Shown here in pieces: positions 1-64,000 of a stretch of 64,000 bases of DNA; position 1 is the first letter of the stretch; every line of letters begins with the position of its first letter. Source of the DNA: Opitutaceae bacterium (GTDB lineage: Bacteria > Verrucomicrobiota > Verrucomicrobiia > Opitutales > Opitutaceae); NCBI GenBank assembly GCA_030693515.1, contig JAUYAK010000006.1:1-64000 (forward strand), read 5' to 3'. A program made the translations under genes and the position numbers. The notes below the pieces were generated by a model. That model saw only the letters and a list, made by a program, of their open reading frames with translations. It made no database searches and was not told the origin of the DNA.

Positions 1-1236
<1,236 letters not shown>

Positions 1237-1289
1237 GCCGCAGTTCGGTTTGCCTTCATCCTTTCACATAAATTCAGGGAGCCACTAAA

Positions 1290-5435
<4,146 letters not shown>

Positions 5436-5455
5436 CGCGCCACGAAACTCACTTC

Positions 5456-5486
5456 AAGCCGCGGTCTAAACCCCCGCGGCTTTTTT
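5456..5486 (+). terminator. Rho-independent terminator after rpoC
   Basis: A 9-bp perfect stem (AAGCCGCGG at 5456-5464 with CCGCGGCTT at 5474-5482), a 9-base loop and a run of six T (5481-5486). It begins 20 bases after the rpoC stop codon and separates rpoBC from the rpsL block. Confidence 0.9.
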
Positions 5487-6050
5487 GTGCTCCGGCGTGA
5501 AGTAAGCCGCTCGGTCTAGGGCGGACTTTGGTGCGCCGTGGGACAATGCGGCGGTGAGACTATCGCCTGCGGCAGTGGGCGCTCTGAGAAGGAAGAGGGG
5601 GAGGGTGCTGCCGGTTCTATTGCGCATTGCACAGGTCGGCTTCGGAGTGCTGGCGATGCGGCGCAAGCCACGTCGCCAACACATAGCCATGACTGCTCGA
5701 AGATGAACCTGCACTGCGATACGAGCGTATATTTACATGAGGCGGCCAGCCCACGATCACGTCACCACGGATGATCGCCCTCGGTGTGGTGAAAATAACA
5801 CACGCGAACGTGCCTGGACCGCGAGTTCATGCTTGTGATCTTTTTTTGACGGGCAAGTCTCCCTCTTCCTCCTGTCTGCCACACGCGTTGCCGGCTTTGC
5901 CGGTGAATGCTTTTCACTCCGTAACCGCGGGTATTCTGCCCGCGACCGCGGCCAATTCCACTTTTCGCGAGAAAGTTCTTGCCGAGTTTTCCGCGCAAAG
6001 TAGCGTCGTCCCCTTTTCGTCTCTTCTCACTCGCAAGCTTTCATCTTCGT
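5487..6050 (+). other. Non-coding leader upstream of rpsL
   Basis: About 560 bases between the rpoC terminator and the rpsL start hold no convincing gene; the open frames here are short and resemble no family I know. A possible -10 element TATATT lies at 5728-5733 with only a weak -35 (TGAACC, 5704-5709), so a promoter there is a guess. A small perfect hairpin (CGCGGG, 7-base loop, CCCGCG) lies near 5927-5945. The length suggests an untranslated leader for the rpsL-rpsG-fusA block. Confidence 0.4.
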
Positions 6051-6431
6051 ATGCCGACCATCAACCAACTCGTGCGCAAAGGCCGCCGCAAGGTGACCAC
6101 CAAGTCGAAATCCCCGGCTTTGGATGGCAACCCCTTCCGCCGCGGCGTGTGCGTGCAGGTCATGACCCGCACGCCCAAGAAGCCGAACTCGGCCATCCGC
6201 AAGGTCGCCAAGGTCCGTCTCACGAACGGCAGCGAAGTCATCTCCTACATCCCCGACGAAGGTCATAACCTCCAGGAGCACTCGATCGTGCTCGTGCGCG
6301 GCGGCCGCGTGAAGGATCTCCCCGGCGTGCGCTATCACATCGTCCGTGGCACGCTCGACGCGACCGGTGTCGAAAAGCGCCGTCGCTCGCGTTCCAAATA
6401 CGGCGTCAAGCGCCCGAAGGCTGCCAAGTAA
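6051..6431 (+). CDS. rpsL: 30S ribosomal protein S12
   Basis: A protein of 126 residues, the normal length for S12, which lies at the decoding centre. The start was chosen at [12 protein letters not shown], the conserved N-terminus, although the frame stays open 72 bases further upstream. The decoding loop [11 protein letters not shown] (K43, K44) and [13 protein letters not shown] (K88, D89) are intact, so the residues commonly changed in streptomycin resistance are wild type. The start codon has no Shine-Dalgarno sequence. First gene of rpsL-rpsG-fusA-rpsJ. Confidence 0.97.
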
Positions 6432-6455
6432 TTTTCCTCCTTAACCGATTTCGCC

Positions 6456-6929
6456 ATGTCACGCCGCCACAGAGCTGAGAAACGCAAAACCGTTCCGGAC
6501 GCCCGCTATAACAGCGTGCTCGTCGCGCACCTCGTCAATGTCATCATGAAGAGCGGCAAGAAGAACCTTGCCCAGACCATCGTCTACGGTGCGTTCGAGA
6601 AGGTGTCCGAGAAGCTGGAGAAGGGTGACCCTGTCGATTTGATGCTCGGTGCGCTGGAGAATGCGCGTCCGCGCCTTGAGGTGAAGAGCCGCCGCGTCGG
6701 CGGCGCCACCTATCAGGTGCCGGTCGAAATCTCTTTTGAGCGCCAGGAGTCCCTCGCGCTTCGTTGGATTGTCGCCGCCGCCGATGGCCGCAAGGGCATC
6801 GCGATGAAAGACGCCTTGGCTGCCGAGATCATCGATGCCTACAACAACACGGGCTCGGTGGTGAAGAAAAAGGAAGACACGCACAAGATGGCGCAGGCCA
6901 ACCGTGCCTTCGCCCATCTCCGTTGGTAA
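6456..6929 (+). CDS. rpsG: 30S ribosomal protein S7
   Basis: A protein of 157 residues starting [10 protein letters not shown], with the conserved [14 protein letters not shown] segment near residues 27-42 and a C-terminus ending NRAFAHLRW, typical of S7. S7 nucleates assembly of the 30S head. It begins 24 bases after rpsL and stands 20 bases before fusA. No Shine-Dalgarno is present; the spacer instead carries CCTCCTTA (6436-6443), the same sequence as the 3-prime end of 16S rRNA. Confidence 0.97.
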
Positions 6930-6949
6930 TTTTCTAAGGGTCCATATCC

Positions 6950-9148
<2,199 letters not shown>

Positions 9149-9168
9149 TCCTTCGTTCTTTTTACGCC

Positions 9169-9477
9169 ATGAAAGGCCAACGCATTCGCATCAAACTCCA
9201 GGGCTTCGACTATCGCGTCATCGATCAGTCGGCCCAGGACATCGTCGAAACCGCCAAGCGCTCAGGCGCGCGCGTCTCCGGCCCGATTCCGCTGCCCACC
9301 CGCATCGAGAAGCTGTCCGTCAACCGCTCGCCTCACGTCGACAAAAAGTCGATGGAGCAGTTTGAGACCCGCACGCACAAGCGCCTCATCGACATTATCG
9401 AGCCCACCGCCCAGACGGTCGATGAGCTGAAGAAGCTGAATCTGCCCTCGGGCGTTGACATCACGATCAACGTGTGA
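9169..9477 (+). CDS. rpsJ: 30S ribosomal protein S10
   Basis: A protein of 102 residues starting [19 protein letters not shown], with [17 protein letters not shown] and the [13 protein letters not shown] block, all standard for S10 (30S head, and partner of NusB in antitermination). It sits directly behind fusA and is separated from rplC by 153 bases, so transcription or translation control may split here and not in front of rpsJ. Confidence 0.97.
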
Positions 9478-9549
9478 GGCCGCTCGCCAACCCGCACCTT
9501 TAACCATCCGCACCCGGATTCCTCCACACTACAGTTAGCAGTTGCCTGT

Positions 9550-9567
9550 GTCCCGCACCCGCGGGAC
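9550..9567 (+). promoter_or_regulatory. Hairpin in the rpsJ-rplC spacer
   Basis: A perfect 7-bp stem (GTCCCGC with GCGGGAC) with a 4-base loop, in the middle of the 153-base gap before rplC. No T run follows, so it is not a simple terminator. It could be part of a leader controlling the rplC to rplQ genes, but no L4-type leader structure can be proven from sequence alone. Confidence 0.3.
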
Positions 9568-9630
9568 CGCCAGGTCCCTCGCTAAAGTAGGTCCGCTCAA
9601 ACGGAACTCATCCACCTACCGCTTAGCCCT

Positions 9631-10353
9631 ATGCTCTCAGAAATTTTGGGAAAAAAAATCGGCATGACCCAGGTCTACGATGCACACAACGTGCTCGTGC
9701 CCGTCACCGTGGTCGAGGCCGGCCCCTGCGCTGTAGTGCAGGTCAAGACCGCCGCCAACGATGGCTACGATGCCGTCCAGATTGGCTTCTCACAAAAGAA
9801 GCTCAAGAACACCGCTAGTGGCGAACTCGGCCACGCCAAGAAAGCCGGCCTTGAGGCGGCGCCTCGCGTGCTCGCTGAAGTCCGCCTCAAAGCCGCCTCC
9901 ACCCTCAAGGTGGGCGACATCGTCACCGCCACCTCCTTTACCGAAGGTCAGCTCGTGGACGTGGTTGGCGTCTCCAAAGGCAAGGGCTTCCAAGGCGTCG
10001 TAAAGCGCTTCCGCGTTGCCGGCGGTCCGGCCACGCACGGCTCGATGTTTCATCGTCGTATCGGTTCAGTGGGTATGCGCCAGACGCCCGGGCGCGTATG
10101 GAAGAATCAACGCATGCCCGGCCACATGGGCAGCGACCGCCGCACGGTGCAGAATCTCCGCATCATCAAGGTCATTGCGGAAAAAAATCTCATCTTGGTC
10201 AAAGGGGCCATCCCCGGTTCCAACGGATCAGATGTGATCGTCCGCTCCGCCATCAAGGGCCAATGGTCGCTGCCGGTTCCGGCTGCCGCCGCGCCCAAGG
10301 CCGAGAAAGCCGCCAAGCCCGCCGCTGCGGCCAAACCCGCCGCCAAGAAGTAA
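9631..10353 (+). CDS. rplC: 50S ribosomal protein L3
   Basis: A protein of 240 residues. The conserved core runs from MLSEILGKKIGMTQVY to about residue 210 and includes GSMFHRRIGSVGMRQTPGRVW. The residue methylated in enterobacteria (Gln in GQMG) is His here (MPGHMGSDR). The last 30 residues are an Ala/Lys/Pro tail not found in most L3 proteins. The start codon lacks a Shine-Dalgarno. Confidence 0.96.
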   Translation: MLSEILGKKIGMTQVYDAHNVLVPVTVVEAGPCAVVQVKTAANDGYDAVQIGFSQKKLKNTASGELGHAKKAGLEAAPRVLAEVRLKAASTLKVGDIVTATSFTEGQLVDVVGVSKGKGFQGVVKRFRVAGGPATHGSMFHRRIGSVGMRQTPGRVWKNQRMPGHMGSDRRTVQNLRIIKVIAEKNLILVKGAIPGSNGSDVIVRSAIKGQWSLPVPAAAAPKAEKAAKPAAAAKPAAKK

Positions 10354-10372
10354 GTAAAGGAGACGAACCGAC

Positions 10373-11008
10373 ATGAAACTCACCATTTTCAGTTCCGACG
10401 GAAAAACCAGCAGCGAAAAAGATTTCGCCGGCATTCCCACCTTCGAGGGCGACAGAGGCCTTCAGGCCGTCAAGGAAACCATCGTCGCCATCGACGCCAA
10501 CAACCGTCAAGGCACCCGCTCCACCAAGACCCGCGGCGAAGTCCGCGGCGGCGGCAAGAAGCCGTGGCGCCAGAAGGGCACCGGCCGCGCCCGCGCCGGT
10601 TCCATCCGCTCGCCCCTGTGGTCGGGTGGCGGTGTCGTCTTCGGTCCTCGCCCGCGCGATTTCTCGAAGAAGACCAACATCAAGGTCAAGCAGCTCGCTT
10701 TTAAGCGCGCTCTCTTTGATCGCGCTGTCGCTGGCGAGATCGCCGTCATCGAGGCTTTCGATCCCGCGATGAAGAAGACCAAGGCTATCAACGAGGTCCT
10801 CGGCCGCATCGCCCCCAAGGGAAAACTGCTGCTCGTCGACGCGCCCTTTGCGGTCGAGACCACCAAGGCCTCGCGCAATATCGAGCGCGTCTGGCTCCGC
10901 GAAGCCTCCAACCTCAATACCCGCGACCTGGCGCACTACGCCAAGATCATCGTCAGTGCCAAGGCGCTGGACACCATTATCGCCCGCGCCAACGGAGGTA
11001 AAAACTGA
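10373..11008 (+). CDS. rplD: 50S ribosomal protein L4
   Basis: A protein of 211 residues with the L4 loop signature [24 protein letters not shown] near residues 48-75, which reaches into the exit tunnel. It has a strong Shine-Dalgarno (AAAGGAGA) and its stop codon overlaps the rplW start by one base (TGATG), indicating translational coupling. Confidence 0.96.
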
Positions 11009-11289
11009 TGCATCCCGTCAAGATCCTCAAACACCTCCGGCTTTCGGAGAAGTCCAGCAAACTCTCGGCTGAGCTTGGTCAATACACCTTCGAGGTCGAT
11101 ACCAAGGCCGATAAAGGCCAGATCGCCAAAGCCGTCGAGGAGACCTTCAAGGTCACCGTCCGCCGTGTGAACACCATGATCATTCGCGGCAAGAACAAGC
11201 GCGGCCGCTCCGGCCTCCCGGGCGTCACGTCCGACTACAAGAAGGCGATCGTGACCCTCAAGGCCGGCGATAAGATCGAACTCGTCTGA
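11008..11289 (+). CDS. rplW: 50S ribosomal protein L23
   Basis: A protein of 93 residues beginning [16 protein letters not shown], with the VNTMIIRGKNKR segment. L23 sits at the tunnel exit and is the docking site for trigger factor and SRP. GGAGGT lies just upstream, inside the end of rplD, and the two genes share one base. Confidence 0.95.
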   Translation: MHPVKILKHLRLSEKSSKLSAELGQYTFEVDTKADKGQIAKAVEETFKVTVRRVNTMIIRGKNKRGRSGLPGVTSDYKKAIVTLKAGDKIELV

Positions 11290-11317
11290 GGCCCCGCGCC
11301 CAACCGGAGAAACCACC

Positions 11318-12184
11318 ATGCCTATCCATTCCTTCCGCCCGCTTACGCCCGCTGGTCGCTTTACCCAGCTCAACAAGCAGCCCGAGCTGAGCAAGAAGCG
11401 CCCCGAGCGCAACCTCACCGAGAGCCAAAAGAAGTCCGGCGGCCGCAATTGCTACGGTCGCATCACCAGCCGCCATCGCGGCGGCGGCCACAAGCGGCTC
11501 TACCGCATCATCGACTTCCGCCGTGACATCCGGGATCAGCCCGCCACCGTCATCGCCCTCGAATACGATCCCAATCGCTCCGCCAATATCGCGCTCCTGC
11601 GCTATCCAGACGGCACCAAGACCTACATCGTGGCGTCGAAGGACCTGAAGGTGGGCCAGAGCATTGTCTCCTCCGACAAAGCGACCACCAACGATTTTAA
11701 GATTGGGAATAATTTCCCGCTGGAAATCATTCCCCCTTCTACGCTCCTGCATTGCGTGGAACTCGTGCCCGGCCGTGGCGCCAAGCTCGCGCGCAGCGCC
11801 GGTTCCAGCCTTGAGCTCGTTGCGATCGAAGACGGTCGTGCGACCCTCAAGATGCCTTCCGGCGAGCTTCGCTACGTGAATGCCCGTTGCCGCGCCACCA
11901 TCGGCGAAGTCGGCAACGGCGACCATAACCAGCAGTCTCTCGGCAAGGCTGGCCGCCGGCGCTGGCTTGGCATCCGCCCGACCGTTCGCGGCGTGGCGAT
12001 GAATCCCGTCGATCACCCCAACGGTGGTGGCCAAGGCAAATCCAAGGGTGGCGGTGGCCGCCAGCATCTCGTGTCGCCGTGGGGCCAGCTCGCCAAGGGC
12101 TACGTCACGCGCCGCCGTTCCAAGCCCTCGAACGCCCAGATCATCGTTCACCACAACGGCCGCAAGCCGCGTGGCCAGAAGTAA
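11318..12184 (+). CDS. rplB: 50S ribosomal protein L2
   Basis: A protein of 288 residues. The RNA-binding region GRITSRHRGGGHKRLYR is near residue 48, and the peptidyl-transferase-proximal motif GVAMNPVDHPNGGGQGK, with its conserved histidine, lies near residue 230. A GGAG Shine-Dalgarno precedes the ATG. Standard S10-operon position. Confidence 0.97.
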   Translation: MPIHSFRPLTPAGRFTQLNKQPELSKKRPERNLTESQKKSGGRNCYGRITSRHRGGGHKRLYRIIDFRRDIRDQPATVIALEYDPNRSANIALLRYPDGTKTYIVASKDLKVGQSIVSSDKATTNDFKIGNNFPLEIIPPSTLLHCVELVPGRGAKLARSAGSSLELVAIEDGRATLKMPSGELRYVNARCRATIGEVGNGDHNQQSLGKAGRRRWLGIRPTVRGVAMNPVDHPNGGGQGKSKGGGGRQHLVSPWGQLAKGYVTRRRSKPSNAQIIVHHNGRKPRGQK

Positions 12185-12202
12185 TCCCGCCCCTCCTGCA
12201 CC

Positions 12203-12478
12203 ATGGCACGTTCAATCAAGAAAGGTTTCTTCGTCGACCACCACCTTCTCGAGAAAATCGAGAAGGCGATCAAAACCGGCGCCAAGAAACCCATCCAGAC
12301 CTGGTCCCGCCGGTCCACCATCACGCCCGACTTCATCGGCCTCACCTTCAGCGTCCATAACGGCAAGGCCTTCATCGCCGTTTACGTCACTGAGAACATG
12401 GTCGGCCATAAGCTCGGCGAGTTTGCGCCTACCCGCGTCTTCAAGGGACACGGTGGCATGACTCGCAAGGAAATCTAA
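12203..12478 (+). CDS. rpsS: 30S ribosomal protein S19
   Basis: A protein of 91 residues starting [20 protein letters not shown], with TIMPDF-like and [27 protein letters not shown] segments shortened here to the parts HNGKAF and [11 protein letters not shown] that mark S19 of the 30S head. Normally rplV follows at once; here 468 bases separate the two and hold another gene. Confidence 0.96.
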
Positions 12479-12516
12479 GGCACCACGCCCTGCGCCCGCT
12501 CCAGCCCACCCGCCCG

Positions 12517-12867
12517 ATGTTCAACGTTGCACCAGTCTGCTCCCGTTTCCGCCGCCTCCGCGCCGCGGCGGTGCTGGCCATGGGCGCTTGGACCTTGGCG
12601 GCGCCCGGCTTCGCGGCTGCGCCTGCCGCCGTCGTTGTCGCCGTCCAGCCGACGAGCGTCGCAGACCTTATTGTGCTTGGCGGCGGCTTCGATGCCGGCC
12701 TGCGCCAAGGCATGGTCTGCCGGGTCACCCGCGGCTCGTCGGAGATCGCGGAGATCCTCCTCGTTGATCTGCGGCCCTCGTGCAGCACAGCGCTCATCGT
12801 GAGCGTGGTGCCGCACCAGTCCATCCGTGCCGGCGACGTCGCCAGCACCAAACTCATCAAAACCTAA
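12517..12867 (+). CDS. Small predicted exported protein inside the S10 operon
   Basis: A protein of 116 residues that I cannot assign to a named family. Residues 1-35 look like a signal peptide: arginines near residues 10-15, a hydrophobic stretch (LRAAAVLAMGAWTLAA) and an Ala-rich cleavage region (GFAAAPA). The mature part is a short beta-rich module with LGGGFDAGLRQGMVCRVTRG, resembling the C-terminal modules of surface or flagellar-assembly proteins such as FlgT; this is only a resemblance. It lies in the same direction between rpsS and rplV, with gaps of 38 and 79 bases and no visible terminator, so it should be co-transcribed with ribosomal genes. GC-rich codon use matches its neighbours. 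Confidence 0.7.
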   Translation: MFNVAPVCSRFRRLRAAAVLAMGAWTLAAPGFAAAPAAVVVAVQPTSVADLIVLGGGFDAGLRQGMVCRVTRGSSEIAEILLVDLRPSCSTALIVSVVPHQSIRAGDVASTKLIKT

Positions 12868-12946
12868 GTCCGAACGAAACCAAAAGGGTAGGGCGCGACG
12901 CCGTCCGCCGCTATCGCCGGCCCCGCCGGAATCCTCAAACACGAAC

Positions 12947-13291
12947 ATGGAAGTCCAAGCCATCACACGCTACGCGCGGATGTCCCCTAAAAAGGTCCGC
13001 GAAGTCGCCCGCACCATTCAAGGCCGCAAGGCCGCCGAGGCTGTGGAGTATCTCGCGCTCGTCCCGCGCAAGAGCTCCCGCCTGATCGCCAAGACGCTCA
13101 AGAGCGCCATCGCGAACGCGGAGAACAACAACAACCTCTCGGCCGACTCCCTCACCGTGAAGTCCGCCATCGTCGAGCTCGGGCCCGTGCTGAAGCGCTT
13201 CAAGGCCGGGGCCCGCGGCACCGCCATGCCCCGCCGCAAGAAGATGTCGCACATCCGCATCATCCTCTCGGACGGCCAGACCAACTCCTAA
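12947..13291 (+). CDS. rplV: 50S ribosomal protein L22
   Basis: A protein of 114 residues. The start was chosen at [22 protein letters not shown], the conserved N-terminus; a longer frame starting at 12827 would overlap the preceding gene and add residues foreign to L22. The C-terminal [18 protein letters not shown] is the tunnel-lining hairpin. It lies 10 bases before rpsC. Confidence 0.95.
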
Positions 13292-13301
13292 TTCCACTTC
13301 C

Positions 13302-13934
13302 ATGGGCCAAAAAACCAACCCGATCGGTTTCCGTCTCGCCGTCCGCCGCAACTGGCAGTCCCGGTGGTTCGCCACGAAGAAGGATTTCGGCAAGCTCCTT
13401 GCCGAGGACCAGCTCATCCGCTCCAAGCTGATGGAGAAACTTAAGCAAGCCTCCGTCCCGCGCATCTTCATCGAGCGCGCGTCGAACCGTGTCCGCGTCA
13501 AGATCTATACCGCGCGCCCCGGCATCGTCATCGGCCGCAAGGGCCAGGAGATCGAGAAGATTAAGGAGGAGCTCGCCAAGCTCACGGGCAAGGAGATCCT
13601 CCTCGACATCCAGGAGGTCAAGAAGCCCGAGATCGAGGCCGCGCTCGTCGCCGAGAACGTCGCTCTCCAGCTCGAACGCCGCATCGCTTTCCGCCGTGCC
13701 ATGAAGAAGGCCGTCGAGATGGCCATGGCCCTCGGTGCCGAAGGCATCCGTATCCAGTGCTCCGGCCGCCTCGGTGGCGCGGACATCGCCCGCCGCGAGT
13801 GGCAGCGCAAGGGCCGCGTGCCCCTTCACACCCTCCGTGAGAATATCGACTACGGCTTTGCCGAAGCGCTCACCGTCTATGGCAAGATCGGCGTCAAGTG
13901 CTGGATCTGCAAAAAAGAGTCCGACAACAACTGA
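13302..13934 (+). CDS. rpsC: 30S ribosomal protein S3
   Basis: A protein of 210 residues starting [20 protein letters not shown]. It has the KH-type motif [13 protein letters not shown] near residues 75-88 and the C-terminal domain with [15 protein letters not shown]3 lines the mRNA entry channel. It stops shortly after the core and lacks the C-terminal tail seen in Escherichia coli. Confidence 0.97.
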
Positions 13935-13977
13935 TTCGGACGCCGTTTAAACCCTCTCACGTAGGAGACACACTCCC

Positions 13978-14388
13978 ATGGCTCTAGCACCCGCCCGCAC
14001 CAAATACCGCAAGTCGATGAAAGGCTCCCGCGCTGGCAATGCCAAGCGCGGCAACACGATCGCCTTCGGCGAATTCGGCCTGCAGTCTCTCACCCGCGGT
14101 CCCATGACCGGACAGCAGATCGAGGCTGCCCGCGTCGCCATCTCTCGCCACTTGAAGCGCAAGGGCAAGCTCTGGATCCGCGTCTTCCCGCACAAGCCCG
14201 TCACGAAGAAACCCGCCGAGGTCCGCATGGGCCAAGGCAAAGGTCCGGTCGAATATTACGTCGCCGTAATCAAGCCCGGCGCCGTCCTTTTCGAACTTGC
14301 CGGCGTGCCTGCCACTATCGCCAAGGAAGCCTTCCGTCTCGCCGACGCGAAGCTTCCCTTCCACTGCCGCTTCATCCAGCGCGCCTGA
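13978..14388 (+). CDS. rplP: 50S ribosomal protein L16
   Basis: A protein of 136 residues with [17 protein letters not shown] near the N-terminus and the [16 protein letters not shown] block containing the arginine hydroxylated in some bacteria. L16 binds near the A site of the 50S subunit. AGGAG precedes the ATG. Between rpsC and rpmC as usual. Confidence 0.97.
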
Positions 14389-14413
14389 GCCCAACCCTCA
14401 CGCCACGTCCGCC

Positions 14414-14620
14414 ATGACTTCCAAAGAAATCCGCGAACTCTCGCCCGCCGAGATCAACACAAAGGTTAAGGAGAAGCGCGACGAGCTGCTCCAACTCCGC
14501 CTTCGCAAGCAGACCGGCCAGGTCGAAAAGCCCCATCAGTTCCGGGTCCTCCGGAAGGACATCGCCCGTCTCCTCACCATCCTCAACGAAAAGAAGCGCG
14601 CCGCCACTCCGGCCGCCTAA
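14414..14620 (+). CDS. rpmC: 50S ribosomal protein L29
   Basis: A protein of 68 residues, chosen to start at [14 protein letters not shown]; upstream codons in the same frame lie in rplP. The helical core ends with [17 protein letters not shown], typical of L29 at the tunnel exit beside L23. A short Ala/Thr/Pro tail follows. Confidence 0.94.
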
Positions 14621-14633
14621 CCGCTCAATCTCC

Positions 14634-14999
14634 ATGTCCACTGCCCAAGCAGGCCAGCGCGCCAAACGCAGAACCCAGATCGGCCTCGTCTCAAGCCGTT
14701 CCGGCAACAAGTCGATCAAGGTCACGGTCGCCTACAAGAAGCCGCACCCTCTTTACCAAAAGGTCGTGAATCGCCAGACGGTGCTCCACGTCCACGACGA
14801 GAATAACGAAACCAAGGTCGGCGACCAAGTCGAGGTCATGGAGACCCGCCCCCTCAGCCGCCTCAAGCGCTGGCGCGTCGTCTCAATCCTCAAGAAGGCC
14901 GTCGTCGCCGAAGGCGTCGCCATCACCGAGGCCGATGTCGCGGCCGCTGTGCCCACCAAGACCACCAAGCCCACCGAGGCTCCCGCCCCGCAGGCCTGA
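14634..14999 (+). CDS. rpsQ: 30S ribosomal protein S17
   Basis: A protein of 121 residues; the OB-fold core with [17 protein letters not shown] and [14 protein letters not shown] is clear. Escherichia coli S17 has about 84 residues, so roughly 20-30 residues at the C-terminus (Ala/Thr/Pro/Lys-rich) are extra. It overlaps nothing and follows rpmC by 13 bases. Confidence 0.95.
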
Positions 15000-15034
15000 G
15001 CCTGCCCAACCCAACACTCCACAGGAGCTCCGCC

Positions 15035-15400
15035 ATGATTCAATTGCGTTCCGTTATCGAAGTCGCCGACAACACCGGTGCCCGCCGTGCCGCCATGATC
15101 TCCCGCATGGGCCAGATCACCAACACGGCCGGCGTGGGCGACATTATCACCGTCCACATCAAGGAAAGCACCACCGATGCCACGGTGAAAAAAGGCGAGG
15201 TCGCGAAAGCCGTGGTCGTCCGCACCAAGGCCGCCGTGCGCCGTGCCGACGGCAGCTACCTCCGGTTTGACAGCAATGCGTGCGTCATCATCGACGCGAG
15301 CAACAATCCCCGCGGCACCCGCATCTTCGGCCCGGTCGCCCGCGAGCTCCGCGCCAAGAATTTCATGAAGATCATCTCGCTCGCTCCGGAGGTTCTCTGA
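15035..15400 (+). CDS. rplN: 50S ribosomal protein L14
   Basis: A protein of 121 residues starting [19 protein letters not shown], with the family block [15 protein letters not shown] and [10 protein letters not shown]14 forms an inter-subunit bridge. ACAGGAG is placed well before the ATG. Two bases separate it from rplX, so the pair is probably translationally coupled. Confidence 0.97.
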
Positions 15401-15402
15401 CC

Positions 15403-15696
15403 ATGAAGAAGTATTTCCACGTTAAGCGCGGCGACATCGTCGTCGTCATCGCCGGCGCCCACAAAGGCAAGTCGGGCAAGATTCTCGAGATGCTCACGCA
15501 AAAGGACCGCGTCCGCGTTGAGGGTGTGGCCATGATCAAGAAGCATGAGAAAAAGTCCGAGAAGAACCCGCAGGGTGCCATCACGGAGCGCGAAGGCAGC
15601 CTCCATGTAAGCAACCTGATGCTCAAATCAGTCTATGATGCGAGCCCGCGCCGTCAGGCCGCCCTCGCCGCCAAAGCCGCTGCGCCCAAATCCTGA
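15403..15696 (+). CDS. rplX: 50S ribosomal protein L24
   Basis: A protein of 97 residues, started at MKKYFHVKRGDIVVVIAGAHKG because this is the conserved N-terminus and GGAGG stands before it; the frame is open further upstream, inside rplN. The KOW motif covers residues 8-35. The C-terminus has a short Ala/Lys tail. L24 starts 50S assembly. Confidence 0.95.
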   Translation: MKKYFHVKRGDIVVVIAGAHKGKSGKILEMLTQKDRVRVEGVAMIKKHEKKSEKNPQGAITEREGSLHVSNLMLKSVYDASPRRQAALAAKAAAPKS

Positions 15697-15786
15697 GTCG
15701 TCCTGTGCGTGAAAGCGCGCTTGCCAATCCGGCGGCGAGCCTGCGTTACTCGACCCTTTTCCATCTGACATCACACGTTTTCGCCA

Positions 15787-15805
15787 CCGCGGTCGGTAAT
15801 CGCGG
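15787..15805 (+). promoter_or_regulatory. Hairpin in the rplX-rplE spacer
   Basis: A stem CCGCG/CGCGG with a 9-base loop in the 120-base gap before rplE. In Escherichia coli the S8 translational operator is at the same gene junction, but I do not see the full S8-binding core, so this is only a position-based suggestion. Confidence 0.25.
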
Positions 15806-15816
15806 GGCCCATCCAC

Positions 15817-16392
15817 ATGAGCTACACTCCCTCACTTAAAAAGATCTATCTCGAGCAGGTCATCCCTGAGCTTAAGAAGATCCATGGCTACACGAACCCT
15901 CATCAGGTTCCGAAGCTGGTCAAAATCAGCATCAACAGCGGCATTGATGCCGAAGCCGATAAGAACCAGATCGCCGATGTTGGCCGCGACATCGCCGCCA
16001 TCGCCGGCCAGAAGCCGATCTTCAACCGCACCAAGCGCGCGATCGCCAACTTCAAGCTCAAGCCCAACCAGGTGACCGGCTGCAACGTGACGCTGCGCGG
16101 CAACAATATGTGGGAGTTCCTCTACCGCATGTTGGCGGTGGCGCTCCCCACCATCCGCGATTTCCGCGGGGTGTCCGCCAAGCTCGACGGTCAGGGCAAC
16201 TACAATCTCGGCATCACGGACTTCACCATCTTCCCCGAGATCACGGTGGAGAATGTCAAGAAGACCATGGGCCTCGACATCACGATCGTCACCACCGCCG
16301 GGACTGACGATGAGGGGCGCGATCTCCTCCGTCTCCTCGGCATGCCTTTCCGTCGCCCCGAGGCTACGGTCGCCAAGTCCAACGCCGCCTAA
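15817..16392 (+). CDS. rplE: 50S ribosomal protein L5
   Basis: A protein of 191 residues with KISINSGIDAEADKN, the QKPIFNRTKRAIANFKL block and GITDFTIFPEI, all L5 marks. It forms the 5S rRNP with L18 in the central protuberance. The C-terminus has about ten extra residues. A 120-base gap precedes it, the largest within the spc part. Confidence 0.97.
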   Translation: MSYTPSLKKIYLEQVIPELKKIHGYTNPHQVPKLVKISINSGIDAEADKNQIADVGRDIAAIAGQKPIFNRTKRAIANFKLKPNQVTGCNVTLRGNNMWEFLYRMLAVALPTIRDFRGVSAKLDGQGNYNLGITDFTIFPEITVENVKKTMGLDITIVTTAGTDDEGRDLLRLLGMPFRRPEATVAKSNAA

Positions 16393-16407
16393 TCCCCCTT
16401 TTCCGTC

Positions 16408-16713
16408 ATGCCGAAGACCTCTGCCATCGAGCGCAATAAGAAGCGCATCAAGCTTGCCGCCAAGTTCGCCGTCAAACGCGCCGAGCTGAAGGCCATCCTC
16501 ATCAGCCCTGCGACGACCGACGAGGAGTTCCACGCCACGCAGAAGAAGCTCCAGAAGCTGCCGCGCAACTCCTCACCCACGCGCATCCGCAACCGCTGCT
16601 CCCTCAGCGGCCGCCCGCGCGGCTACAAGCGCAAGTATGGCGTCTCCCGCCTTACCTTCCGCGAACTCGCGCTGGCCGGAAAAATCCCCGGCGTCATCAA
16701 GTCCTCCTGGTAA
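16408..16713 (+). CDS. rpsN: 30S ribosomal protein S14, zinc-free form
   Basis: A protein of 101 residues, the long S14 type. It has [21 protein letters not shown], where the zinc form would have two CxxC pairs; only a single cysteine is present, so it is the zinc-independent form. Located between rplE and rpsH as expected. Confidence 0.96.
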
Positions 16714-16737
16714 AATCCTTTTCGCCGCCGGGGGTAG

Positions 16738-16754
16738 GTGCGCTTCGTGCGCAC
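16738..16754 (+). promoter_or_regulatory. Hairpin in the rpsN-rpsH spacer
   Basis: A perfect 6-bp stem (GTGCGC/GCGCAC) with a 5-base loop in the 87-base gap in front of rpsH. The gap is longer than most in this block. A role in translational control is possible but not shown. Confidence 0.25.
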
Positions 16755-16800
16755 GGGATATGACCCGCGCGGCTCCTGCAAAAAATACGCCCATCCGACC

Positions 16801-17193
16801 ATGACCGATCCGATCAGTGATTTTCTCACGCGTCTTCGCAACGCGTCCAAGGCTCGCCTCGACGAGTGCGTAATGCCGCACTCCAAGCTCAAGGAAAGCC
16901 TCGCCGGCATTCTCAAGACCGAAGGCTACGTTTCCGACGTCACCACCGGGAATGATGCGCGCGGCCACCGCACCCTCGTGGTGCGCATGAAGTATGTAGA
17001 CGGCGCACCGGCTCTCACCGGCCTCACTCGCGTCTCCACGCCCGGCCGTCGCCTCTATTGCAGCTATGCGGACATCCCGCGTGTGCTCAACGGCCTTGGC
17101 ATCGCCGTTCTCTCCACTTCGCGCGGCCTCCTGAAGGATGCCGATTGCCGCCGCCTCAAGGCCGGCGGTGAAATCCTCTGCAACATCTGGTAG
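16801..17193 (+). CDS. rpsH: 30S ribosomal protein S8
   Basis: A protein of 130 residues, equal in length to Escherichia coli S8. The start was set at MTDPISDFLTRLRNASKA, the conserved N-terminus, and not at the in-frame GTG at 16738. The C-terminal STSRGLLKDADCRRLKAGGEILCNIW is typical. S8 binds helix 21 of 16S rRNA and usually represses its own operon. Confidence 0.96.
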   Translation: MTDPISDFLTRLRNASKARLDECVMPHSKLKESLAGILKTEGYVSDVTTGNDARGHRTLVVRMKYVDGAPALTGLTRVSTPGRRLYCSYADIPRVLNGLGIAVLSTSRGLLKDADCRRLKAGGEILCNIW

Positions 17194-17228
17194 TCGCCCT
17201 GCGCGACAACCATCAGCCACTTCGCAAT

Positions 17229-17765
17229 ATGAGCCGCATCGGCAAACAACCCGTTTCCATCCCAGACAAGGTCAAAGTCACCATCAATGGTGGCACCGTC
17301 CTCGTCGAGGGCCCCAAGGGCAAGGTCCAGAAAACTTTCGCCTCCGCCGTCAAGGTGAGCATCGCTGATCAAAAGGTCATCTTCGCTCCCACTGACGATT
17401 CTCGCTTCGCCCGCGCCATGTTTGGCACGGCCCGCTCGATCGTGGCTGGCATGGTCAAAGGCGTGACCGACGGCTACGTGAAGGAACTCGAGATCCAAGG
17501 CGTCGGCTTCAAGGCCAACCTCAAGGGCACCACCCTCGATCTCGCCCTCGGCTATTCGCACCCGATCCTCATGGAGGTTCCGACGGGCATCAAAGTCACC
17601 GTCACCGATCAGACCAAGCTCAAGGTCGAGGGCGCGGACAAACAGCTCGTCGGTGCTGTCACGGCCGAGATCCGCAGCTACTACCCGCCGGAGCCCTATA
17701 AAGGCAAGGGCGTGCGCATCGTCGGCGAGCGCGTTCGTCGTAAAGAAGGCAAGACCGTCGCCTAA
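17229..17765 (+). CDS. rplF: 50S ribosomal protein L6
   Basis: A protein of 178 residues starting MSRIGKQPVSIPDKVKV, with the second-domain motif EPYKGKGVRIVGERVRRKEGK at the C-terminus. L6 lies near the sarcin-ricin loop. It overlaps nothing; rplR follows after 11 bases. Confidence 0.97.
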   Translation: MSRIGKQPVSIPDKVKVTINGGTVLVEGPKGKVQKTFASAVKVSIADQKVIFAPTDDSRFARAMFGTARSIVAGMVKGVTDGYVKELEIQGVGFKANLKGTTLDLALGYSHPILMEVPTGIKVTVTDQTKLKVEGADKQLVGAVTAEIRSYYPPEPYKGKGVRIVGERVRRKEGKTVA

Positions 17766-17776
17766 GGAGACCACCC

Positions 17777-18145
17777 ATGAGCAAGAAAACCATTACCAAA
17801 GCGCGCCTCCTCCAAAATCGCCGTTGGCGCATCCGCAAGAAGGTGAACGGCACCGCCGCGTGCCCGCGCCTCAGCGTGCGTTTCACCGCCAAGCACATCT
17901 ACGCCCAGGCGATCGACGACACCGAGGGCCGCACGCTCGTGTTCCTCTCGAGCCTCGATGCCGACCTCCGGGCGCAGAAGCTCAAGGCCAATATCGCCAG
18001 CGCCAAGGTGCTGGGCACAGCCTTCGCCGACAAGGCCAAGGCCGCGGGTGTCTCCGACGTGGTCTTCGACCGCGCCGGTGCTCCCTACCACGGTAAAGTC
18101 AAAACGTTTGCCGAGGCCGCGCGCGAAGGCGGTCTCAAATTCTAA
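17777..18145 (+). CDS. rplR: 50S ribosomal protein L18
   Basis: A protein of 122 residues with [20 protein letters not shown] and the C-terminal [26 protein letters not shown], the usual L18 blocks for 5S rRNA binding. AAGGAG precedes the ATG. rpsE follows after 7 bases. Confidence 0.97.
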
Positions 18146-18152
18146 TCACCGC

Positions 18153-18818
18153 ATGAGCACAGAAAATTCCGCGCCCGAGACCGTCACGCCCGCCCCTGAG
18201 TCAGCTGCGCCCTCCGCACCTGCGGCCGCTCCCTCCGAACGCCCGCAACGCGAACACCGTGGAGGCCAAGGCGGCTTCCGTGGCCAGGGTGGCCGCGGCC
18301 CCGGCGGACACCGTGGTCCGCGCCGCGACAACCGCGACAAGCCCAAGGAAGGCGACGGCCCGACGATGATTGAAAAGGTCGTCTTCATCAACCGCTGCGC
18401 CAAGGTCGTCAAAGGCGGCCGTCGCTTCTCCTTCGCCGCTCTCGCCGTTGTGGGCGATGGCAAGGGCAAGGTCGGCATCGGCTACGGCAAGGCCAATGAA
18501 GTGCCTGATGCCATCAAGAAAGGCACGGCCAATGCCCACAAGCATCTCGTCAACGTCAAGCTCAAGGGCGACACCATCCCGCATGACGTCTTCGGCCAAT
18601 ACGACGGCGGCAAGGTTCTCCTCAAGCCTGCGTCCCCCGGCACCGGCCTCATCGCCGGCGGCGCCGTGCGCGCCGTCCTCGAAGCGGCTGGCGTGAAGAA
18701 CGTCCTCACCAAGTCGATGGGCTCGTCCAACCACATCGCCGTCGTGCATGCCACGCTCAACGGCCTCCTCCAGCTCCGTCTCGCGGAGAACATCGCGGCC
18801 CTTCGCAGTTCGACCTGA
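18153..18818 (+). CDS. rpsE: 30S ribosomal protein S5 with RGG-rich N-terminal extension
   Basis: A protein of 221 residues; the S5 core starts only near residue 72 ([18 protein letters not shown]) and includes [14 protein letters not shown]. The first 70 residues are an extension: residues 1-35 are Ala/Pro/Glu-rich and residues 36-58 are a glycine-arginine repeat with several RGG and GRG triplets. The ATG at 18153 is in frame directly after rplR, and the extension's codon use is like the core, so it is part of the protein. A second possible start at the core ATG cannot be ruled out. S5 lies at the mRNA entry channel; the extension could bind RNA (inference). Confidence 0.93.
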
Positions 18819-18891
18819 GCCATCGTCTGATTATTTCCTCCGAGTTCTGCCGCCGTTCCGGCGCGCAGGGCGCACCCAACCAGGACCCACT

Positions 18892-19338
18892 ATGAAACTC
18901 CACGAACTCAAAAACGTAAAAGGCGCCGTCCACCGGCGTAAACGCGTCGGTTGCGGCGAAGGCGGCGGCCACGGCAAGACCTCCGGTCGCGGCGGTAAGG
19001 GCCAGAGCGCGCGCTCCGGCAGCAGCATCCGCCCGGGCTTCGAAGGCGGCCAGATGCCCCTTTACCGCAAGCTGCCGCACCGCGGCTTCAATAATTACAA
19101 CTTCCGCGTGGAGTATCCCATCGTGAACCTCGGCGATCTCACTCGCCTTGATGCTTCCATCACCGAAGTCGGACTCGAGCAGCTCATCGCGGCCGGCTTG
19201 GTCCGCCCCGGCGAGACCACGTTGAAGGTCCTCGGCGATGGCGAGCTCACCCGCGCCTTGAAGATCACGGCCACCAAGTTCTCCGAGTCGGCCAAGGCCA
19301 AGATCGAGAAAGCCGGCGGCCAGGCCATCGTCGCCTGA
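18892..19338 (+). CDS. rplO: 50S ribosomal protein L15
   Basis: A protein of 148 residues starting MKLHELKNVKGAVHRRKRVG, with GGHGKTSGRGGKGQSARSG and FEGGQMPLYRKLPHRGF. The gene follows rpsE directly; the gene for L30 (rpmD), which often lies between rpsE and rplO, is absent. Confidence 0.96.
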   Translation: MKLHELKNVKGAVHRRKRVGCGEGGGHGKTSGRGGKGQSARSGSSIRPGFEGGQMPLYRKLPHRGFNNYNFRVEYPIVNLGDLTRLDASITEVGLEQLIAAGLVRPGETTLKVLGDGELTRALKITATKFSESAKAKIEKAGGQAIVA

Positions 19339-19447
19339 AGCAGGCGTATCGGATTTGCGAATAACGAAGCACGACGGGGAGCGTCCGGCGCATCCCTTTC
19401 GGCCGTTTCCAATCGTAAGTCGTAAATCATAACTCGTAATTCTCACC

Positions 19448-20953
<1,506 letters not shown>

Positions 20954-20966
20954 GTTCTTTACTCCC

Positions 20967-21398
20967 GTGACGGCGGCTGGCATCTCCGACCCTCTCCGGG
21001 GTCATGGCGCTGCCGCCAAGGCCAAGATCATTCTCCTCGGTTCGCCGGATTTTCTAACTGAAAACCTGATGCACCGGGCCCGTTCTTTGAACATTGAGCA
21101 CGTCTCTCCTCAGCACCTTCGGGCGCCGGAGATTTCGCGCCGCGCGGCCTCGGCCGTCGCGGATGAAGCCCGCCGGCTGGCGCTGATGCGCCGCTGGTTC
21201 TTCGCGCGCAAACCTGATGCGGGATTTCTCCTCACGGGGTTCCCGGCTACGCTGCTCCAAGCCATGGTGCTTGACGAATGGCTCGACGCCCGTGACGAGA
21301 CGCTTGACCGCGTTTTCGCCAGCCCCGGTGCCGATTTCGTCGTCGTCTCGCACTATCGCACACTCGGCCTCCTCCACGAGGAGGCCGTCCTCGCATGA
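20967..21398 (+). CDS. Adenylate-kinase-like protein without P-loop (probable pseudoenzyme)
   Basis: A protein of 143 residues in the place where adk normally lies, between secY and map. It keeps the outline of an adenylate kinase: KIILLGSPDFLTEN where the P-loop GxPGxGKGT would be, and GFLLTGFPATLLQA where the kinase has GFLLDGFPRTxxQA. The P-loop lysine and the catalytic arginine after GFP are gone, and the LID domain is missing, so phosphotransfer activity is very unlikely. It starts with GTG, 13 bases after secY, and its stop overlaps the map start by four bases (ATGA), so it is translated as part of the operon. The alternative, that it is an unrelated protein, is less likely given its position. 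Confidence 0.8.
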   Translation: MTAAGISDPLRGHGAAAKAKIILLGSPDFLTENLMHRARSLNIEHVSPQHLRAPEISRRAASAVADEARRLALMRRWFFARKPDAGFLLTGFPATLLQAMVLDEWLDARDETLDRVFASPGADFVVVSHYRTLGLLHEEAVLA

Positions 21399-22189
21399 GT
21401 AAGATCCCGATCAAAAACCGGGAAGGCATCGCAAAGATGCGCGAGGCGTGCGCTGTCGCCGCCACGGTCCTTGAGCATATCAAGCCCCTCGTGCGGCCCG
21501 GCGTCACGACGCAAGACTTGGAAGAAGCCGGCCGCGAAATGATCGCCCGCCTCGGTGCCCGCAGCGCCTGCTACGGCTATACTCACGGCGCCCGCCGTTA
21601 TCCCGCCCACACCTGCATCTCGGTTAACGACGAGGTGGTCCATGGCATCCCGTCGCTCCGCCGCGTCATTCGCGAGGGCGACATCGTCTCGCTCGACGTC
21701 GTCGTCTGGCGTGACGGTTATGTCGGTGACAACGCGTTCACCGTCGGCGTCGGCCCCGTTTCTCCCCTCGGCGAGAAACTCCTCCGCGTCACCCGTGAAG
21801 CCCTCGCCCTCGGCATCAAGCAGGCGCGCATCGGCAACCGCATCGGCGACATCTCCAGCGCGATTCAGGACTACGTCGAGTCGCACGGCTTTAGTGTCGT
21901 GCGCGACATGGTTGGCCACGGGGTAGGGGCCGCGATGCACGAGCCGCCGGAGATTCCAAACTTCGGCCGCCGCGGCACCGGCGACAAAATCAAGCCCGGC
22001 ATGACGCTCGCGATCGAGCCCATGGTCAACGCCGGCGCCTACAAGACCAAGACGCTCTCCGATGGCTGGACGATTGTGACCGCCGATGGCGCGCCCTCCG
22101 CGCACTTCGAGCACACCGTCCTCACCACCGAAGACGGTCCGGAAATCCTCACTGTCCCGCGCCCTGTCACTGCTCATGTTCCCGTCTGA
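21395..22189 (+). CDS. map: Methionine aminopeptidase, type I
   Basis: A cytosolic enzyme of 264 residues that removes the initiator methionine. The five metal ligands are visible: D101 and D112 (in VSLDVVVWRDGYVGDN), H175 (GHGVG), E208 (LAIEPM) and E239 (HFEHT). H83 is in the substrate pocket. It overlaps the preceding gene by ATGA. No N-terminal zinc finger, so it is the short bacterial type. Confidence 0.97.
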   Translation: MSKIPIKNREGIAKMREACAVAATVLEHIKPLVRPGVTTQDLEEAGREMIARLGARSACYGYTHGARRYPAHTCISVNDEVVHGIPSLRRVIREGDIVSLDVVVWRDGYVGDNAFTVGVGPVSPLGEKLLRVTREALALGIKQARIGNRIGDISSAIQDYVESHGFSVVRDMVGHGVGAAMHEPPEIPNFGRRGTGDKIKPGMTLAIEPMVNAGAYKTKTLSDGWTIVTADGAPSAHFEHTVLTTEDGPEILTVPRPVTAHVPV

Positions 22190-22241
22190 TTTTCATTTTC
22201 CCAACTCTCAACCAACAACTCTCAACTAGAACCCAAACACC

Positions 22242-22622
22242 ATGCCTCGTCTCCTCGGCGTAGAAATTCCCGCGAAGAAGAAAGTCGCGTATTCCCTCCG
22301 TTACATCAACGGCATCGGACCCACCCGGGCCGACCTGCTCGTCAAAGAAGCAGGCATCAACCCCGACATGCGGGCGCAGGATCTTACCGAAGAGCAGCTC
22401 AATAAGATTCTCAATCTCATCACCGACCATAAGTGGGTGCTTGAAGGCGACCTCCGCCGCGAGATCGCTGGCAATCTGAAGCGCCTCCAGGCGATCAACT
22501 GCTACCGTGGCATCCGCCACCGTCGTGGTCTGCCCGTCCGCGGTCAGCGCACCAGCACCAACGCCCGCACCCGCAAGGGCCCCCGCAAGACCGTGGGTGT
22601 CACCAAAGCCAAGGAAGCGTAA
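22242..22622 (+). CDS. rpsM: 30S ribosomal protein S13
   Basis: A protein of 126 residues starting [19 protein letters not shown], with the helix-hairpin-helix [13 protein letters not shown] and the basic C-terminus [19 protein letters not shown]. infA and rpmJ, often found just before it, are missing. Its leader (22196-22241) has no Shine-Dalgarno and a direct repeat of CAACTCTCAAC. Confidence 0.96.
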
Positions 22623-22642
22623 GCCTCTAACCAATTCCCAAC

Positions 22643-23269
22643 ATGGCCGAAGAAAAGTCTGCTCCGAAGAAAGAAAAACCCGCGAAGCCCGCCGCCGAAG
22701 GCGCGCCCGCTGCCGCGCCTGCCGAAAAGAAGGCCAAGACGCCCAAGTCCGCTGCGCCCGCTGCCGCGGGGGCCGAGGGTGCTGCGCCTGCCGCCGCCCC
22801 TGCGGGTGATGCTGCCAAGCCCGTCGAGCTGGTTCACGGCGTCGCCCGCCAGCCCACCGCCGAGGAACTCCTCAAGGAGGAGCTTGGCGTCATCAAGGTC
22901 CGCAAGGCCAAGGGTTCGAAGAACGTCACCTCCGGCTACGCCAACGTCCTCGCCTCCTTCAACAACACGATCGTCTCCATCACCGATCCCAAGGGTGCTG
23001 TGATCGCGTGGTCCTCCGCGGGTAAGTGCAATTTCCGCGGTTCCCGAAAGTCCACCGCCTACGCCGCCCAAGTCGTGGCCCAGGACGCCGCGCGCAACGC
23101 GATGTCCCACGGCCTCAAGGATGTTCAAATCCGCGTCTCCGGTCCCGGCCTCGGCCGCGACTCCGCCATCCGCGCCCTCCAGGCCATCGGCCTCGAGATC
23201 ACTTCCATCGTCGACGTGACCCCGATCCCGCACAACGGCTGCCGCCCGCGCAAACGCCGTCGCGTGTAA
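22643..23269 (+). CDS. rpsK: 30S ribosomal protein S11 with long N-terminal extension
   Basis: A protein of 208 residues, about 80 more than usual. The S11 core begins near residue 85 and shows [21 protein letters not shown] (start around residue 98) and the C-terminal [11 protein letters not shown]. Residues 1-60 are an Ala/Pro/Lys-rich, low-complexity stretch and residues 60-85 contain an acidic part ([10 protein letters not shown]). The ATG fits the spacing after rpsM (20 bases). The core lines the platform close to the E site; the function of the extension is unknown. Confidence 0.93.
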
Positions 23270-23314
23270 TCTGTCGGCATAGTCGAAAATCTAAAATCGA
23301 AATTTACCAATCTC

Positions 23315-23926
23315 ATGGCTCGCTATACCGGCCCCACCACTCGCATCAGCCGCCGCTTTGGCCAGCATCTGCTCGGCTCCGGCAAGGCCTTCGAACGCCG
23401 CCCCTTCCCCGCTGGCGTCCACGGCGCCAAGATGAAGCGCAAGGTTTCCGAATACGCCACCGGGCTTAACGAAAAGCAAAAGCTCCGTTACATCTACGGC
23501 CTGCTTGAGCGCCAGTTCCGCCGCGTCTTCGAGAACGCCAAGAAGGAGCGCGGCGTCACCGGCGAACGCTTCCTTCAGCTCCTCGAGACCCGTCTCGACA
23601 GCACCGTTTACCTCCTCGGCCTCGCCAAGAGCCGCGCCGCCGCGCGCCAGTTCGTCAACCACGGCCACATCCGCGTCAACGGCCACAAGGTCGACATCGC
23701 CAGCGCCAACGTCCACCCCGGCGATGAGATCGAGGTCAAAAACTCGCCCGCCTCCCGCCAGCTCGCCACGCGCTGCCTCGAGGAGAATCGCATCCGCAAC
23801 GTCCCCGGCTGGCTCGCCATGAATGCCGAGACCTTCAAGGCCACCGTCGTCCGCCTCCCCACGCGCGAGGAAATGACGCAGGACGTCAACGAGCAGCTCA
23901 TCGTCGAGTTCTACTCGCGCTTCTGA
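23315..23926 (+). CDS. rpsD: 30S ribosomal protein S4, cysteine-free form
   Basis: A protein of 203 residues with the S4 RNA-binding fold: QKLRYIYGLLERQFRRVF followed by the S4 domain LLETRLDSTVYLLGLAKSRAAARQFVNHGHI. The N-terminal region lacks the zinc-binding cysteines found in some S4 proteins. The AT-rich leader (23270-23314) shows no Shine-Dalgarno. Confidence 0.96.
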   Translation: MARYTGPTTRISRRFGQHLLGSGKAFERRPFPAGVHGAKMKRKVSEYATGLNEKQKLRYIYGLLERQFRRVFENAKKERGVTGERFLQLLETRLDSTVYLLGLAKSRAAARQFVNHGHIRVNGHKVDIASANVHPGDEIEVKNSPASRQLATRCLEENRIRNVPGWLAMNAETFKATVVRLPTREEMTQDVNEQLIVEFYSRF

Positions 23927-23975
23927 GCCGCCCATCATCCAACCATCTCAATCCTCAACTTCTCCGCCTCCTGCC

Positions 23976-24977
23976 ATGCCCAAACGCCTCGGAAAGTTCG
24001 AACTGCCCAGCAAGCTCACCAAGATCGAGGAGGGTTCCTCACCCACCTACGCGAAGTTCATCGCCGAGCCCTTCGAGGCCGGCTATGGCCACACTGTCGG
24101 CAATTCCCTTCGCCGCGTGCTCCTCAGCTCCATTGAGGGCGCCGCCATCTCGTCGATCAAAATCTCGGGGGTTAACCACGAGTTCCAGTCGATCGACGGC
24201 GTGGTCGAGGATGTCACCGACATCGTCCTCAACCTGAAGAAAATCCTGCTCGTCTCGACTAAGCGCGAGCCGATCAATCTTCTTATCAAGGCCACCAAAT
24301 CCGGCGCCATCACGGCCGCCGATATCCAGGCCGATGCGAACATCACCGTCGTCAATCCCGACCAAGTGATCTGCACCCTCGACCACAAGAAAACGTTCGA
24401 GGCCGAGATCGAGATTAAGACCGGCCGCGGCTACTATCCCGGCGAGGCCAACAAGAAGGAAGAGCAGGCCATCGGCGTCGTCTCCATCGACTCGCTCTTC
24501 TCGCCCGTCCGCCTCGTGAAGTATGCCGTCGAGGCGACTCGTGTCGGCCAGATCACCGATTACGACAAGCTCATCCTTGAGATCTGGACCGACGGGCGCA
24601 TCACGCCCGACGACGCCCTCAAGCAGTCCGCCTCCATCCTCAAGCACCACCTCGACGTGTTCGATCGCGTCTCGCAGGAAGAGTATGAGTTCGAGAACCA
24701 GCAGTCCGAGGTCAGCGAGGAGCAGAACAAGCTCCGCAAGCTCCTCAACATGTCGGTCAACGAAATCGAGCTCTCTGTCCGCGCGGCCAACTGTTTGAAC
24801 AACGCGAACATCACCACGGTCGGCGAACTCGCGATGAAGACCGAGCAGGAGATGCTCAAATATCGCAACTTCGGCAAAAAGTCGCTCAACGAAATCAAGG
24901 AGAAGCTCGAGGCCCTCGGTCTCTCGCTCGGCATGAAGTTCGACGAGCGTCTCCTCGAGGCCAAGAAGGAAGCCTAA
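23976..24977 (+). CDS. rpoA: RNA polymerase alpha subunit
   Basis: A protein of 333 residues. The N-terminal assembly domain has GYGHTVGNSLRRVLLSS near residues 33-50. A linker follows near residue 240, then the C-terminal domain with NEIELSVRAANCLNNANITTVGEL and NFGKKSLNEIKEKL, which contacts UP elements and activators. Located between rpsD and rplQ as in most bacteria. Confidence 0.97.
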   Translation: MPKRLGKFELPSKLTKIEEGSSPTYAKFIAEPFEAGYGHTVGNSLRRVLLSSIEGAAISSIKISGVNHEFQSIDGVVEDVTDIVLNLKKILLVSTKREPINLLIKATKSGAITAADIQADANITVVNPDQVICTLDHKKTFEAEIEIKTGRGYYPGEANKKEEQAIGVVSIDSLFSPVRLVKYAVEATRVGQITDYDKLILEIWTDGRITPDDALKQSASILKHHLDVFDRVSQEEYEFENQQSEVSEEQNKLRKLLNMSVNEIELSVRAANCLNNANITTVGELAMKTEQEMLKYRNFGKKSLNEIKEKLEALGLSLGMKFDERLLEAKKEA

Positions 24978-25070
24978 GCCATTTCAACCATTTCGGCGCT
25001 CGCGCCGTCCGCTGTCGCGCCACGCTGTGCGACCGGATTGCCGATCGGGCGTCGCCTAAAATAAGCCACC

Positions 25071-25607
25071 ATGCGTCACAATAAACATCACGCTTCCCTG
25101 GGCGTCACCCGGGAGCATCGCGCTGCGATGCTCTCCAATCTCGCCTCGTCGCTCATCGAGCACGGCCGCATCACGACCACGCTCACGAAGGCCAAGGCCC
25201 TCCGCCCCTGGATCGAGAAAATCATCACCAAGGCCAAGCGGGCCGGTGCGATTCCGCGCGTGGAGAAAAACGGCCAGCAGGTGCTCGCGCCCCGCGCGCT
25301 GCATCTCCGCCGTATCGCCCATCGCGACCTCCGCAACGAGGACATGCTCACCAAGCTCTTCAACGAAACCTACAAGGAGTTCGAGAAGCGCCCCGGTGGC
25401 TACACCCGCATCTACAAGCTCGGGCCGCGTCTCAGCGACGCCGCCCGCATGGCACTGATCGAGTTCGTCAAAGCCGACGATCCGGGCCACGCTAAGCGCA
25501 AACGCAGCACCAAGGCCAAGAAGGCCCCGGCTCCGAAAGCAGCCGCCGCCAAGGCTGAGGCCGCCGTCCCTGCCGCCGAGCCGGCGACCGGCGAAGCCAA
25601 GGCCTGA
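25071..25607 (+). CDS. rplQ: 50S ribosomal protein L17
   Basis: A protein of 178 residues starting MRHNKHHASLGVTREHRAAM, the L17 signature. The core ends near residue 130 (SDAARMALIEFV); the last 40 residues are an Ala/Lys/Pro tail. It is the last gene of the block and a strong terminator follows. Confidence 0.95.
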   Translation: MRHNKHHASLGVTREHRAAMLSNLASSLIEHGRITTTLTKAKALRPWIEKIITKAKRAGAIPRVEKNGQQVLAPRALHLRRIAHRDLRNEDMLTKLFNETYKEFEKRPGGYTRIYKLGPRLSDAARMALIEFVKADDPGHAKRKRSTKAKKAPAPKAAAAKAEAAVPAAEPATGEAKA

Positions 25608-25636
25608 GCCTGCTATTCCCCTGCGGTTTGTCCGCG

Positions 25637-25669
25637 ACGCGCCGGAGTTTTCTCCGGCGCGTTTTTTTT
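25637..25669 (+). terminator. Rho-independent terminator after rplQ
   Basis: An 11-bp perfect stem (ACGCGCCGGAG with CTCCGGCGCGT), a TTTT loop and eight T (25662-25669). It ends the ribosomal protein block. Confidence 0.95.
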
Positions 25670-25710
25670 GGCACTCGGCGCGCACCACGGCATCCCCTAG
25701 CGTGCCGCGC

Positions 25711-25938
25711 ATGTTCGAACTCGCCACCGCCACCGTGATCTACTCCGTCCTCGTGGCGGCGGTGTTTCTTGGACTTTGGCTCTACTATGATCGACGCGAT
25801 CATCGGCGCTTCGAACTGGAGCGCCGCCGCCGCACGTTCCACTGCATCCGGTGCGATACGCTCTACACCGCGCCCACCGGCACCGAAGTCTGCCGCTGCC
25901 CTTCCTGTGGCCACGAAAACGCCCGGTTGAAATTCTGA
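25711..25938 (+). CDS. Small membrane-anchored zinc-ribbon protein
   Basis: A protein of 75 residues. One transmembrane helix spans about residues 8-26 (VIYSVLVAAVFLGLWLYY), followed by a very basic stretch and a four-cysteine zinc ribbon (CIRC and CRCPSCGHEN). The ATG at 25711 was preferred over a GTG nine bases upstream. No family with known function is recognised. It lies 42 bases after the rplQ terminator and 83 bases before lnt, on the same strand; it may share transcription with lnt. Confidence 0.7.
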   Translation: MFELATATVIYSVLVAAVFLGLWLYYDRRDHRRFELERRRRTFHCIRCDTLYTAPTGTEVCRCPSCGHENARLKF

Positions 25939-26021
25939 CGCCAGGCCGCCGATACGGGCTGCGATATGGCCGCGCTTGCGCGTCTGCCTAAGGTCCGCCT
26001 TCCTCGTCCGTCATCTCCCGC

Positions 26022-27653
26022 GTGATTGCCGATTCTGCCACTGCCGCCCTCGATCCCTATGAACCGCGCCCTGGGCTGCTTGAGCGGCACGGTGCGCGCT
26101 TTGCCGCCGCGGCTGTGTTTGTCTTCACGGTGGTGCTGGCCATCGTGTCGTTTCCTCCGTTCTCGGCTCCGGAATTTGCCTATGCGATGCTCGTGCCAGG
26201 CACCTTCTGGGCCTACACGGGGCCACGGTTCAAGACCTTCGCATGGACGATCCTCGCGGCGCAGGCCCTGGCTTGGACGATTCTTCTCGGGTGGTTGCAC
26301 CACGTCACTTGGGCGGGCCTGCTGCTGCTGGGGCCATTCGTCGGCGCGTGGGTCGGCCTCTGGTATCTCGCCGCGTGGTGGGTGCTGCCGCGCATGATCG
26401 GCCGGCCGACCTCGGTGCGGCTGCTCGCGATGCTTGGGCTCGCCGGCGTATGGGTCGTGATCGAGTGGACGCGCATGTGGTTTCTCGGCGGATTCCCTTG
26501 GCTGCCGCTGGCCGCGAGCCAGTGGGAGCGTGTGGTGATTCTACAGGTGGCGGAATTCACCGGCGCGTATGGCGTGTCCTTTGTGCTGGTGATGGTGAAC
26601 CTGGGGTTCGCGGCCTACGCCCACCGGCTGTTTCGCGAAGGCGCGAATGGTCTCTCCAAGCGCAGCCAGGAGTTCTTCCTCGCGCTTTTCCTCCTGCTCA
26701 CGTGCGTGGCGTTGCACATGCCGGAGGCTTTCAACCGCCGCGCGTTCACGCAGCCCCTGGCGCGGGTCGCCCTCGTCCAGCCGGCGATCCCGCAGGATGT
26801 GAAATGGGATCCTGCGCGCGCGACCGGCATCCTCGACGCGTTGCGCGAGACCACCATCGAGGCGGCCGCTTCCCGGCCCGACCTGATCGTGTGGCCGGAG
26901 GCGGTCACGCCGCTCGCCGTGCGCGACGATCCGGCGATGAAGGATTTTGTCGAACAGCTGACCCGCCGCACCGGTGTGCCGCTGATCCTCGGCTCCATCG
27001 CGGTGGAGAACCGCAACCAGCCGGCCGAGCTGTGGCGCAATGGCGCCTTTGTTGTGACGCCCGCGGAGGGCGTGGCCGAGCGCAGCTACGCCAAGCGCCA
27101 CCTCGTGCCCTTCGGCGAGTATGTGCCGCTGCGGTCTGTGTTGGGGTGGCTCGAAAAATTCGTCCCGATCGGCGGTGACTTCGTGCCGGGCGAGACCTCG
27201 TCGCCCTTGCTTGTCTCGCTGCGCAACCAAGTGGCGGTGGTCGGTCCGCTCATTTGTTACGAGGATATCTTTCCCTCGCTTGCGCGTGCCAGTGCGCTCG
27301 GCGGGGCCAATCTGCTCGTCGTCCTTACCAACAACGGCTGGTTCGGCGAGGGGGGCGCGGCGTATCAGCATGCCGCGCATGCCGTGCTGCGCGCGGTCGA
27401 GACGCGCCGTCCCGTGCTCCGCTGCGGCAACGCCGGCTGGAGCGGGTGGATCGACGAGTATGGCGCGGTGCGCGCCACGGTCACTGATGCGCGGGGTTCG
27501 ATCTATTTCCGCGGCACGCGCACCATCGAGGTCAGCCGCGATACGCGGTGGGCCGAGCGCACGACGTTCTACACCGAGTATGGCGACTGGTTCGTCGCCG
27601 TGGCCGCGGCGTTCGCTCTCTTCGGCCTGACGGCGATCAAGTTCGGAGAGTGA
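26022..27653 (+). CDS. lnt: Apolipoprotein N-acyltransferase
   Basis: An inner-membrane enzyme of 543 residues that adds the third acyl chain to lipoproteins. Several hydrophobic helices occupy the first 230 residues; the rest is the periplasmic nitrilase-type domain. The catalytic triad is visible: E293 (WPEAVTP), K358 (YAKRHLVPFGEYVPLR) and C412 (LICYED). Later NNGWFGEGGAAYQH and a last transmembrane helix fit the family. GTG start. Its presence shows a Gram-negative type of lipoprotein maturation. Confidence 0.95.
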   Translation: MIADSATAALDPYEPRPGLLERHGARFAAAAVFVFTVVLAIVSFPPFSAPEFAYAMLVPGTFWAYTGPRFKTFAWTILAAQALAWTILLGWLHHVTWAGLLLLGPFVGAWVGLWYLAAWWVLPRMIGRPTSVRLLAMLGLAGVWVVIEWTRMWFLGGFPWLPLAASQWERVVILQVAEFTGAYGVSFVLVMVNLGFAAYAHRLFREGANGLSKRSQEFFLALFLLLTCVALHMPEAFNRRAFTQPLARVALVQPAIPQDVKWDPARATGILDALRETTIEAAASRPDLIVWPEAVTPLAVRDDPAMKDFVEQLTRRTGVPLILGSIAVENRNQPAELWRNGAFVVTPAEGVAERSYAKRHLVPFGEYVPLRSVLGWLEKFVPIGGDFVPGETSSPLLVSLRNQVAVVGPLICYEDIFPSLARASALGGANLLVVLTNNGWFGEGGAAYQHAAHAVLRAVETRRPVLRCGNAGWSGWIDEYGAVRATVTDARGSIYFRGTRTIEVSRDTRWAERTTFYTEYGDWFVAVAAAFALFGLTAIKFGE

Positions 27654-27816
27654 GCCAGGGGGGTGGGTTGCGGCCGGACCGTCAGGCCACGGGCGTGTTT
27701 GCGGGCCGGTCGGCGTCGTCTTCCCGTGGGGCCATTCACCCCGGTTCCGTGCGCTGCCCGATGGGTTGCGTGCGTTCCCGCCGACCCCGCCTCAAGCCAA
27801 CCCTGCCGTCCCTGCC

Positions 27817-30800
27817 ATGAAAACGTCCGCCCGTCTCTCCTGTTTGCCGCGGCTCGTGCTGCCGCTTTTCACGCTCGTTGCTCTCCCGGTCGGCTGGTCG
27901 CAGACCGCGCCGGCTGCGACGGCCACGGAGCTCGCGAAATACGATCGCAACAATAACGGCCGCCTCGATCCCGATGAGGTTGCCGCGATGCAGGCCGACG
28001 CCCGCGCGGCCCGTAGCGCCGACATCGTGCAGCTCACCCCTTTCCAAGTCTCCACCACGAAGGATTCCGGCTACTTTGCCGAGAACACCCTCGCGGGGAG
28101 TCGCCTCAACACCAACCTCGCCGATCTCGCCGCCTCGATCACCGTCGTGACGAAGCAGCAGATGGAAGACACCGCCTCGATCGACATCAACGATGTCTTT
28201 CGCTACGAGGCGAGCACCGAGGGCTCGGGCACCTACACGCCCTCGATCACCGATCGCGGCACCGCGAAGGACACGATCGCCGGCTACACCTTTGGCAACA
28301 ACGGCGACACCACCACCAATGCCCAATCCAACCGTATCCGCGGTCTCGCGGCGCCCGATGCCGCCATCAATAATTTCCCCACCAACAACCGCATCCCGTT
28401 CGACTCCTACAACACCCAGTCGGTCGAGATCACGCGCGGGCCCAATTCCCTTCTCTTCGGCCTCGGCACACCGGCCGGCATCGTCAACCAGACCTCCGCC
28501 CAGGCGTCGCTCAACCGCGACACCAATCAGGTCGTGCTCCGCACGGACCAATACGGCTCTTTCCGCACCTCCCTGGCTTTCAACCGCGTGTTGGTGAAGG
28601 ACAAGTTGGCCGCCTACGGCGCGTTTCTCTACAACGACCAGCAGTTCCAGCGGCAGCCCTCGCGTGATCTCACGCGCCGCCAATATGGCGCGATCACCTA
28701 CAAGCCATTTTCAAAAACCATCATCCGTGGTTTTGCCGAGAATTACCTGAACAACGCCAACCGGCCCAACTCCCTCACGCCGCGCGATTTTGTGAGTCCG
28801 TGGTTTGCCGCCGGCCGCCCCGCCTATGATCCCACCACGCGCATGATCACGGTGCTGGACACCGGCCGCACCTACGGACCCTACGTCGTCAACGTCAATT
28901 CCCCCGGCTACGCCGCCTCGGTCAACACCATCCTCGGCGCGGGTGCTCCGAGCACACTCAACAATCCGCTCTTCGTCCCCGGCATCCAGTTTGAGGACAC
29001 GTCGCGCCCGCTGCGGCTGATCGATGGAGGTCGATCGGTCGCCTTCTTTCAGCGCAATCCGGTCGTCGCCGGCGTGAACTATCCGACGGCACAGACGAGT
29101 CCCGCCACGCCCACGGTCGGCCTGGCCACCCTGTGGCCCGCCGGCGATCCCCGTTACCTGATCGCCGATCGGCAGTGGTCCTCGTCGATCAGTCTGCCCA
29201 TTCCCACCGCAAACATCGGCGGCCGCACCTTCACCTACGGCAGCTACCAGCTCCCCGGTGTGACCAACAAGTCCATCTACGATTGGACCGAGTATAACCA
29301 CCTCCAGACGAATTTCGCGCGGCTCCGCGCCGCGAACTACAATTTGGAGATCGAGCAGCAACTCCTGCCCAACCTCTTCTTCAGCGCTGGCTGGCTGCGC
29401 CAGGATCTTGATGGCGTCGAGAATTACACGATGAACCAGCTCACGGGCGCCACCATCCAGGTCGATACCAACCAGAAGCGTATTGATGGCACGCCCAACC
29501 CCTATTTCGGCATCCCGTTTGTCTCCGAGGGCGTGGGCGGCGGCCTTGATACCTTCTTCTCGCCGCAGACCGACGACAATTACCGCGCGATGCTCGCCTA
29601 CGACCTCGATCTCACGAAGCAGTCGAGCCTTCTCAAGTGGCTGGGCCGCCATCGCCTTCTCGCACTCGGCACCAAACAACACGTGAGCCGTGCCGTTGAG
29701 CGCTGGCGCAATAATTTCTCCGACGGCGACGCCGACGCCCGCCTGCGCTACGTCTCAAACCCGAATCTCCCCGGCATCCAGCAGGCGCTCAGCACGGCGC
29801 TCATGCGCAAATACTACCTCGGCAGCCCCGGTGGCCCCCAGGGCCGGGCGACCCAATCGGCCGGATTCTACGGCAACCAAGGCTGGAAGGATCCGTTCAC
29901 TTCCCAAGTGCAGGTTTACAACTACGCCACCGGCCAGTTTCAGAACGACAGCGTCACCGAGCAGATATTGTTTTCGAGCGCGGGCAGCTTCCGCACGCGT
30001 CGCGAGGTGAAGAGCTGGACTCTCGCCGCGCAGAGCTATCTGTGGGAGGACCGCCTGGTCGCCACGTTCGGCTGGCGCCATGACGACTATCGCGCGCGCA
30101 TCACCACACCGGGCGCGCTCACGGATGTGAGCGGCCGCGTCACCTCCCCCGCGCTGACCAATGCCGAGTTGTTCAGCACCAACTCCACGGGCTTGATCAA
30201 CTACAACCGGGTCATGAATCGCTGGGCGCGCTGGGATGCACTCCAGGGCGATACCAAGACCCTCGGCGCCGCTTTCCGTCCGCTCAAAGGCCACGCCTTC
30301 GTGTCGCGGCTCGGCGGCACCGACTCGCTGATCTCCGAACTGCTCGGCGGCCTGACGCTCTACTACAACAAGTCCGACAACTTCAATCCGCCCGCCACCT
30401 ACCAGACCGACTATTTCTTCAAGCCCCTGGCCAAGCCCACCGGCAAGGGCCAGGACGGCGGCGTGGGCTTCAATCTGCTCAAGAGCAAACTCGTCGTCCG
30501 CCTCAACTGGTATGAGAACGAAAGCCAGAACGAGCGCACCGGCGCGGCCAACACCCTGCTCACGCGTCTGGCCTATGCCGATACCACCACGGGCCTGCCT
30601 TGGGCCAGCGCCGTCCAGCGCATCCGCAATGGCATCGCCGGCGGCCGCACCCTCCAGCAGATCATCGCGACGCCCAACTGGAATACCGATGCCATCAACA
30701 ACGTCTCGGACTCGGCGAATCAGCAGAAAATCTACGACCTCATTCAGCTCCCCCTGAACTACTACAGCGGCCTCAGTTCCGGCGCTACCCAGGACAGCAA

Positions 30801-31551
30801 GGTCAAGGGCACCGAGCTGCAGGTCACATTCAACCCGACCAGCAACTGGACTATGAAGCTCACCGGCAGCAAGGGCCAGAGCACCTACAAGAACATCGCG
30901 CCGCAATACGACGCGTGGCTCGCCGAGCGCCTGCCGAAGTGGACGAGCAGCGCTGCGCCCGAGATCCCCGATTTCGTCGATCCCAACACCAGCCGCCGCT
31001 GGTCGCTCTCCAAATTCTGGACCGGCTACGGCTATGCCGGTGTCGCGCAGATCGAAAACACGGATGGCAACACCAGCGCCCAAGCCTACCACAACAACGT
31101 CGTCGTCTCCCAGGTCGCGCTCGCCAAGGCCCTGGAGGGTGCGCGCTCCCCGCTTGAGCGCCAATACCGCGGATCGTTTCTCACCAACTACTCGTTCCGC
31201 GAAGGCCGGTTCAAAGGCTTCGCGATCGGCGGCGCCCAGCGCTGGGAGTCGCGCGCCGCGATCGGTTTCTTTGGCAAGGTCGGCGACCCCGTAAATTCCC
31301 CCACGGTGATCAACCTCAACGATGTCACGCGGCCGGTTTACGATTCGGGCAACTACTTCACCGATGTGTGGTGCTCCTACTCGCGCCGGATCTTCAACGA
31401 CCGCATCGGCTGGAAACTCCAGCTCAACGTCGAGAATGTGACCGAGGGCGGCCGGCTCATGCCCACGCAAGTCAACTTCGACGGCACGCCCTGGGCCTTC
31501 CGCATCATCGATTCGCGGAAATTCACGCTGACCTCGACCTTCAACTTCTGA
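27817..31551 (+). CDS. TonB-dependent outer-membrane receptor with N-terminal EF-hand loop
   Basis: A protein of 1244 residues, started at MKTSARLSCLPRLVLP because this gives a clean signal peptide (about residues 1-29) after an upstream in-frame ATG at 27766 that would place 17 extra residues before it. Residues 43-54 (DRNNNGRLDPDE) are a perfect 12-residue EF-hand calcium loop. A TonB-box-like segment (IVQLTPFQV) is near residue 69, followed by the plug (LAGSRLNTNLADLAASITVVT) and a long beta barrel ending in the aromatic FTLTSTFNF. It is much larger than siderophore receptors, as in Opitutaceae carbohydrate receptors; the substrate is unknown and no SusD partner is adjacent. A terminator follows. 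Confidence 0.9.
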   Translation: MKTSARLSCLPRLVLPLFTLVALPVGWSQTAPAATATELAKYDRNNNGRLDPDEVAAMQADARAARSADIVQLTPFQVSTTKDSGYFAENTLAGSRLNTNLADLAASITVVTKQQMEDTASIDINDVFRYEASTEGSGTYTPSITDRGTAKDTIAGYTFGNNGDTTTNAQSNRIRGLAAPDAAINNFPTNNRIPFDSYNTQSVEITRGPNSLLFGLGTPAGIVNQTSAQASLNRDTNQVVLRTDQYGSFRTSLAFNRVLVKDKLAAYGAFLYNDQQFQRQPSRDLTRRQYGAITYKPFSKTIIRGFAENYLNNANRPNSLTPRDFVSPWFAAGRPAYDPTTRMITVLDTGRTYGPYVVNVNSPGYAASVNTILGAGAPSTLNNPLFVPGIQFEDTSRPLRLIDGGRSVAFFQRNPVVAGVNYPTAQTSPATPTVGLATLWPAGDPRYLIADRQWSSSISLPIPTANIGGRTFTYGSYQLPGVTNKSIYDWTEYNHLQTNFARLRAANYNLEIEQQLLPNLFFSAGWLRQDLDGVENYTMNQLTGATIQVDTNQKRIDGTPNPYFGIPFVSEGVGGGLDTFFSPQTDDNYRAMLAYDLDLTKQSSLLKWLGRHRLLALGTKQHVSRAVERWRNNFSDGDADARLRYVSNPNLPGIQQALSTALMRKYYLGSPGGPQGRATQSAGFYGNQGWKDPFTSQVQVYNYATGQFQNDSVTEQILFSSAGSFRTRREVKSWTLAAQSYLWEDRLVATFGWRHDDYRARITTPGALTDVSGRVTSPALTNAELFSTNSTGLINYNRVMNRWARWDALQGDTKTLGAAFRPLKGHAFVSRLGGTDSLISELLGGLTLYYNKSDNFNPPATYQTDYFFKPLAKPTGKGQDGGVGFNLLKSKLVVRLNWYENESQNERTGAANTLLTRLAYADTTTGLPWASAVQRIRNGIAGGRTLQQIIATPNWNTDAINNVSDSANQQKIYDLIQLPLNYYSGLSSGATQDSKVKGTELQVTFNPTSNWTMKLTGSKGQSTYKNIAPQYDAWLAERLPKWTSSAAPEIPDFVDPNTSRRWSLSKFWTGYGYAGVAQIENTDGNTSAQAYHNNVVVSQVALAKALEGARSPLERQYRGSFLTNYSFREGRFKGFAIGGAQRWESRAAIGFFGKVGDPVNSPTVINLNDVTRPVYDSGNYFTDVWCSYSRRIFNDRIGWKLQLNVENVTEGGRLMPTQVNFDGTPWAFRIIDSRKFTLTSTFNF

Positions 31552-31585
31552 TCCGGCGGGCGTCCGAGGTCCGCGATTGTTCCGC

Positions 31586-31618
31586 AGCACTCCCCCGCGA
31601 CCGGAGGAGTGCTTTTTT
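31586..31618 (+). terminator. Rho-independent terminator after the TonB receptor gene
   Basis: An 8-bp stem (AGCACTCC, 31586-31593, with GGAGTGCT, 31606-31613), a 12-base loop and six T at 31613-31618. It also argues against any start of the next gene before base 31619. Confidence 0.8.
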
Positions 31619-31656
31619 CTGGCGGCTGCCTCGCGCTTGATCGGAGCTTTCGCTCC

Positions 31657-33447
31657 ATGGCTTCGGTCCGTCTCCCGCAGTTCCTTCGCGCCACGGGACT
31701 CGTCGTCGCCATCAGCTTCGCCTACTGGGGCAGCCTTGATTCGCCCTTCCTCTTCGACGACGCCGATGCGGTCGTGAACAACGCGACGCTGCGCGGCCCA
31801 AGTCTGCTGTCGGCGCTCGTGCCGCCGGCGGACGGCAGCGCCACCACCGGTCGCCCGCTCGTGAACCTCTCGCTGGCCATCGATCGGGCGCTTTATGGCG
31901 ACAACGTCCGCGGCTACCACGTGACGAATCTCGCGATTCACGCGGGCGCCGCGCTCGCGCTGTTTGGCCTGCTGCGGTGGATCTTCAAGCGCGACGAGAA
32001 GCTTTCTTCCGTTGATTCGCTGGCATGGCTCGGCGCGTTGCTCTGGGCGGTCCATCCGCTGCAAACCGAAACCGTAGTCAGCATCGCACAGCGCACGGAG
32101 TTGCTCTGCGGGAGCCTTTACCTCGCCACGCTCTATGCCTTCCTGCGCGGCGCCGCGGCTTCCTCGCGCGTCTGGCTCGCGGCTTCACTCGTCGCCTGCC
32201 TCGCAGGCATGGCCGCCAAGGAAGTCATGGTCACGGCTCCGGTCGTGGTCCTCCTGCTTGATCGCACATTTATGGCCGGGTCATTCGCCGCAGCGTGGCG
32301 GGTGCGTCGCACATACTATCTCCTGCTCGCCTCGACGTGGCTGCTGCTTGCCGCCCTCGTGCTTTCGCGCGGCGGCATGCGCGGCGAGGCGGCGGGTTTC
32401 GGCCTCGGGGTCACGCCGTGGAGCTACCTGCTCACCCAAGCCGATGCCATCGTGCTCTACGTGCGGCTCGTCCTCTGGCCGTATCCGTTGGTGCTCGATT
32501 ACGGCAGCGAGGTGGTGCGCTCACTCAGCGATGTCGCGTGGCAGGCGGCCCTCGTCGTCGGTGCGCTCGGCGCCATGATCTGGGCGCTGGTGCGGCGGCC
32601 GGTGGCAGGCTTCTTTGGCGTGGCGTTTTTTCTGATCCTCGCGCCGAGCTCGAGCTTCGTGCCGCTGGTCACGCAGACTATCGCCGAACACCGGATGTAT
32701 CTTCCGCTCGCGGTGCTGCTCACCGGCTTCGTGGTTTCGCTCCGGGGCCGCCTGCGATGGCTCCTTGTCCCTGTCGCCGTCGCGTGGGGCGGCCTCACCG
32801 TGCTTCGCATGCGCGACTATCGCGACCCCGTCACGATCTGGAGCGACACCGTGGCGAAGCGCCCCGCGAACCCGCGCGCGCACCATAACCTGGCGCTCGC
32901 CTATCAGGCGCAGGGCGACGCGGCCGCCGCGCACCAACGGTTCGCGCGCGTAATCGACCTGCGGCCCGACTACGCGCCCGCGCGCTACAATTGGGGCGTG
33001 GCGTTGCTCGCGCGCGGGCGCCGCGTTGAGGCGGCGGAGCAACTGGATGCCGCGGCGCGCGTGTCCCCGGCGCTGCGCCACGAACCGAAATTCACCGAGG
33101 CGCAGTTTGAACTGGGCCGTCTCGCTGAGCGTGAGGGCGATTTGGCCGCGGCCGAGTTTCGTTGGGGCGAAACCGTGCGGCTCGCCCCGTCCCACGCCGC
33201 CGCCCGCGCCCGGCTCGGTCTGCTGCTTGCGCGCTCCGAACGCCTGGAGCCGGCGGCCGAGCAGTTCCGCGCCCTGATCGCCGCGCGACCCGATGATGCC
33301 GATGCGCACGCCAATCTCGGTAATATCCTTTTGCTGCTCGGCCGTCCGAGCGAGGCGATCAGCCATTACGAGGAGGCGCTGCGACTGCGTCCTGGCGACC
33401 CGCGCGCCGCGGAGAATATCCGTCTGGCTCGCGAGGCGCTGCGCTGA
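31657..33447 (+). CDS. GT-C-like multi-pass membrane protein with C-terminal TPR repeats (TMTC-like)
   Basis: A protein of 596 residues. The start at 31657 (MASVRLPQFLRATG) was chosen because an upstream GTG lies in the terminator of the preceding gene. The first 400 residues are a multi-pass membrane part; its first loop has SPFLFDDADAVVNN, the aspartate pair placed as in GT-C mannosyltransferases and in eukaryotic TMTC proteins. Residues about 400-596 hold at least five TPR units (for example HHNLALAYQAQGD, RYNWGVALLARGR, HANLGNILLLLGR). The likely role is lipid-linked sugar transfer to a protein outside the inner membrane, but the substrate is unknown. It could also be a TPR scaffold only. 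Confidence 0.75.
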   Translation: MASVRLPQFLRATGLVVAISFAYWGSLDSPFLFDDADAVVNNATLRGPSLLSALVPPADGSATTGRPLVNLSLAIDRALYGDNVRGYHVTNLAIHAGAALALFGLLRWIFKRDEKLSSVDSLAWLGALLWAVHPLQTETVVSIAQRTELLCGSLYLATLYAFLRGAAASSRVWLAASLVACLAGMAAKEVMVTAPVVVLLLDRTFMAGSFAAAWRVRRTYYLLLASTWLLLAALVLSRGGMRGEAAGFGLGVTPWSYLLTQADAIVLYVRLVLWPYPLVLDYGSEVVRSLSDVAWQAALVVGALGAMIWALVRRPVAGFFGVAFFLILAPSSSFVPLVTQTIAEHRMYLPLAVLLTGFVVSLRGRLRWLLVPVAVAWGGLTVLRMRDYRDPVTIWSDTVAKRPANPRAHHNLALAYQAQGDAAAAHQRFARVIDLRPDYAPARYNWGVALLARGRRVEAAEQLDAAARVSPALRHEPKFTEAQFELGRLAEREGDLAAAEFRWGETVRLAPSHAAARARLGLLLARSERLEPAAEQFRALIAARPDDADAHANLGNILLLLGRPSEAISHYEEALRLRPGDPRAAENIRLAREALR

Positions 33448-33459
33448 TTATTTTTCGCC

Positions 33460-34503
33460 ATGTCCCAACGCCCGGCTGCGCCCGCGCTCATTGCTTTTGC
33501 CAACGACCTTCTGCTGCGCGCCGGGCTCGAAGCCGACAAGGCGGCGGCGGTGGCGGCGATTCTCGTCGAGGCGGATTTACTCGGCCACACCACGCACGGT
33601 CTGGCGCTGCTCCCCGCCTATCTCGGCGAGATCGAAAAAGGCTCGATGATGAAAACGGGCGAGCCGCGCGTCGTCGCCGATTTCCCTGCGGCCGTCACTT
33701 GGGACGCCCAGCGGCTGCCGGGCCCGTGGGTGATCCTGCAGGCGCTGACGCTCGCGATGGACCGTGCGGAACAGCAGGGCGTCTGCACGGTGGCGATTCG
33801 CCGCAGCCACCACATCGCCTGTCTGGCGGCTTATCTGCAACGAGTGACCGAGCGGGGCCTGATGGTGCTGCTCACGTGTTCCGATCCGAATGTGTGCAGC
33901 GTGGCGCCGTTCGGCGGGCAGCGCGAAGTCTTCACGCCCAATCCGCTCGCCGCCGCCTGGCCGACCGACGGCGACCCCGTGATCCTCGATGTCTCGATGT
34001 CGATCACGACCAACGCGCTCACCAAGCGCCTGCACGCCGCGGGTAATAAATTTCCCGGCCCGTGGGCGCTCACGGCCGCCGGCGAGGTCACCGATGATCC
34101 GGGCGCGCTCCACACCACGCCGCCCGGCACGCTGCTCCCGATGGGTGGCCTCGATCACGGGCACAAGGGCTATGCGTTGGCATTGCTCGTCGAGGCGCTC
34201 ACCGGTGGGCTGGCCGGTCACGGGCGCGCCGATCCGAAGGAGGGGTGGGGTGCCACCGTGTTTCTTCAAGTGATGAACTCCGCATGCTACGGCGGCACGG
34301 CGCAGTTCGTCCGGGAGACGTCGCATGTCGCCGCCACTTGCCGCGCCACGCCGCCGCGCGCTGGGGTCGAGCGCGTGCGGCTGCCGGGTGCGAACGGCCT
34401 GCGCCGCCGCGCCGATCAGCTCGCGCAGGGCGTTGAATTGCACCCTTCGATCTTGCCCGCCCTCGCGCCGTGGACGGTCAAGCTCGGTGTGCCCTTGCCG
34501 TAG
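33460..34503 (+). CDS. LDH2-family NAD(P)-dependent dehydrogenase (malate / L-lactate / sulfolactate type)
   Basis: A protein of 347 residues with the LDH2 fold. Family marks: GHTTHGLALLPAYLGEIEKG with the conserved histidine near residue 47, RRSHHIACLAAYL, FTPNPLAAAWPT and LDHGHKGYALALLVEALTGGL. These enzymes reduce 2-keto acids with NAD(P)H. The exact substrate cannot be read from the sequence. It starts 12 bases after the TPR gene and is followed by a sugar isomerase gene after 29 bases, so it may serve sugar-acid metabolism. Confidence 0.87.
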   Translation: MSQRPAAPALIAFANDLLLRAGLEADKAAAVAAILVEADLLGHTTHGLALLPAYLGEIEKGSMMKTGEPRVVADFPAAVTWDAQRLPGPWVILQALTLAMDRAEQQGVCTVAIRRSHHIACLAAYLQRVTERGLMVLLTCSDPNVCSVAPFGGQREVFTPNPLAAAWPTDGDPVILDVSMSITTNALTKRLHAAGNKFPGPWALTAAGEVTDDPGALHTTPPGTLLPMGGLDHGHKGYALALLVEALTGGLAGHGRADPKEGWGATVFLQVMNSACYGGTAQFVRETSHVAATCRATPPRAGVERVRLPGANGLRRRADQLAQGVELHPSILPALAPWTVKLGVPLP

Positions 34504-34532
34504 CGCCGCCGAGCCGTCATCGCTTTTTGTCC

Positions 34533-35732
34533 ATGACCTCCGTCCAGCTCCGCCGCGCCCGCGAGGCGCTTGATTCCTTCGCAGTTGAAACGCCCTCGTG
34601 GGGCTTTGCCGACACGGGCACCCGCTTCGGAAAATTTTTCCAGGACGCCGCCGCGATCGATCTGAGCGACAAGCTCGCCGATGCTGGCCATGTCCACGCG
34701 CTCACCGGTTGCTGCCCGACGGTGGCGGTCCACGTGCTGTGGGACTTCAAACCCGGCGAGGACCCGAAGGCCGTCGCCCGTCTCGCCCGCAAACACGGCG
34801 TGAAGATCGGCGCGATCAACCCGAACCTCTTCCAGGACCAGAGCTACAAGTGGGGCTCCTTCGGCAACGCCGATCCGGCGGTGCGCGCCCGCGCGATCCA
34901 GCACTGCGTCGATTCCATCGCGATCGGCCGCGCGGTGGGCAGCGAGTATCTCTCTCTCTGGTTTGCCGACGGCACCAACTACCCGGGCCAGGAGAGCATC
35001 CGTGATCGCAAGGCGCGGTTTGAGGAGGCGCTCCGCGCGTGCCACAAGCAACTCGGTCCGAAGCAGAAGATGCTGATCGAATACAAGCCCTTCGAGCCCG
35101 CTTTCTACGCGACCGACATCGCCGACTGGGGCATGGCCCTCCTCCTCGCGAAGAAGGCCGGCCCGCGCGCCAAGGTGCTCGTCGATACCGGCCACCACTA
35201 CAGCGCCCAGAACATCGAGCAGATTGTCGCGTGGCTGCTCGACGAGGATATGCTCGGTGGCTTTCACTTCAACGATCGCCGTTACGCCGACGACGACCTC
35301 ACCCTCGGCTCGATCGATCCGTATCAGGTCTTCCGGATTTTCCACGAGATTCACTTCTTCGCTGCCGACCGCGGCCGGAGGCCGAAGATCGCCTACATGA
35401 TCGACCAGTGCCATAACGAGAAGCCCAAGATCGAGGCCACCATCCAGACGGTGGTGATGGCGCAGGAACTTTACGCCAAGGCCGCGCTCGTGGATCACGC
35501 CGCGCTGCGGCGGGCGCAGGCGAAAAACAATGTCGTCGATGCCGAGTTGATATTGAAGCGCGCGTTCTTCACTGACGTCGCCCCGGCGCTCGCCGCCTGG
35601 CGCCGCGCGCAAAAGCTGCCGCTCGATCCGCTCGCCGAGCATCGCCGCCGCGGCTACGCCAAGATCGCGGCTGCCGATCGGGTCCGGCGTCGCAAAGAGC
35701 TCGGGCTGAAGCGTGGCGGCGGTTTCGCTTGA
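34533..35732 (+). CDS. RhaI-type sugar isomerase (L-rhamnose isomerase-like, TIM barrel)
   Basis: A protein of 399 residues; MTSVQLRRAREALD was chosen as start because the longer frame begins inside the preceding gene. It resembles the RhaI group of L-rhamnose isomerases (Pseudomonas stutzeri/Streptomyces type): VKIGAINPNLFQDQ, YLSLWFADGTNYPGQ, and four probable metal ligands E183 (LIEYKPFEPAFY), D218 (VDTGHHY), H245 (GGFHFNDRR) and D291 (MIDQCHN). The reaction would be aldose-ketose isomerisation of L-rhamnose or a related sugar. No rhamnulose kinase or aldolase of the classical pathway is next to it. Confidence 0.85.
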   Translation: MTSVQLRRAREALDSFAVETPSWGFADTGTRFGKFFQDAAAIDLSDKLADAGHVHALTGCCPTVAVHVLWDFKPGEDPKAVARLARKHGVKIGAINPNLFQDQSYKWGSFGNADPAVRARAIQHCVDSIAIGRAVGSEYLSLWFADGTNYPGQESIRDRKARFEEALRACHKQLGPKQKMLIEYKPFEPAFYATDIADWGMALLLAKKAGPRAKVLVDTGHHYSAQNIEQIVAWLLDEDMLGGFHFNDRRYADDDLTLGSIDPYQVFRIFHEIHFFAADRGRRPKIAYMIDQCHNEKPKIEATIQTVVMAQELYAKAALVDHAALRRAQAKNNVVDAELILKRAFFTDVAPALAAWRRAQKLPLDPLAEHRRRGYAKIAAADRVRRRKELGLKRGGGFA

Positions 35733-35776
35733 ACCTCGTGGGGCAGGGGAGGCCGGACGGCTGCCGGCACTCCTCA

Positions 35777-35861
35777 TGGTGCCCGGGAGCGGACTCGAAC
35801 CGCTACGCTGTTAGGCACAGGCTTCTGAGACCTGCGTGTCTACCAATTCCACCACCCGGGC
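35777..35861 (-). tRNA. tRNA-Leu (anticodon CAG)
   Basis: An 85-base class II tRNA on the minus strand, encoding its own CCA. Acceptor stem GCCCGGG/CCCGGGC, discriminator A, D arm with GGTAGAC, anticodon stem CAGGT/GCCTG with loop CTCAGAA (anticodon CAG, reading CUG), a variable arm and T arm AGCGG-TTCGAGT-CCGCT. It lies between a + strand isomerase gene and a + strand aldolase gene. Confidence 0.95.
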
Positions 35862-35951
35862 GGGAGGGGACGGGCAAGAGACACGCCGGCTTTGGCGGGC
35901 GCAAGAAAATTGATTCCCCTCGGCCCGGGCGGCCGCCACACTGCGCGCCCC

Positions 35952-36590
35952 ATGAAAAAGGACGCCATCCTGTCGAAAATCAAAGCTGAGAAAGTCATCG
36001 CGCTCATCCGCGCCGATTCGCCCGACGGGCTGCTCGATTGCGCGCGCGCGCTCGCCGCCGGTGGCCTCACGAGCATCGAGCTTACCATGACCACGCCGGG
36101 GGCCATCCGCATGCTGGAAAAGGCGACCTCGGAACTGCCGGACTTCCTGTTTGGTCTTGGCACCGTGCTGGATGCCGAGACGGCGCGCGCGGGCATCCTT
36201 TCAGGCGCCAAGTTCATCGTCACACCCGCGCTGCGACCCGACGTGATCACGTTGTGCAAGCGCTACAGCGTGCCGGTGTTCAGCGGAGCCTTTACCCCGA
36301 CCGAGATTATCAACGCCTGGGAAGCGGGCGCGGACGCGGCGAAGATTTTCCCGGCGGAGTTTTTCGGGCCCGGCTACATCAAGTCGGTGAAGGCACCGCT
36401 CCCGCACGTCGAGATGGTGCCGACCGGCGGGGTGAACGAGAACAACGTGGGCGAGTTCCTGAAAGCGGGGGCGTTTGCGACGGCGGCGGGTAGCTCGCTG
36501 GTGGACGCCAAGGCGTTCAAGGAAAAGAACTGGTCGGTGATTACCGCGAAGGCGAAGGCGTTTGTGGCGGCGGTGGCGGCGGCAAAGTAA
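35952..36590 (+). CDS. KDPG/KHG-type aldolase
   Basis: A class I aldolase of 212 residues, started at MKKDAILSKIKAEKVIALIR. Catalytic E43 (SIELTMTTPGAI) and the Schiff-base lysine K131 (AKIFPAEFFGPGYIK) are in place, as is GTVLDAETARAGILSGAKF. It cleaves 2-keto-3-deoxy-6-phosphogluconate or a related 2-keto-3-deoxy or 4-hydroxy sugar acid to pyruvate and an aldehyde. No dehydratase or 2-keto-3-deoxygluconate kinase gene is in the window. Confidence 0.92.
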   Translation: MKKDAILSKIKAEKVIALIRADSPDGLLDCARALAAGGLTSIELTMTTPGAIRMLEKATSELPDFLFGLGTVLDAETARAGILSGAKFIVTPALRPDVITLCKRYSVPVFSGAFTPTEIINAWEAGADAAKIFPAEFFGPGYIKSVKAPLPHVEMVPTGGVNENNVGEFLKAGAFATAAGSSLVDAKAFKEKNWSVITAKAKAFVAAVAAAK

Positions 36591-36608
36591 TCGCGGTCGT
36601 TGCGCGCC

Positions 36609-36932
36609 ATGCCCAGGCCGCCCGATTGCGTGGTCTTTGTCGCGCGCACGCATTGGATCGTGGCCACGGTGATCGCCGTCACCCTGGTCCCGCTGCACCT
36701 GCTTGGATCGCGACTGCCTGGGTTCGAGTTTGGCCTGAGAACCTATGCGATCACGGTAGGTCTGGCGCTACTCTACGGATTGGCGGGCACGCTCGTGTGG
36801 CTGGGCGTGCCGCCCGGGCGAGGTTTGAGCCGGGCTTGCAGCCTGCTCTACTTGCCTCGGATCCAGTTCGGAACGCTCGTGTGGCGGACGATGGATCGCG
36901 AGGATTTTAAGGCGCATTTCCGCCGACGGTAG
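36609..36932 (+). CDS. Small two-helix membrane protein of unknown function
   Basis: A protein of 107 residues beginning MPRPPDCVVFVARTHWI. Two hydrophobic segments, about residues 17-36 (VATVIAVTLVPLHLLG) and 47-68, and a basic C-terminus (DFKAHFRRR). The ATG was preferred over a TTG nine bases upstream. I do not recognise a family. Its 3-prime end overlaps the convergent gene on the other strand by 26 bases. Confidence 0.6.
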   Translation: MPRPPDCVVFVARTHWIVATVIAVTLVPLHLLGSRLPGFEFGLRTYAITVGLALLYGLAGTLVWLGVPPGRGLSRACSLLYLPRIQFGTLVWRTMDREDFKAHFRRR

Positions 36933-37725
36933 AATCCGGGCGGAGGTAGGCGGCGATATCCGGGAGCCGCTTCACGCGTCGTCCCGCGGCGTCGCGGGCG
37001 AGGTAGGGATCCTCCTCGGGCTTGGCCTCGACACCTTCTTCGCCGCCTTCGGCTTCTTCCTGCTCGTCAATCTCGTCGCCGTCAGCGTCCGTGAAAATCC
37101 AATTCGGCTCGGCTTCGAACACATGCGATACGCGGCGCGCCTCGGGCTCGAGGACGAGAGCCGGATTCTTCACGTGCCCATCCTTCACGGACTCGAAGAG
37201 GCAGGGTAAAAACTGCTTCTTGAAATGGCCGGTGAAGTCGCTGAGCCATTTATTTTCGACGCTCTCGCGATGGGTGAGCAGCACGACGTCAGAAAAATGG
37301 ATGCAGGCTTCGAACCACGCGAAGAGCGGGGGGTGGAGCGCCGCGAGACGGCAATCGACGACACACAGGACGCGGGCGAGCGTGGCGTTTTGGCCTGCCA
37401 GCCAGGCTTGGAAGGCCTCGATTTGATCGACGGGGTTGTGGGTGCCATCGGTCACAAAAAAGATGCGAGTAGCCTCGGGGTCCAAGGTGGCGACGATGGC
37501 CTTATCGTCCCACTGCCAGCGGTGCATGCAGGGCAGGGCCCCGTCGTCGGATGAGGGCGTTTCGGTGGTGCCAAGCAGGACCGAGGTTTTTTCCGATCCC
37601 TCGATTTCGAGTTCAAGCAGATCGAGGATGATTTTTCGCCGCCCTGACGCGGCGGCACCGAGGACGAGGTAAACGAGTGGAGAACGCGGGTTCACGCGAT
37701 CAGTATCGACGGCCGCGCCGTCCAA
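36907..37725 (-). CDS. CobW-like GTPase-fold protein with degenerate P-loop
   Basis: A protein of 272 residues. The start of the fold VYLVLGAAASGRRKIILDLLE looks like a P-loop, but GK(S/T) is replaced by GRR, so nucleotide binding is doubtful. Later LARVLCVVDCRLAAL and HFSDVVLLTHRESVENK resemble the VVDxxxx and the switch/NKxD-like regions of CobW/YjiA proteins. The C-terminal part is acidic (DADGDEIDEQEEAEGGEEG). It has no cobalamin or zinc gene neighbours. A distant CobW-family pseudo-GTPase is the best guess; confidence in function is low, in the gene high. Confidence 0.7.
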   Translation of the reverse strand: MDGAAVDTDRVNPRSPLVYLVLGAAASGRRKIILDLLELEIEGSEKTSVLLGTTETPSSDDGALPCMHRWQWDDKAIVATLDPEATRIFFVTDGTHNPVDQIEAFQAWLAGQNATLARVLCVVDCRLAALHPPLFAWFEACIHFSDVVLLTHRESVENKWLSDFTGHFKKQFLPCLFESVKDGHVKNPALVLEPEARRVSHVFEAEPNWIFTDADGDEIDEQEEAEGGEEGVEAKPEEDPYLARDAAGRRVKRLPDIAAYLRPDSTVGGNAP

Positions 37726-37757
37726 GGAGAGAAAAATATCGAGAGCCGTTAGCCCCT

Positions 37758-38798
37758 TCAGCCGCCCGCAGCGGCTGAGAGCTGGCGGCGACGATAGCTG
37801 AAGACGGCCAAAACGGTGGCGCCGACGAAGAGAGCATAGGTTTCCGGCTCAGGGACGGGAGTCACGAAACCACTGCCGTCGATTTGCGCGCCGAAGCCAT
37901 CGAAGCTGATGGCCGCGAGCTGTGCGCCGCTGAGAGCGCTGCTGCTTGTGCCAAAGCGCAGGGTGTCGCCGCCGGCGGTGCTGAAATTCGAGACCAAGAG
38001 TGTGCCCGTCCACGTCTGGCCGCTGGAGTTTCCGAACGCGACGGCACTCGCGCCGAAGCCGCTGCCGAAATTAATTGTGCTGCCGGCCGACATCGCGAGC
38101 GCGGTGCTGAACGATTGGTCGAACGCACCCGTCATGGCGAGTGTTCCCCCTGCGAGGGTTAGAGTGGTCGAGGTCGGGAGTGTGGACGATGCGCCAAGCT
38201 GCAGGGTGCCACCGGAATTTATCGCAGTCGGTCCGATGCTCGTATTGGCGACGTTGAAGCGCAATGCCCCGCCGCTAATGGTCGTGCCTCCGGTGTAGTT
38301 GCTGGTGGTAGTCACTGTCATGGTGCCCGAGCCGGTCTTCACCACCGAGCCCGGGCCCGAGCCCGAGTCCGTGATGGTGGCATCAAGATTCGAATGGGAC
38401 GCCGAATCAAAAGTGAGGGTGTTGCTGCCGATATTGACGGTCCATGTGCCGTTTACCACGCTGAGCGTTCCCACGGAAATGTTGCCGCCCAGAAACGCGG
38501 TTGAGGCCCCGACGCTGGCTCCATTTCCGAGGATGGCATTGCTGGCGGGCGTAGCATTGCTCCAAGCAACTTGGCTGGAGTTCCCAGATGAGTCTGTTGT
38601 CCAAACGGGAGAAAACGTGGCCCAAAGAAAGGAATTCGGGTTGTTGCCGAAGCCGCCGCCATTTTCGGTGTCCAAATAGAAGATGGATTGGGCATGTAGC
38701 TGACTAGAATTTACCGAGACAAGGGCGAGCCCTAGCAACGCGGATGCGCGCGTAAAAAAACGAAAACCTATGGCAAGAAGGTGATTTTTACGTGTCAC
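37758..38798 (-). CDS. PEP-CTERM protein with autotransporter-associated beta-strand repeat
   Basis: An exported protein of 346 residues. A signal peptide ends near LHAQ. The body is Gly/Ser/Thr/Asn-rich and contains GSVVKTGSGTMTVTTTSNYTGGTTISGG (here only in parts: VVKTGSGTMTV, NYTGGTTISGGAL), the autotransporter-associated beta-strand unit. The C-terminus is a PEP-CTERM tripartite signal: VPEPETYALFVG, a hydrophobic helix and a basic end (SYRRRQL), recognised by exosortases. GTG start. It is near an exopolysaccharide locus, as is common for such proteins; no exosortase gene is in the window. Confidence 0.88.
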   Translation of the reverse strand: MTRKNHLLAIGFRFFTRASALLGLALVSVNSSQLHAQSIFYLDTENGGGFGNNPNSFLWATFSPVWTTDSSGNSSQVAWSNATPASNAILGNGASVGASTAFLGGNISVGTLSVVNGTWTVNIGSNTLTFDSASHSNLDATITDSGSGPGSVVKTGSGTMTVTTTSNYTGGTTISGGALRFNVANTSIGPTAINSGGTLQLGASSTLPTSTTLTLAGGTLAMTGAFDQSFSTALAMSAGSTINFGSGFGASAVAFGNSSGQTWTGTLLVSNFSTAGGDTLRFGTSSSALSGAQLAAISFDGFGAQIDGSGFVTPVPEPETYALFVGATVLAVFSYRRRQLSAAAGG

Positions 38799-38962
38799 GT
38801 GGAGCGTAAGAGACGCGGGCAGCGAAACGGACTTTGTTGGACCATGATGGTTACAAGGTCAGCAGCTGCAAGTTTTCATCACGAACGTTGACGGAAGGTT
38901 CGGCACCAAGGCAAGTGATCATGAGTTATCGGCACGATCGAGAGGTGGCTGGCGTGCAAAGC

Positions 38963-38998
38963 AAAAAAGACGGCAGGACATAAAGTCCTGCCGTCTTA
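38963..38998 (-). terminator. Rho-independent terminator of the VPDGG-CTERM gene
   Basis: A 13-bp perfect stem (AAGACGGCAGGAC with GTCCTGCCGTCTT) with a 5-base loop; read on the minus strand it is followed by six T. It lies 19 bases behind the stop codon of the gene at 39017-39589. Confidence 0.93.
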
Positions 38999-39016
38999 GG
39001 ATGAAGCTTTTAAAGT

Positions 39017-39589
39017 TTAGCTGACGAACTTACGGCGGAGGCCGGCGAGCGCGATCATCGCGGCACCGAGGAAGGCAATCGTGAGACCGCCGTCAGGAGC
39101 CCGGACAACAGTCGAGGACGAGAAGGTGAAGGTCGCAGAACCTTGAGCGTCACCGCTCCAAGTCCAGTCGCCGACGCCATCGAAGCCATTGCCAGAAACC
39201 AAACCAGAGCCACTCAGAACGAGGGTCTGGAGGGCGCCACCCGTATTGCGGACCGGGGCGTTGAACGAGTTCAGGGCGAACGTGAAGCCACCCACGCTCC
39301 AGAGCGGGTTATTGGCAAACGGATTGGCGAACACGAGCGGAGTGCCCATGGTGACGGCGCTGCCCGCCGCTACCGTGGTGAACGAGCCGCCACGAGCGTC
39401 GACCTTGACGGCACCAAATGAGGTTACTGAGGTGTAATCGGCAACACTGGTGCCGCCGCCGCCGGTCCAAACGCTATTGTCGCTGCTCATCGAGATGAAC
39501 GAGCCATTGGCGAACGGCACGGCTTGGGAGACGAGGGCAGAACTGGCGAAGGCCAGCACGCCGAGGAGCTTAGTGAATGAGTTTTTCAT
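39017..39589 (-). CDS. VPDGG/VPDSG-type CTERM sorted surface protein
   Basis: A protein of 190 residues. Residues 1-23 are a signal peptide (LLGVLAFASSALVSQA). The middle is Gly/Ser/Thr-rich and contains no known catalytic motif. The C-terminus is a sorting signal of the VPDSG-CTERM type: RAPDGGLTIAFLGAAMIALAG and a basic end LRRKFVS. Such proteins in Verrucomicrobiota are thought to be handled by a dedicated exosortase. A sigma-54 type promoter lies about 52 bases upstream and a perfect terminator behind, so it is a single-gene unit. Confidence 0.85.
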   Translation of the reverse strand: MKNSFTKLLGVLAFASSALVSQAVPFANGSFISMSSDNSVWTGGGGTSVADYTSVTSFGAVKVDARGGSFTTVAAGSAVTMGTPLVFANPFANNPLWSVGGFTFALNSFNAPVRNTGGALQTLVLSGSGLVSGNGFDGVGDWTWSGDAQGSATFTFSSSTVVRAPDGGLTIAFLGAAMIALAGLRRKFVS

Positions 39590-39640
39590 GGGAGTATTCT
39601 TTTTTAGAGAAAGGTTGGATTAGTTAGGACAATATCTCAA

Positions 39641-39656
39641 AGCGATGTTCATGCCA
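39641..39656 (-). promoter_or_regulatory. Sigma-54 type -24/-12 promoter of the VPDGG-CTERM gene
   Basis: On the minus strand the sequence TGGCATGAACATCGCT matches the consensus TGGCACG-N4-TTGCW in 10 of 12 fixed positions, with GG and GC at exact spacing. It lies about 52 bases before the start codon. A sigma-54 response regulator is encoded at 59909-61258. Confidence 0.65.
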
Positions 39657-39986
39657 AGTCTTAAATGTCCTCATGATTATAACGTAAGTATCTTTATGTG
39701 ATATAAATGAGTATTTGATGGATTTCACATATCGAGCTTGGGTAAATCGAGAAATGTAATGTTTTCCGACGATATTTGCGTATGGCGGCATTGGATCGGC
39801 AAGGATGCTTGTAATCGCTGCGCCGGTGATACCAAGCGAGCCCCGGAGCGTCTCGACTGACCTCAAGCGATGTTCGCCCCTTGACCCAAAGGCAAACGCA
39901 TGGCGTCTTTTCACCCCGAACTGTCTATTTCGCTCCTAATCCTATCCCCGTATCCATTGAAGAGTCCCGATGAACAGCGCCACAAA

Positions 39987-40015
39987 TTTACTTTATTCAT
40001 TGTAGGGATTATATT
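39987..40015 (+). promoter_or_regulatory. Sigma-70-like promoter upstream of the exopolysaccharide genes
   Basis: TTTACT (39987-39992) and TATATT (40010-40015) with a 17-base spacer, in the AT-rich gap. Transcription from there would give a leader of about 160 bases before the sugar transferase GTG. Confidence 0.45.
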
Positions 40016-40183
40016 TGTGAATTCATGAAGTGTCTGCTGCGGTGCCCGACATTGGCTTGTGAGCGCCAAAGCAACCGGCTCCTGCTCGATGGTCACGATG
40101 ATCACTGGCTTGAGTGAGGGCGTCTCTTACCGATTGCCCTAGTAGCAGCATCTTCGATTTATCCGTTTTCTCATTCATTCTTT

Positions 40184-40966
40184 GTGGCAACTCTTCGGTC
40201 CAGCACTTCCCCCAGCAAAACCTACCAGCGTGTGGCTGACCCGCTCCCGGTTTGGAAGCGCGGCCTCGATCTCGCATGCTGCTGCGTGGCGCTGCCTGTT
40301 TTGGCAGTGCTCACGCTGGTGATTGCGAGTGTCATGTCACTAGTGTCTCCCGGCCCAATTTTCTTCCGCCAAGAACGTGTCGGCTATCGAGGTCGGCGAT
40401 TTCGTTTGTTTAAGTTTCGCACCATGCGGGTAGGCGCCGAGACTTCGAACCATCAGGCGCATTTCAGCGCTCTCATGGCGACGAACGTTCCGATGCAGAA
40501 ATTGGACGCCAAAGGTGATTCACGGTTGATTCCGGGTGGGTGGTTGATTCGAGCGCTCGGGTTGGATGAGTTGCCGCAGGTCATCAACGTCTTGCGCGGC
40601 GAGATGAGCATCGTCGGCCCACGGTCCTGCATTCCTTACGAGTTCGAGAACTATACCATCCTGCAGAAGCACAGGTTTAGGGCTGCACCCGGCCTCACCG
40701 GACTATGGCAAGTCTCCGGGAAGAACCAAACCTCGTTTGGCCGCATGATTCAACTGGACGTCTATTACGCCGCACGAAAGTCGCTGTGGTTGGACTTGCG
40801 GATAATTATGATGACTCTGCCGGCCATCGTGCGGCAGGTGATTGAAACGTGGCTCGCGAAGCGGCGGTCGGCCCGAGACTTTGGAGCTGGGAGCGCAAAC
40901 ACCCCCAAAGTAATCGGTCGTCAAGTCAGCGGTCCGCCTAAAGGCGAGGCGACATCGCCGCTTTAG
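40184..40966 (+). CDS. Undecaprenyl-phosphate sugar phosphotransferase (priming enzyme)
   Basis: A protein of 260 residues of the bacterial sugar transferase family (WcaJ/WbaP C-terminal type). One N-terminal membrane helix (about residues 30-55) is followed by PGPIFFRQERVGYRGRRFRLFKFRTMR, the LDELPQVINVLRGEMSIVGPR block and APGLTGLWQVSG. It has no multi-helix N-terminal domain, so it is the short form. It transfers a sugar phosphate to the lipid carrier at the inner membrane and would start repeat-unit synthesis. GTG start, no close Shine-Dalgarno. First gene of the locus. Confidence 0.92.
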   Translation: MATLRSSTSPSKTYQRVADPLPVWKRGLDLACCCVALPVLAVLTLVIASVMSLVSPGPIFFRQERVGYRGRRFRLFKFRTMRVGAETSNHQAHFSALMATNVPMQKLDAKGDSRLIPGGWLIRALGLDELPQVINVLRGEMSIVGPRSCIPYEFENYTILQKHRFRAAPGLTGLWQVSGKNQTSFGRMIQLDVYYAARKSLWLDLRIIMMTLPAIVRQVIETWLAKRRSARDFGAGSANTPKVIGRQVSGPPKGEATSPL

Positions 40967-41330
40967 TTTTATGCCAGTCATGAGGCGACAATCTGGGCTG
41001 GCCGCTGTCTCTCTCACCATTTCTCGTCTAAAGGCTTTAATTTTTTCCTGCGTCGAGACACGGCGATTTGTCGGCGTGTCGTTACGTCGCCGATAGATTG
41101 TAACATTCGATTCCATGCTACCTTAAATCGTGGAGCTCTTGGTAAAAGAACTTTGAGTCTACGGAAGACATAGGCCACCTATTCAGGCCTGCTGGGTGGT
41201 ATCCGATACGATATTCTTCCAAGAACCCTCTTCAACCATTAGCGTTTTCGCACAACTCGAAATTCCAACCTTGGGTCCGCAGTCTGCGGCCGCGCTGGAG
41301 CGTGCCCAGTCTGGACCTGCGACTAATTGC
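40967..41330 (+). other. Gap between sugar transferase and FemAB-like genes
   Basis: About 360 bases with lower GC than the genes. The frame of the following gene stays open back to 41196, but those residues look unlike a FemAB N-terminus. No promoter, terminator or RNA could be recognised with confidence. Confidence 0.4.
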
Positions 41331-42410
41331 ATGAATATCCACCTTGTCGCCACTCGCGCTGTCATGAGCGCAGCAGCAGCGGCATCGCGGGTGAATCCCG
41401 GCCAAGTTTCGGAATGGGATCAGCGCGTGGGTGCTTTCAAGGAGGTGAGTTTCTTTCATAGTCGTGCTTGGGCGCGGGTGCTCTCGGATGCCTACGGATT
41501 CCAACCTGCTTATTTCGAGTGCGCTGTCCCTCACGCTGCTGGTTTGCTGCCGGCCATGGAGGTTTCAAGTTGGTTTTCGCGCAGGCGCGGCGTGTCACTT
41601 CCCTTCACGGACGAGTGCAGTTTTTTGGGGGAAGACGCTGAGGCGGCCAAAGTCGCAGTATCTGCGATGCTCGGCCACGCGGTAGCGCGATCGTGGAGTT
41701 CCTGGGAGTTTCGCGGTGGGCGCGCGCCGTTTGGCGATGTGCCGGCTTCGCAAACGTATTTTGGCCACACCCTGCCGCTGGATGGCACGGTCGAGGCGTT
41801 ATTCGCCCGTCTCGACGGCAACGCCCGCACTTCCGTGCGCAAGGCGATGCAGTGTGGAGTAGCAGTGGATTTTGCCACGGACCTCGGTGCGCTGCGGATA
41901 TTTCACGACCAACTTTGCCGGACTCGGCGGCGCCATGGGTTGCCCCCGCAACCGTTTGGCTTCTTCGAGGCGATTCATCGGCATGTCCTGTTGGCGGGGC
42001 TAGGCGTGGTGGCCATCGCGCGCCACAATGGGCAGCCTGTGGCGAGTGCGATCTTTTTTCATTTCGGTCGCTCGGCGATCTACAAGTTCGCTGCTTCGGA
42101 ATTTGAGTCCCGTAACTTGCAGGCCAACCACCTGGTGCTGTGGCGCGCGATTGAGCGATATGCGGCGCAGGGATTTTCCCGGTTGGATTTCGGCCGAACC
42201 TCCTCCGTCAACAAGGGCCTTCGTCATTTCAAACTCGCATGGCGCCCGAAGGAGCACGCCATCGACTACGTTAAATACGATTTCCGGCGCGCCTGCTTTG
42301 TCGAGGCCGAGCCCGAGCGCACGACGGGTTGGCACAACCGCGTTTTTCGCCTGCTCCCTGCGCCTGTTTCGAAACTCATCGGCACCGCCATCTACCGCCA
42401 TTTCGCCTAG
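41331..42410 (+). CDS. FemAB/GNAT-fold acyltransferase-like protein of the exopolysaccharide locus
   Basis: A protein of 359 residues (start at MNIHLVATRA; an ATG 33 bases downstream is also possible). It resembles FemAB-like proteins found with exosortase and exopolysaccharide genes: EWDQRVGAFKEVSFFHSRAWARVL at the N-terminus, LDGNARTSVRKAMQCGVAVDF, and the C-terminal GNAT part with VVAIARHNGQPVASAIFFHF and LDFGRTSSVNKGLRHFKLAW. Classical FemAB enzymes use aminoacyl-tRNA to add amino acids to peptidoglycan; which acyl donor these relatives use is not known. It lies between the priming enzyme and the Wzc-like gene. Confidence 0.8.
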   Translation: MNIHLVATRAVMSAAAAASRVNPGQVSEWDQRVGAFKEVSFFHSRAWARVLSDAYGFQPAYFECAVPHAAGLLPAMEVSSWFSRRRGVSLPFTDECSFLGEDAEAAKVAVSAMLGHAVARSWSSWEFRGGRAPFGDVPASQTYFGHTLPLDGTVEALFARLDGNARTSVRKAMQCGVAVDFATDLGALRIFHDQLCRTRRRHGLPPQPFGFFEAIHRHVLLAGLGVVAIARHNGQPVASAIFFHFGRSAIYKFAASEFESRNLQANHLVLWRAIERYAAQGFSRLDFGRTSSVNKGLRHFKLAWRPKEHAIDYVKYDFRRACFVEAEPERTTGWHNRVFRLLPAPVSKLIGTAIYRHFA

Positions 42411-42438
42411 GGTGTGCCGCCACTGATAACTCACAACA

Positions 42439-44658
42439 ATGAACAATCCGCCGATCCCAGCCGCCCAGAACCTCGACCTCGGGGACATCTACTACATTCT
42501 CTTTCGCCACAAGTGGAAGATCATCCTCTGCTCGCTCGCTGGTATCGGTGCGGCAGTGGCGCTCTATCGCACGGAGAATCCTCCCTTCCAGTCCGAGGCG
42601 AAGCTCTTGGTGCGCTACATCGTGCAAGGGACGACGCCGACCCGGGGCCCCACCGAGACCACCAAGAGCACCGACGAACGCGGCGGCTCGATCATGAACA
42701 CGGAGATGCAGATTCTCCAGAGCACCGATCTCGCGCGGGATGTCGCCGAGGCCTACGGCGCCGAAAAGATTCTGGCCAAATTGGGCGGCGGCAAGGATGT
42801 CGCCCTGGCCGCCAGCCATGTGCGCAACGGCCTCTCGGTCTTTGTCCCTCCCTCCAGCACCGTTTTGCAGCTCTCGTTTCGTCATCCCGATTCGGATATC
42901 GTGCAGCCCGTGCTCCAAACCGTGGTCGAGCGCTACCTGAAGCGGCACCTGGAGGCCCATCGTTCCAACACGATGCTCAATAGCCAGCAGACCCAGGAAC
43001 TTGAATCGCTGAAACTTCGTCTGAACCAGACCGAGGATGAGTTGAGGCGTGCCATCAATGCGGTCGGCGTCATTTCATTCGATGGGACCAAGGATAATCT
43101 CGCCAATCAAATCATGGCGAATCGGCGGGAGGTGCTCGGCTACGAGGCTGAGGTCGCCGGCCGCGTGGCTGTCCTCGAAGAACTCAAAAAACGCCTCTCC
43201 GCCGCTGCCGGTTCGACTCCAGAAGCGCCCGTCGAGCCGGAGATTCCGCTGGCGGTGCTGGAAGAGCACCGCAGGCTGGCGCTCCGCGTCAACAGTCTGC
43301 GCATGTTGGAGCAGGATCTCCTGTCGCAATATACGCCCGAAAACATCCGGGTGAAAAACGCCCAGGGCCAGCTCGCTGAAGTCGAAGCCACACTTGAAAA
43401 ACTGCGTCAGCAGCACCCTCGGCTTACTAAGCTCACGCCCACCCAATCTTCACCCTCAGGCCCTGATTTTGAAGCCAACGAAGCCTATGCCGCCGCCATC
43501 CAAGTCACCGTCTACCGGGCAAAGATCAAAGAGCTCGATGCGCAGCATGAACGCCTGAAAGCCGAGTCGGCCAAGTTGGATCGCGCCGAAGGCAACATCA
43601 TGGACCTGCGGCGGAAGAAGACGCTCGAGGAGAAACAGTATGAGAATCTCAGTGCCATGATGGAGGCGCAGCGTTTCAGCGATGCGCTGGCCGGCAGCAA
43701 GGTTTCCAACATCAGCGCCATCCAGAACCCGTCGCCACCCTTCCGCGAACCCATCAACACCAAGAAGGCCGGTCTCTTCGCGGTGGCCGGCATTATCGCC
43801 GGTTTTGCCTGGGCGTTCCTGGTTGAACTCTACCTTGATCGTTCGGTGCGGCGGCCGGCTGATCTCACCCGGATGCTGCGTGCTCCGCTCTTCCTCACGA
43901 TTCCCAAGCTGAAGCTCCAAGATGAAAAATTGGCGCTCAAGGAGGCGGAGAATGCGGTGCCGGCCGACGCCTCGGGCTCGACCAGCCTGGTGCCTGTTGG
44001 CCCACCCAAACGCCCGCGTCGCGCCTCCTCGCTGCAACCCTTCCACGAGACGTTGCGCGATCGCCTGATCGGCTACTTCGAGAGCCGCAACCTCACGCAT
44101 AAGCCGAAGCTCGTCGCCGTGACCGGTCTTAGCGAGGATGCTGGCGTCACGACGACGGCTGCCGGACTCGCGCGCAGCCTTTCTGAAACCGGCGAAGGCA
44201 AAGTGCTCCTGGTCGACATGACGGTCGGCGAGGGGGCCGCCAAGCAGTTCGTCAAGGGCCGCGAAGCCTGCGGACTTGATGAACTCCTCGAGGCGCGCAG
44301 CCAAGGCCATGTCGGCGACAACCTCTACGTCGTTAGGGAGAACACCAACAGCAACAGCGAACGCCTCTCGCGCAACATGCCGCAGCGTTTCGCGCGCCTG
44401 ATCCCGAAGCTCAAGGCGAGCGATTTCGACTACATCATTTTCGACATGCCGACGGTGAGCCAGCTGAGCATCACACCGCGGCTCGCCGGCTTCATGGACA
44501 TGGTGCTGCTGGTGGTTGAATCCGAGTCTGATGATCGCGACGTGGTGCAGAGCGCCTGTTCGCTGCTGGCGGAATCCAAGGCCCACGTCGGCGTCGTGCT
44601 GAACAAGACACGCAGCTACGTCCCCGGCCGCCTGAATCAGGAACTCGTGTCCACGTGA
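42439..44658 (+). CDS. Wzc-like chain-length protein with degenerate Walker A
   Basis: An inner-membrane protein of 739 residues. A Wzz domain begins at residue 12 (LGDIYYILFRHKWKIILCS, first helix about 27-43), followed by a periplasmic part with long coiled coil (about residues 175-430) and a second helix near residues 440-460. The C-terminal domain has the fold of a BY-kinase: VAVTGLSEDAGVTTT (562-573) in place of Walker A, VLLVDMTVGEG for Walker A-prime, and YIIFDMPT for Walker B. The P-loop lysine is V570, and no tyrosine cluster is at the C-terminus, so kinase activity is doubtful. It probably controls chain length and export. Confidence 0.88.
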   Translation: MNNPPIPAAQNLDLGDIYYILFRHKWKIILCSLAGIGAAVALYRTENPPFQSEAKLLVRYIVQGTTPTRGPTETTKSTDERGGSIMNTEMQILQSTDLARDVAEAYGAEKILAKLGGGKDVALAASHVRNGLSVFVPPSSTVLQLSFRHPDSDIVQPVLQTVVERYLKRHLEAHRSNTMLNSQQTQELESLKLRLNQTEDELRRAINAVGVISFDGTKDNLANQIMANRREVLGYEAEVAGRVAVLEELKKRLSAAAGSTPEAPVEPEIPLAVLEEHRRLALRVNSLRMLEQDLLSQYTPENIRVKNAQGQLAEVEATLEKLRQQHPRLTKLTPTQSSPSGPDFEANEAYAAAIQVTVYRAKIKELDAQHERLKAESAKLDRAEGNIMDLRRKKTLEEKQYENLSAMMEAQRFSDALAGSKVSNISAIQNPSPPFREPINTKKAGLFAVAGIIAGFAWAFLVELYLDRSVRRPADLTRMLRAPLFLTIPKLKLQDEKLALKEAENAVPADASGSTSLVPVGPPKRPRRASSLQPFHETLRDRLIGYFESRNLTHKPKLVAVTGLSEDAGVTTTAAGLARSLSETGEGKVLLVDMTVGEGAAKQFVKGREACGLDELLEARSQGHVGDNLYVVRENTNSNSERLSRNMPQRFARLIPKLKASDFDYIIFDMPTVSQLSITPRLAGFMDMVLLVVESESDDRDVVQSACSLLAESKAHVGVVLNKTRSYVPGRLNQELVST

Positions 44659-44731
44659 TGCGCCCGAGCAAGCACGACTTGGCCAAAGATCGCCCGGTCA
44701 TCCTCCGCTCTCATGGACCCCGTGGACCGCG

Positions 44732-46942
44732 ATGCTGACGAAAAGCCAGAAGCTCTACTATGCGCTCAAGCCCGTCTTGCCGTGGCGTCTGAGATTTGCG
44801 CTGCGCCGCTTCGCAGCGCGCAGCATCGTCGCCAACAGCCGGACCACTTGGCCCATTGATCCGGCCACGCGGTTTGCCCCGGAGGGCTGGCCGGGCTGGC
44901 CGCAGGGCAAGAAATTCAGCGTTGTGCTCACGCATGATGTCGAGGGCATGGCGGGCCTCGCGAAATGCCGCCAGCTTGCCGACCTTGAGGAGTCGCTCGG
45001 TTTCCGCAGCTCGTTCAATTTTATCCCCGAGGGCGAATACCGCGTGACGCCCAAGCTTCGTGAGGAACTGTCGGCCCGGGGGTTCGAAGTCGGCGTGCAT
45101 GATCTGCGCCACGACGGTAAACTCTTCCATTCGCGCGACCACTTTCGCGCCAACGCCCCCGGGATTAATCGCTACGTCCGTGAATGGGGTGCGGTCGGTT
45201 ACCGTTCTGGATTCATGATGCGCAACCTCGACTGGTTGCATCAACTCGACGTCCTCTACGATTCATCGACCTTCGACACCGATCCGTTCGAGCCTCAGCC
45301 GGACGGCGCCGGCACGATCTTTCCCTTTTGGATCGGCCAGGAGGATGGTGAGGGTGAAAACTCCCGCAGTCCCCGCGGCGGCTATGTCGAGTTGCCCTAC
45401 ACGCTGCCGCAGGATTCCACGTTGTTTCTCGTCCTGCGCGAATCCTCCCCCGAAGTTTGGATTCGCAAGCTGGATTGGGTCGCCGCCCAAGGTGGTATGG
45501 TGCTCATGAATGTGCACCCGGACTACATCCGCTTTGATGGCGATCCGGCGTCATCTCGCACCTATCCCGTGGGATTCTACGTGCAAGTGCTCGAGCATCT
45601 GAGGCGTAATTACGCCGGACAGTATTGGCACGCCCTCCCGCGCGAAGTCGCGGCGTTCACGGCCGGCCTGCCGCGTCGGCCAGCGCGGAGAAAATCGCGC
45701 CGCGTATGCATGGTCACGCACTCGTTCTACGAGAGCGACAACCGCGTGACGCGCTACGCCGAGTCGCTTGCCGCGCGGGGCGACCATGTGGATGTCGTTG
45801 CCTTGCGCCGTGCGCCTCATTTGCCGACCCACGAATTCATCGAAGGCGTGAACGTCGTCCGTCTGCAGGACCGCTTTGGTAAAAACGAGCGATCAAAACT
45901 CGCCTTTCTCTGGCCTCTCTTGCGCTTCCTCGCCGTTTCGACGCGATGGATCACGCGCCAAAGCTGGCAGCAACCCTACGACTTGGTGCATGTGCACAAC
46001 ATGCCCGACTTCCTCGTCTTCGCGGCGTGGCATCCCCGCCTCACCGGAGCGAAAATCATCCTCGATATCCACGACATCGTGCCCGAATTCTACGGCAGCA
46101 AATTCGGCAATGGCGAAGGCTCGCTTACCACGTGGGCGCTGAAGGTCGTCGAGCGCTGGTCCGCGCATTTCGCCCATCACATCATCGTGTCGAATCACCT
46201 CTGGCTCGAGACCTACCGTGAGCGCACCGGCATGGAGGGCCGCTGCTCCGTTTTCATCAACAACGTCGATTCAGCCGTCTTCCAGCCGCAGCCGCGCACG
46301 CGCACCGACGACAAAGAGATCGTGATTTTTCCGGGCGGACTCCAGTGGCACCAAGGCCTCGATATCGCCCTGCACGCCTTCAAGATCGTCAGCGCACGCC
46401 TGCCCAAGGCCGAATTTCACATTTACGGCGACGGCAACATGAAGCCCTCCCTGGTTGCGCTCGCGAGTGAACTCGGTTTCAACGGCAAAGTGAAATTCTT
46501 CGAGCCTGTCGGCGTGCGCCAGGTGGCGCGCATCATGGCCGGCGCCGATCTGGGCATCGTGCCCAAGCGCGCCGACTCCTTCGGCAACGAAGCCTACAGC
46601 ACGAAAATCATGGAGTTCATGTCCGTTGGCATCCCCGTCGTGATTTCGCGCACCAAGATCGATCAGTTCTATTTCAACGACTCCGTGGCGCGTTTCTTCG
46701 AGTCTGGCAACGCCGCTGCTCTTGCCGAGGGCATGATCGAGGTGCTCGAAAATCCCGAACTTCGGCGTCGCATGGTCGCCAACGCCTCCGCCTATGCCGA
46801 CGCGCATAGCTGGAAGCGCCGCCAGATGGACTACCTCAGGATCGTCGACGAGTTGATCGCCGGCACCGTGGAGGAAACCTCACTCGGAACCGACGGGCAG
46901 GACTCGGACTCCAACTTCCCCACCTCCGCCACTGCGCCATGA
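44732..46942 (+). CDS. Fusion of polysaccharide-deacetylase-like domain and GT4 glycosyltransferase
   Basis: A protein of 736 residues with two halves. Residues 1-315 are a NodB-like deacetylase domain (VVLTHDVEGM, FEVGVHDLRHDGKLF, RSGFMM, NVHPDY). Residues about 320-715 are a GT-B glycosyltransferase of family 4 (VCMVTHSFYESDNRVTRYAESLA at its start, HNMPDF, IIVSNH, IFPGGLQWHQGLDIAL, and EAYSTKIMEFMSVGIPVV for sugar-nucleotide binding). Together one protein could transfer and deacetylate a sugar. It shares ATGA with the following gene. Confidence 0.88.
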   Translation: MLTKSQKLYYALKPVLPWRLRFALRRFAARSIVANSRTTWPIDPATRFAPEGWPGWPQGKKFSVVLTHDVEGMAGLAKCRQLADLEESLGFRSSFNFIPEGEYRVTPKLREELSARGFEVGVHDLRHDGKLFHSRDHFRANAPGINRYVREWGAVGYRSGFMMRNLDWLHQLDVLYDSSTFDTDPFEPQPDGAGTIFPFWIGQEDGEGENSRSPRGGYVELPYTLPQDSTLFLVLRESSPEVWIRKLDWVAAQGGMVLMNVHPDYIRFDGDPASSRTYPVGFYVQVLEHLRRNYAGQYWHALPREVAAFTAGLPRRPARRKSRRVCMVTHSFYESDNRVTRYAESLAARGDHVDVVALRRAPHLPTHEFIEGVNVVRLQDRFGKNERSKLAFLWPLLRFLAVSTRWITRQSWQQPYDLVHVHNMPDFLVFAAWHPRLTGAKIILDIHDIVPEFYGSKFGNGEGSLTTWALKVVERWSAHFAHHIIVSNHLWLETYRERTGMEGRCSVFINNVDSAVFQPQPRTRTDDKEIVIFPGGLQWHQGLDIALHAFKIVSARLPKAEFHIYGDGNMKPSLVALASELGFNGKVKFFEPVGVRQVARIMAGADLGIVPKRADSFGNEAYSTKIMEFMSVGIPVVISRTKIDQFYFNDSVARFFESGNAAALAEGMIEVLENPELRRRMVANASAYADAHSWKRRQMDYLRIVDELIAGTVEETSLGTDGQDSDSNFPTSATAP

Positions 46943-48138
46943 GAGATCGCATCGAACACAGCCTTCGCCGCGTGCAGCAGTGGGTCGAGGACCGCGGTTA
47001 CCGCGGCTACGATCCGGGCGATGGGCTGACGTCTTTTCTCCGGCCGCTCACGTTCGGCAATCTTTTCGCCGAGCGTCTCCTGCAGCAGGCGATTTGGAAA
47101 TCCCCGATCAACGTGCGCCCGCTCGTCGGCGTGAAGCCGCTCGATTCCACCAAGGGCCGCGGCTTCATGGCCTGGGGTTACGCGCTCCGCCATGAATCGA
47201 CGGGCGACGACACCTTCCGCCAAAAGGCCGCGCATTGCCTCGAATGGCTCGATCGGGCGCGCGAGCGGGATCAAGCCGGGCACTGCTGGGGCAATCATTT
47301 CGATTTCTCCACCCGTAGCGGCTGCATGCGAGCCCACACGCCGACTATCGTGTGGTCAGGTCTCATCGGCCAGGGCTACCTCGCGGCCTACGAACGCTTC
47401 CGCGAGCCCCGCCATCTTGAGATTTGCGACAGCATCTGCCGCTGGATTCTCACCCTGCCGCGGGAGAAGACGCCGACGGGAAACTGCCTCAGTTACACGG
47501 GCGTGTTTCAGAACTCCGTTCACAATTCTAATCTCCTCGGCGCCGCGCTGCTCGCCAAGACCGGTCGTCTGACGGGCAACACGCACTATCTCGAAGTCGC
47601 GCGCGACGCCGTGCGCTACAGCTGCACGCGCCTCCGGCCGGACGGCTCGTGGTGGTATGGCGAGGATCCGAAATACCACTGGATCGATAATTTTCACACG
47701 GCCTACAACCTCGACAGCCTCCGCCGCTACATTGATGCGACCGCCGACCGCTCCTTCGACACCCATCTCGCGCGCGGCTACGAGTATTTCAAAGCGATCT
47801 TTTTCGAGCCTTCCGGCCGCCCGCGCTACTACCACGACCGGACCTACCCGGTGGACATCCAGTGCGCCGCGCAGGCGATCGACACCTTCGCTTATTTTTC
47901 CGACCGCGACCCCGCCGCGCTCTCGATCGCAATGAAAGTCGCCGATTGGACCATCGCCAACATGCAGGATCGCACGGGTTATTTCTACTACCGCGAATAT
48001 CCGATGATGAAGGCCCGCACGCCGTATTTCCATTGGGGCCAGGCGACGATGTTCAAGGCGCTCGCCCATCTGCTCGTGAAGCTGGGCCCGCCACAGCCGT
48101 TCCGGCGCGAGCCCGCGCATGCTGGCGTCGCCTCATGA
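46939..48138 (+). CDS. Six-hairpin (alpha/alpha toroid) glycosidase-like protein
   Basis: A protein of 399 residues without signal peptide. Repeated helix pairs with aromatic loops (GRGFMAWGYALRHE, GHCWGNHFDFSTRSG, GSWWYGEDPKYHWIDNFHTAYNLDSL, CAAQAIDTFAYFSD, YFYYREYPMMKARTPYFHWGQATM) fit the six-hairpin glycosidase or glycosyl-epimerase superfamily. No family number can be given. It could modify or epimerise cytosolic sugar intermediates. It overlaps both neighbours by four bases (ATGA), so it belongs to the operon. Confidence 0.75.
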   Translation: MRDRIEHSLRRVQQWVEDRGYRGYDPGDGLTSFLRPLTFGNLFAERLLQQAIWKSPINVRPLVGVKPLDSTKGRGFMAWGYALRHESTGDDTFRQKAAHCLEWLDRARERDQAGHCWGNHFDFSTRSGCMRAHTPTIVWSGLIGQGYLAAYERFREPRHLEICDSICRWILTLPREKTPTGNCLSYTGVFQNSVHNSNLLGAALLAKTGRLTGNTHYLEVARDAVRYSCTRLRPDGSWWYGEDPKYHWIDNFHTAYNLDSLRRYIDATADRSFDTHLARGYEYFKAIFFEPSGRPRYYHDRTYPVDIQCAAQAIDTFAYFSDRDPAALSIAMKVADWTIANMQDRTGYFYYREYPMMKARTPYFHWGQATMFKALAHLLVKLGPPQPFRREPAHAGVAS

Positions 48139-49076
48139 GTTCGCCCCGCCTCAGTTATGTGCTCGTCACGCCCGCGCGCAACGAGGCGGCCTTCATCGCA
48201 GGCACGATCACTTCCATGATCGCGCAGACGGCGCGCCCGCAGCGCTGGATCATCGTGAGCGACGGCTCGACTGACGGCACCGACGATATCGTGCGTCGCC
48301 ATGCCGCGCAGCATCCCTGGATCGAATTGCTGCGCATGCCGGAGCACCGCGATCGCACGTTTGCGGCCAAGGCCAATTGTTTCGCCGCCGGTTTCGCCCG
48401 CCTGCAGAACCTTGAGTTTGATCTCGTGGGCAATCTCGATGCCGACATCACCATGGGCCCGGACTACTATGAGTTTCTGCTCGCCCGTTTCGCCGAACGC
48501 CCCCGGCTCGGCGTGGCCGGCACGCCGTTCGTCGAAGACGAGTCGCAGCCCGGCAACCACAGCTACGCCCACGGCTCAGCCAACCTCACGCACGTCTCCG
48601 GTGCCTGCCAGATTTTCCGCAAGCAGTGCTTCGCCGAGATCGGCGGCTACGTGCCGATCAAGGGTGGCGCGATCGACTGGATCGCGGTGACGACGGCACG
48701 GATGAAGGGCTGGGAGACGCGCACCTTTCTTGAGCGCGTGTGCTTCCACCACCGCAAGATTGGCACCGGCAACCACAGTCCGCTCATGGCGCGTTTCCAC
48801 TACGGGCGGAAGGCCTACTACGTCGGCGGCCACCCGCTTTGGGAAACGCTGCGCGGGCTCTTCCAGTTTCGCGAGGCGCCGTTCCTCATTGGTTCGATCT
48901 GGTTTGTCGCCGGCTACTGGTGGGCCTGTGTCACGCGCATGCCGCGTCCGGTGTCGCGGGAGCTGATGGCGTTTCATCGCGGGGAGCAGATGACACGGCT
49001 GCGGCAATTGCTTCGCCTCGAAAAGAAACCGGCGCCGCCGGCCACTCCGCCGGCCGCCTCGGGCCATCGCGTCTGA
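48135..49076 (+). CDS. Family 2 glycosyltransferase
   Basis: A GT-A protein of 313 residues, started at MSSPRLSYVLVTPARNEAAF, where the ATGA overlap with the preceding gene gives coupling. Family marks: SDGSTDGTDDIV, the DxD-like LVGNLDADITMGPDYY and FVEDESQPG. A C-terminal hydrophobic part (FLIGSIWFVAGYWWACV) may attach it to the membrane. Donor and acceptor unknown. Confidence 0.9.
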   Translation: MSSPRLSYVLVTPARNEAAFIAGTITSMIAQTARPQRWIIVSDGSTDGTDDIVRRHAAQHPWIELLRMPEHRDRTFAAKANCFAAGFARLQNLEFDLVGNLDADITMGPDYYEFLLARFAERPRLGVAGTPFVEDESQPGNHSYAHGSANLTHVSGACQIFRKQCFAEIGGYVPIKGGAIDWIAVTTARMKGWETRTFLERVCFHHRKIGTGNHSPLMARFHYGRKAYYVGGHPLWETLRGLFQFREAPFLIGSIWFVAGYWWACVTRMPRPVSRELMAFHRGEQMTRLRQLLRLEKKPAPPATPPAASGHRV

Positions 49077-49083
49077 CGAATCC

Positions 49084-50022
49084 ATGCCGTCCGGCGCCGC
49101 CCAATCCGTCACCTCTGCGCCCGATCGCGCTCGTCCGCATCTGAGCGTCTGCATCTGCACCTACAAGCGGCCCGTGCTGCTCCGCCGGTTGCTCGAGGAA
49201 TTGGAAAAACAGGAGACCGGCCGGGACTTCGATTACTCTGTCGTCGTCGCCGACAACGACGCGGCGCGCTCCGCCGAGGCGCTAGTCGGCGAGTTTGCGG
49301 AGCGGAGACCAGGCCGCGTCACGTATTGCTGCGAGCCGCAGCAGAACATCGCCCTCGTCCGCAACCGCGCGATCGCGCACGCGGGCGGCGATTTCATCGT
49401 GTTCATCGACGACGACGAATTTCCCGTGCCGACATGGCTCGCCGATTTGTGGCGGGTGTGTGAGCGCTTCGGTGTCGCGGGCGTGCTAGGCCCTGTGCGG
49501 CCGCACTTCGATGCCTCTCCGCCCGGCTGGTTGATCAAAGGCCGCTTCTGCGAGCGTCCGGAATTTCCCACGGGCACGCCGCTGACGTGGTCGCAGTGCC
49601 GCACGGGCAATGTGCTTTTTCGCCGTGCCATCCTGCCGGCGGGAGAACCGCCCTTTCGCGAGCAATTCGGCACCGGCGGCGAGGACGTGGATTTTTTCCA
49701 ACGGATGACCGCCCGAGGCGCGAAGTTTGTCTGGTGCAACGAGGCCGTGGCCTACGAGACCGTGCCGCCCTCGCGGTGGACGCGACGTTACGCGCTCCAG
49801 CGCGCCCTGCTGCGCGGCAAGAACAGTCTCAAGATCGCGGAAGGCCGGTCCCTGCTGCTGGCCAAGTCGATCCTCGCGGTGCCCCTGTATGGGATTGTGC
49901 TGCCGTTTTCGCTGTTGGCCGGCCACCATCGCTTCATGAAACTCTCGATCAAATGCTGCGACCACGTGGGGCGGCTTCTCGCTGCGGTGGGGCTTCATCC
50001 CATGGACACGCGGCCGATGTGA
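49084..50022 (+). CDS. Family 2 glycosyltransferase
   Basis: A GT-A protein of 312 residues with LSVCICTYKRPVLLRRLLEEL at the start of the fold, VVVADNDAARSAEALV, the DxD in FIVFIDDDEFPVP, and FGTGGEDVDFFQRM, where the catalytic base is expected. A C-terminal hydrophobic stretch (ILAVPLYGIVLPFSLLAG) suggests membrane contact. It follows the other GT2 gene by seven bases. Confidence 0.9.
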   Translation: MPSGAAQSVTSAPDRARPHLSVCICTYKRPVLLRRLLEELEKQETGRDFDYSVVVADNDAARSAEALVGEFAERRPGRVTYCCEPQQNIALVRNRAIAHAGGDFIVFIDDDEFPVPTWLADLWRVCERFGVAGVLGPVRPHFDASPPGWLIKGRFCERPEFPTGTPLTWSQCRTGNVLFRRAILPAGEPPFREQFGTGGEDVDFFQRMTARGAKFVWCNEAVAYETVPPSRWTRRYALQRALLRGKNSLKIAEGRSLLLAKSILAVPLYGIVLPFSLLAGHHRFMKLSIKCCDHVGRLLAAVGLHPMDTRPM

Positions 50023-50032
50023 GGACAACCCG

Positions 50033-50908
50033 ATGACCATCGAAGGTAAACAACTCGTTGTCCGCGGGATTTTCCCGCGTATCGCCTGCCTGCGCCATGA
50101 GTGGTGCGATTTTCTCGAGAATCCGCCACGGGCTGTGCAGGAAATCAAGCAGGCGAAGGTGCGAGCGGATGTCTTCACCTACGTCGATGATATCAATTCG
50201 TCTAATCCAGACTTCGGTTATCCAACGGAGCCACTGGGCATCGCAGTGTTGCGCCTGACGACCTTCGAGCAGTGGTGGAATGGGATCGGGTTCAAAGCTC
50301 GCAACAAGATTCGGAAAGGCCAGAAGAGTGGGGTCGATGTGCGAGTCGTCAAACTGGACGATGCGTTCGCCGAGGGCGTGGAGGCTATTTACAACGAGTC
50401 ACCGATCCGGCAGGGGCGGAAATTCTACCATTTCGGAAAAAGAAAAGACGCGATCAAGGATGAGCTTCGCTCCTTCATCGATCGGAGTATCTTGCTCGGC
50501 GCCTATCTCGATGGGAAGCTGGTCGGCTTCACCAAGCTTTTCCAAGCCGACAACGTCCTGCGCACGGTGCACATCATAGCGACGCTGGAGCACCGAGAAA
50601 AATGTGTCATGGACATCATGATGGCCAAAGCCGTTGAGCAATGCACGCAGCTCACGATTGCTAACCTGCACTACGGATCCTGGACTGACGGCGGCGTGGG
50701 CGCGTTCCGGACCAAGCACGATTTTCAACGCGTGGACACGGTGCGTTATTTTGTGCCGCTTACTTTGGCAGGAAAAATCGCGCTGGGGCTTGGCCTGCAC
50801 GTGCCGTTGCGGACGCGCATCCCGAGCGAATGGCTGGAGCCATTGTTGAAACTGCGCGGGCAGCTGAATGCGCTGCGTTTTCGTCGAGCGAAAGAGCTTG
50901 TCGAATAA
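50033..50908 (+). CDS. Second FemAB/GNAT-like protein of the locus
   Basis: A protein of 291 residues with lower GC than its neighbours. FEQWWNGIGFKARNKIRKGQKSGVDVR resembles the FemAB segment with a conserved KxRxxIRK, and YNESPIRQGRKFYHFGK plus LLGAYLDGKLVGFTKLF fit the GNAT-like fold. Classical FemAB proteins contain two such folds; this one is short and may have a single full fold. It lies ten bases after the GT2 gene. A tRNA-like gene begins 33 bases behind its stop codon, which is notable because Fem proteins take amino acids from tRNA. Substrate unknown. Confidence 0.75.
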   Translation: MTIEGKQLVVRGIFPRIACLRHEWCDFLENPPRAVQEIKQAKVRADVFTYVDDINSSNPDFGYPTEPLGIAVLRLTTFEQWWNGIGFKARNKIRKGQKSGVDVRVVKLDDAFAEGVEAIYNESPIRQGRKFYHFGKRKDAIKDELRSFIDRSILLGAYLDGKLVGFTKLFQADNVLRTVHIIATLEHREKCVMDIMMAKAVEQCTQLTIANLHYGSWTDGGVGAFRTKHDFQRVDTVRYFVPLTLAGKIALGLGLHVPLRTRIPSEWLEPLLKLRGQLNALRFRRAKELVE

Positions 50909-50941
50909 ACTCATGTGCCGAATGAATGTTTCGATTCTTCT

Positions 50942-51036
50942 GGAGAGGTGGCTGAGTGGTTTAAGGCAGCGGTCCGCAAGGACTGCTATGTGGTTAATAG
51001 CCGCATCGGAGGTTCGAATCCTTCCCCTCTCCGCCA
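50942..51036 (+). tRNA. Serine-type class II tRNA-like gene with GNRA-capped anticodon arm
   Basis: A 95-base cloverleaf with encoded CCA. Acceptor stem GGAGAGG/CCTCTCC (50942-50948 with 51026-51032), discriminator G as in tRNA-Ser, a Ser-like D arm (GCT...GGC with GG in the loop), a long variable arm (TGTGG/CCGCA, 7-base loop) and a T loop TTCGAAT. The anticodon arm is abnormal: 50969-50975 and 50980-50986 form a 7-bp stem (one G-T pair) closed by GCAA (50976-50979), so there is no 7-base loop, no T at position 33 and no clear anticodon. The T stem contains one extra base (bulged T near 51022). A weak -35/-10-like pair (TTGTCG 50898, AATGAA 50921) lies upstream. Either a specialised non-decoding tRNA or a tRNA pseudogene; an automatic caller may give it a serine or undetermined label. 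Confidence 0.75.
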
Positions 51037-51125
51037 GAATTATCCGGCCTAGCCTGCCTGCGCAACGATCTAGCAACTGCGGCTGGTTGGCCATGGCGAT
51101 CTGTATGGAGTAGAGCGCGCTATTC

Positions 51126-52958
51126 ATGTCCGGACTTGTTGGCATCGTCGGCCCTCGCTCTCGCAATCCCTCTTCGGCCACCGAAGTCGGCCTGATGGCG
51201 CGCGCGATGGCGCGGGCGATGGAGGCCCCGGCGCAGACGCATGAATGCACCGTCGAGCGGGAAGGCGCGCGGTTGGCGTGGGTGCAGCGGGCCGACAATG
51301 GAGACTGCGCGGCGTGGAACAGCACGCGCGATGTCTTCCTCGTGTTTCACGGCCGCGATTTCGATCTGGAGGAGAAGGCGCGTGCCCTGCGGTCGCGCGG
51401 GCTGGCCTTTCAGACCGAAGCCGAGTGCCTGCTTCATTGCTACGAGGCGGAGGGCGAGGCCTTCGTGCCGACGCTCAACGGCCGTTTCAGCGGCCTGATC
51501 ATCGACCGGCGCAAGGCGAAGGTGCTGCTCTTCAACGACCGTTTCGGCGCGGGGCGTGTGTATGTGCGCCGCAGTCCGGACGGGCTGGCGTTTGCATCCG
51601 AGGCCAAGGCTTTGCTCGCGGCATTTCCCGAACTCCGGCGCGTCGATCCGCGCGGGCTGGGGGAATTCTTGTCGCTGGGGTGCGTGTTGCAGGACCGCAC
51701 CCTGTTTCCTGATGTCACGCTGCTGCCGCCGGGTTCGTTGTGGACCCTTTACCCGGACGGGAGGGTGGAGCAGCGCCGCTATTTCTCGCCGGAGAGTTGG
51801 GAACAGCAGACGGCGCTGGAGCCGGAGGAATTCTGCGAGCAACTGACGCAGCTTTTTTCCCGAATCGTGCCGCGCTACCACCGGGAGGCCGGATCGGTGG
51901 CGATGTCGATGACCGGGGGCCTCGACAGCCGCATGATCCTCGCGTGGGCCAAGACCACGCCGGGGGAGCTGCCGTGCTATACCTTTGGCGGCCCCTATCG
52001 CGATTGCGCCGATGTGCGCATCGCCCGCCGTCTGTCCGGCCTCGCCGGGCAGCCTCATCGCACAATCCCGATCGGGCCGGATTTTTTTCCGCAATTCCTC
52101 GCCTTGGCCAGGCGCACCGTGGAGCTGAGCGATGGGACGATGGATGTCTCGGGCGCGGTTGAGCTCTACGCCAACCGTCTCGCCAAGGACCTCGCGCCGA
52201 TCCGACTGACAGGCAATTACGGCTCTGAGATCCTGCGGGCAAATGTGGCCTTCCGTCCGCGTTCGCTCGACCCCTCGCTGTTCGCGCCTGAGTTCCGGCC
52301 GCAATTGGAGGCGGCGGCTGAGACCTATCGCGGGGAGGCGGCGGGTCATCGGCTTTCGTTCATCGCGTTCAAGCAAGTGCCATGGCACCACCACGCTCGG
52401 CTCTCGGTCGAGGCGGCGGTGCTCGAACCGCGCTCACCGTTTCTCGACAATGCCCTGGTGGCGCTCGCCTACCGCACGCCCGCGGCTTGGCAGGGCAGTG
52501 CGGTGCCCGCGTTGCGAACCACGGCAGCGGGGAATCCAGCGTTTGCCGCCGTGCCGACCGATCGGGCGGTGCGGCTGAAACCGGTGCCGGTGTTTGGAGC
52601 CGTCGCGCACCGCTGGCAGGAGTTCACCGCCAAGGTGGAATATGCCTGGGACTACGGCATGCCGTCGTGGCTGGTTGGGGTTGTCCGGCCGTTCCGTCCA
52701 CTGCATCCGGAGCGGTTATTTCTGGGGCGCCACAAGTTCTACCACTTCCGCACTTGGTATCGGGAGCAACTGGCCGACGCGTTGTCTTCGCTCCCGCTTG
52801 ATTTCAATCATCTGCCAGCTTGTTACGCTGCGGGTGTCCCACGGCACCTCGTCGAGACGCACGTCGCTGGCCGGGCCAACCGCACGCTCGACTTGCACCG
52901 CCTGCTTACGCTGCACTTCATCGATCGCCAGATTTCCAGCACGCCATGCAGCAATTGA
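51126..52958 (+). CDS. Asparagine-synthetase-like amidotransferase without N-terminal cysteine
   Basis: A protein of 610 residues of the AsnB type. The N-terminal glutaminase-like domain begins MSGLVGIVG; active enzymes have Cys as residue 2, here it is Ser, so glutamine hydrolysis is unlikely. LFNDRFGAGRVYV is the usual loop of this domain. The synthetase domain has the PP-loop SMTGGLDSRM near residue 260 and VEAAVLEPRSPFLDNALV. Such proteins are common in exopolysaccharide loci and may amidate a uronic acid with free ammonia, or have another role. It begins 89 bases after the tRNA-like gene and overlaps the next gene by 13 bases. Confidence 0.88.
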   Translation: MSGLVGIVGPRSRNPSSATEVGLMARAMARAMEAPAQTHECTVEREGARLAWVQRADNGDCAAWNSTRDVFLVFHGRDFDLEEKARALRSRGLAFQTEAECLLHCYEAEGEAFVPTLNGRFSGLIIDRRKAKVLLFNDRFGAGRVYVRRSPDGLAFASEAKALLAAFPELRRVDPRGLGEFLSLGCVLQDRTLFPDVTLLPPGSLWTLYPDGRVEQRRYFSPESWEQQTALEPEEFCEQLTQLFSRIVPRYHREAGSVAMSMTGGLDSRMILAWAKTTPGELPCYTFGGPYRDCADVRIARRLSGLAGQPHRTIPIGPDFFPQFLALARRTVELSDGTMDVSGAVELYANRLAKDLAPIRLTGNYGSEILRANVAFRPRSLDPSLFAPEFRPQLEAAAETYRGEAAGHRLSFIAFKQVPWHHHARLSVEAAVLEPRSPFLDNALVALAYRTPAAWQGSAVPALRTTAAGNPAFAAVPTDRAVRLKPVPVFGAVAHRWQEFTAKVEYAWDYGMPSWLVGVVRPFRPLHPERLFLGRHKFYHFRTWYREQLADALSSLPLDFNHLPACYAAGVPRHLVETHVAGRANRTLDLHRLLTLHFIDRQISSTPCSN

Positions 52959-54334
52959 TTCTTTTCGGATTTCTGCTCTTCGCTGCGTGGCTCATCCGGC
53001 GGGACATCGCCATGCGCCCAGGCCTGTCGCTGGGCCTTTGGATTCCGACGCTGTGGGTGGGCATCATCGCGTCGCGGCCAGTCTCAGCCTGGATCGGATT
53101 CGGCGGATCGGCGGACACCTTGGACGGAAGTCCGGCCGATCGGATGTTTTACCTGACGATGATTGTGGCGGCGTTCATCACGCTGTCGCGGCGAGCATTC
53201 AGCATGCAGTGGGTTTTGGCGCGCAGCTGGCCGGTTGTATTATTCTATGCCTTCCTGCTGCTGAGCGTGCTGTGGGCGAACTCCCTCGAGTCCTCGTTCA
53301 AGCGTTGGTTCAAGGAAACGGGCAACATCATGATCGCGCTCGTGATTCTTACGGAGGCCAATCCGATGCAAGCCATCCGGGCGGTCTTTGTGCGCTGCGC
53401 ATTGGTGCTGATCCCGCTGTCGCTGATCTTCATCCGCTATTTCCCGGATTTGGGCCGGCGCTACAGCCAACACTCCGGTCAGATGGAGGCGACGGGCGTG
53501 ACCTTCCAGAAAAACTCACTTGGCACGATGCTGCTGGTTTGCGGCATCGTCTTCATCTGGGATTGGATGGAAAGGTCCCGAACCAACGATAAAAATTGGA
53601 CGGCGATCGATCGTGGCGTGGCGCTGGCCATCATGGGCATATCGGTCTGGCTTTTTTTCCTCTGCGACAGCAAGACGTCCATGGTGGCTTTGGGTGTCGC
53701 CGCCATCCTCCTGGCTGCGATCCGGATGCCTGCATTTCACCGTCGAATTAGCGCCTTTGGCATATTCGGCGTCGCTGCGGTGGCGGCACTGATCACGATG
53801 GATAGCCTCGTGGGTGTGACGCAGACGATCGTTACGGCGCTCGGACGCGACATGACCTTCACCGGTCGCACGGAGGTGTGGCGCGAGCTATTCGCGGTCG
53901 GCACCGATCCGCTGTTCGGCACCGGCTTCATGAGTTTCTGGGACGATCGCTTCTACCAGGCCAAGTTGCCCAACTGGATCGCGTTCTCCGCTCACAACGG
54001 CTACATTGAGATTTACCTGGCCGGCGGCATGATCGGCGTCGGATTTCTTGGACTCATGTTGTTGGGCGTCGGGGTGATCATCAACCGGGACCTCAAGCGC
54101 GGGGGAAGTTATGCTTTGGTGCGTTTCGCGGTTTTCGTCGCCGTGCTGATCGCAAATATCTTCGAGTCAAACTTCGCCTGCATGACACCTCTGGGCTTTC
54201 TGTTTCTCGTGGTGGCGATTGGCTATGCCACGCCGCAGGCCGAGTTCACGGAGGACGCCTCTCACCAGCCGGAGGAGTCCGCGCTGCAACCCCTCCCCGA
54301 TGGCCAGGTGATCGGCCGGCCGCATTACCCATGA
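52946..54334 (+). CDS. O-antigen ligase / Wzy-type polymerase-like membrane protein
   Basis: A multi-pass membrane protein of 462 residues, started at MQQLILFGFLLFAAWLIRR. About ten hydrophobic helices are seen. The large loop contains TFTGRTEVWRELFAVGTDPLFGTGFMSFWDD and AHNGYIEIYLAGG, the RxxxW and HNxxLE-like motifs of the Wzy/WaaL family. It is the only polymerase or ligase candidate of the locus. It overlaps the AsnB-like gene by 13 bases and the next gene by ATGA. Confidence 0.88.
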   Translation: MQQLILFGFLLFAAWLIRRDIAMRPGLSLGLWIPTLWVGIIASRPVSAWIGFGGSADTLDGSPADRMFYLTMIVAAFITLSRRAFSMQWVLARSWPVVLFYAFLLLSVLWANSLESSFKRWFKETGNIMIALVILTEANPMQAIRAVFVRCALVLIPLSLIFIRYFPDLGRRYSQHSGQMEATGVTFQKNSLGTMLLVCGIVFIWDWMERSRTNDKNWTAIDRGVALAIMGISVWLFFLCDSKTSMVALGVAAILLAAIRMPAFHRRISAFGIFGVAAVAALITMDSLVGVTQTIVTALGRDMTFTGRTEVWRELFAVGTDPLFGTGFMSFWDDRFYQAKLPNWIAFSAHNGYIEIYLAGGMIGVGFLGLMLLGVGVIINRDLKRGGSYALVRFAVFVAVLIANIFESNFACMTPLGFLFLVVAIGYATPQAEFTEDASHQPEESALQPLPDGQVIGRPHYP

Positions 54335-55152
54335 ACGCAGCGGGGCCGATTCCGAAGCGCATCATCCAGACCGGAAAGACCCGGGAGCTTCCGCTGCTGG
54401 AGCAGGCGGCGTGGGTGAATCTCACCCGGCTCAACCCAGACTTTGAGCACGTCTTTTTCACGGACGCCGACATCGAGGCGTTCATGGATCGCGAGTTTCC
54501 TCAGTATCGCGCGGTGTTCGACGGGTTTCCTTTCAAGATTCAGCGGTTCGATTTCTTCCGTTATCTCGCGGTCTATCGGCTCGGTGGATTCTATTTCGAT
54601 CTCGATGTCTTTCTGGCGCGCGGGCTCGCCGATCTTTCCAGTGCGTCGTGTGTGTTTCCCTTCGAGGAGCTGACGCTCAGCCGTTTCCTGCGCGACCGCC
54701 ATGCGATTGACTGGGAGATTGGCAACTACGCCTTCGGTGCGTGCGCCGGACATCCTTTTCTCAAGGCGATCATCGACAACTGCGTGCGGGCGCAGCAGGA
54801 GCCGCGCTGGGCGGAGGAGATGTTGGGAGACATTCCGCGGTGGTTTCGCGACGGCTTCAATGTGCTGCACACCACCGGTCCCGGTTTGGTCACGCGCACG
54901 CTGGTCGAGCAACCGGAAGCGGCGCAATCCGTCACGATCCTTTTTCCGCCCGATGTGTGCGACCAGCGGGCGTGGCACAAATTCGGCGACTACGGTGTGC
55001 ACTTGATGGCGGCGTCGTGGCGCGGTCGCGGCGGATTTCTCAAGCGGAGGCTGGCGATGATGTGGGAAACGCGCCGGCGGGAAAAATTCATGGCCGAAAG
55101 CCAGCGGCTGGGCCCCCAGCGATCGTTTCCCGCGCGGCCTTCGGTGGCGTAG
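54331..55152 (+). CDS. Family 32 glycosyltransferase (OCH1-like)
   Basis: A protein of 273 residues with IPKRIIQTGKTRELP at the N-terminus, FDFFRYLAVYRLGGFYFDLDVF with the DxD metal motif near residue 92, and FGACAGHPFLKAI, as in GT32 sugar transferases. It transfers an unknown sugar in repeat-unit synthesis. Coupled to the previous gene by ATGA and followed by a deacetylase after two bases. Confidence 0.88.
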   Translation: MNAAGPIPKRIIQTGKTRELPLLEQAAWVNLTRLNPDFEHVFFTDADIEAFMDREFPQYRAVFDGFPFKIQRFDFFRYLAVYRLGGFYFDLDVFLARGLADLSSASCVFPFEELTLSRFLRDRHAIDWEIGNYAFGACAGHPFLKAIIDNCVRAQQEPRWAEEMLGDIPRWFRDGFNVLHTTGPGLVTRTLVEQPEAAQSVTILFPPDVCDQRAWHKFGDYGVHLMAASWRGRGGFLKRRLAMMWETRRREKFMAESQRLGPQRSFPARPSVA

Positions 55153-55154
55153 TC

Positions 55155-55913
55155 ATGCGGAACATTGTCAGACGAATCCGTGGGGCCTCGGCGCGGCGCA
55201 TGGCCAAGTGGTTTGCCAAACGGCCCTGGACGGTCCCCGCCGACCGCCCGGTGATTTCGTTCACCTTCGACGACTTTCCGCGTTCGGCGTTGACGCAAGG
55301 GGGCGCGATGCTTGAGCAGCACGGGCTCGCGGCGACCTACTACAGCTCGTTCGGTCTGATGGGTCGCACGATTGAGACCGGGTTGATCTTCAATCAGAAT
55401 GACATCCCGCGGCTTTTTCGGGGAGGGCACGAACTCGGCTGCCACACCTACGATCATTGTCCGGCTTGGGAGACCCCGCCGGCGGACTACCTGGCTTCGG
55501 TGCATCGCAATGCGGCGGCACTGGCCGCGCTGGCCGGCGAGCGTGGGTTTGAGACTCATTCCTACCCTATCAGCTATCCGCGACCGGCCACGAAGCGCGG
55601 CCTCGGCCGGATTTTTAGTGGCTGCCGCTTCGGTGGCCAGGTGCGCAACACCGGCATCGTCGATCTCAACTGCCTCGCGTCCTTCTTTCTTGAGCAGTGC
55701 GGTGAGAACATCGGCAGCGTGGAACGGATCATCGGTGAAACCGTGGATTCGGGTGGATGGTTGATTTTCTCGACCCATGACGTGGAGCAGGCCCCCACGC
55801 GCTATGGATGCACGCCCGTATTCTTCGAACGCGTAGTGGCGTGTGCGGTCCGCTCGGGGGCCGCGATCCTGCCCGTGAGTCAGGCACTGACGGCATTTGG
55901 AACCAGCCGTTGA
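55155..55913 (+). CDS. Polysaccharide deacetylase (NodB family)
   Basis: A protein of 252 residues, start chosen at MRNIVRRIRGASARRM just after the GT32 stop. Motif 1 is TFDDFPRS (catalytic and metal aspartates) and motif 2 is HTYDH (metal histidines); later SYPISYPRPATKRGL and LIFSTHDVEQAPTRYGC complete the fold. It removes acetyl groups from N-acetylated sugars of a polymer or a lipid-linked intermediate. No signal peptide is evident, so a cytosolic or membrane-near role is likely. Confidence 0.9.
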   Translation: MRNIVRRIRGASARRMAKWFAKRPWTVPADRPVISFTFDDFPRSALTQGGAMLEQHGLAATYYSSFGLMGRTIETGLIFNQNDIPRLFRGGHELGCHTYDHCPAWETPPADYLASVHRNAAALAALAGERGFETHSYPISYPRPATKRGLGRIFSGCRFGGQVRNTGIVDLNCLASFFLEQCGENIGSVERIIGETVDSGGWLIFSTHDVEQAPTRYGCTPVFFERVVACAVRSGAAILPVSQALTAFGTSR

Positions 55914-55950
55914 CGAGAGAGCGAGCGAGCCGTCCAATCCGGGAATCTCC

Positions 55951-56976
55951 GTGAGCACCGCCAAGCCTTCGTCATCGCGCCTCGACTACCTCGATCTGAC
56001 CAAGGGGTTGCTCGTGTGCGTGATGGTGATTTATCACAGCCTCAACTACACGAACCAGTATCATCTGGGGTTCCGGTTCTTCTCCTTTTTGCCGCCCTCG
56101 TTTGTGCTGATCACAGGGTTCCTTCTCGCGGTGGTTTATTTTCCCCGCTTTCAGCGAGGCGAACCCGGCTTGGCGTGGCGGCTGGTCTTTCGCAGTCTCC
56201 GCCTGCTGACGCTGTTTGTCGGCTTGAATGTGATCGCGCAGTGGGTTCGCAGCCCGGCCTATGGCCAGAAGGTGGGCGTCGCGGAGTTTTTTGCGCACTG
56301 GCAGGAGGTGTTTCTTCAGGGCGGCGCGAGGCTCGATGGCGGCGCCCGGATCGCGGCCTTCGAAGTGTTGCTGCCGATTGCCTACACCATCGCGCTCGCT
56401 CCGCTGCTGCTCATGCTCGCCGCCAAGGTCCGCTGGTTCCTGCCTGTGTTCTGTGGGGCGTTCGTCGGACTCTGCGGGTGGCTGGGGTATTACGACTATC
56501 CGTTCATCAACCTGCTGTTCATGGGTGCCGGGGTGATTGGAATCTTCGGCGGCTGGCTGGTGCGCGATCCCGACACACTGGAGCGATTTTTCTGGCCGGC
56601 ACTCGCCGCGGCCGTGGCCTATGCGGTGCTCGGAACCGGGCGGGGCTACGTCTATGCGCTGCAGATGGCGGGTTCGATCATCGCGGTGGTCTTCCTTTGC
56701 GGGCTGAGCATGAAGCTCGCGAACCGTTTCGCGGGTGCGTGGCTCATCCGGCATGCGATCCGCGTGGGCCAATACTCGCTGGTCGCCTATGTCGGCCAGA
56801 TAGCGTTGCTGCAAATTCTCGTGCGGCCGCTCGGGCGGCCGGACCCGGTTTCCTGGGGGGCGCTGGCGATGTTCGGCGGCACGCTCGTCGGGATGTCCCT
56901 GCTCGTTGAAACCACGAAGTGGCTTCGCGGGCGATCTGCGCTGGCGGATCGCGCCTACAAGCTCGTGTTCGCCTAG
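55951..56976 (+). CDS. OpgC/acyltransferase-3-like membrane protein
   Basis: A protein of 341 residues (GTG start, MSTAKPSSSRLDYLDL; a TTG at 55897 would overlap the deacetylase gene). The N-terminus LDYLDLTKGLLVCVMVIYHSLNY has the conserved aspartate and histidine of acyltransferase-3/OpgC proteins. About ten membrane helices follow. It probably transfers an acyl group (succinyl or acetyl) to the polysaccharide at the membrane. Confidence 0.82.
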   Translation: MSTAKPSSSRLDYLDLTKGLLVCVMVIYHSLNYTNQYHLGFRFFSFLPPSFVLITGFLLAVVYFPRFQRGEPGLAWRLVFRSLRLLTLFVGLNVIAQWVRSPAYGQKVGVAEFFAHWQEVFLQGGARLDGGARIAAFEVLLPIAYTIALAPLLLMLAAKVRWFLPVFCGAFVGLCGWLGYYDYPFINLLFMGAGVIGIFGGWLVRDPDTLERFFWPALAAAVAYAVLGTGRGYVYALQMAGSIIAVVFLCGLSMKLANRFAGAWLIRHAIRVGQYSLVAYVGQIALLQILVRPLGRPDPVSWGALAMFGGTLVGMSLLVETTKWLRGRSALADRAYKLVFA

Positions 56977-56984
56977 CCGCACCC

Positions 56985-58424
56985 ATGCTCTTCAATTCGC
57001 TCGAGTTCGCGATTTTCTTTCCGGTCGTCTGCGTGTGCTACTTTGCGCTCGGTCGCCGCGGCCAGACCAACCTGCTGCTGGTCGCGAGTTGCGTGTTCTA
57101 CATGGCGTTCGTGCCCGCCTACATCCTGATCCTCGGGGTCACGATCGTCATCGATTACTTTGCCGGAATGTGGCTCGAGACAGCCCGGGGCCGCGACCGC
57201 AAGGTTCTGCTCGTCGTCAGTGTGGTCGCGACGTGTCTCGTTCTGTTCATCTTCAAATACTACGCGTTCTTCACCGGGTCGTTCGTGGGCCTCGCGGGGC
57301 TGCTCGGATGGAAGGTGTCGCCGCCGATGCTCGAAATCATCCTGCCCATCGGGCTCTCGTTCCACACGTTTCAGAGCCTGAGCTACGTGGTGGAGGTCTA
57401 TCGGGGGCACCATAAGGCCGAGCGGAATTTTGCGGCTTACGCGACCTATGTGATGTTCTTCCCGCAGCTCGTCGCCGGCCCGATCGAGCGTCCGCAGAAC
57501 CTGCTCGACCAGTTCGCGATTCGCCATGGTTTCGACTACGCGGGCGTCACGAGTGGCTTGAAGCGCATGGCGTGGGGTTTCTTCAAGAAACTCGTCGTGG
57601 CCGACCGGCTGTCGCTCTACGTCGGTGATGTCTATGCGAATCCCCAGGCGCACAACGGCCTTCAACTCACCATCGCGACGGTCTTTTTCGCCTACCAGAT
57701 CTACTGCGATTTTTCGGGCTACTCAGACATCGCGATCGGCACGGCCCGCGTGCTCGGGTTCAAGCTGATGGAGAACTTCAACACGCCGTATGCCTCGACC
57801 TCGATTTCCGAGTTCTGGCGGCGCTGGCATATCTCGCTCTCCACCTGGTTTCGCGACTACCTCTACTTTCCCTTGGGCGGCAGCCGCGTGGGTCCGCTCA
57901 AGCATACGCGCAACATCCTGCTCACCTTCGGCGTCAGCGGCCTGTGGCACGGCGCCAACTGGACCTACGTCATTTGGGGCCTGCAAAATGGCCTTTATCT
58001 CATCTTCGGCTGGCTTACGCAGCCGTTTCGGTCGCGGGTCTACGCGGCCGCGGGATTGCCGGAGCGGCACCCGCTGCGCCTGTTCGTGGGGATAACCTGC
58101 ACGTTTGCCCTGACGTGCGCGGCGTGGGTCATATTCCGGGCGCATTCGCTCGGGGATGCCTGGCACATCTATACCCATCTGCACCTGGACTGGGACTGGA
58201 GCCGCATCACGACGCAGCAATTCAGCCTGAAACACTTTGTGCCGGCCCTCGCGGCGATCGTCACGCTTGAGCTCGTGCAGTTCGCCGGGCGCCGGCTCAA
58301 TCTCGCAGAGTGGGTTTCAACCCTGGCGTTTCCCGTCCGCTGGTCCTTCTACCTCGTCGCGGTCTATGTGATCATCTTGTTCGGCGTGTTTCGCTCGCAC
58401 AGTTTCATCTACTTCCAGTTCTGA
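56985..58424 (+). CDS. MBOAT-family O-acyltransferase (AlgI-like)
   Basis: A membrane protein of 479 residues starting MLFNSLEFAIFFPVV. Family marks are FFPQLVAGPIERPQNLL, YCDFSGYSDIAIGTARVLGF, SISEFWRRWHISLSTWFRDYLYFPLGGSRVG (in separate parts) and the catalytic histidine in GVSGLWHGANWTY near residue 323. AlgI-like proteins pass acetyl groups across the inner membrane for polysaccharide O-acetylation; the periplasmic AlgJ/X-type partner is not in the window. It ends 12 bases from the end of the convergent sulfatase gene. Confidence 0.94.
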   Translation: MLFNSLEFAIFFPVVCVCYFALGRRGQTNLLLVASCVFYMAFVPAYILILGVTIVIDYFAGMWLETARGRDRKVLLVVSVVATCLVLFIFKYYAFFTGSFVGLAGLLGWKVSPPMLEIILPIGLSFHTFQSLSYVVEVYRGHHKAERNFAAYATYVMFFPQLVAGPIERPQNLLDQFAIRHGFDYAGVTSGLKRMAWGFFKKLVVADRLSLYVGDVYANPQAHNGLQLTIATVFFAYQIYCDFSGYSDIAIGTARVLGFKLMENFNTPYASTSISEFWRRWHISLSTWFRDYLYFPLGGSRVGPLKHTRNILLTFGVSGLWHGANWTYVIWGLQNGLYLIFGWLTQPFRSRVYAAAGLPERHPLRLFVGITCTFALTCAAWVIFRAHSLGDAWHIYTHLHLDWDWSRITTQQFSLKHFVPALAAIVTLELVQFAGRRLNLAEWVSTLAFPVRWSFYLVAVYVIILFGVFRSHSFIYFQF

Positions 58425-58436
58425 CGCTGTCCGCGC

Positions 58437-59882
58437 TTACAGCCGCGCCGGATTGAACCCTGTGGCTGGTGCGTCGCCCCTGGCGCGGCCTTCGAAACGT
58501 GCCCGCAGCTCCACGCGCACCGCCGTGTGGACAGGATCGGCGGCGAGATTGGTGAATTCATGCGGGTCGGTGGTGTGGTCGTAGAGTTCCTCGCCCGCCG
58601 CTCCGCCCGCCCATTCGGTGTAGCGCCAGCGATCGGTCCGCACGCTGCGGCCCATCACGGGCGTGCCGCCGCCGGGGCGGAGAATCTGCGTGAATGCCGC
58701 GCCGGCCCATGTGCGCTGCGGATCGGCGAGCAGCGGCGCGAGGCTGCGGCCGGCGAGGCCCGGCGGCGCAGTGAGGCCCGCCAGCTCCGCGAGCGTGGGG
58801 TAGATGTCCGTAAACTCGACGATGGCGGCGCACGGCTGGCCGTTGCCCGCGAAGCGCGGAGCGCGGATGAGCAGCGGCGCGCGCGCGGATTCCTCGAAAA
58901 GCATGCGCTTCTGCCACACGCCGAGGTGTTCGCCGAGATGATAGCCGTGGTCGCTCCAGAACACGACGATGGTGTTCTCCGCGAGCCCGAGTGTATCAAG
59001 CGCGTCGAGCAGGCGACCGACCTGGGCGTCGAGGAACGACACGCTCGCGTAGTAGGCCTGCAACGCGCGCCGGCAGGTCAGTTCGTCGAGGCCGTAGTGC
59101 GGCGTCGGGTTGTTGTGCGCAAACGCGATGGCGGGGATGTCGGCGCGATCATCGGCCGGCGCGCGGGGGAGCTGGATTTTCTCCAGCGGATAGAAGTCAA
59201 AGTAGCTCTTCGGCGCGACGAACGGGGTGTGCGGCCGGAAGAAACCGACGCCGAGGAAAAACGGCCGGTCGCGCTTCTCGCCCAACAGGCGAATCGCCGC
59301 CGTGGCGATCATGCCGTCGGTCTGCTCGGTGTCGTCGCCGTCGGCGGCGAGCCAGCTGAGCGCGGCGCTGATGGGGCGGGTGGGCGTGGGATTGGTGATG
59401 AGTTTCTCGTCGGCGACGTCGCGGCCCTTGGGATTGACGACGAGATCCCACGACGGCGGGTCGTCGTGGCCGTTGGTGCCGATGCCGGCGGGCACATCGT
59501 AGTGGTAGATTTTCCCGACCCGACCGGCCCATCCGCCCGCGCGGCGAAAGGCCTGCGGCAGCGTCACCACGTCGGGCGTGGTCTCGCGGAAATGCCGCGC
59601 GAGATCGTAGACGCCGAGCGTGTCGGGGCGCAGCCCCGTCATCACGGAGGCACGGCTTGGGTTGCAGAGGGGAATCTGGTTGTAGGCGCGGGTGAAGTGG
59701 ACGCCGGTGCGTGCGAGTCGATCAAGGTGGGGCGTGCGGACCAGCGGGTAGTCGGGGTTGCCAATCACATTCCCGAGATCGTCGGCGGCGATGAAGAGGA
59801 TGTTTGGGCGCGGCTCGGCACCACGCGCGATGAAGGCGAAAACAGCGGCGACGAGCAGAGTGTGAAGCGGAGGGGCGCTCAT
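58437..59882 (-). CDS. Exported formylglycine sulfatase (iduronate-2-sulfatase-like)
   Basis: A protein of 481 residues with a short signal peptide (about residues 1-22). The metal site starts with D34-D35 (FIAADDLG). The sulfatase signature C73-N-P-S-R77 is complete, so C73 can become formylglycine with a maturation enzyme encoded elsewhere. [10 protein letters not shown] supplies further ligands. The overall pattern ([37 protein letters not shown]) is like iduronate-2-sulfatases. Such enzymes release sulfate from algal or animal polysaccharides. It stands alone on the minus strand, 26 bases behind the response regulator gene. Confidence 0.93.
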
Positions 59883-59908
59883 GCGGAGTGAAGAGAATGT
59901 GTCGCTGT

Positions 59909-61258
59909 CTACGTTGGCGTCGGGGTTTGATCCACCGCCGTCCCCTCGGCGCGGAGGCGCTGGAGTTTGTAGGTGAGGGCGCGGCGGCTGATGGCGAGTT
60001 CCTTGGCGGTTTCGGTGCGGTTGAAATTATTCTTTCGCAGGGCGCGCAGGATCGCCTCGCGCTCGATTTCCTCAAGGCGCTGCGACTCGGCGGCGGCGGG
60101 CGCGGCGGTGGCCTCCAACATCCGCGCGGGCAGGTGCTCGGGCAGCACGATCTCGCCGCGGGAGAGGAGGGCGGCGCGTTCCATCGCGTTGCGGAGTTCG
60201 CGGACGTTGCCGGGCCAGGGATGGCGCGCGAGGCGGGCGGCGACGGTCGCGGAGAAGCGCGGTTTCTGCCGCGAGGCCTGCGCGATGAAGTGCGTCGCGA
60301 GGGGCAGGATGTCCTCGGGGCGCTCACGCAGGGGCGGCACGTGGATCTCCATCGTGTTGAGCCGGTGGAAGAGGTCCTCGCGGAATTTTCCGGCCGCGAT
60401 CTGCGCCTCGAGGTCGCGGTGGGTGGCGACGATTAGGCGGGCATCGGACGGCTGGTCGCGCGTGGCGCCGAGGCGGCGGAAGGTGCCGTCGTTGATCACA
60501 CCGAGGAGCTTGCCTTGCACGGCGGCGGGCAGATCGCCGATTTCGTCGAGGAAGAGCGTGCCGCCGGCGGCTTCCTCAATGCGGCCGAGGCGGCGCTGCG
60601 TGGCGCCGGGAAACGCGCCACGCTCGTGGCCGAAGAGTTCACTCTCCAGTTCACGCTCGGGCAGCGCGGCGCAGACGACCTTCACGAACGGGCCGGCGGC
60701 GCGCGGGCTCCAGGCGTGGATCACCCCGGCGATGATCTCCTTGCCGGCGCCGCTTTCGCCGGTGAGGAGCACGCGGGCCTCGGTGCGGGCGATCACGGCG
60801 GCGTTGCGCAGGACGGCGTGCATGAGCGGGCTCGCGGCGATGACCCCAGCGGGCAACGGTGGGGTCGCGTGCTCGCCGGTGCGCGGTTCACCGCCGGGGT
60901 CGAGGGCGAGGCGGACGCTCGTGATGAGTTCGTCGAGGTCGATGGGCTTGGCGAGGTAGTTCACCGCGCCGTCGCGCATCGCGGTCACCGCGCTGCGGAT
61001 ATCGGCGAAGGCGGTGACGAGCAGCACGGGCAGCGCGAGATTATTCTGCCGCACGCGGCGCAGGGTCTCGAGGCCGGAGAGACCGGGCATGCGCACATCG
61101 CTGATCATCATCGCGAAGGTCTGCTCGGCCAGGAGCTGGAGCGCGGCTTCGCCCGAGGCGGCGGACTGGGTGTCGTAGCCGTGGCCACGGAGGAACGACT
61201 CGAGCACGCTGCGCTGCCCATGGTCGTCATCGACGATGAGGATGCGCGGCGGCTTCAC
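59909..61258 (-). CDS. NtrC-family sigma-54 response regulator with GAFPGA motif
   Basis: A protein of 449 residues: receiver domain (phospho-acceptor D54, K104), AAA+ domain with Walker A GESGAGKE (167-174) and Walker B TLFLDEIG, and a Fis-type DNA-binding domain at the C-terminus ([23 protein letters not shown]). The sigma-54 contact loop reads GAFPGA (214-219) where GAFTGA is nearly invariant; the changed threonine (P217) normally touches sigma-54. It overlaps its kinase gene by ATGA. A possible target is the sigma-54 site at 39641-39656. Confidence 0.94.
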
Positions 61259-62730
61259 GTCGCGCCGGCTCCGCCTGCGGTGATTTTCAAGTGGCTCACG
61301 CGAAAGACCGCGCCGCGCGGCGTGTTCTCGGTGCAGGTGATCTCCCAGCGGTGGGCGGAGACGATTTGCTGCACGATGGCCAGGCCGAGGCCGGCGCCCT
61401 TGGGCCGCATCGTGACGTAGGGCTTGAAGATGTTGGCCCGGTCGCCCTCTGGCACGCCCGGGCCGTCGTCGGCGATCTCCAGGGCGGCCTCGCCTGTTGC
61501 GGTGGCGGTCCAGTTGACCGCGATACTGCCGCCGATGTCCACCGCCTGCACGGCGTTGAGGAGAAGATTGAACAAGGCTTGGCGAAGCAGCGCGGCGTCG
61601 GCTTCCACCTTGAGCGCGGCGGTGCCGCAGGCGAGCCGGACTTGCTTTTCCTCGAGGTCGGGCTGGAGCGTCCGCGCGACATCGGCGACGAGAGCGGAAA
61701 GGTCGACGGGCGCGAGGTGGGCCTCGCGGGGCTTGGAATAGTGGATGAACTCGTTGAGTTGCACGGTCACGCGGTCGGCTTCCTCGATGATGGTGGTGGC
61801 GTGTTCCTTCAGCTTGGGCGAAGTCTGCGGCTCCATTGTGATCATGTGGGCCAGTCCGCGGATGAGGTTGAGCGGATTGCGCGTCTCGTGGGCGAGGCCG
61901 GCGGCGGCGAAATTCATGCCGCTGAGATGCGTGTTCATCTCGACCGCCTTGACGAGGCGGATCTGGAGTTCGGCGTTCTTGCGCAGATTGCGCCAGGCGA
62001 GCGCCGCCCCGAGTGCCGCGCCGGCGGCGAGCAGGCTGACGAGCGTGCGCAGGAGCAGATCGTTGCGCACGGCCGCGCGCATCTCGGCGGTGGAGAGCGA
62101 AATCACGAGGCTGTGCACGCCCTGTTTTTGGATCACCGCGTCGTATTCTTCGCGGCTCATCCAGGCGGGCCGGCCGAACGGTGAGCGCGGGGTCGCGGGG
62201 GGTGCGGCGGGTTCGCCCGTGTGCGGCACGGCGCCCTCCGGGATCCGGCGGTTGGTGCCCGGGCGAAAAGCCCGCGGATCATTGACGACGATGGCTGCGG
62301 GCGGCCGGGGACTGTCCTCGGTGGTGGCGGTGCCGAGGTCCATCACGTTCATCAGGGTGAGGGTGCTGTCGCGCCAGACCACGCCGGGGGCGTGCAGCGT
62401 CTCCTTGGTGGGCTCGAGATGCAGCCCGGCGCTGGCGATCGTCTCGCCGGTGGCGCCGAGGATGGCGATGGCCTCGAGTTCGCCGGGCCGCACGAGATCC
62501 TGCAGCGTGGCTTCGAGGCGATCTTTGGAAACGATGCCGCCGAAGCGGCGCTGCGAGCGGACGACGACACCCAAGGTCGAGGTGATGTCGCGTCCGCGGT
62601 TGATCAGGGCCTGGGCGGCGGCGCGCTCGAAGCGCGCGTGCTCCTGCGCTTGCCAGCCGCACACCGCCAGCACGGCCGCAATGAAAAGCGCGGCCAGCGC
62701 GAGGCGTTGATTGGCGGCAAACGGACCCAT
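61255..62730 (-). CDS. Membrane histidine kinase, partner of the sigma-54 regulator
   Basis: A protein of 491 residues; MGPFAANQRLALAAL was chosen as start in preference to a TTG 42 bases upstream. Two membrane helices (about residues 8-25 and 228-246) enclose a periplasmic sensor part of about 200 residues with a Pro-rich middle. The H box is GLAHETRNPLN with H281. The ATPase part has LFNLLLNAVQAV (N box), ADDGPGVPEGD and KGAGLGLAI (G boxes). The signal it senses is unknown. Confidence 0.93.
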   Translation of the reverse strand: MGPFAANQRLALAALFIAAVLAVCGWQAQEHARFERAAAQALINRGRDITSTLGVVVRSQRRFGGIVSKDRLEATLQDLVRPGELEAIAILGATGETIASAGLHLEPTKETLHAPGVVWRDSTLTLMNVMDLGTATTEDSPRPPAAIVVNDPRAFRPGTNRRIPEGAVPHTGEPAAPPATPRSPFGRPAWMSREEYDAVIQKQGVHSLVISLSTAEMRAAVRNDLLLRTLVSLLAAGAALGAALAWRNLRKNAELQIRLVKAVEMNTHLSGMNFAAAGLAHETRNPLNLIRGLAHMITMEPQTSPKLKEHATTIIEEADRVTVQLNEFIHYSKPREAHLAPVDLSALVADVARTLQPDLEEKQVRLACGTAALKVEADAALLRQALFNLLLNAVQAVDIGGSIAVNWTATATGEAALEIADDGPGVPEGDRANIFKPYVTMRPKGAGLGLAIVQQIVSAHRWEITCTENTPRGAVFRVSHLKITAGGAGAT

Positions 62731-62775
62731 GGGGCTGGCTTGGTTATCGGGCCAAGACCGCCCCTGTTCCAAGCT

Positions 62776-63906
62776 TCAATTCTTCTGGGGCGCGATGAAC
62801 CGGTTGAGCTCGGCGGTCTCGAAGGTCTTGGGCGTCATCTCGAGCCGGGCTTTCTCGCTGTCGCTCACTTTGCCGAGTTCGTCGGGCGTGGCGATGACAT
62901 GCGGGGTGAGGAAGATGAGGAGTTCGGTCTTCACCTTGCCAGTGGTCGTGCGGCGGAACGCGGCCCCGAGCAGAGGGATGTCGCCCAGGAGCGGAATTTT
63001 GTTCACGGAATCGCTCTTCTGCGCCGAGATGAGTCCGCCGATGACGATCGTCTGGTCGCTCTGGGTGACCACCACCGTGTCGGCGGAGCGTTTGTCGATC
63101 ACGGGCTGGCTGTTGATGGTGGTGACACTGAGGGAGGAGATCTCCGGTGAGACGATCATTTCGACCAGGCCTTGGCTGGTGATGAAGGGCGTGACTTTCA
63201 GGATGATGCCCACGTCCTGGTAGTTCACCGTGGTCGTGATCGCGTTGGAGTTGGTGTTGGTGGTCGAGCTCGCGAGCAGCGGAATCGTCTGGCCGACGAG
63301 GATGGTCGCCTGCTGGTTGCTGCGCGTCATGATCGAGGGGCGGGAGAGAATCTCGGTCTTGGCGATGCCGGAGAGGGCGTGGATGGTCGCGTTCACATCA
63401 CGGCCGACGAGCTGATAAAACGCGCCGTAAACGGTGCGATCCGCCAGCTGCTGGGCGACGCCGAAGCGCGAGGTGGCGATGCCCTCGGGGTTGGTCTTGA
63501 TCGCGATGGGGCCCTTGTAAACCGCCTCGGCCCCGAGATCGAAACTGTTGTCGTGCGTGACCTGCATGAAGACCACGTTGATGAGCACTTGGGGCTTCGG
63601 CTTGTCGAGGTTGGCGATGATCGTCCGGATGTTTTCGTTGGTGGCATCGTCGGTCACGACAATGAGCCGGCGGGTGTCGACATCGCTCGAGATCATCGCG
63701 TCGCCGACCATCGTGGTGTTCTGATACGAGCGGTTGGCGCCGGAGGTGGCGCCGCCGCCCCCGCCGCCGGTAAAGCCGCCGCCACCGGTGGTGGTGCCGC
63801 CGCGGGCGCCCGTTGTGCCCTGGGCGTGCACGTGCACGGTGCCGAGGAGGAGCGCTGCCGCCATGGTCGCGGCGCACGGGTGGAATCGGAGTTTTCGGAA
63901 ATTCAT
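62776..63906 (-). CDS. Short secretin (GspD/PilQ family)
   Basis: A protein of 376 residues with a signal peptide (cleavage near VHAQ, residue 29) and a Gly/Thr-rich linker (residues 30-60). One N-domain (LDKPKPQVLINVVFMQVTHD) leads into the secretin domain with VGQTIPLLASS, VGIILKVTPFI and KIPLLGDIPLLGAAFRR. Complete GspD or PilQ proteins have several N-domains and 600 or more residues, so this is reduced, or the preceding gene (ending at 63952) codes for a further part. It would form an outer-membrane pore for type II secretion or pili. Confidence 0.9.
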   Translation of the reverse strand: MNFRKLRFHPCAATMAAALLLGTVHVHAQGTTGARGGTTTGGGGFTGGGGGGATSGANRSYQNTTMVGDAMISSDVDTRRLIVVTDDATNENIRTIIANLDKPKPQVLINVVFMQVTHDNSFDLGAEAVYKGPIAIKTNPEGIATSRFGVAQQLADRTVYGAFYQLVGRDVNATIHALSGIAKTEILSRPSIMTRSNQQATILVGQTIPLLASSTTNTNSNAITTTVNYQDVGIILKVTPFITSQGLVEMIVSPEISSLSVTTINSQPVIDKRSADTVVVTQSDQTIVIGGLISAQKSDSVNKIPLLGDIPLLGAAFRRTTTGKVKTELLIFLTPHVIATPDELGKVSDSEKARLEMTPKTFETAELNRFIAPQKN

Positions 63907-63951
63907 GTTCAGATCAGGTTTCTTTCCAGATGGGAAGGTGAGGCGCTCGGG

Positions 63952-64000
63952 TTAGTTCGCGCGGGCGCCAGCCGCGGCGTTGTTCGTGCCGAGCTGGAGA
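63952..64000 (-). CDS. Last codons of a gene entering from the right edge
   Basis: On the minus strand the frame reads LQLGTNNAAAGARAN and stops at 63952-63954, 45 bases before the secretin start. Its identity cannot be determined from these residues; it may be part of the same secretion or pilus gene group. Confidence 0.45.
   Translation of the reverse strand, partial: LQLGTNNAAAGARAN

What the first reader, a model, noticed from the sequence alone, without database searches (positions are those of the whole stretch)
50942..51036. Serine-type tRNA-like gene with a GCAA tetraloop in place of the anticodon loop
The acceptor stem, D arm, long variable arm, T loop, discriminator G and encoded CCA are those of a tRNA-Ser, but the anticodon arm is a 7-8 bp stem closed by GCAA, a GNRA tetraloop. 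There is no 7-base loop and no T33, so normal decoding is hardly possible. The inner pairs (TCC with GGA) are all matched, which looks like selection for a stable hairpin and not decay. Established knowledge: seryl-tRNA synthetase recognises the variable arm and discriminator and not the anticodon, so such an RNA could still be charged. An extra base in the T stem is a second deviation. Main alternative: tRNA pseudogene.
Basis: partly seen in the sequence, partly recalled or inferred. Interest (0 to 1): 0.85.

Follow-up and report, generated by a model that had tools for sequence, protein, structure and literature searches.

The report
tRNA that lost its anticodon loop
A serine-type transfer RNA whose codon-reading loop is replaced by a sealed hairpin sits beside a gene for an enzyme of the kind that takes amino acids from transfer RNAs, and related pairs recur in several bacterial phyla, so it probably carries an amino acid for building a surface sugar polymer and not for making proteins.

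Summary
Window 50942-51036 is a tRNA-Ser body (long variable arm, G73, CCA) whose anticodon arm is an 8-bp hairpin closed by GCAA, with one extra base in the T arm. It lies 33 nt after a gene whose predicted fold best matches aminoacyl-tRNA-dependent transferases (Sbb17, MprF, FemX). Relatives of that gene carry an odd tRNA alongside in 22 of 41 loci of several phyla and 6 of 6 in the window's genus. These tRNAs are Ser-type (21 sequences, none with a 17-nt anticodon arm, all with the extra T-arm base), Ala-type (UUCG tetraloop) or Thr-type (anticodon kept, U33 lost in 6 of 11). Enzyme clade follows tRNA type with the minimum of 2 changes over 29 rows. Best reading: dedicated, non-decoding tRNAs that keep what their synthetase reads, drop what the ribosome reads, and feed a FemAB-like transferase in exopolysaccharide clusters. 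Charging, transfer and acceptor are inferred. In 14 of the 41 loci no such tRNA was found, and the window's tRNA is hardly closer to the acidobacterial model than ordinary tRNA-Ser.

The parts
50942..51036 (+). Ser-type tRNA gene with no canonical anticodon loop; encoded CCA at 51034-51036, discriminator G at 51033
50968..50987 (+). anticodon arm replaced by an 8-bp hairpin closed by the GNRA tetraloop GCAA (loop 50976-50979)
50988..51006 (+). long variable arm, the main serine identity element
   Evidence: sequence and fold; role from PMC9976931 (passages)
51008..51025 (+). T arm with one extra base on its 3' side (CCUUCC); 13 nt from T loop start to acceptor, as in the 20 other Ser-types compared
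   Evidence: ordinary tRNA-Ser have 12
50033..50908 (+). FemAB-like protein, probable aminoacyl-tRNA-dependent transferase, proposed user of the charged tRNA
51126..52958 (+). asparagine-synthase-like protein (TIGR01536 and XrtA amidotransferase families, below cut-offs); begins MSGLVG, so no Cys2 glutaminase nucleophile; homologue in 31 of 41 relatives' loci
40184..40966 (+). initiating sugar transferase of the exopolysaccharide cluster
41196..42410 (+). second FemAB-type protein, closest to TIGR03019 pepcterm_femAB (below its cut-off)
42439..44658 (+). polysaccharide chain-length determinant / tyrosine kinase
44732..50022 (+). glycosyltransferases and one protein without a family match (46939-48138) upstream of the FemAB-like gene
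52820..54334 (+). O-antigen ligase / polymerase-like protein (Wzy_C)
54741..55913 (+). reading frame holding a polysaccharide deacetylase resembling holdfast HfsH (below that family's cut-off), which could expose amines for aminoacylation
56919..58424 (+). MBOAT acyltransferase at the end of the cluster

Best explanation
This is a dedicated, non-decoding tRNA-Ser that feeds the adjacent FemAB-like transferase. The cell's single seryl-tRNA synthetase charges it, because that enzyme reads the long arm and acceptor end and not the anticodon. The sealed anticodon arm keeps it off codons, and the distorted T arm probably weakens EF-Tu binding, so the serine is reserved. The transferase then moves serine from the tRNA to an acceptor in the exopolysaccharide pathway, most likely an amine on a sugar. 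Ala-type and Thr-type versions of the same tRNA-enzyme pair do the same with alanine and threonine. Shown: the anatomy, the recurrent tRNA-enzyme linkage, the match of tRNA type to enzyme clade, the predicted fold. Inferred: charging, EF-Tu escape, transfer, acceptor.
For: Linkage: a non-canonical tRNA lies within 250 nt of, or overlaps, a FemAB-like gene in 22 of 41 loci (13 Ser, 8 Thr, 1 Ala; L126 is cut by its contig end and is inferred from its copy L081) and follows it in 6 of 6 genomes of the window's genus that carry the gene (L081 cut by a contig end). The chance is about 0.4% per gene (the loci are related, so no exact P is claimed). Specificity: over 29 tRNA-bearing enzyme rows the tRNA type changes twice, the least possible for three types; the nine Thr rows form one clade, 100/98. 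Two genomes (L094, L097) have two enzyme copies, one in each clade, and both a Ser- and a Thr-type tRNA. Retained features: Ser-types keep long arm and G73, the Ala-type keeps G3:U70 and A73, Thr-types keep UGU or CGU in 11 of 11 but lose U33 in 6 of 11, while 46 of 46 other tRNA genes checked in the window's genome have U33. Enzyme: model pLDDT 92.7; best PDB fold matches Sba18/Sbb17, MprF, FemX, TM-scores about 0.6; acetyl-CoA motif Q/RxxGxG/A absent from the aligned segment in 36 of 37. Anticodon-stem covariation: 3 of 8 pairs. One SerRS in the genome.
Against: In 14 of 41 loci no such tRNA was found nearby, and the acidobacterial Ser-type model found no strong match in those genomes, so the dedicated tRNA is not obligatory; that model could not have told a window-like Ser-type from ordinary tRNA-Ser, and Thr- and Ala-types were not sought genome-wide. 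Four labelled rows (L094, L097, L105, L127) have the Ser-type tRNA 1.2 to 10 kb away. G1246 has the tRNA but no enzyme match. With the acidobacterial model the window scores 57.1 bits and L090 50.9, against 41.7-54.3 for seven ordinary tRNA-Ser, so common descent with the acidobacterial Ser-type is not shown. Six of 21 Ser-types have an A.C mismatch under the loop, and serine triplets occur as strings in 13 of 21 arms, two of them after a U. Fold matches also include acetyl-CoA enzymes (VipF rank 14, TM 0.43) and a protein of unknown function at ranks 4-5. L118 has a canonical-looking tRNA-Gly. There are no expression, charging or product data; the acceptor is guessed from neighbouring genes.
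Confidence: 0.8

Rival explanations
1. The RNA is a regulator or decoy: charged or uncharged, it senses serine, threonine or alanine supply or titrates a synthetase, and so controls the exopolysaccharide operon without donating its amino acid.
For: It lies inside the gene cluster (33 nt after the enzyme gene, 89 nt before the next). A pseudo-tRNA with regulatory roles is known in Bacillus cereus (PMC3399842, passages).
Against: It does not explain why the linked protein has the fold of aminoacyl-tRNA-dependent transferases or why enzyme clade follows tRNA type. Placement varies: downstream or overlapping for the Thr-types and in Verrucomicrobiota, upstream for acidobacterial Ser-types, kilobases away in a few.
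Confidence: 0.08
2. It is a decaying tRNA-Ser pseudogene left by recombination.
For: Sub-threshold tRNA score, no readable anticodon, and the genome has four ordinary tRNA-Ser genes. Among 57 genomes searched, nothing closer than 77% over the whole gene was found outside the window's own.
Against: Intact acceptor stem, long arm, G73 and CCA; perfect hairpin; 20 Ser-type relatives with the same T-arm deviation and lengthened or capped arms; compensatory changes; linkage to one enzyme family.
Confidence: 0.03
3. It decodes in an unusual way, for example as a frameshifting or quadruplet-reading serine tRNA (ARAGORN's four-base anticodon gcaa).
For: Eight-nt loop in the simplest cloverleaf; some allo-tRNAs put serine at non-serine codons when expressed in E. 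coli (PMC7609411, section 7). Some relatives hold serine triplets in their arms.
Against: In the window the would-be anticodon is a GNRA loop closed by two C-G pairs; loop sequences and arm lengths (18-24 nt) vary among relatives with no constant anticodon; U33 is absent.
Confidence: 0.02

Closest known systems
FemXAB / MurM non-ribosomal aminoacyl-tRNA transferases with the weak-EF-Tu tRNA-Gly isoacceptors of Staphylococcus aureus
   Same: GNAT-fold enzyme using aminoacyl-tRNA; special isoacceptors thought to escape EF-Tu through T-arm changes (PMC4052509, passages).
   Different: In the passages read, the S. aureus isoacceptors are described by weak EF-Tu elements and G18-G19 changes, not by loss of the anticodon loop. 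Here the tRNA is linked to the enzyme gene, the anticodon arm is sealed, three amino-acid types occur, and the setting is exopolysaccharide clusters.
Allo-tRNAs (8/4 and 9/3 Ser- or Ala-accepting tRNAs)
   Same: SerRS- or AlaRS-type identity with non-serine anticodons; some in Acidobacteria (PMC7609411, section 7).
   Different: Allo-tRNAs have 12-bp acceptor domains and anticodons that can be read; here the acceptor is 7 bp, the T arm has an extra base, and there is no readable anticodon.
Streptothricin-type aminoacyl-tRNA-dependent synthases Sba18/Sbb17
   Same: Best fold matches of the enzyme (E 1.6e-11 to 2.9e-11, 14% identity).
   Different: No dedicated tRNA is mentioned in the PDB titles seen; a 2026 review of such enzymes (PMC12945691) has 0 hits for 'tRNA gene', 'anticodon' or 'dedicated', and also 0 for Sbb17.
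Caulobacter HfsK/HfsH holdfast modification
   Same: HfsK is a FemX-like GNAT proposed to acylate amines exposed by the deacetylase HfsH; its acyl group is unknown (PMC5362036, passages). The window cluster has HfsH-like and FemAB-like genes.
   Different: No tRNA is named there ('tRNA' 0 hits); membership of our enzyme in the HfsK family was not tested.
Bacillus cereus pseudo-tRNA tRNA-Other
   Same: tRNA-like RNA that does not work in translation and affects the cell envelope (PMC3399842, passages).
   Different: It has a Trp anticodon, is poorly aminoacylated in vitro and is thought to be regulatory; no transferase partner is named in the passages read, and membrane lysylation was unchanged in its deletion mutant.

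Membership tests
Elongator tRNA-Ser | long variable arm, G73, CCA, 7-bp acceptor | tested here: met
Elongator tRNA-Ser | 7-nt anticodon loop with U33 and a serine anticodon | tested here: not met
Elongator tRNA-Ser | uninterrupted 7/5 acceptor-T stack | tested here: not met
   13 nt instead of 12 between T loop start and acceptor
tRNA-Sec | Rfam RF01852 gathering score and UCA anticodon | tested here: not met
   37.2 bits against 47; no UCA in the loop
Allo-tRNA | 12-bp acceptor domain, 8/4 or 9/3 | tested here: not met
   U8 faces C; 7-bp acceptor and a T arm with an extra base
FemXAB-type aminoacyl-tRNA transferase (the neighbour) | tandem-GNAT fold like FemX/MprF | tested here: met
   predicted model only; FemX of Weissella TM-score about 0.62, MprF of Pseudomonas 0.56-0.60
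FemXAB-type aminoacyl-tRNA transferase (the neighbour) | Pfam FemAB (PF02388) at family level | tested here: not met
   weak matches only, 2 of 5 members, best E 0.016; the window protein has none at E <= 1; PF13480 matches 4 of 5, best 1.2e-6
FemXAB-type aminoacyl-tRNA transferase (the neighbour) | uses aminoacyl-tRNA, not acyl-CoA | tested here: inconclusive
   CoA-binding motif absent from the aligned segment in 36 of 37; activity not testable here
Non-proteinogenic (weak EF-Tu) isoacceptor | weak binding to EF-Tu | not testable with these tools
   T-arm distortion is suggestive only
tRNA pseudogene | loss of constraint across relatives | tested here: not met

The most novel reading that the evidence does not exclude
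A class of operon-encoded tRNAs that left the genetic code altogether: each keeps only its synthetase's identity elements, seals or neglects its decoding loop, and is the dedicated donor for a partner FemAB-like enzyme that decorates exopolysaccharide with serine, alanine or threonine, in at least four phyla.
Probability: 0.6. Interest if true: 0.93.

Novelty: new variant of a known kind. Interest (0 to 1): 0.88.

Why it matters
If right, these are tRNAs dedicated by architecture to something other than translation, which gives a natural experiment in separating what a synthetase reads from what the ribosome reads. It also bears on an open question: the acyl donor of FemX-like enzymes in exopolysaccharide and holdfast pathways is unknown (PMC5362036 says so for HfsK, passages). 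A linked Ser-, Thr- or Ala-type tRNA names the likely donor and the amino acid before any chemistry is done. Chargeable tRNAs without an anticodon may also be useful tools for studying EF-Tu discrimination and in vitro aminoacyl transfer.

Tried and rejected
Looked for close copies of the tRNA in 57 relatives: the best whole-gene match after the window itself is 77%; 30 of the matches were fetched, and of these 28 are ordinary tRNA-Ser by ARAGORN, one is the window, one is an ordinary gene cut by a contig end; of the matches not fetched there, two of the window's own genome were read later, the rest were not. A single-protein scan of genome contigs found nothing; the five-row alignment found 41 loci. 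Order- and phylum-wide protein searches matched 2 of 372 and 2 of 387 genomes, the window's own included in both (few candidates scored per genome, so lower bounds); the phylum hit L085 (E 1.8e-6) has no tRNA by ARAGORN. RNA-model search of 396 genomes of the phylum of G756 found only G756 itself (strict filters, about 10 candidates scored per genome). Pattern search of 249 genomes of its order matched 4: three already known and G1246, which has no enzyme match. tRNA-Sec, allo-tRNA and quadruplet decoding were considered and rejected. A second SerRS was looked for: only one in the genome. The other Rfam matches in the stretch searched (sX4, Plastid-psbl-rps4, rpfG) are sub-threshold.

Limits: the rows L094, L097, L105 and L127 were labelled Ser from tRNAs 1.2 to 10 kb away; L129 (partial protein) and the genus copies L078-L081 were left out of the trees; L118 counts as Gly and 'none'. 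In one search the genomes of 37 of the 41 loci were searched (L101, L123, L126, L130 left out as copies of genus members already seen). For 10 of the 14 loci without a tRNA the genome's best R1 match was read and is an ordinary tRNA-Ser; for L092, L102, L108 and L114 it was not read. The helix script reports greedy stems and mis-parses L090 and L111; arms were recounted. In one search L111 counts as overlapping only because an upstream start was picked for its enzyme; the matching part of the protein begins after the tRNA. The statement that I saw nothing like this in print rests on ten searches of an open-access library; the original allo-tRNA paper is not held. Known facts not tied to a call (EF-Tu contacts the T stem; AsnB needs an N-terminal Cys; GNRA, UUCG and CUUG loops are stable) are recalled.

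Full report
What is there. The 95 bases at 50942-51036 form a tRNA-Ser body: 7-bp acceptor, short D stem, long variable arm, T loop, G73 and encoded CCA. ARAGORN cannot assign it and gives a four-base 'anticodon' gcaa. In the simplest cloverleaf the anticodon loop has 8 nt, CCGCAAGG; its outer bases pair, so the arm is an 8-bp hairpin closed by GCAA (-13.1 kcal/mol alone, 0 of 200 shuffles as stable). The T arm has one extra base on its 3' side. RF00005 gives it 27.1 bits, under the cut-off and last of 48 hits in the genome. The genome has the four usual tRNA-Ser genes, GCU, GGA, CGA and UGA, so this is a fifth, surplus gene.

The neighbour. The tRNA lies 33 nt after a 291-aa protein (50033-50908) and 89 nt before an asparagine-synthase-like protein. 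The 291-aa protein has only weak family matches: PF13480, LPG_synthase_C and TIGR03019 for the window's own, FemAB for two relatives. A model built on an alignment of 37 sequences has mean pLDDT 92.7. Its best PDB fold matches are the aminoacyl-tRNA-dependent peptide synthases Sba18/Sbb17 (ranks 1-3, TM 0.58-0.61); ranks 4-5 are a protein of unknown function; then come MprF, FemX and phosphatidylglycerol aminoacyltransferases (TM 0.54-0.63), with acetyl-CoA enzymes such as VipF among them at lower TM (0.43). The acetyl-CoA motif Q/RxxGxG/A is missing from the aligned segment in 36 of 37.

The linkage. In the window's genus 6 of 27 genomes carry the protein, and in 6 of 6 a tRNA gene follows on the same strand (L081 cut by a contig end). 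A scan of genomes of 84,980 species gave 41 loci. Twenty-two have a non-canonical tRNA within 250 nt of, or overlapping, an enzyme gene: 13 Ser-type, 8 Thr-type, 1 Ala-type (L126 is inferred from its copy L081). One more has a canonical-looking tRNA-Gly 210 nt upstream (L118) and one a Ser-type 1.2 kb upstream (L105). Of the 17 others, whole-genome search with a covariance model of the acidobacterial Ser-type (R1) found one in three: L094 and L127, 8 and 10 kb upstream of the enzyme, and L106, beside a second enzyme copy. In 14 none was found. R1 separates acidobacterial Ser-types (77.7 bits or more) from the next matches (61.6 or less), but not window-like ones. A tRNA near a random gene is expected in about 0.4% of cases.

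The Ser-type. Twenty-one sequences were compared. All have 13 nt between T loop start and acceptor; the 4 canonical tRNA-Ser of the window's genome have 12, and so do 10 ordinary tRNA-Ser read. Anticodon arms are 18 nt (window, L090), 19 (L164), 20 (15 sequences), 22 (L103) or 24 (L146, L147), never the usual 17. Thirteen are fully paired to a four-base loop: GCAA in the window, CUUG in six, and CUUA, UUGA, UUUA, AACU, CAAA, CUAA once each. Six (L091, L096, L099, L100, L115, L135) have an A.C mismatch under the loop, L164 a five-base loop, and L090 a five-base loop over a stem with a bulge. Serine triplets occur as strings in 13 of 21 arms, mostly overlapping the paired stem. The 12-row alignment supports an 8-bp stem with 94.8% of cells paired and 3 of 8 pairs changed on both sides (the shuffles do not keep relatedness, so this is support and not proof).

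The Ala- and Thr-types. L078 (= L101) has G3:U70, A73 and a 7-bp arm closed by UUCG, and encodes no CCA. The Thr-types keep UGU or CGU in 11 of 11 distinct sequences, but U33 is missing in 6 of 11 (L097, L113, L119, L121, L125, L090), whereas 46 of 46 other distinct tRNA genes checked in the window's genome have it. Their T stems are mismatched in the cloverleaf drawings, though an ordinary tRNA-Thr of the window's genome also has one mismatch there. [quoted passage not shown]

Matching of tRNA and enzyme. On a 45-row protein tree the nine Thr rows are one clade (100/98), window and L090 (both Ser) are sisters (100/99), and over 29 tRNA-bearing rows the type changes twice, the minimum; the 16 rows without a tRNA label lie among the acidobacterial Ser rows, except L122 near the base. 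The genomes of L094 and L097 have two enzymes, one in each clade, and both a Ser- and a Thr-type tRNA. L090 has both tRNA types about 115 nt apart (its enzyme gene is cut by the contig end). The hosts are named as Acidobacteriota, Verrucomicrobiota, Nitrospirota and Thermodesulfobacteriota, mostly metagenome bins, so phyla seen in a single bin could be mis-binned.

Setting. The window cluster has an initiating sugar transferase, chain-length kinase, glycosyltransferases, a Wzy-like protein, a deacetylase resembling HfsH, an MBOAT protein and a second FemAB-type protein. The acidobacterial clusters examined (L091, L108) add a sugar dehydrogenase, a DegT-type aminotransferase and, in L091, a UDP-sugar dehydrogenase. 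The Asn-synthase-like gene is in 31 of 41 loci; of 30 whose start was read off the alignment none has Cys at residue 2, where glutaminases need it (L090's start is set too early there and reads MSALAG). Amines made by an aminotransferase or a deacetylase are the plausible acceptors; this step is inference.

How it most likely works. SerRS, present once in the genome, charges the RNA; the ribosome cannot use it; the T-arm distortion probably weakens EF-Tu; the FemAB-like enzyme takes the serine. The nearest precedent is the S. aureus tRNA-Gly set with weak EF-Tu elements (PMC4052509, passages). In the listings of ten searches and the passages read I saw no description of tRNAs with sealed anticodon arms linked to such enzymes; the library is open-access only, and no paper was read whole.

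What weakens it. No dedicated tRNA was found in about a third of the loci; G1246 has a tRNA without an enzyme match; the window's own tRNA (57.1 bits) and L090's (50.9) are hardly or not closer to the acidobacterial model than seven ordinary tRNA-Ser (41.7-54.3), so window-type and acidobacterial Ser-types may have arisen separately. Convergence would strengthen the functional argument, but it is not shown either way.

Noticed in passing
L090 884-958: A Thr-type tRNA-like gene (UGU, C33, no encoded CCA) lies about 115 nt after the Ser-type one; ARAGORN missed both.
   Followed up: partly
L121 5941-6981, L125 1078-2160, L173: The enzyme reading frame runs on through the Thr-type tRNA gene, so the two genes overlap.
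   Followed up: no
L070 (G000:C24:21528-21601): Another odd tRNA of the window's genome: ARAGORN tRNA-??? with ttac, 37.1 bits, no CCA.
   Followed up: no
L164 (G1246:C103:16189): Ser-type tRNA with a CUUGU loop beside a DegT-type aminotransferase, in a genome with no FemAB-like match at 1e-10.
   Followed up: partly
window 50033-50908: The FemAB-like gene is 55.9% G+C against 62.8% for the window, which may point to horizontal transfer.
   Followed up: no
L118 5715-5790: A canonical-looking tRNA-Gly(UCC) 210 nt upstream of an enzyme gene; chance or a glycine version.
   Followed up: no
G732:C151:3688-4498: A second, tandem enzyme copy found in two pieces, one with an internal TGA.
   Followed up: no
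window 37758-38798 (-): Protein with a PATR repeat and a weak, sub-threshold PEP-CTERM signal next to the cluster.
   Followed up: no
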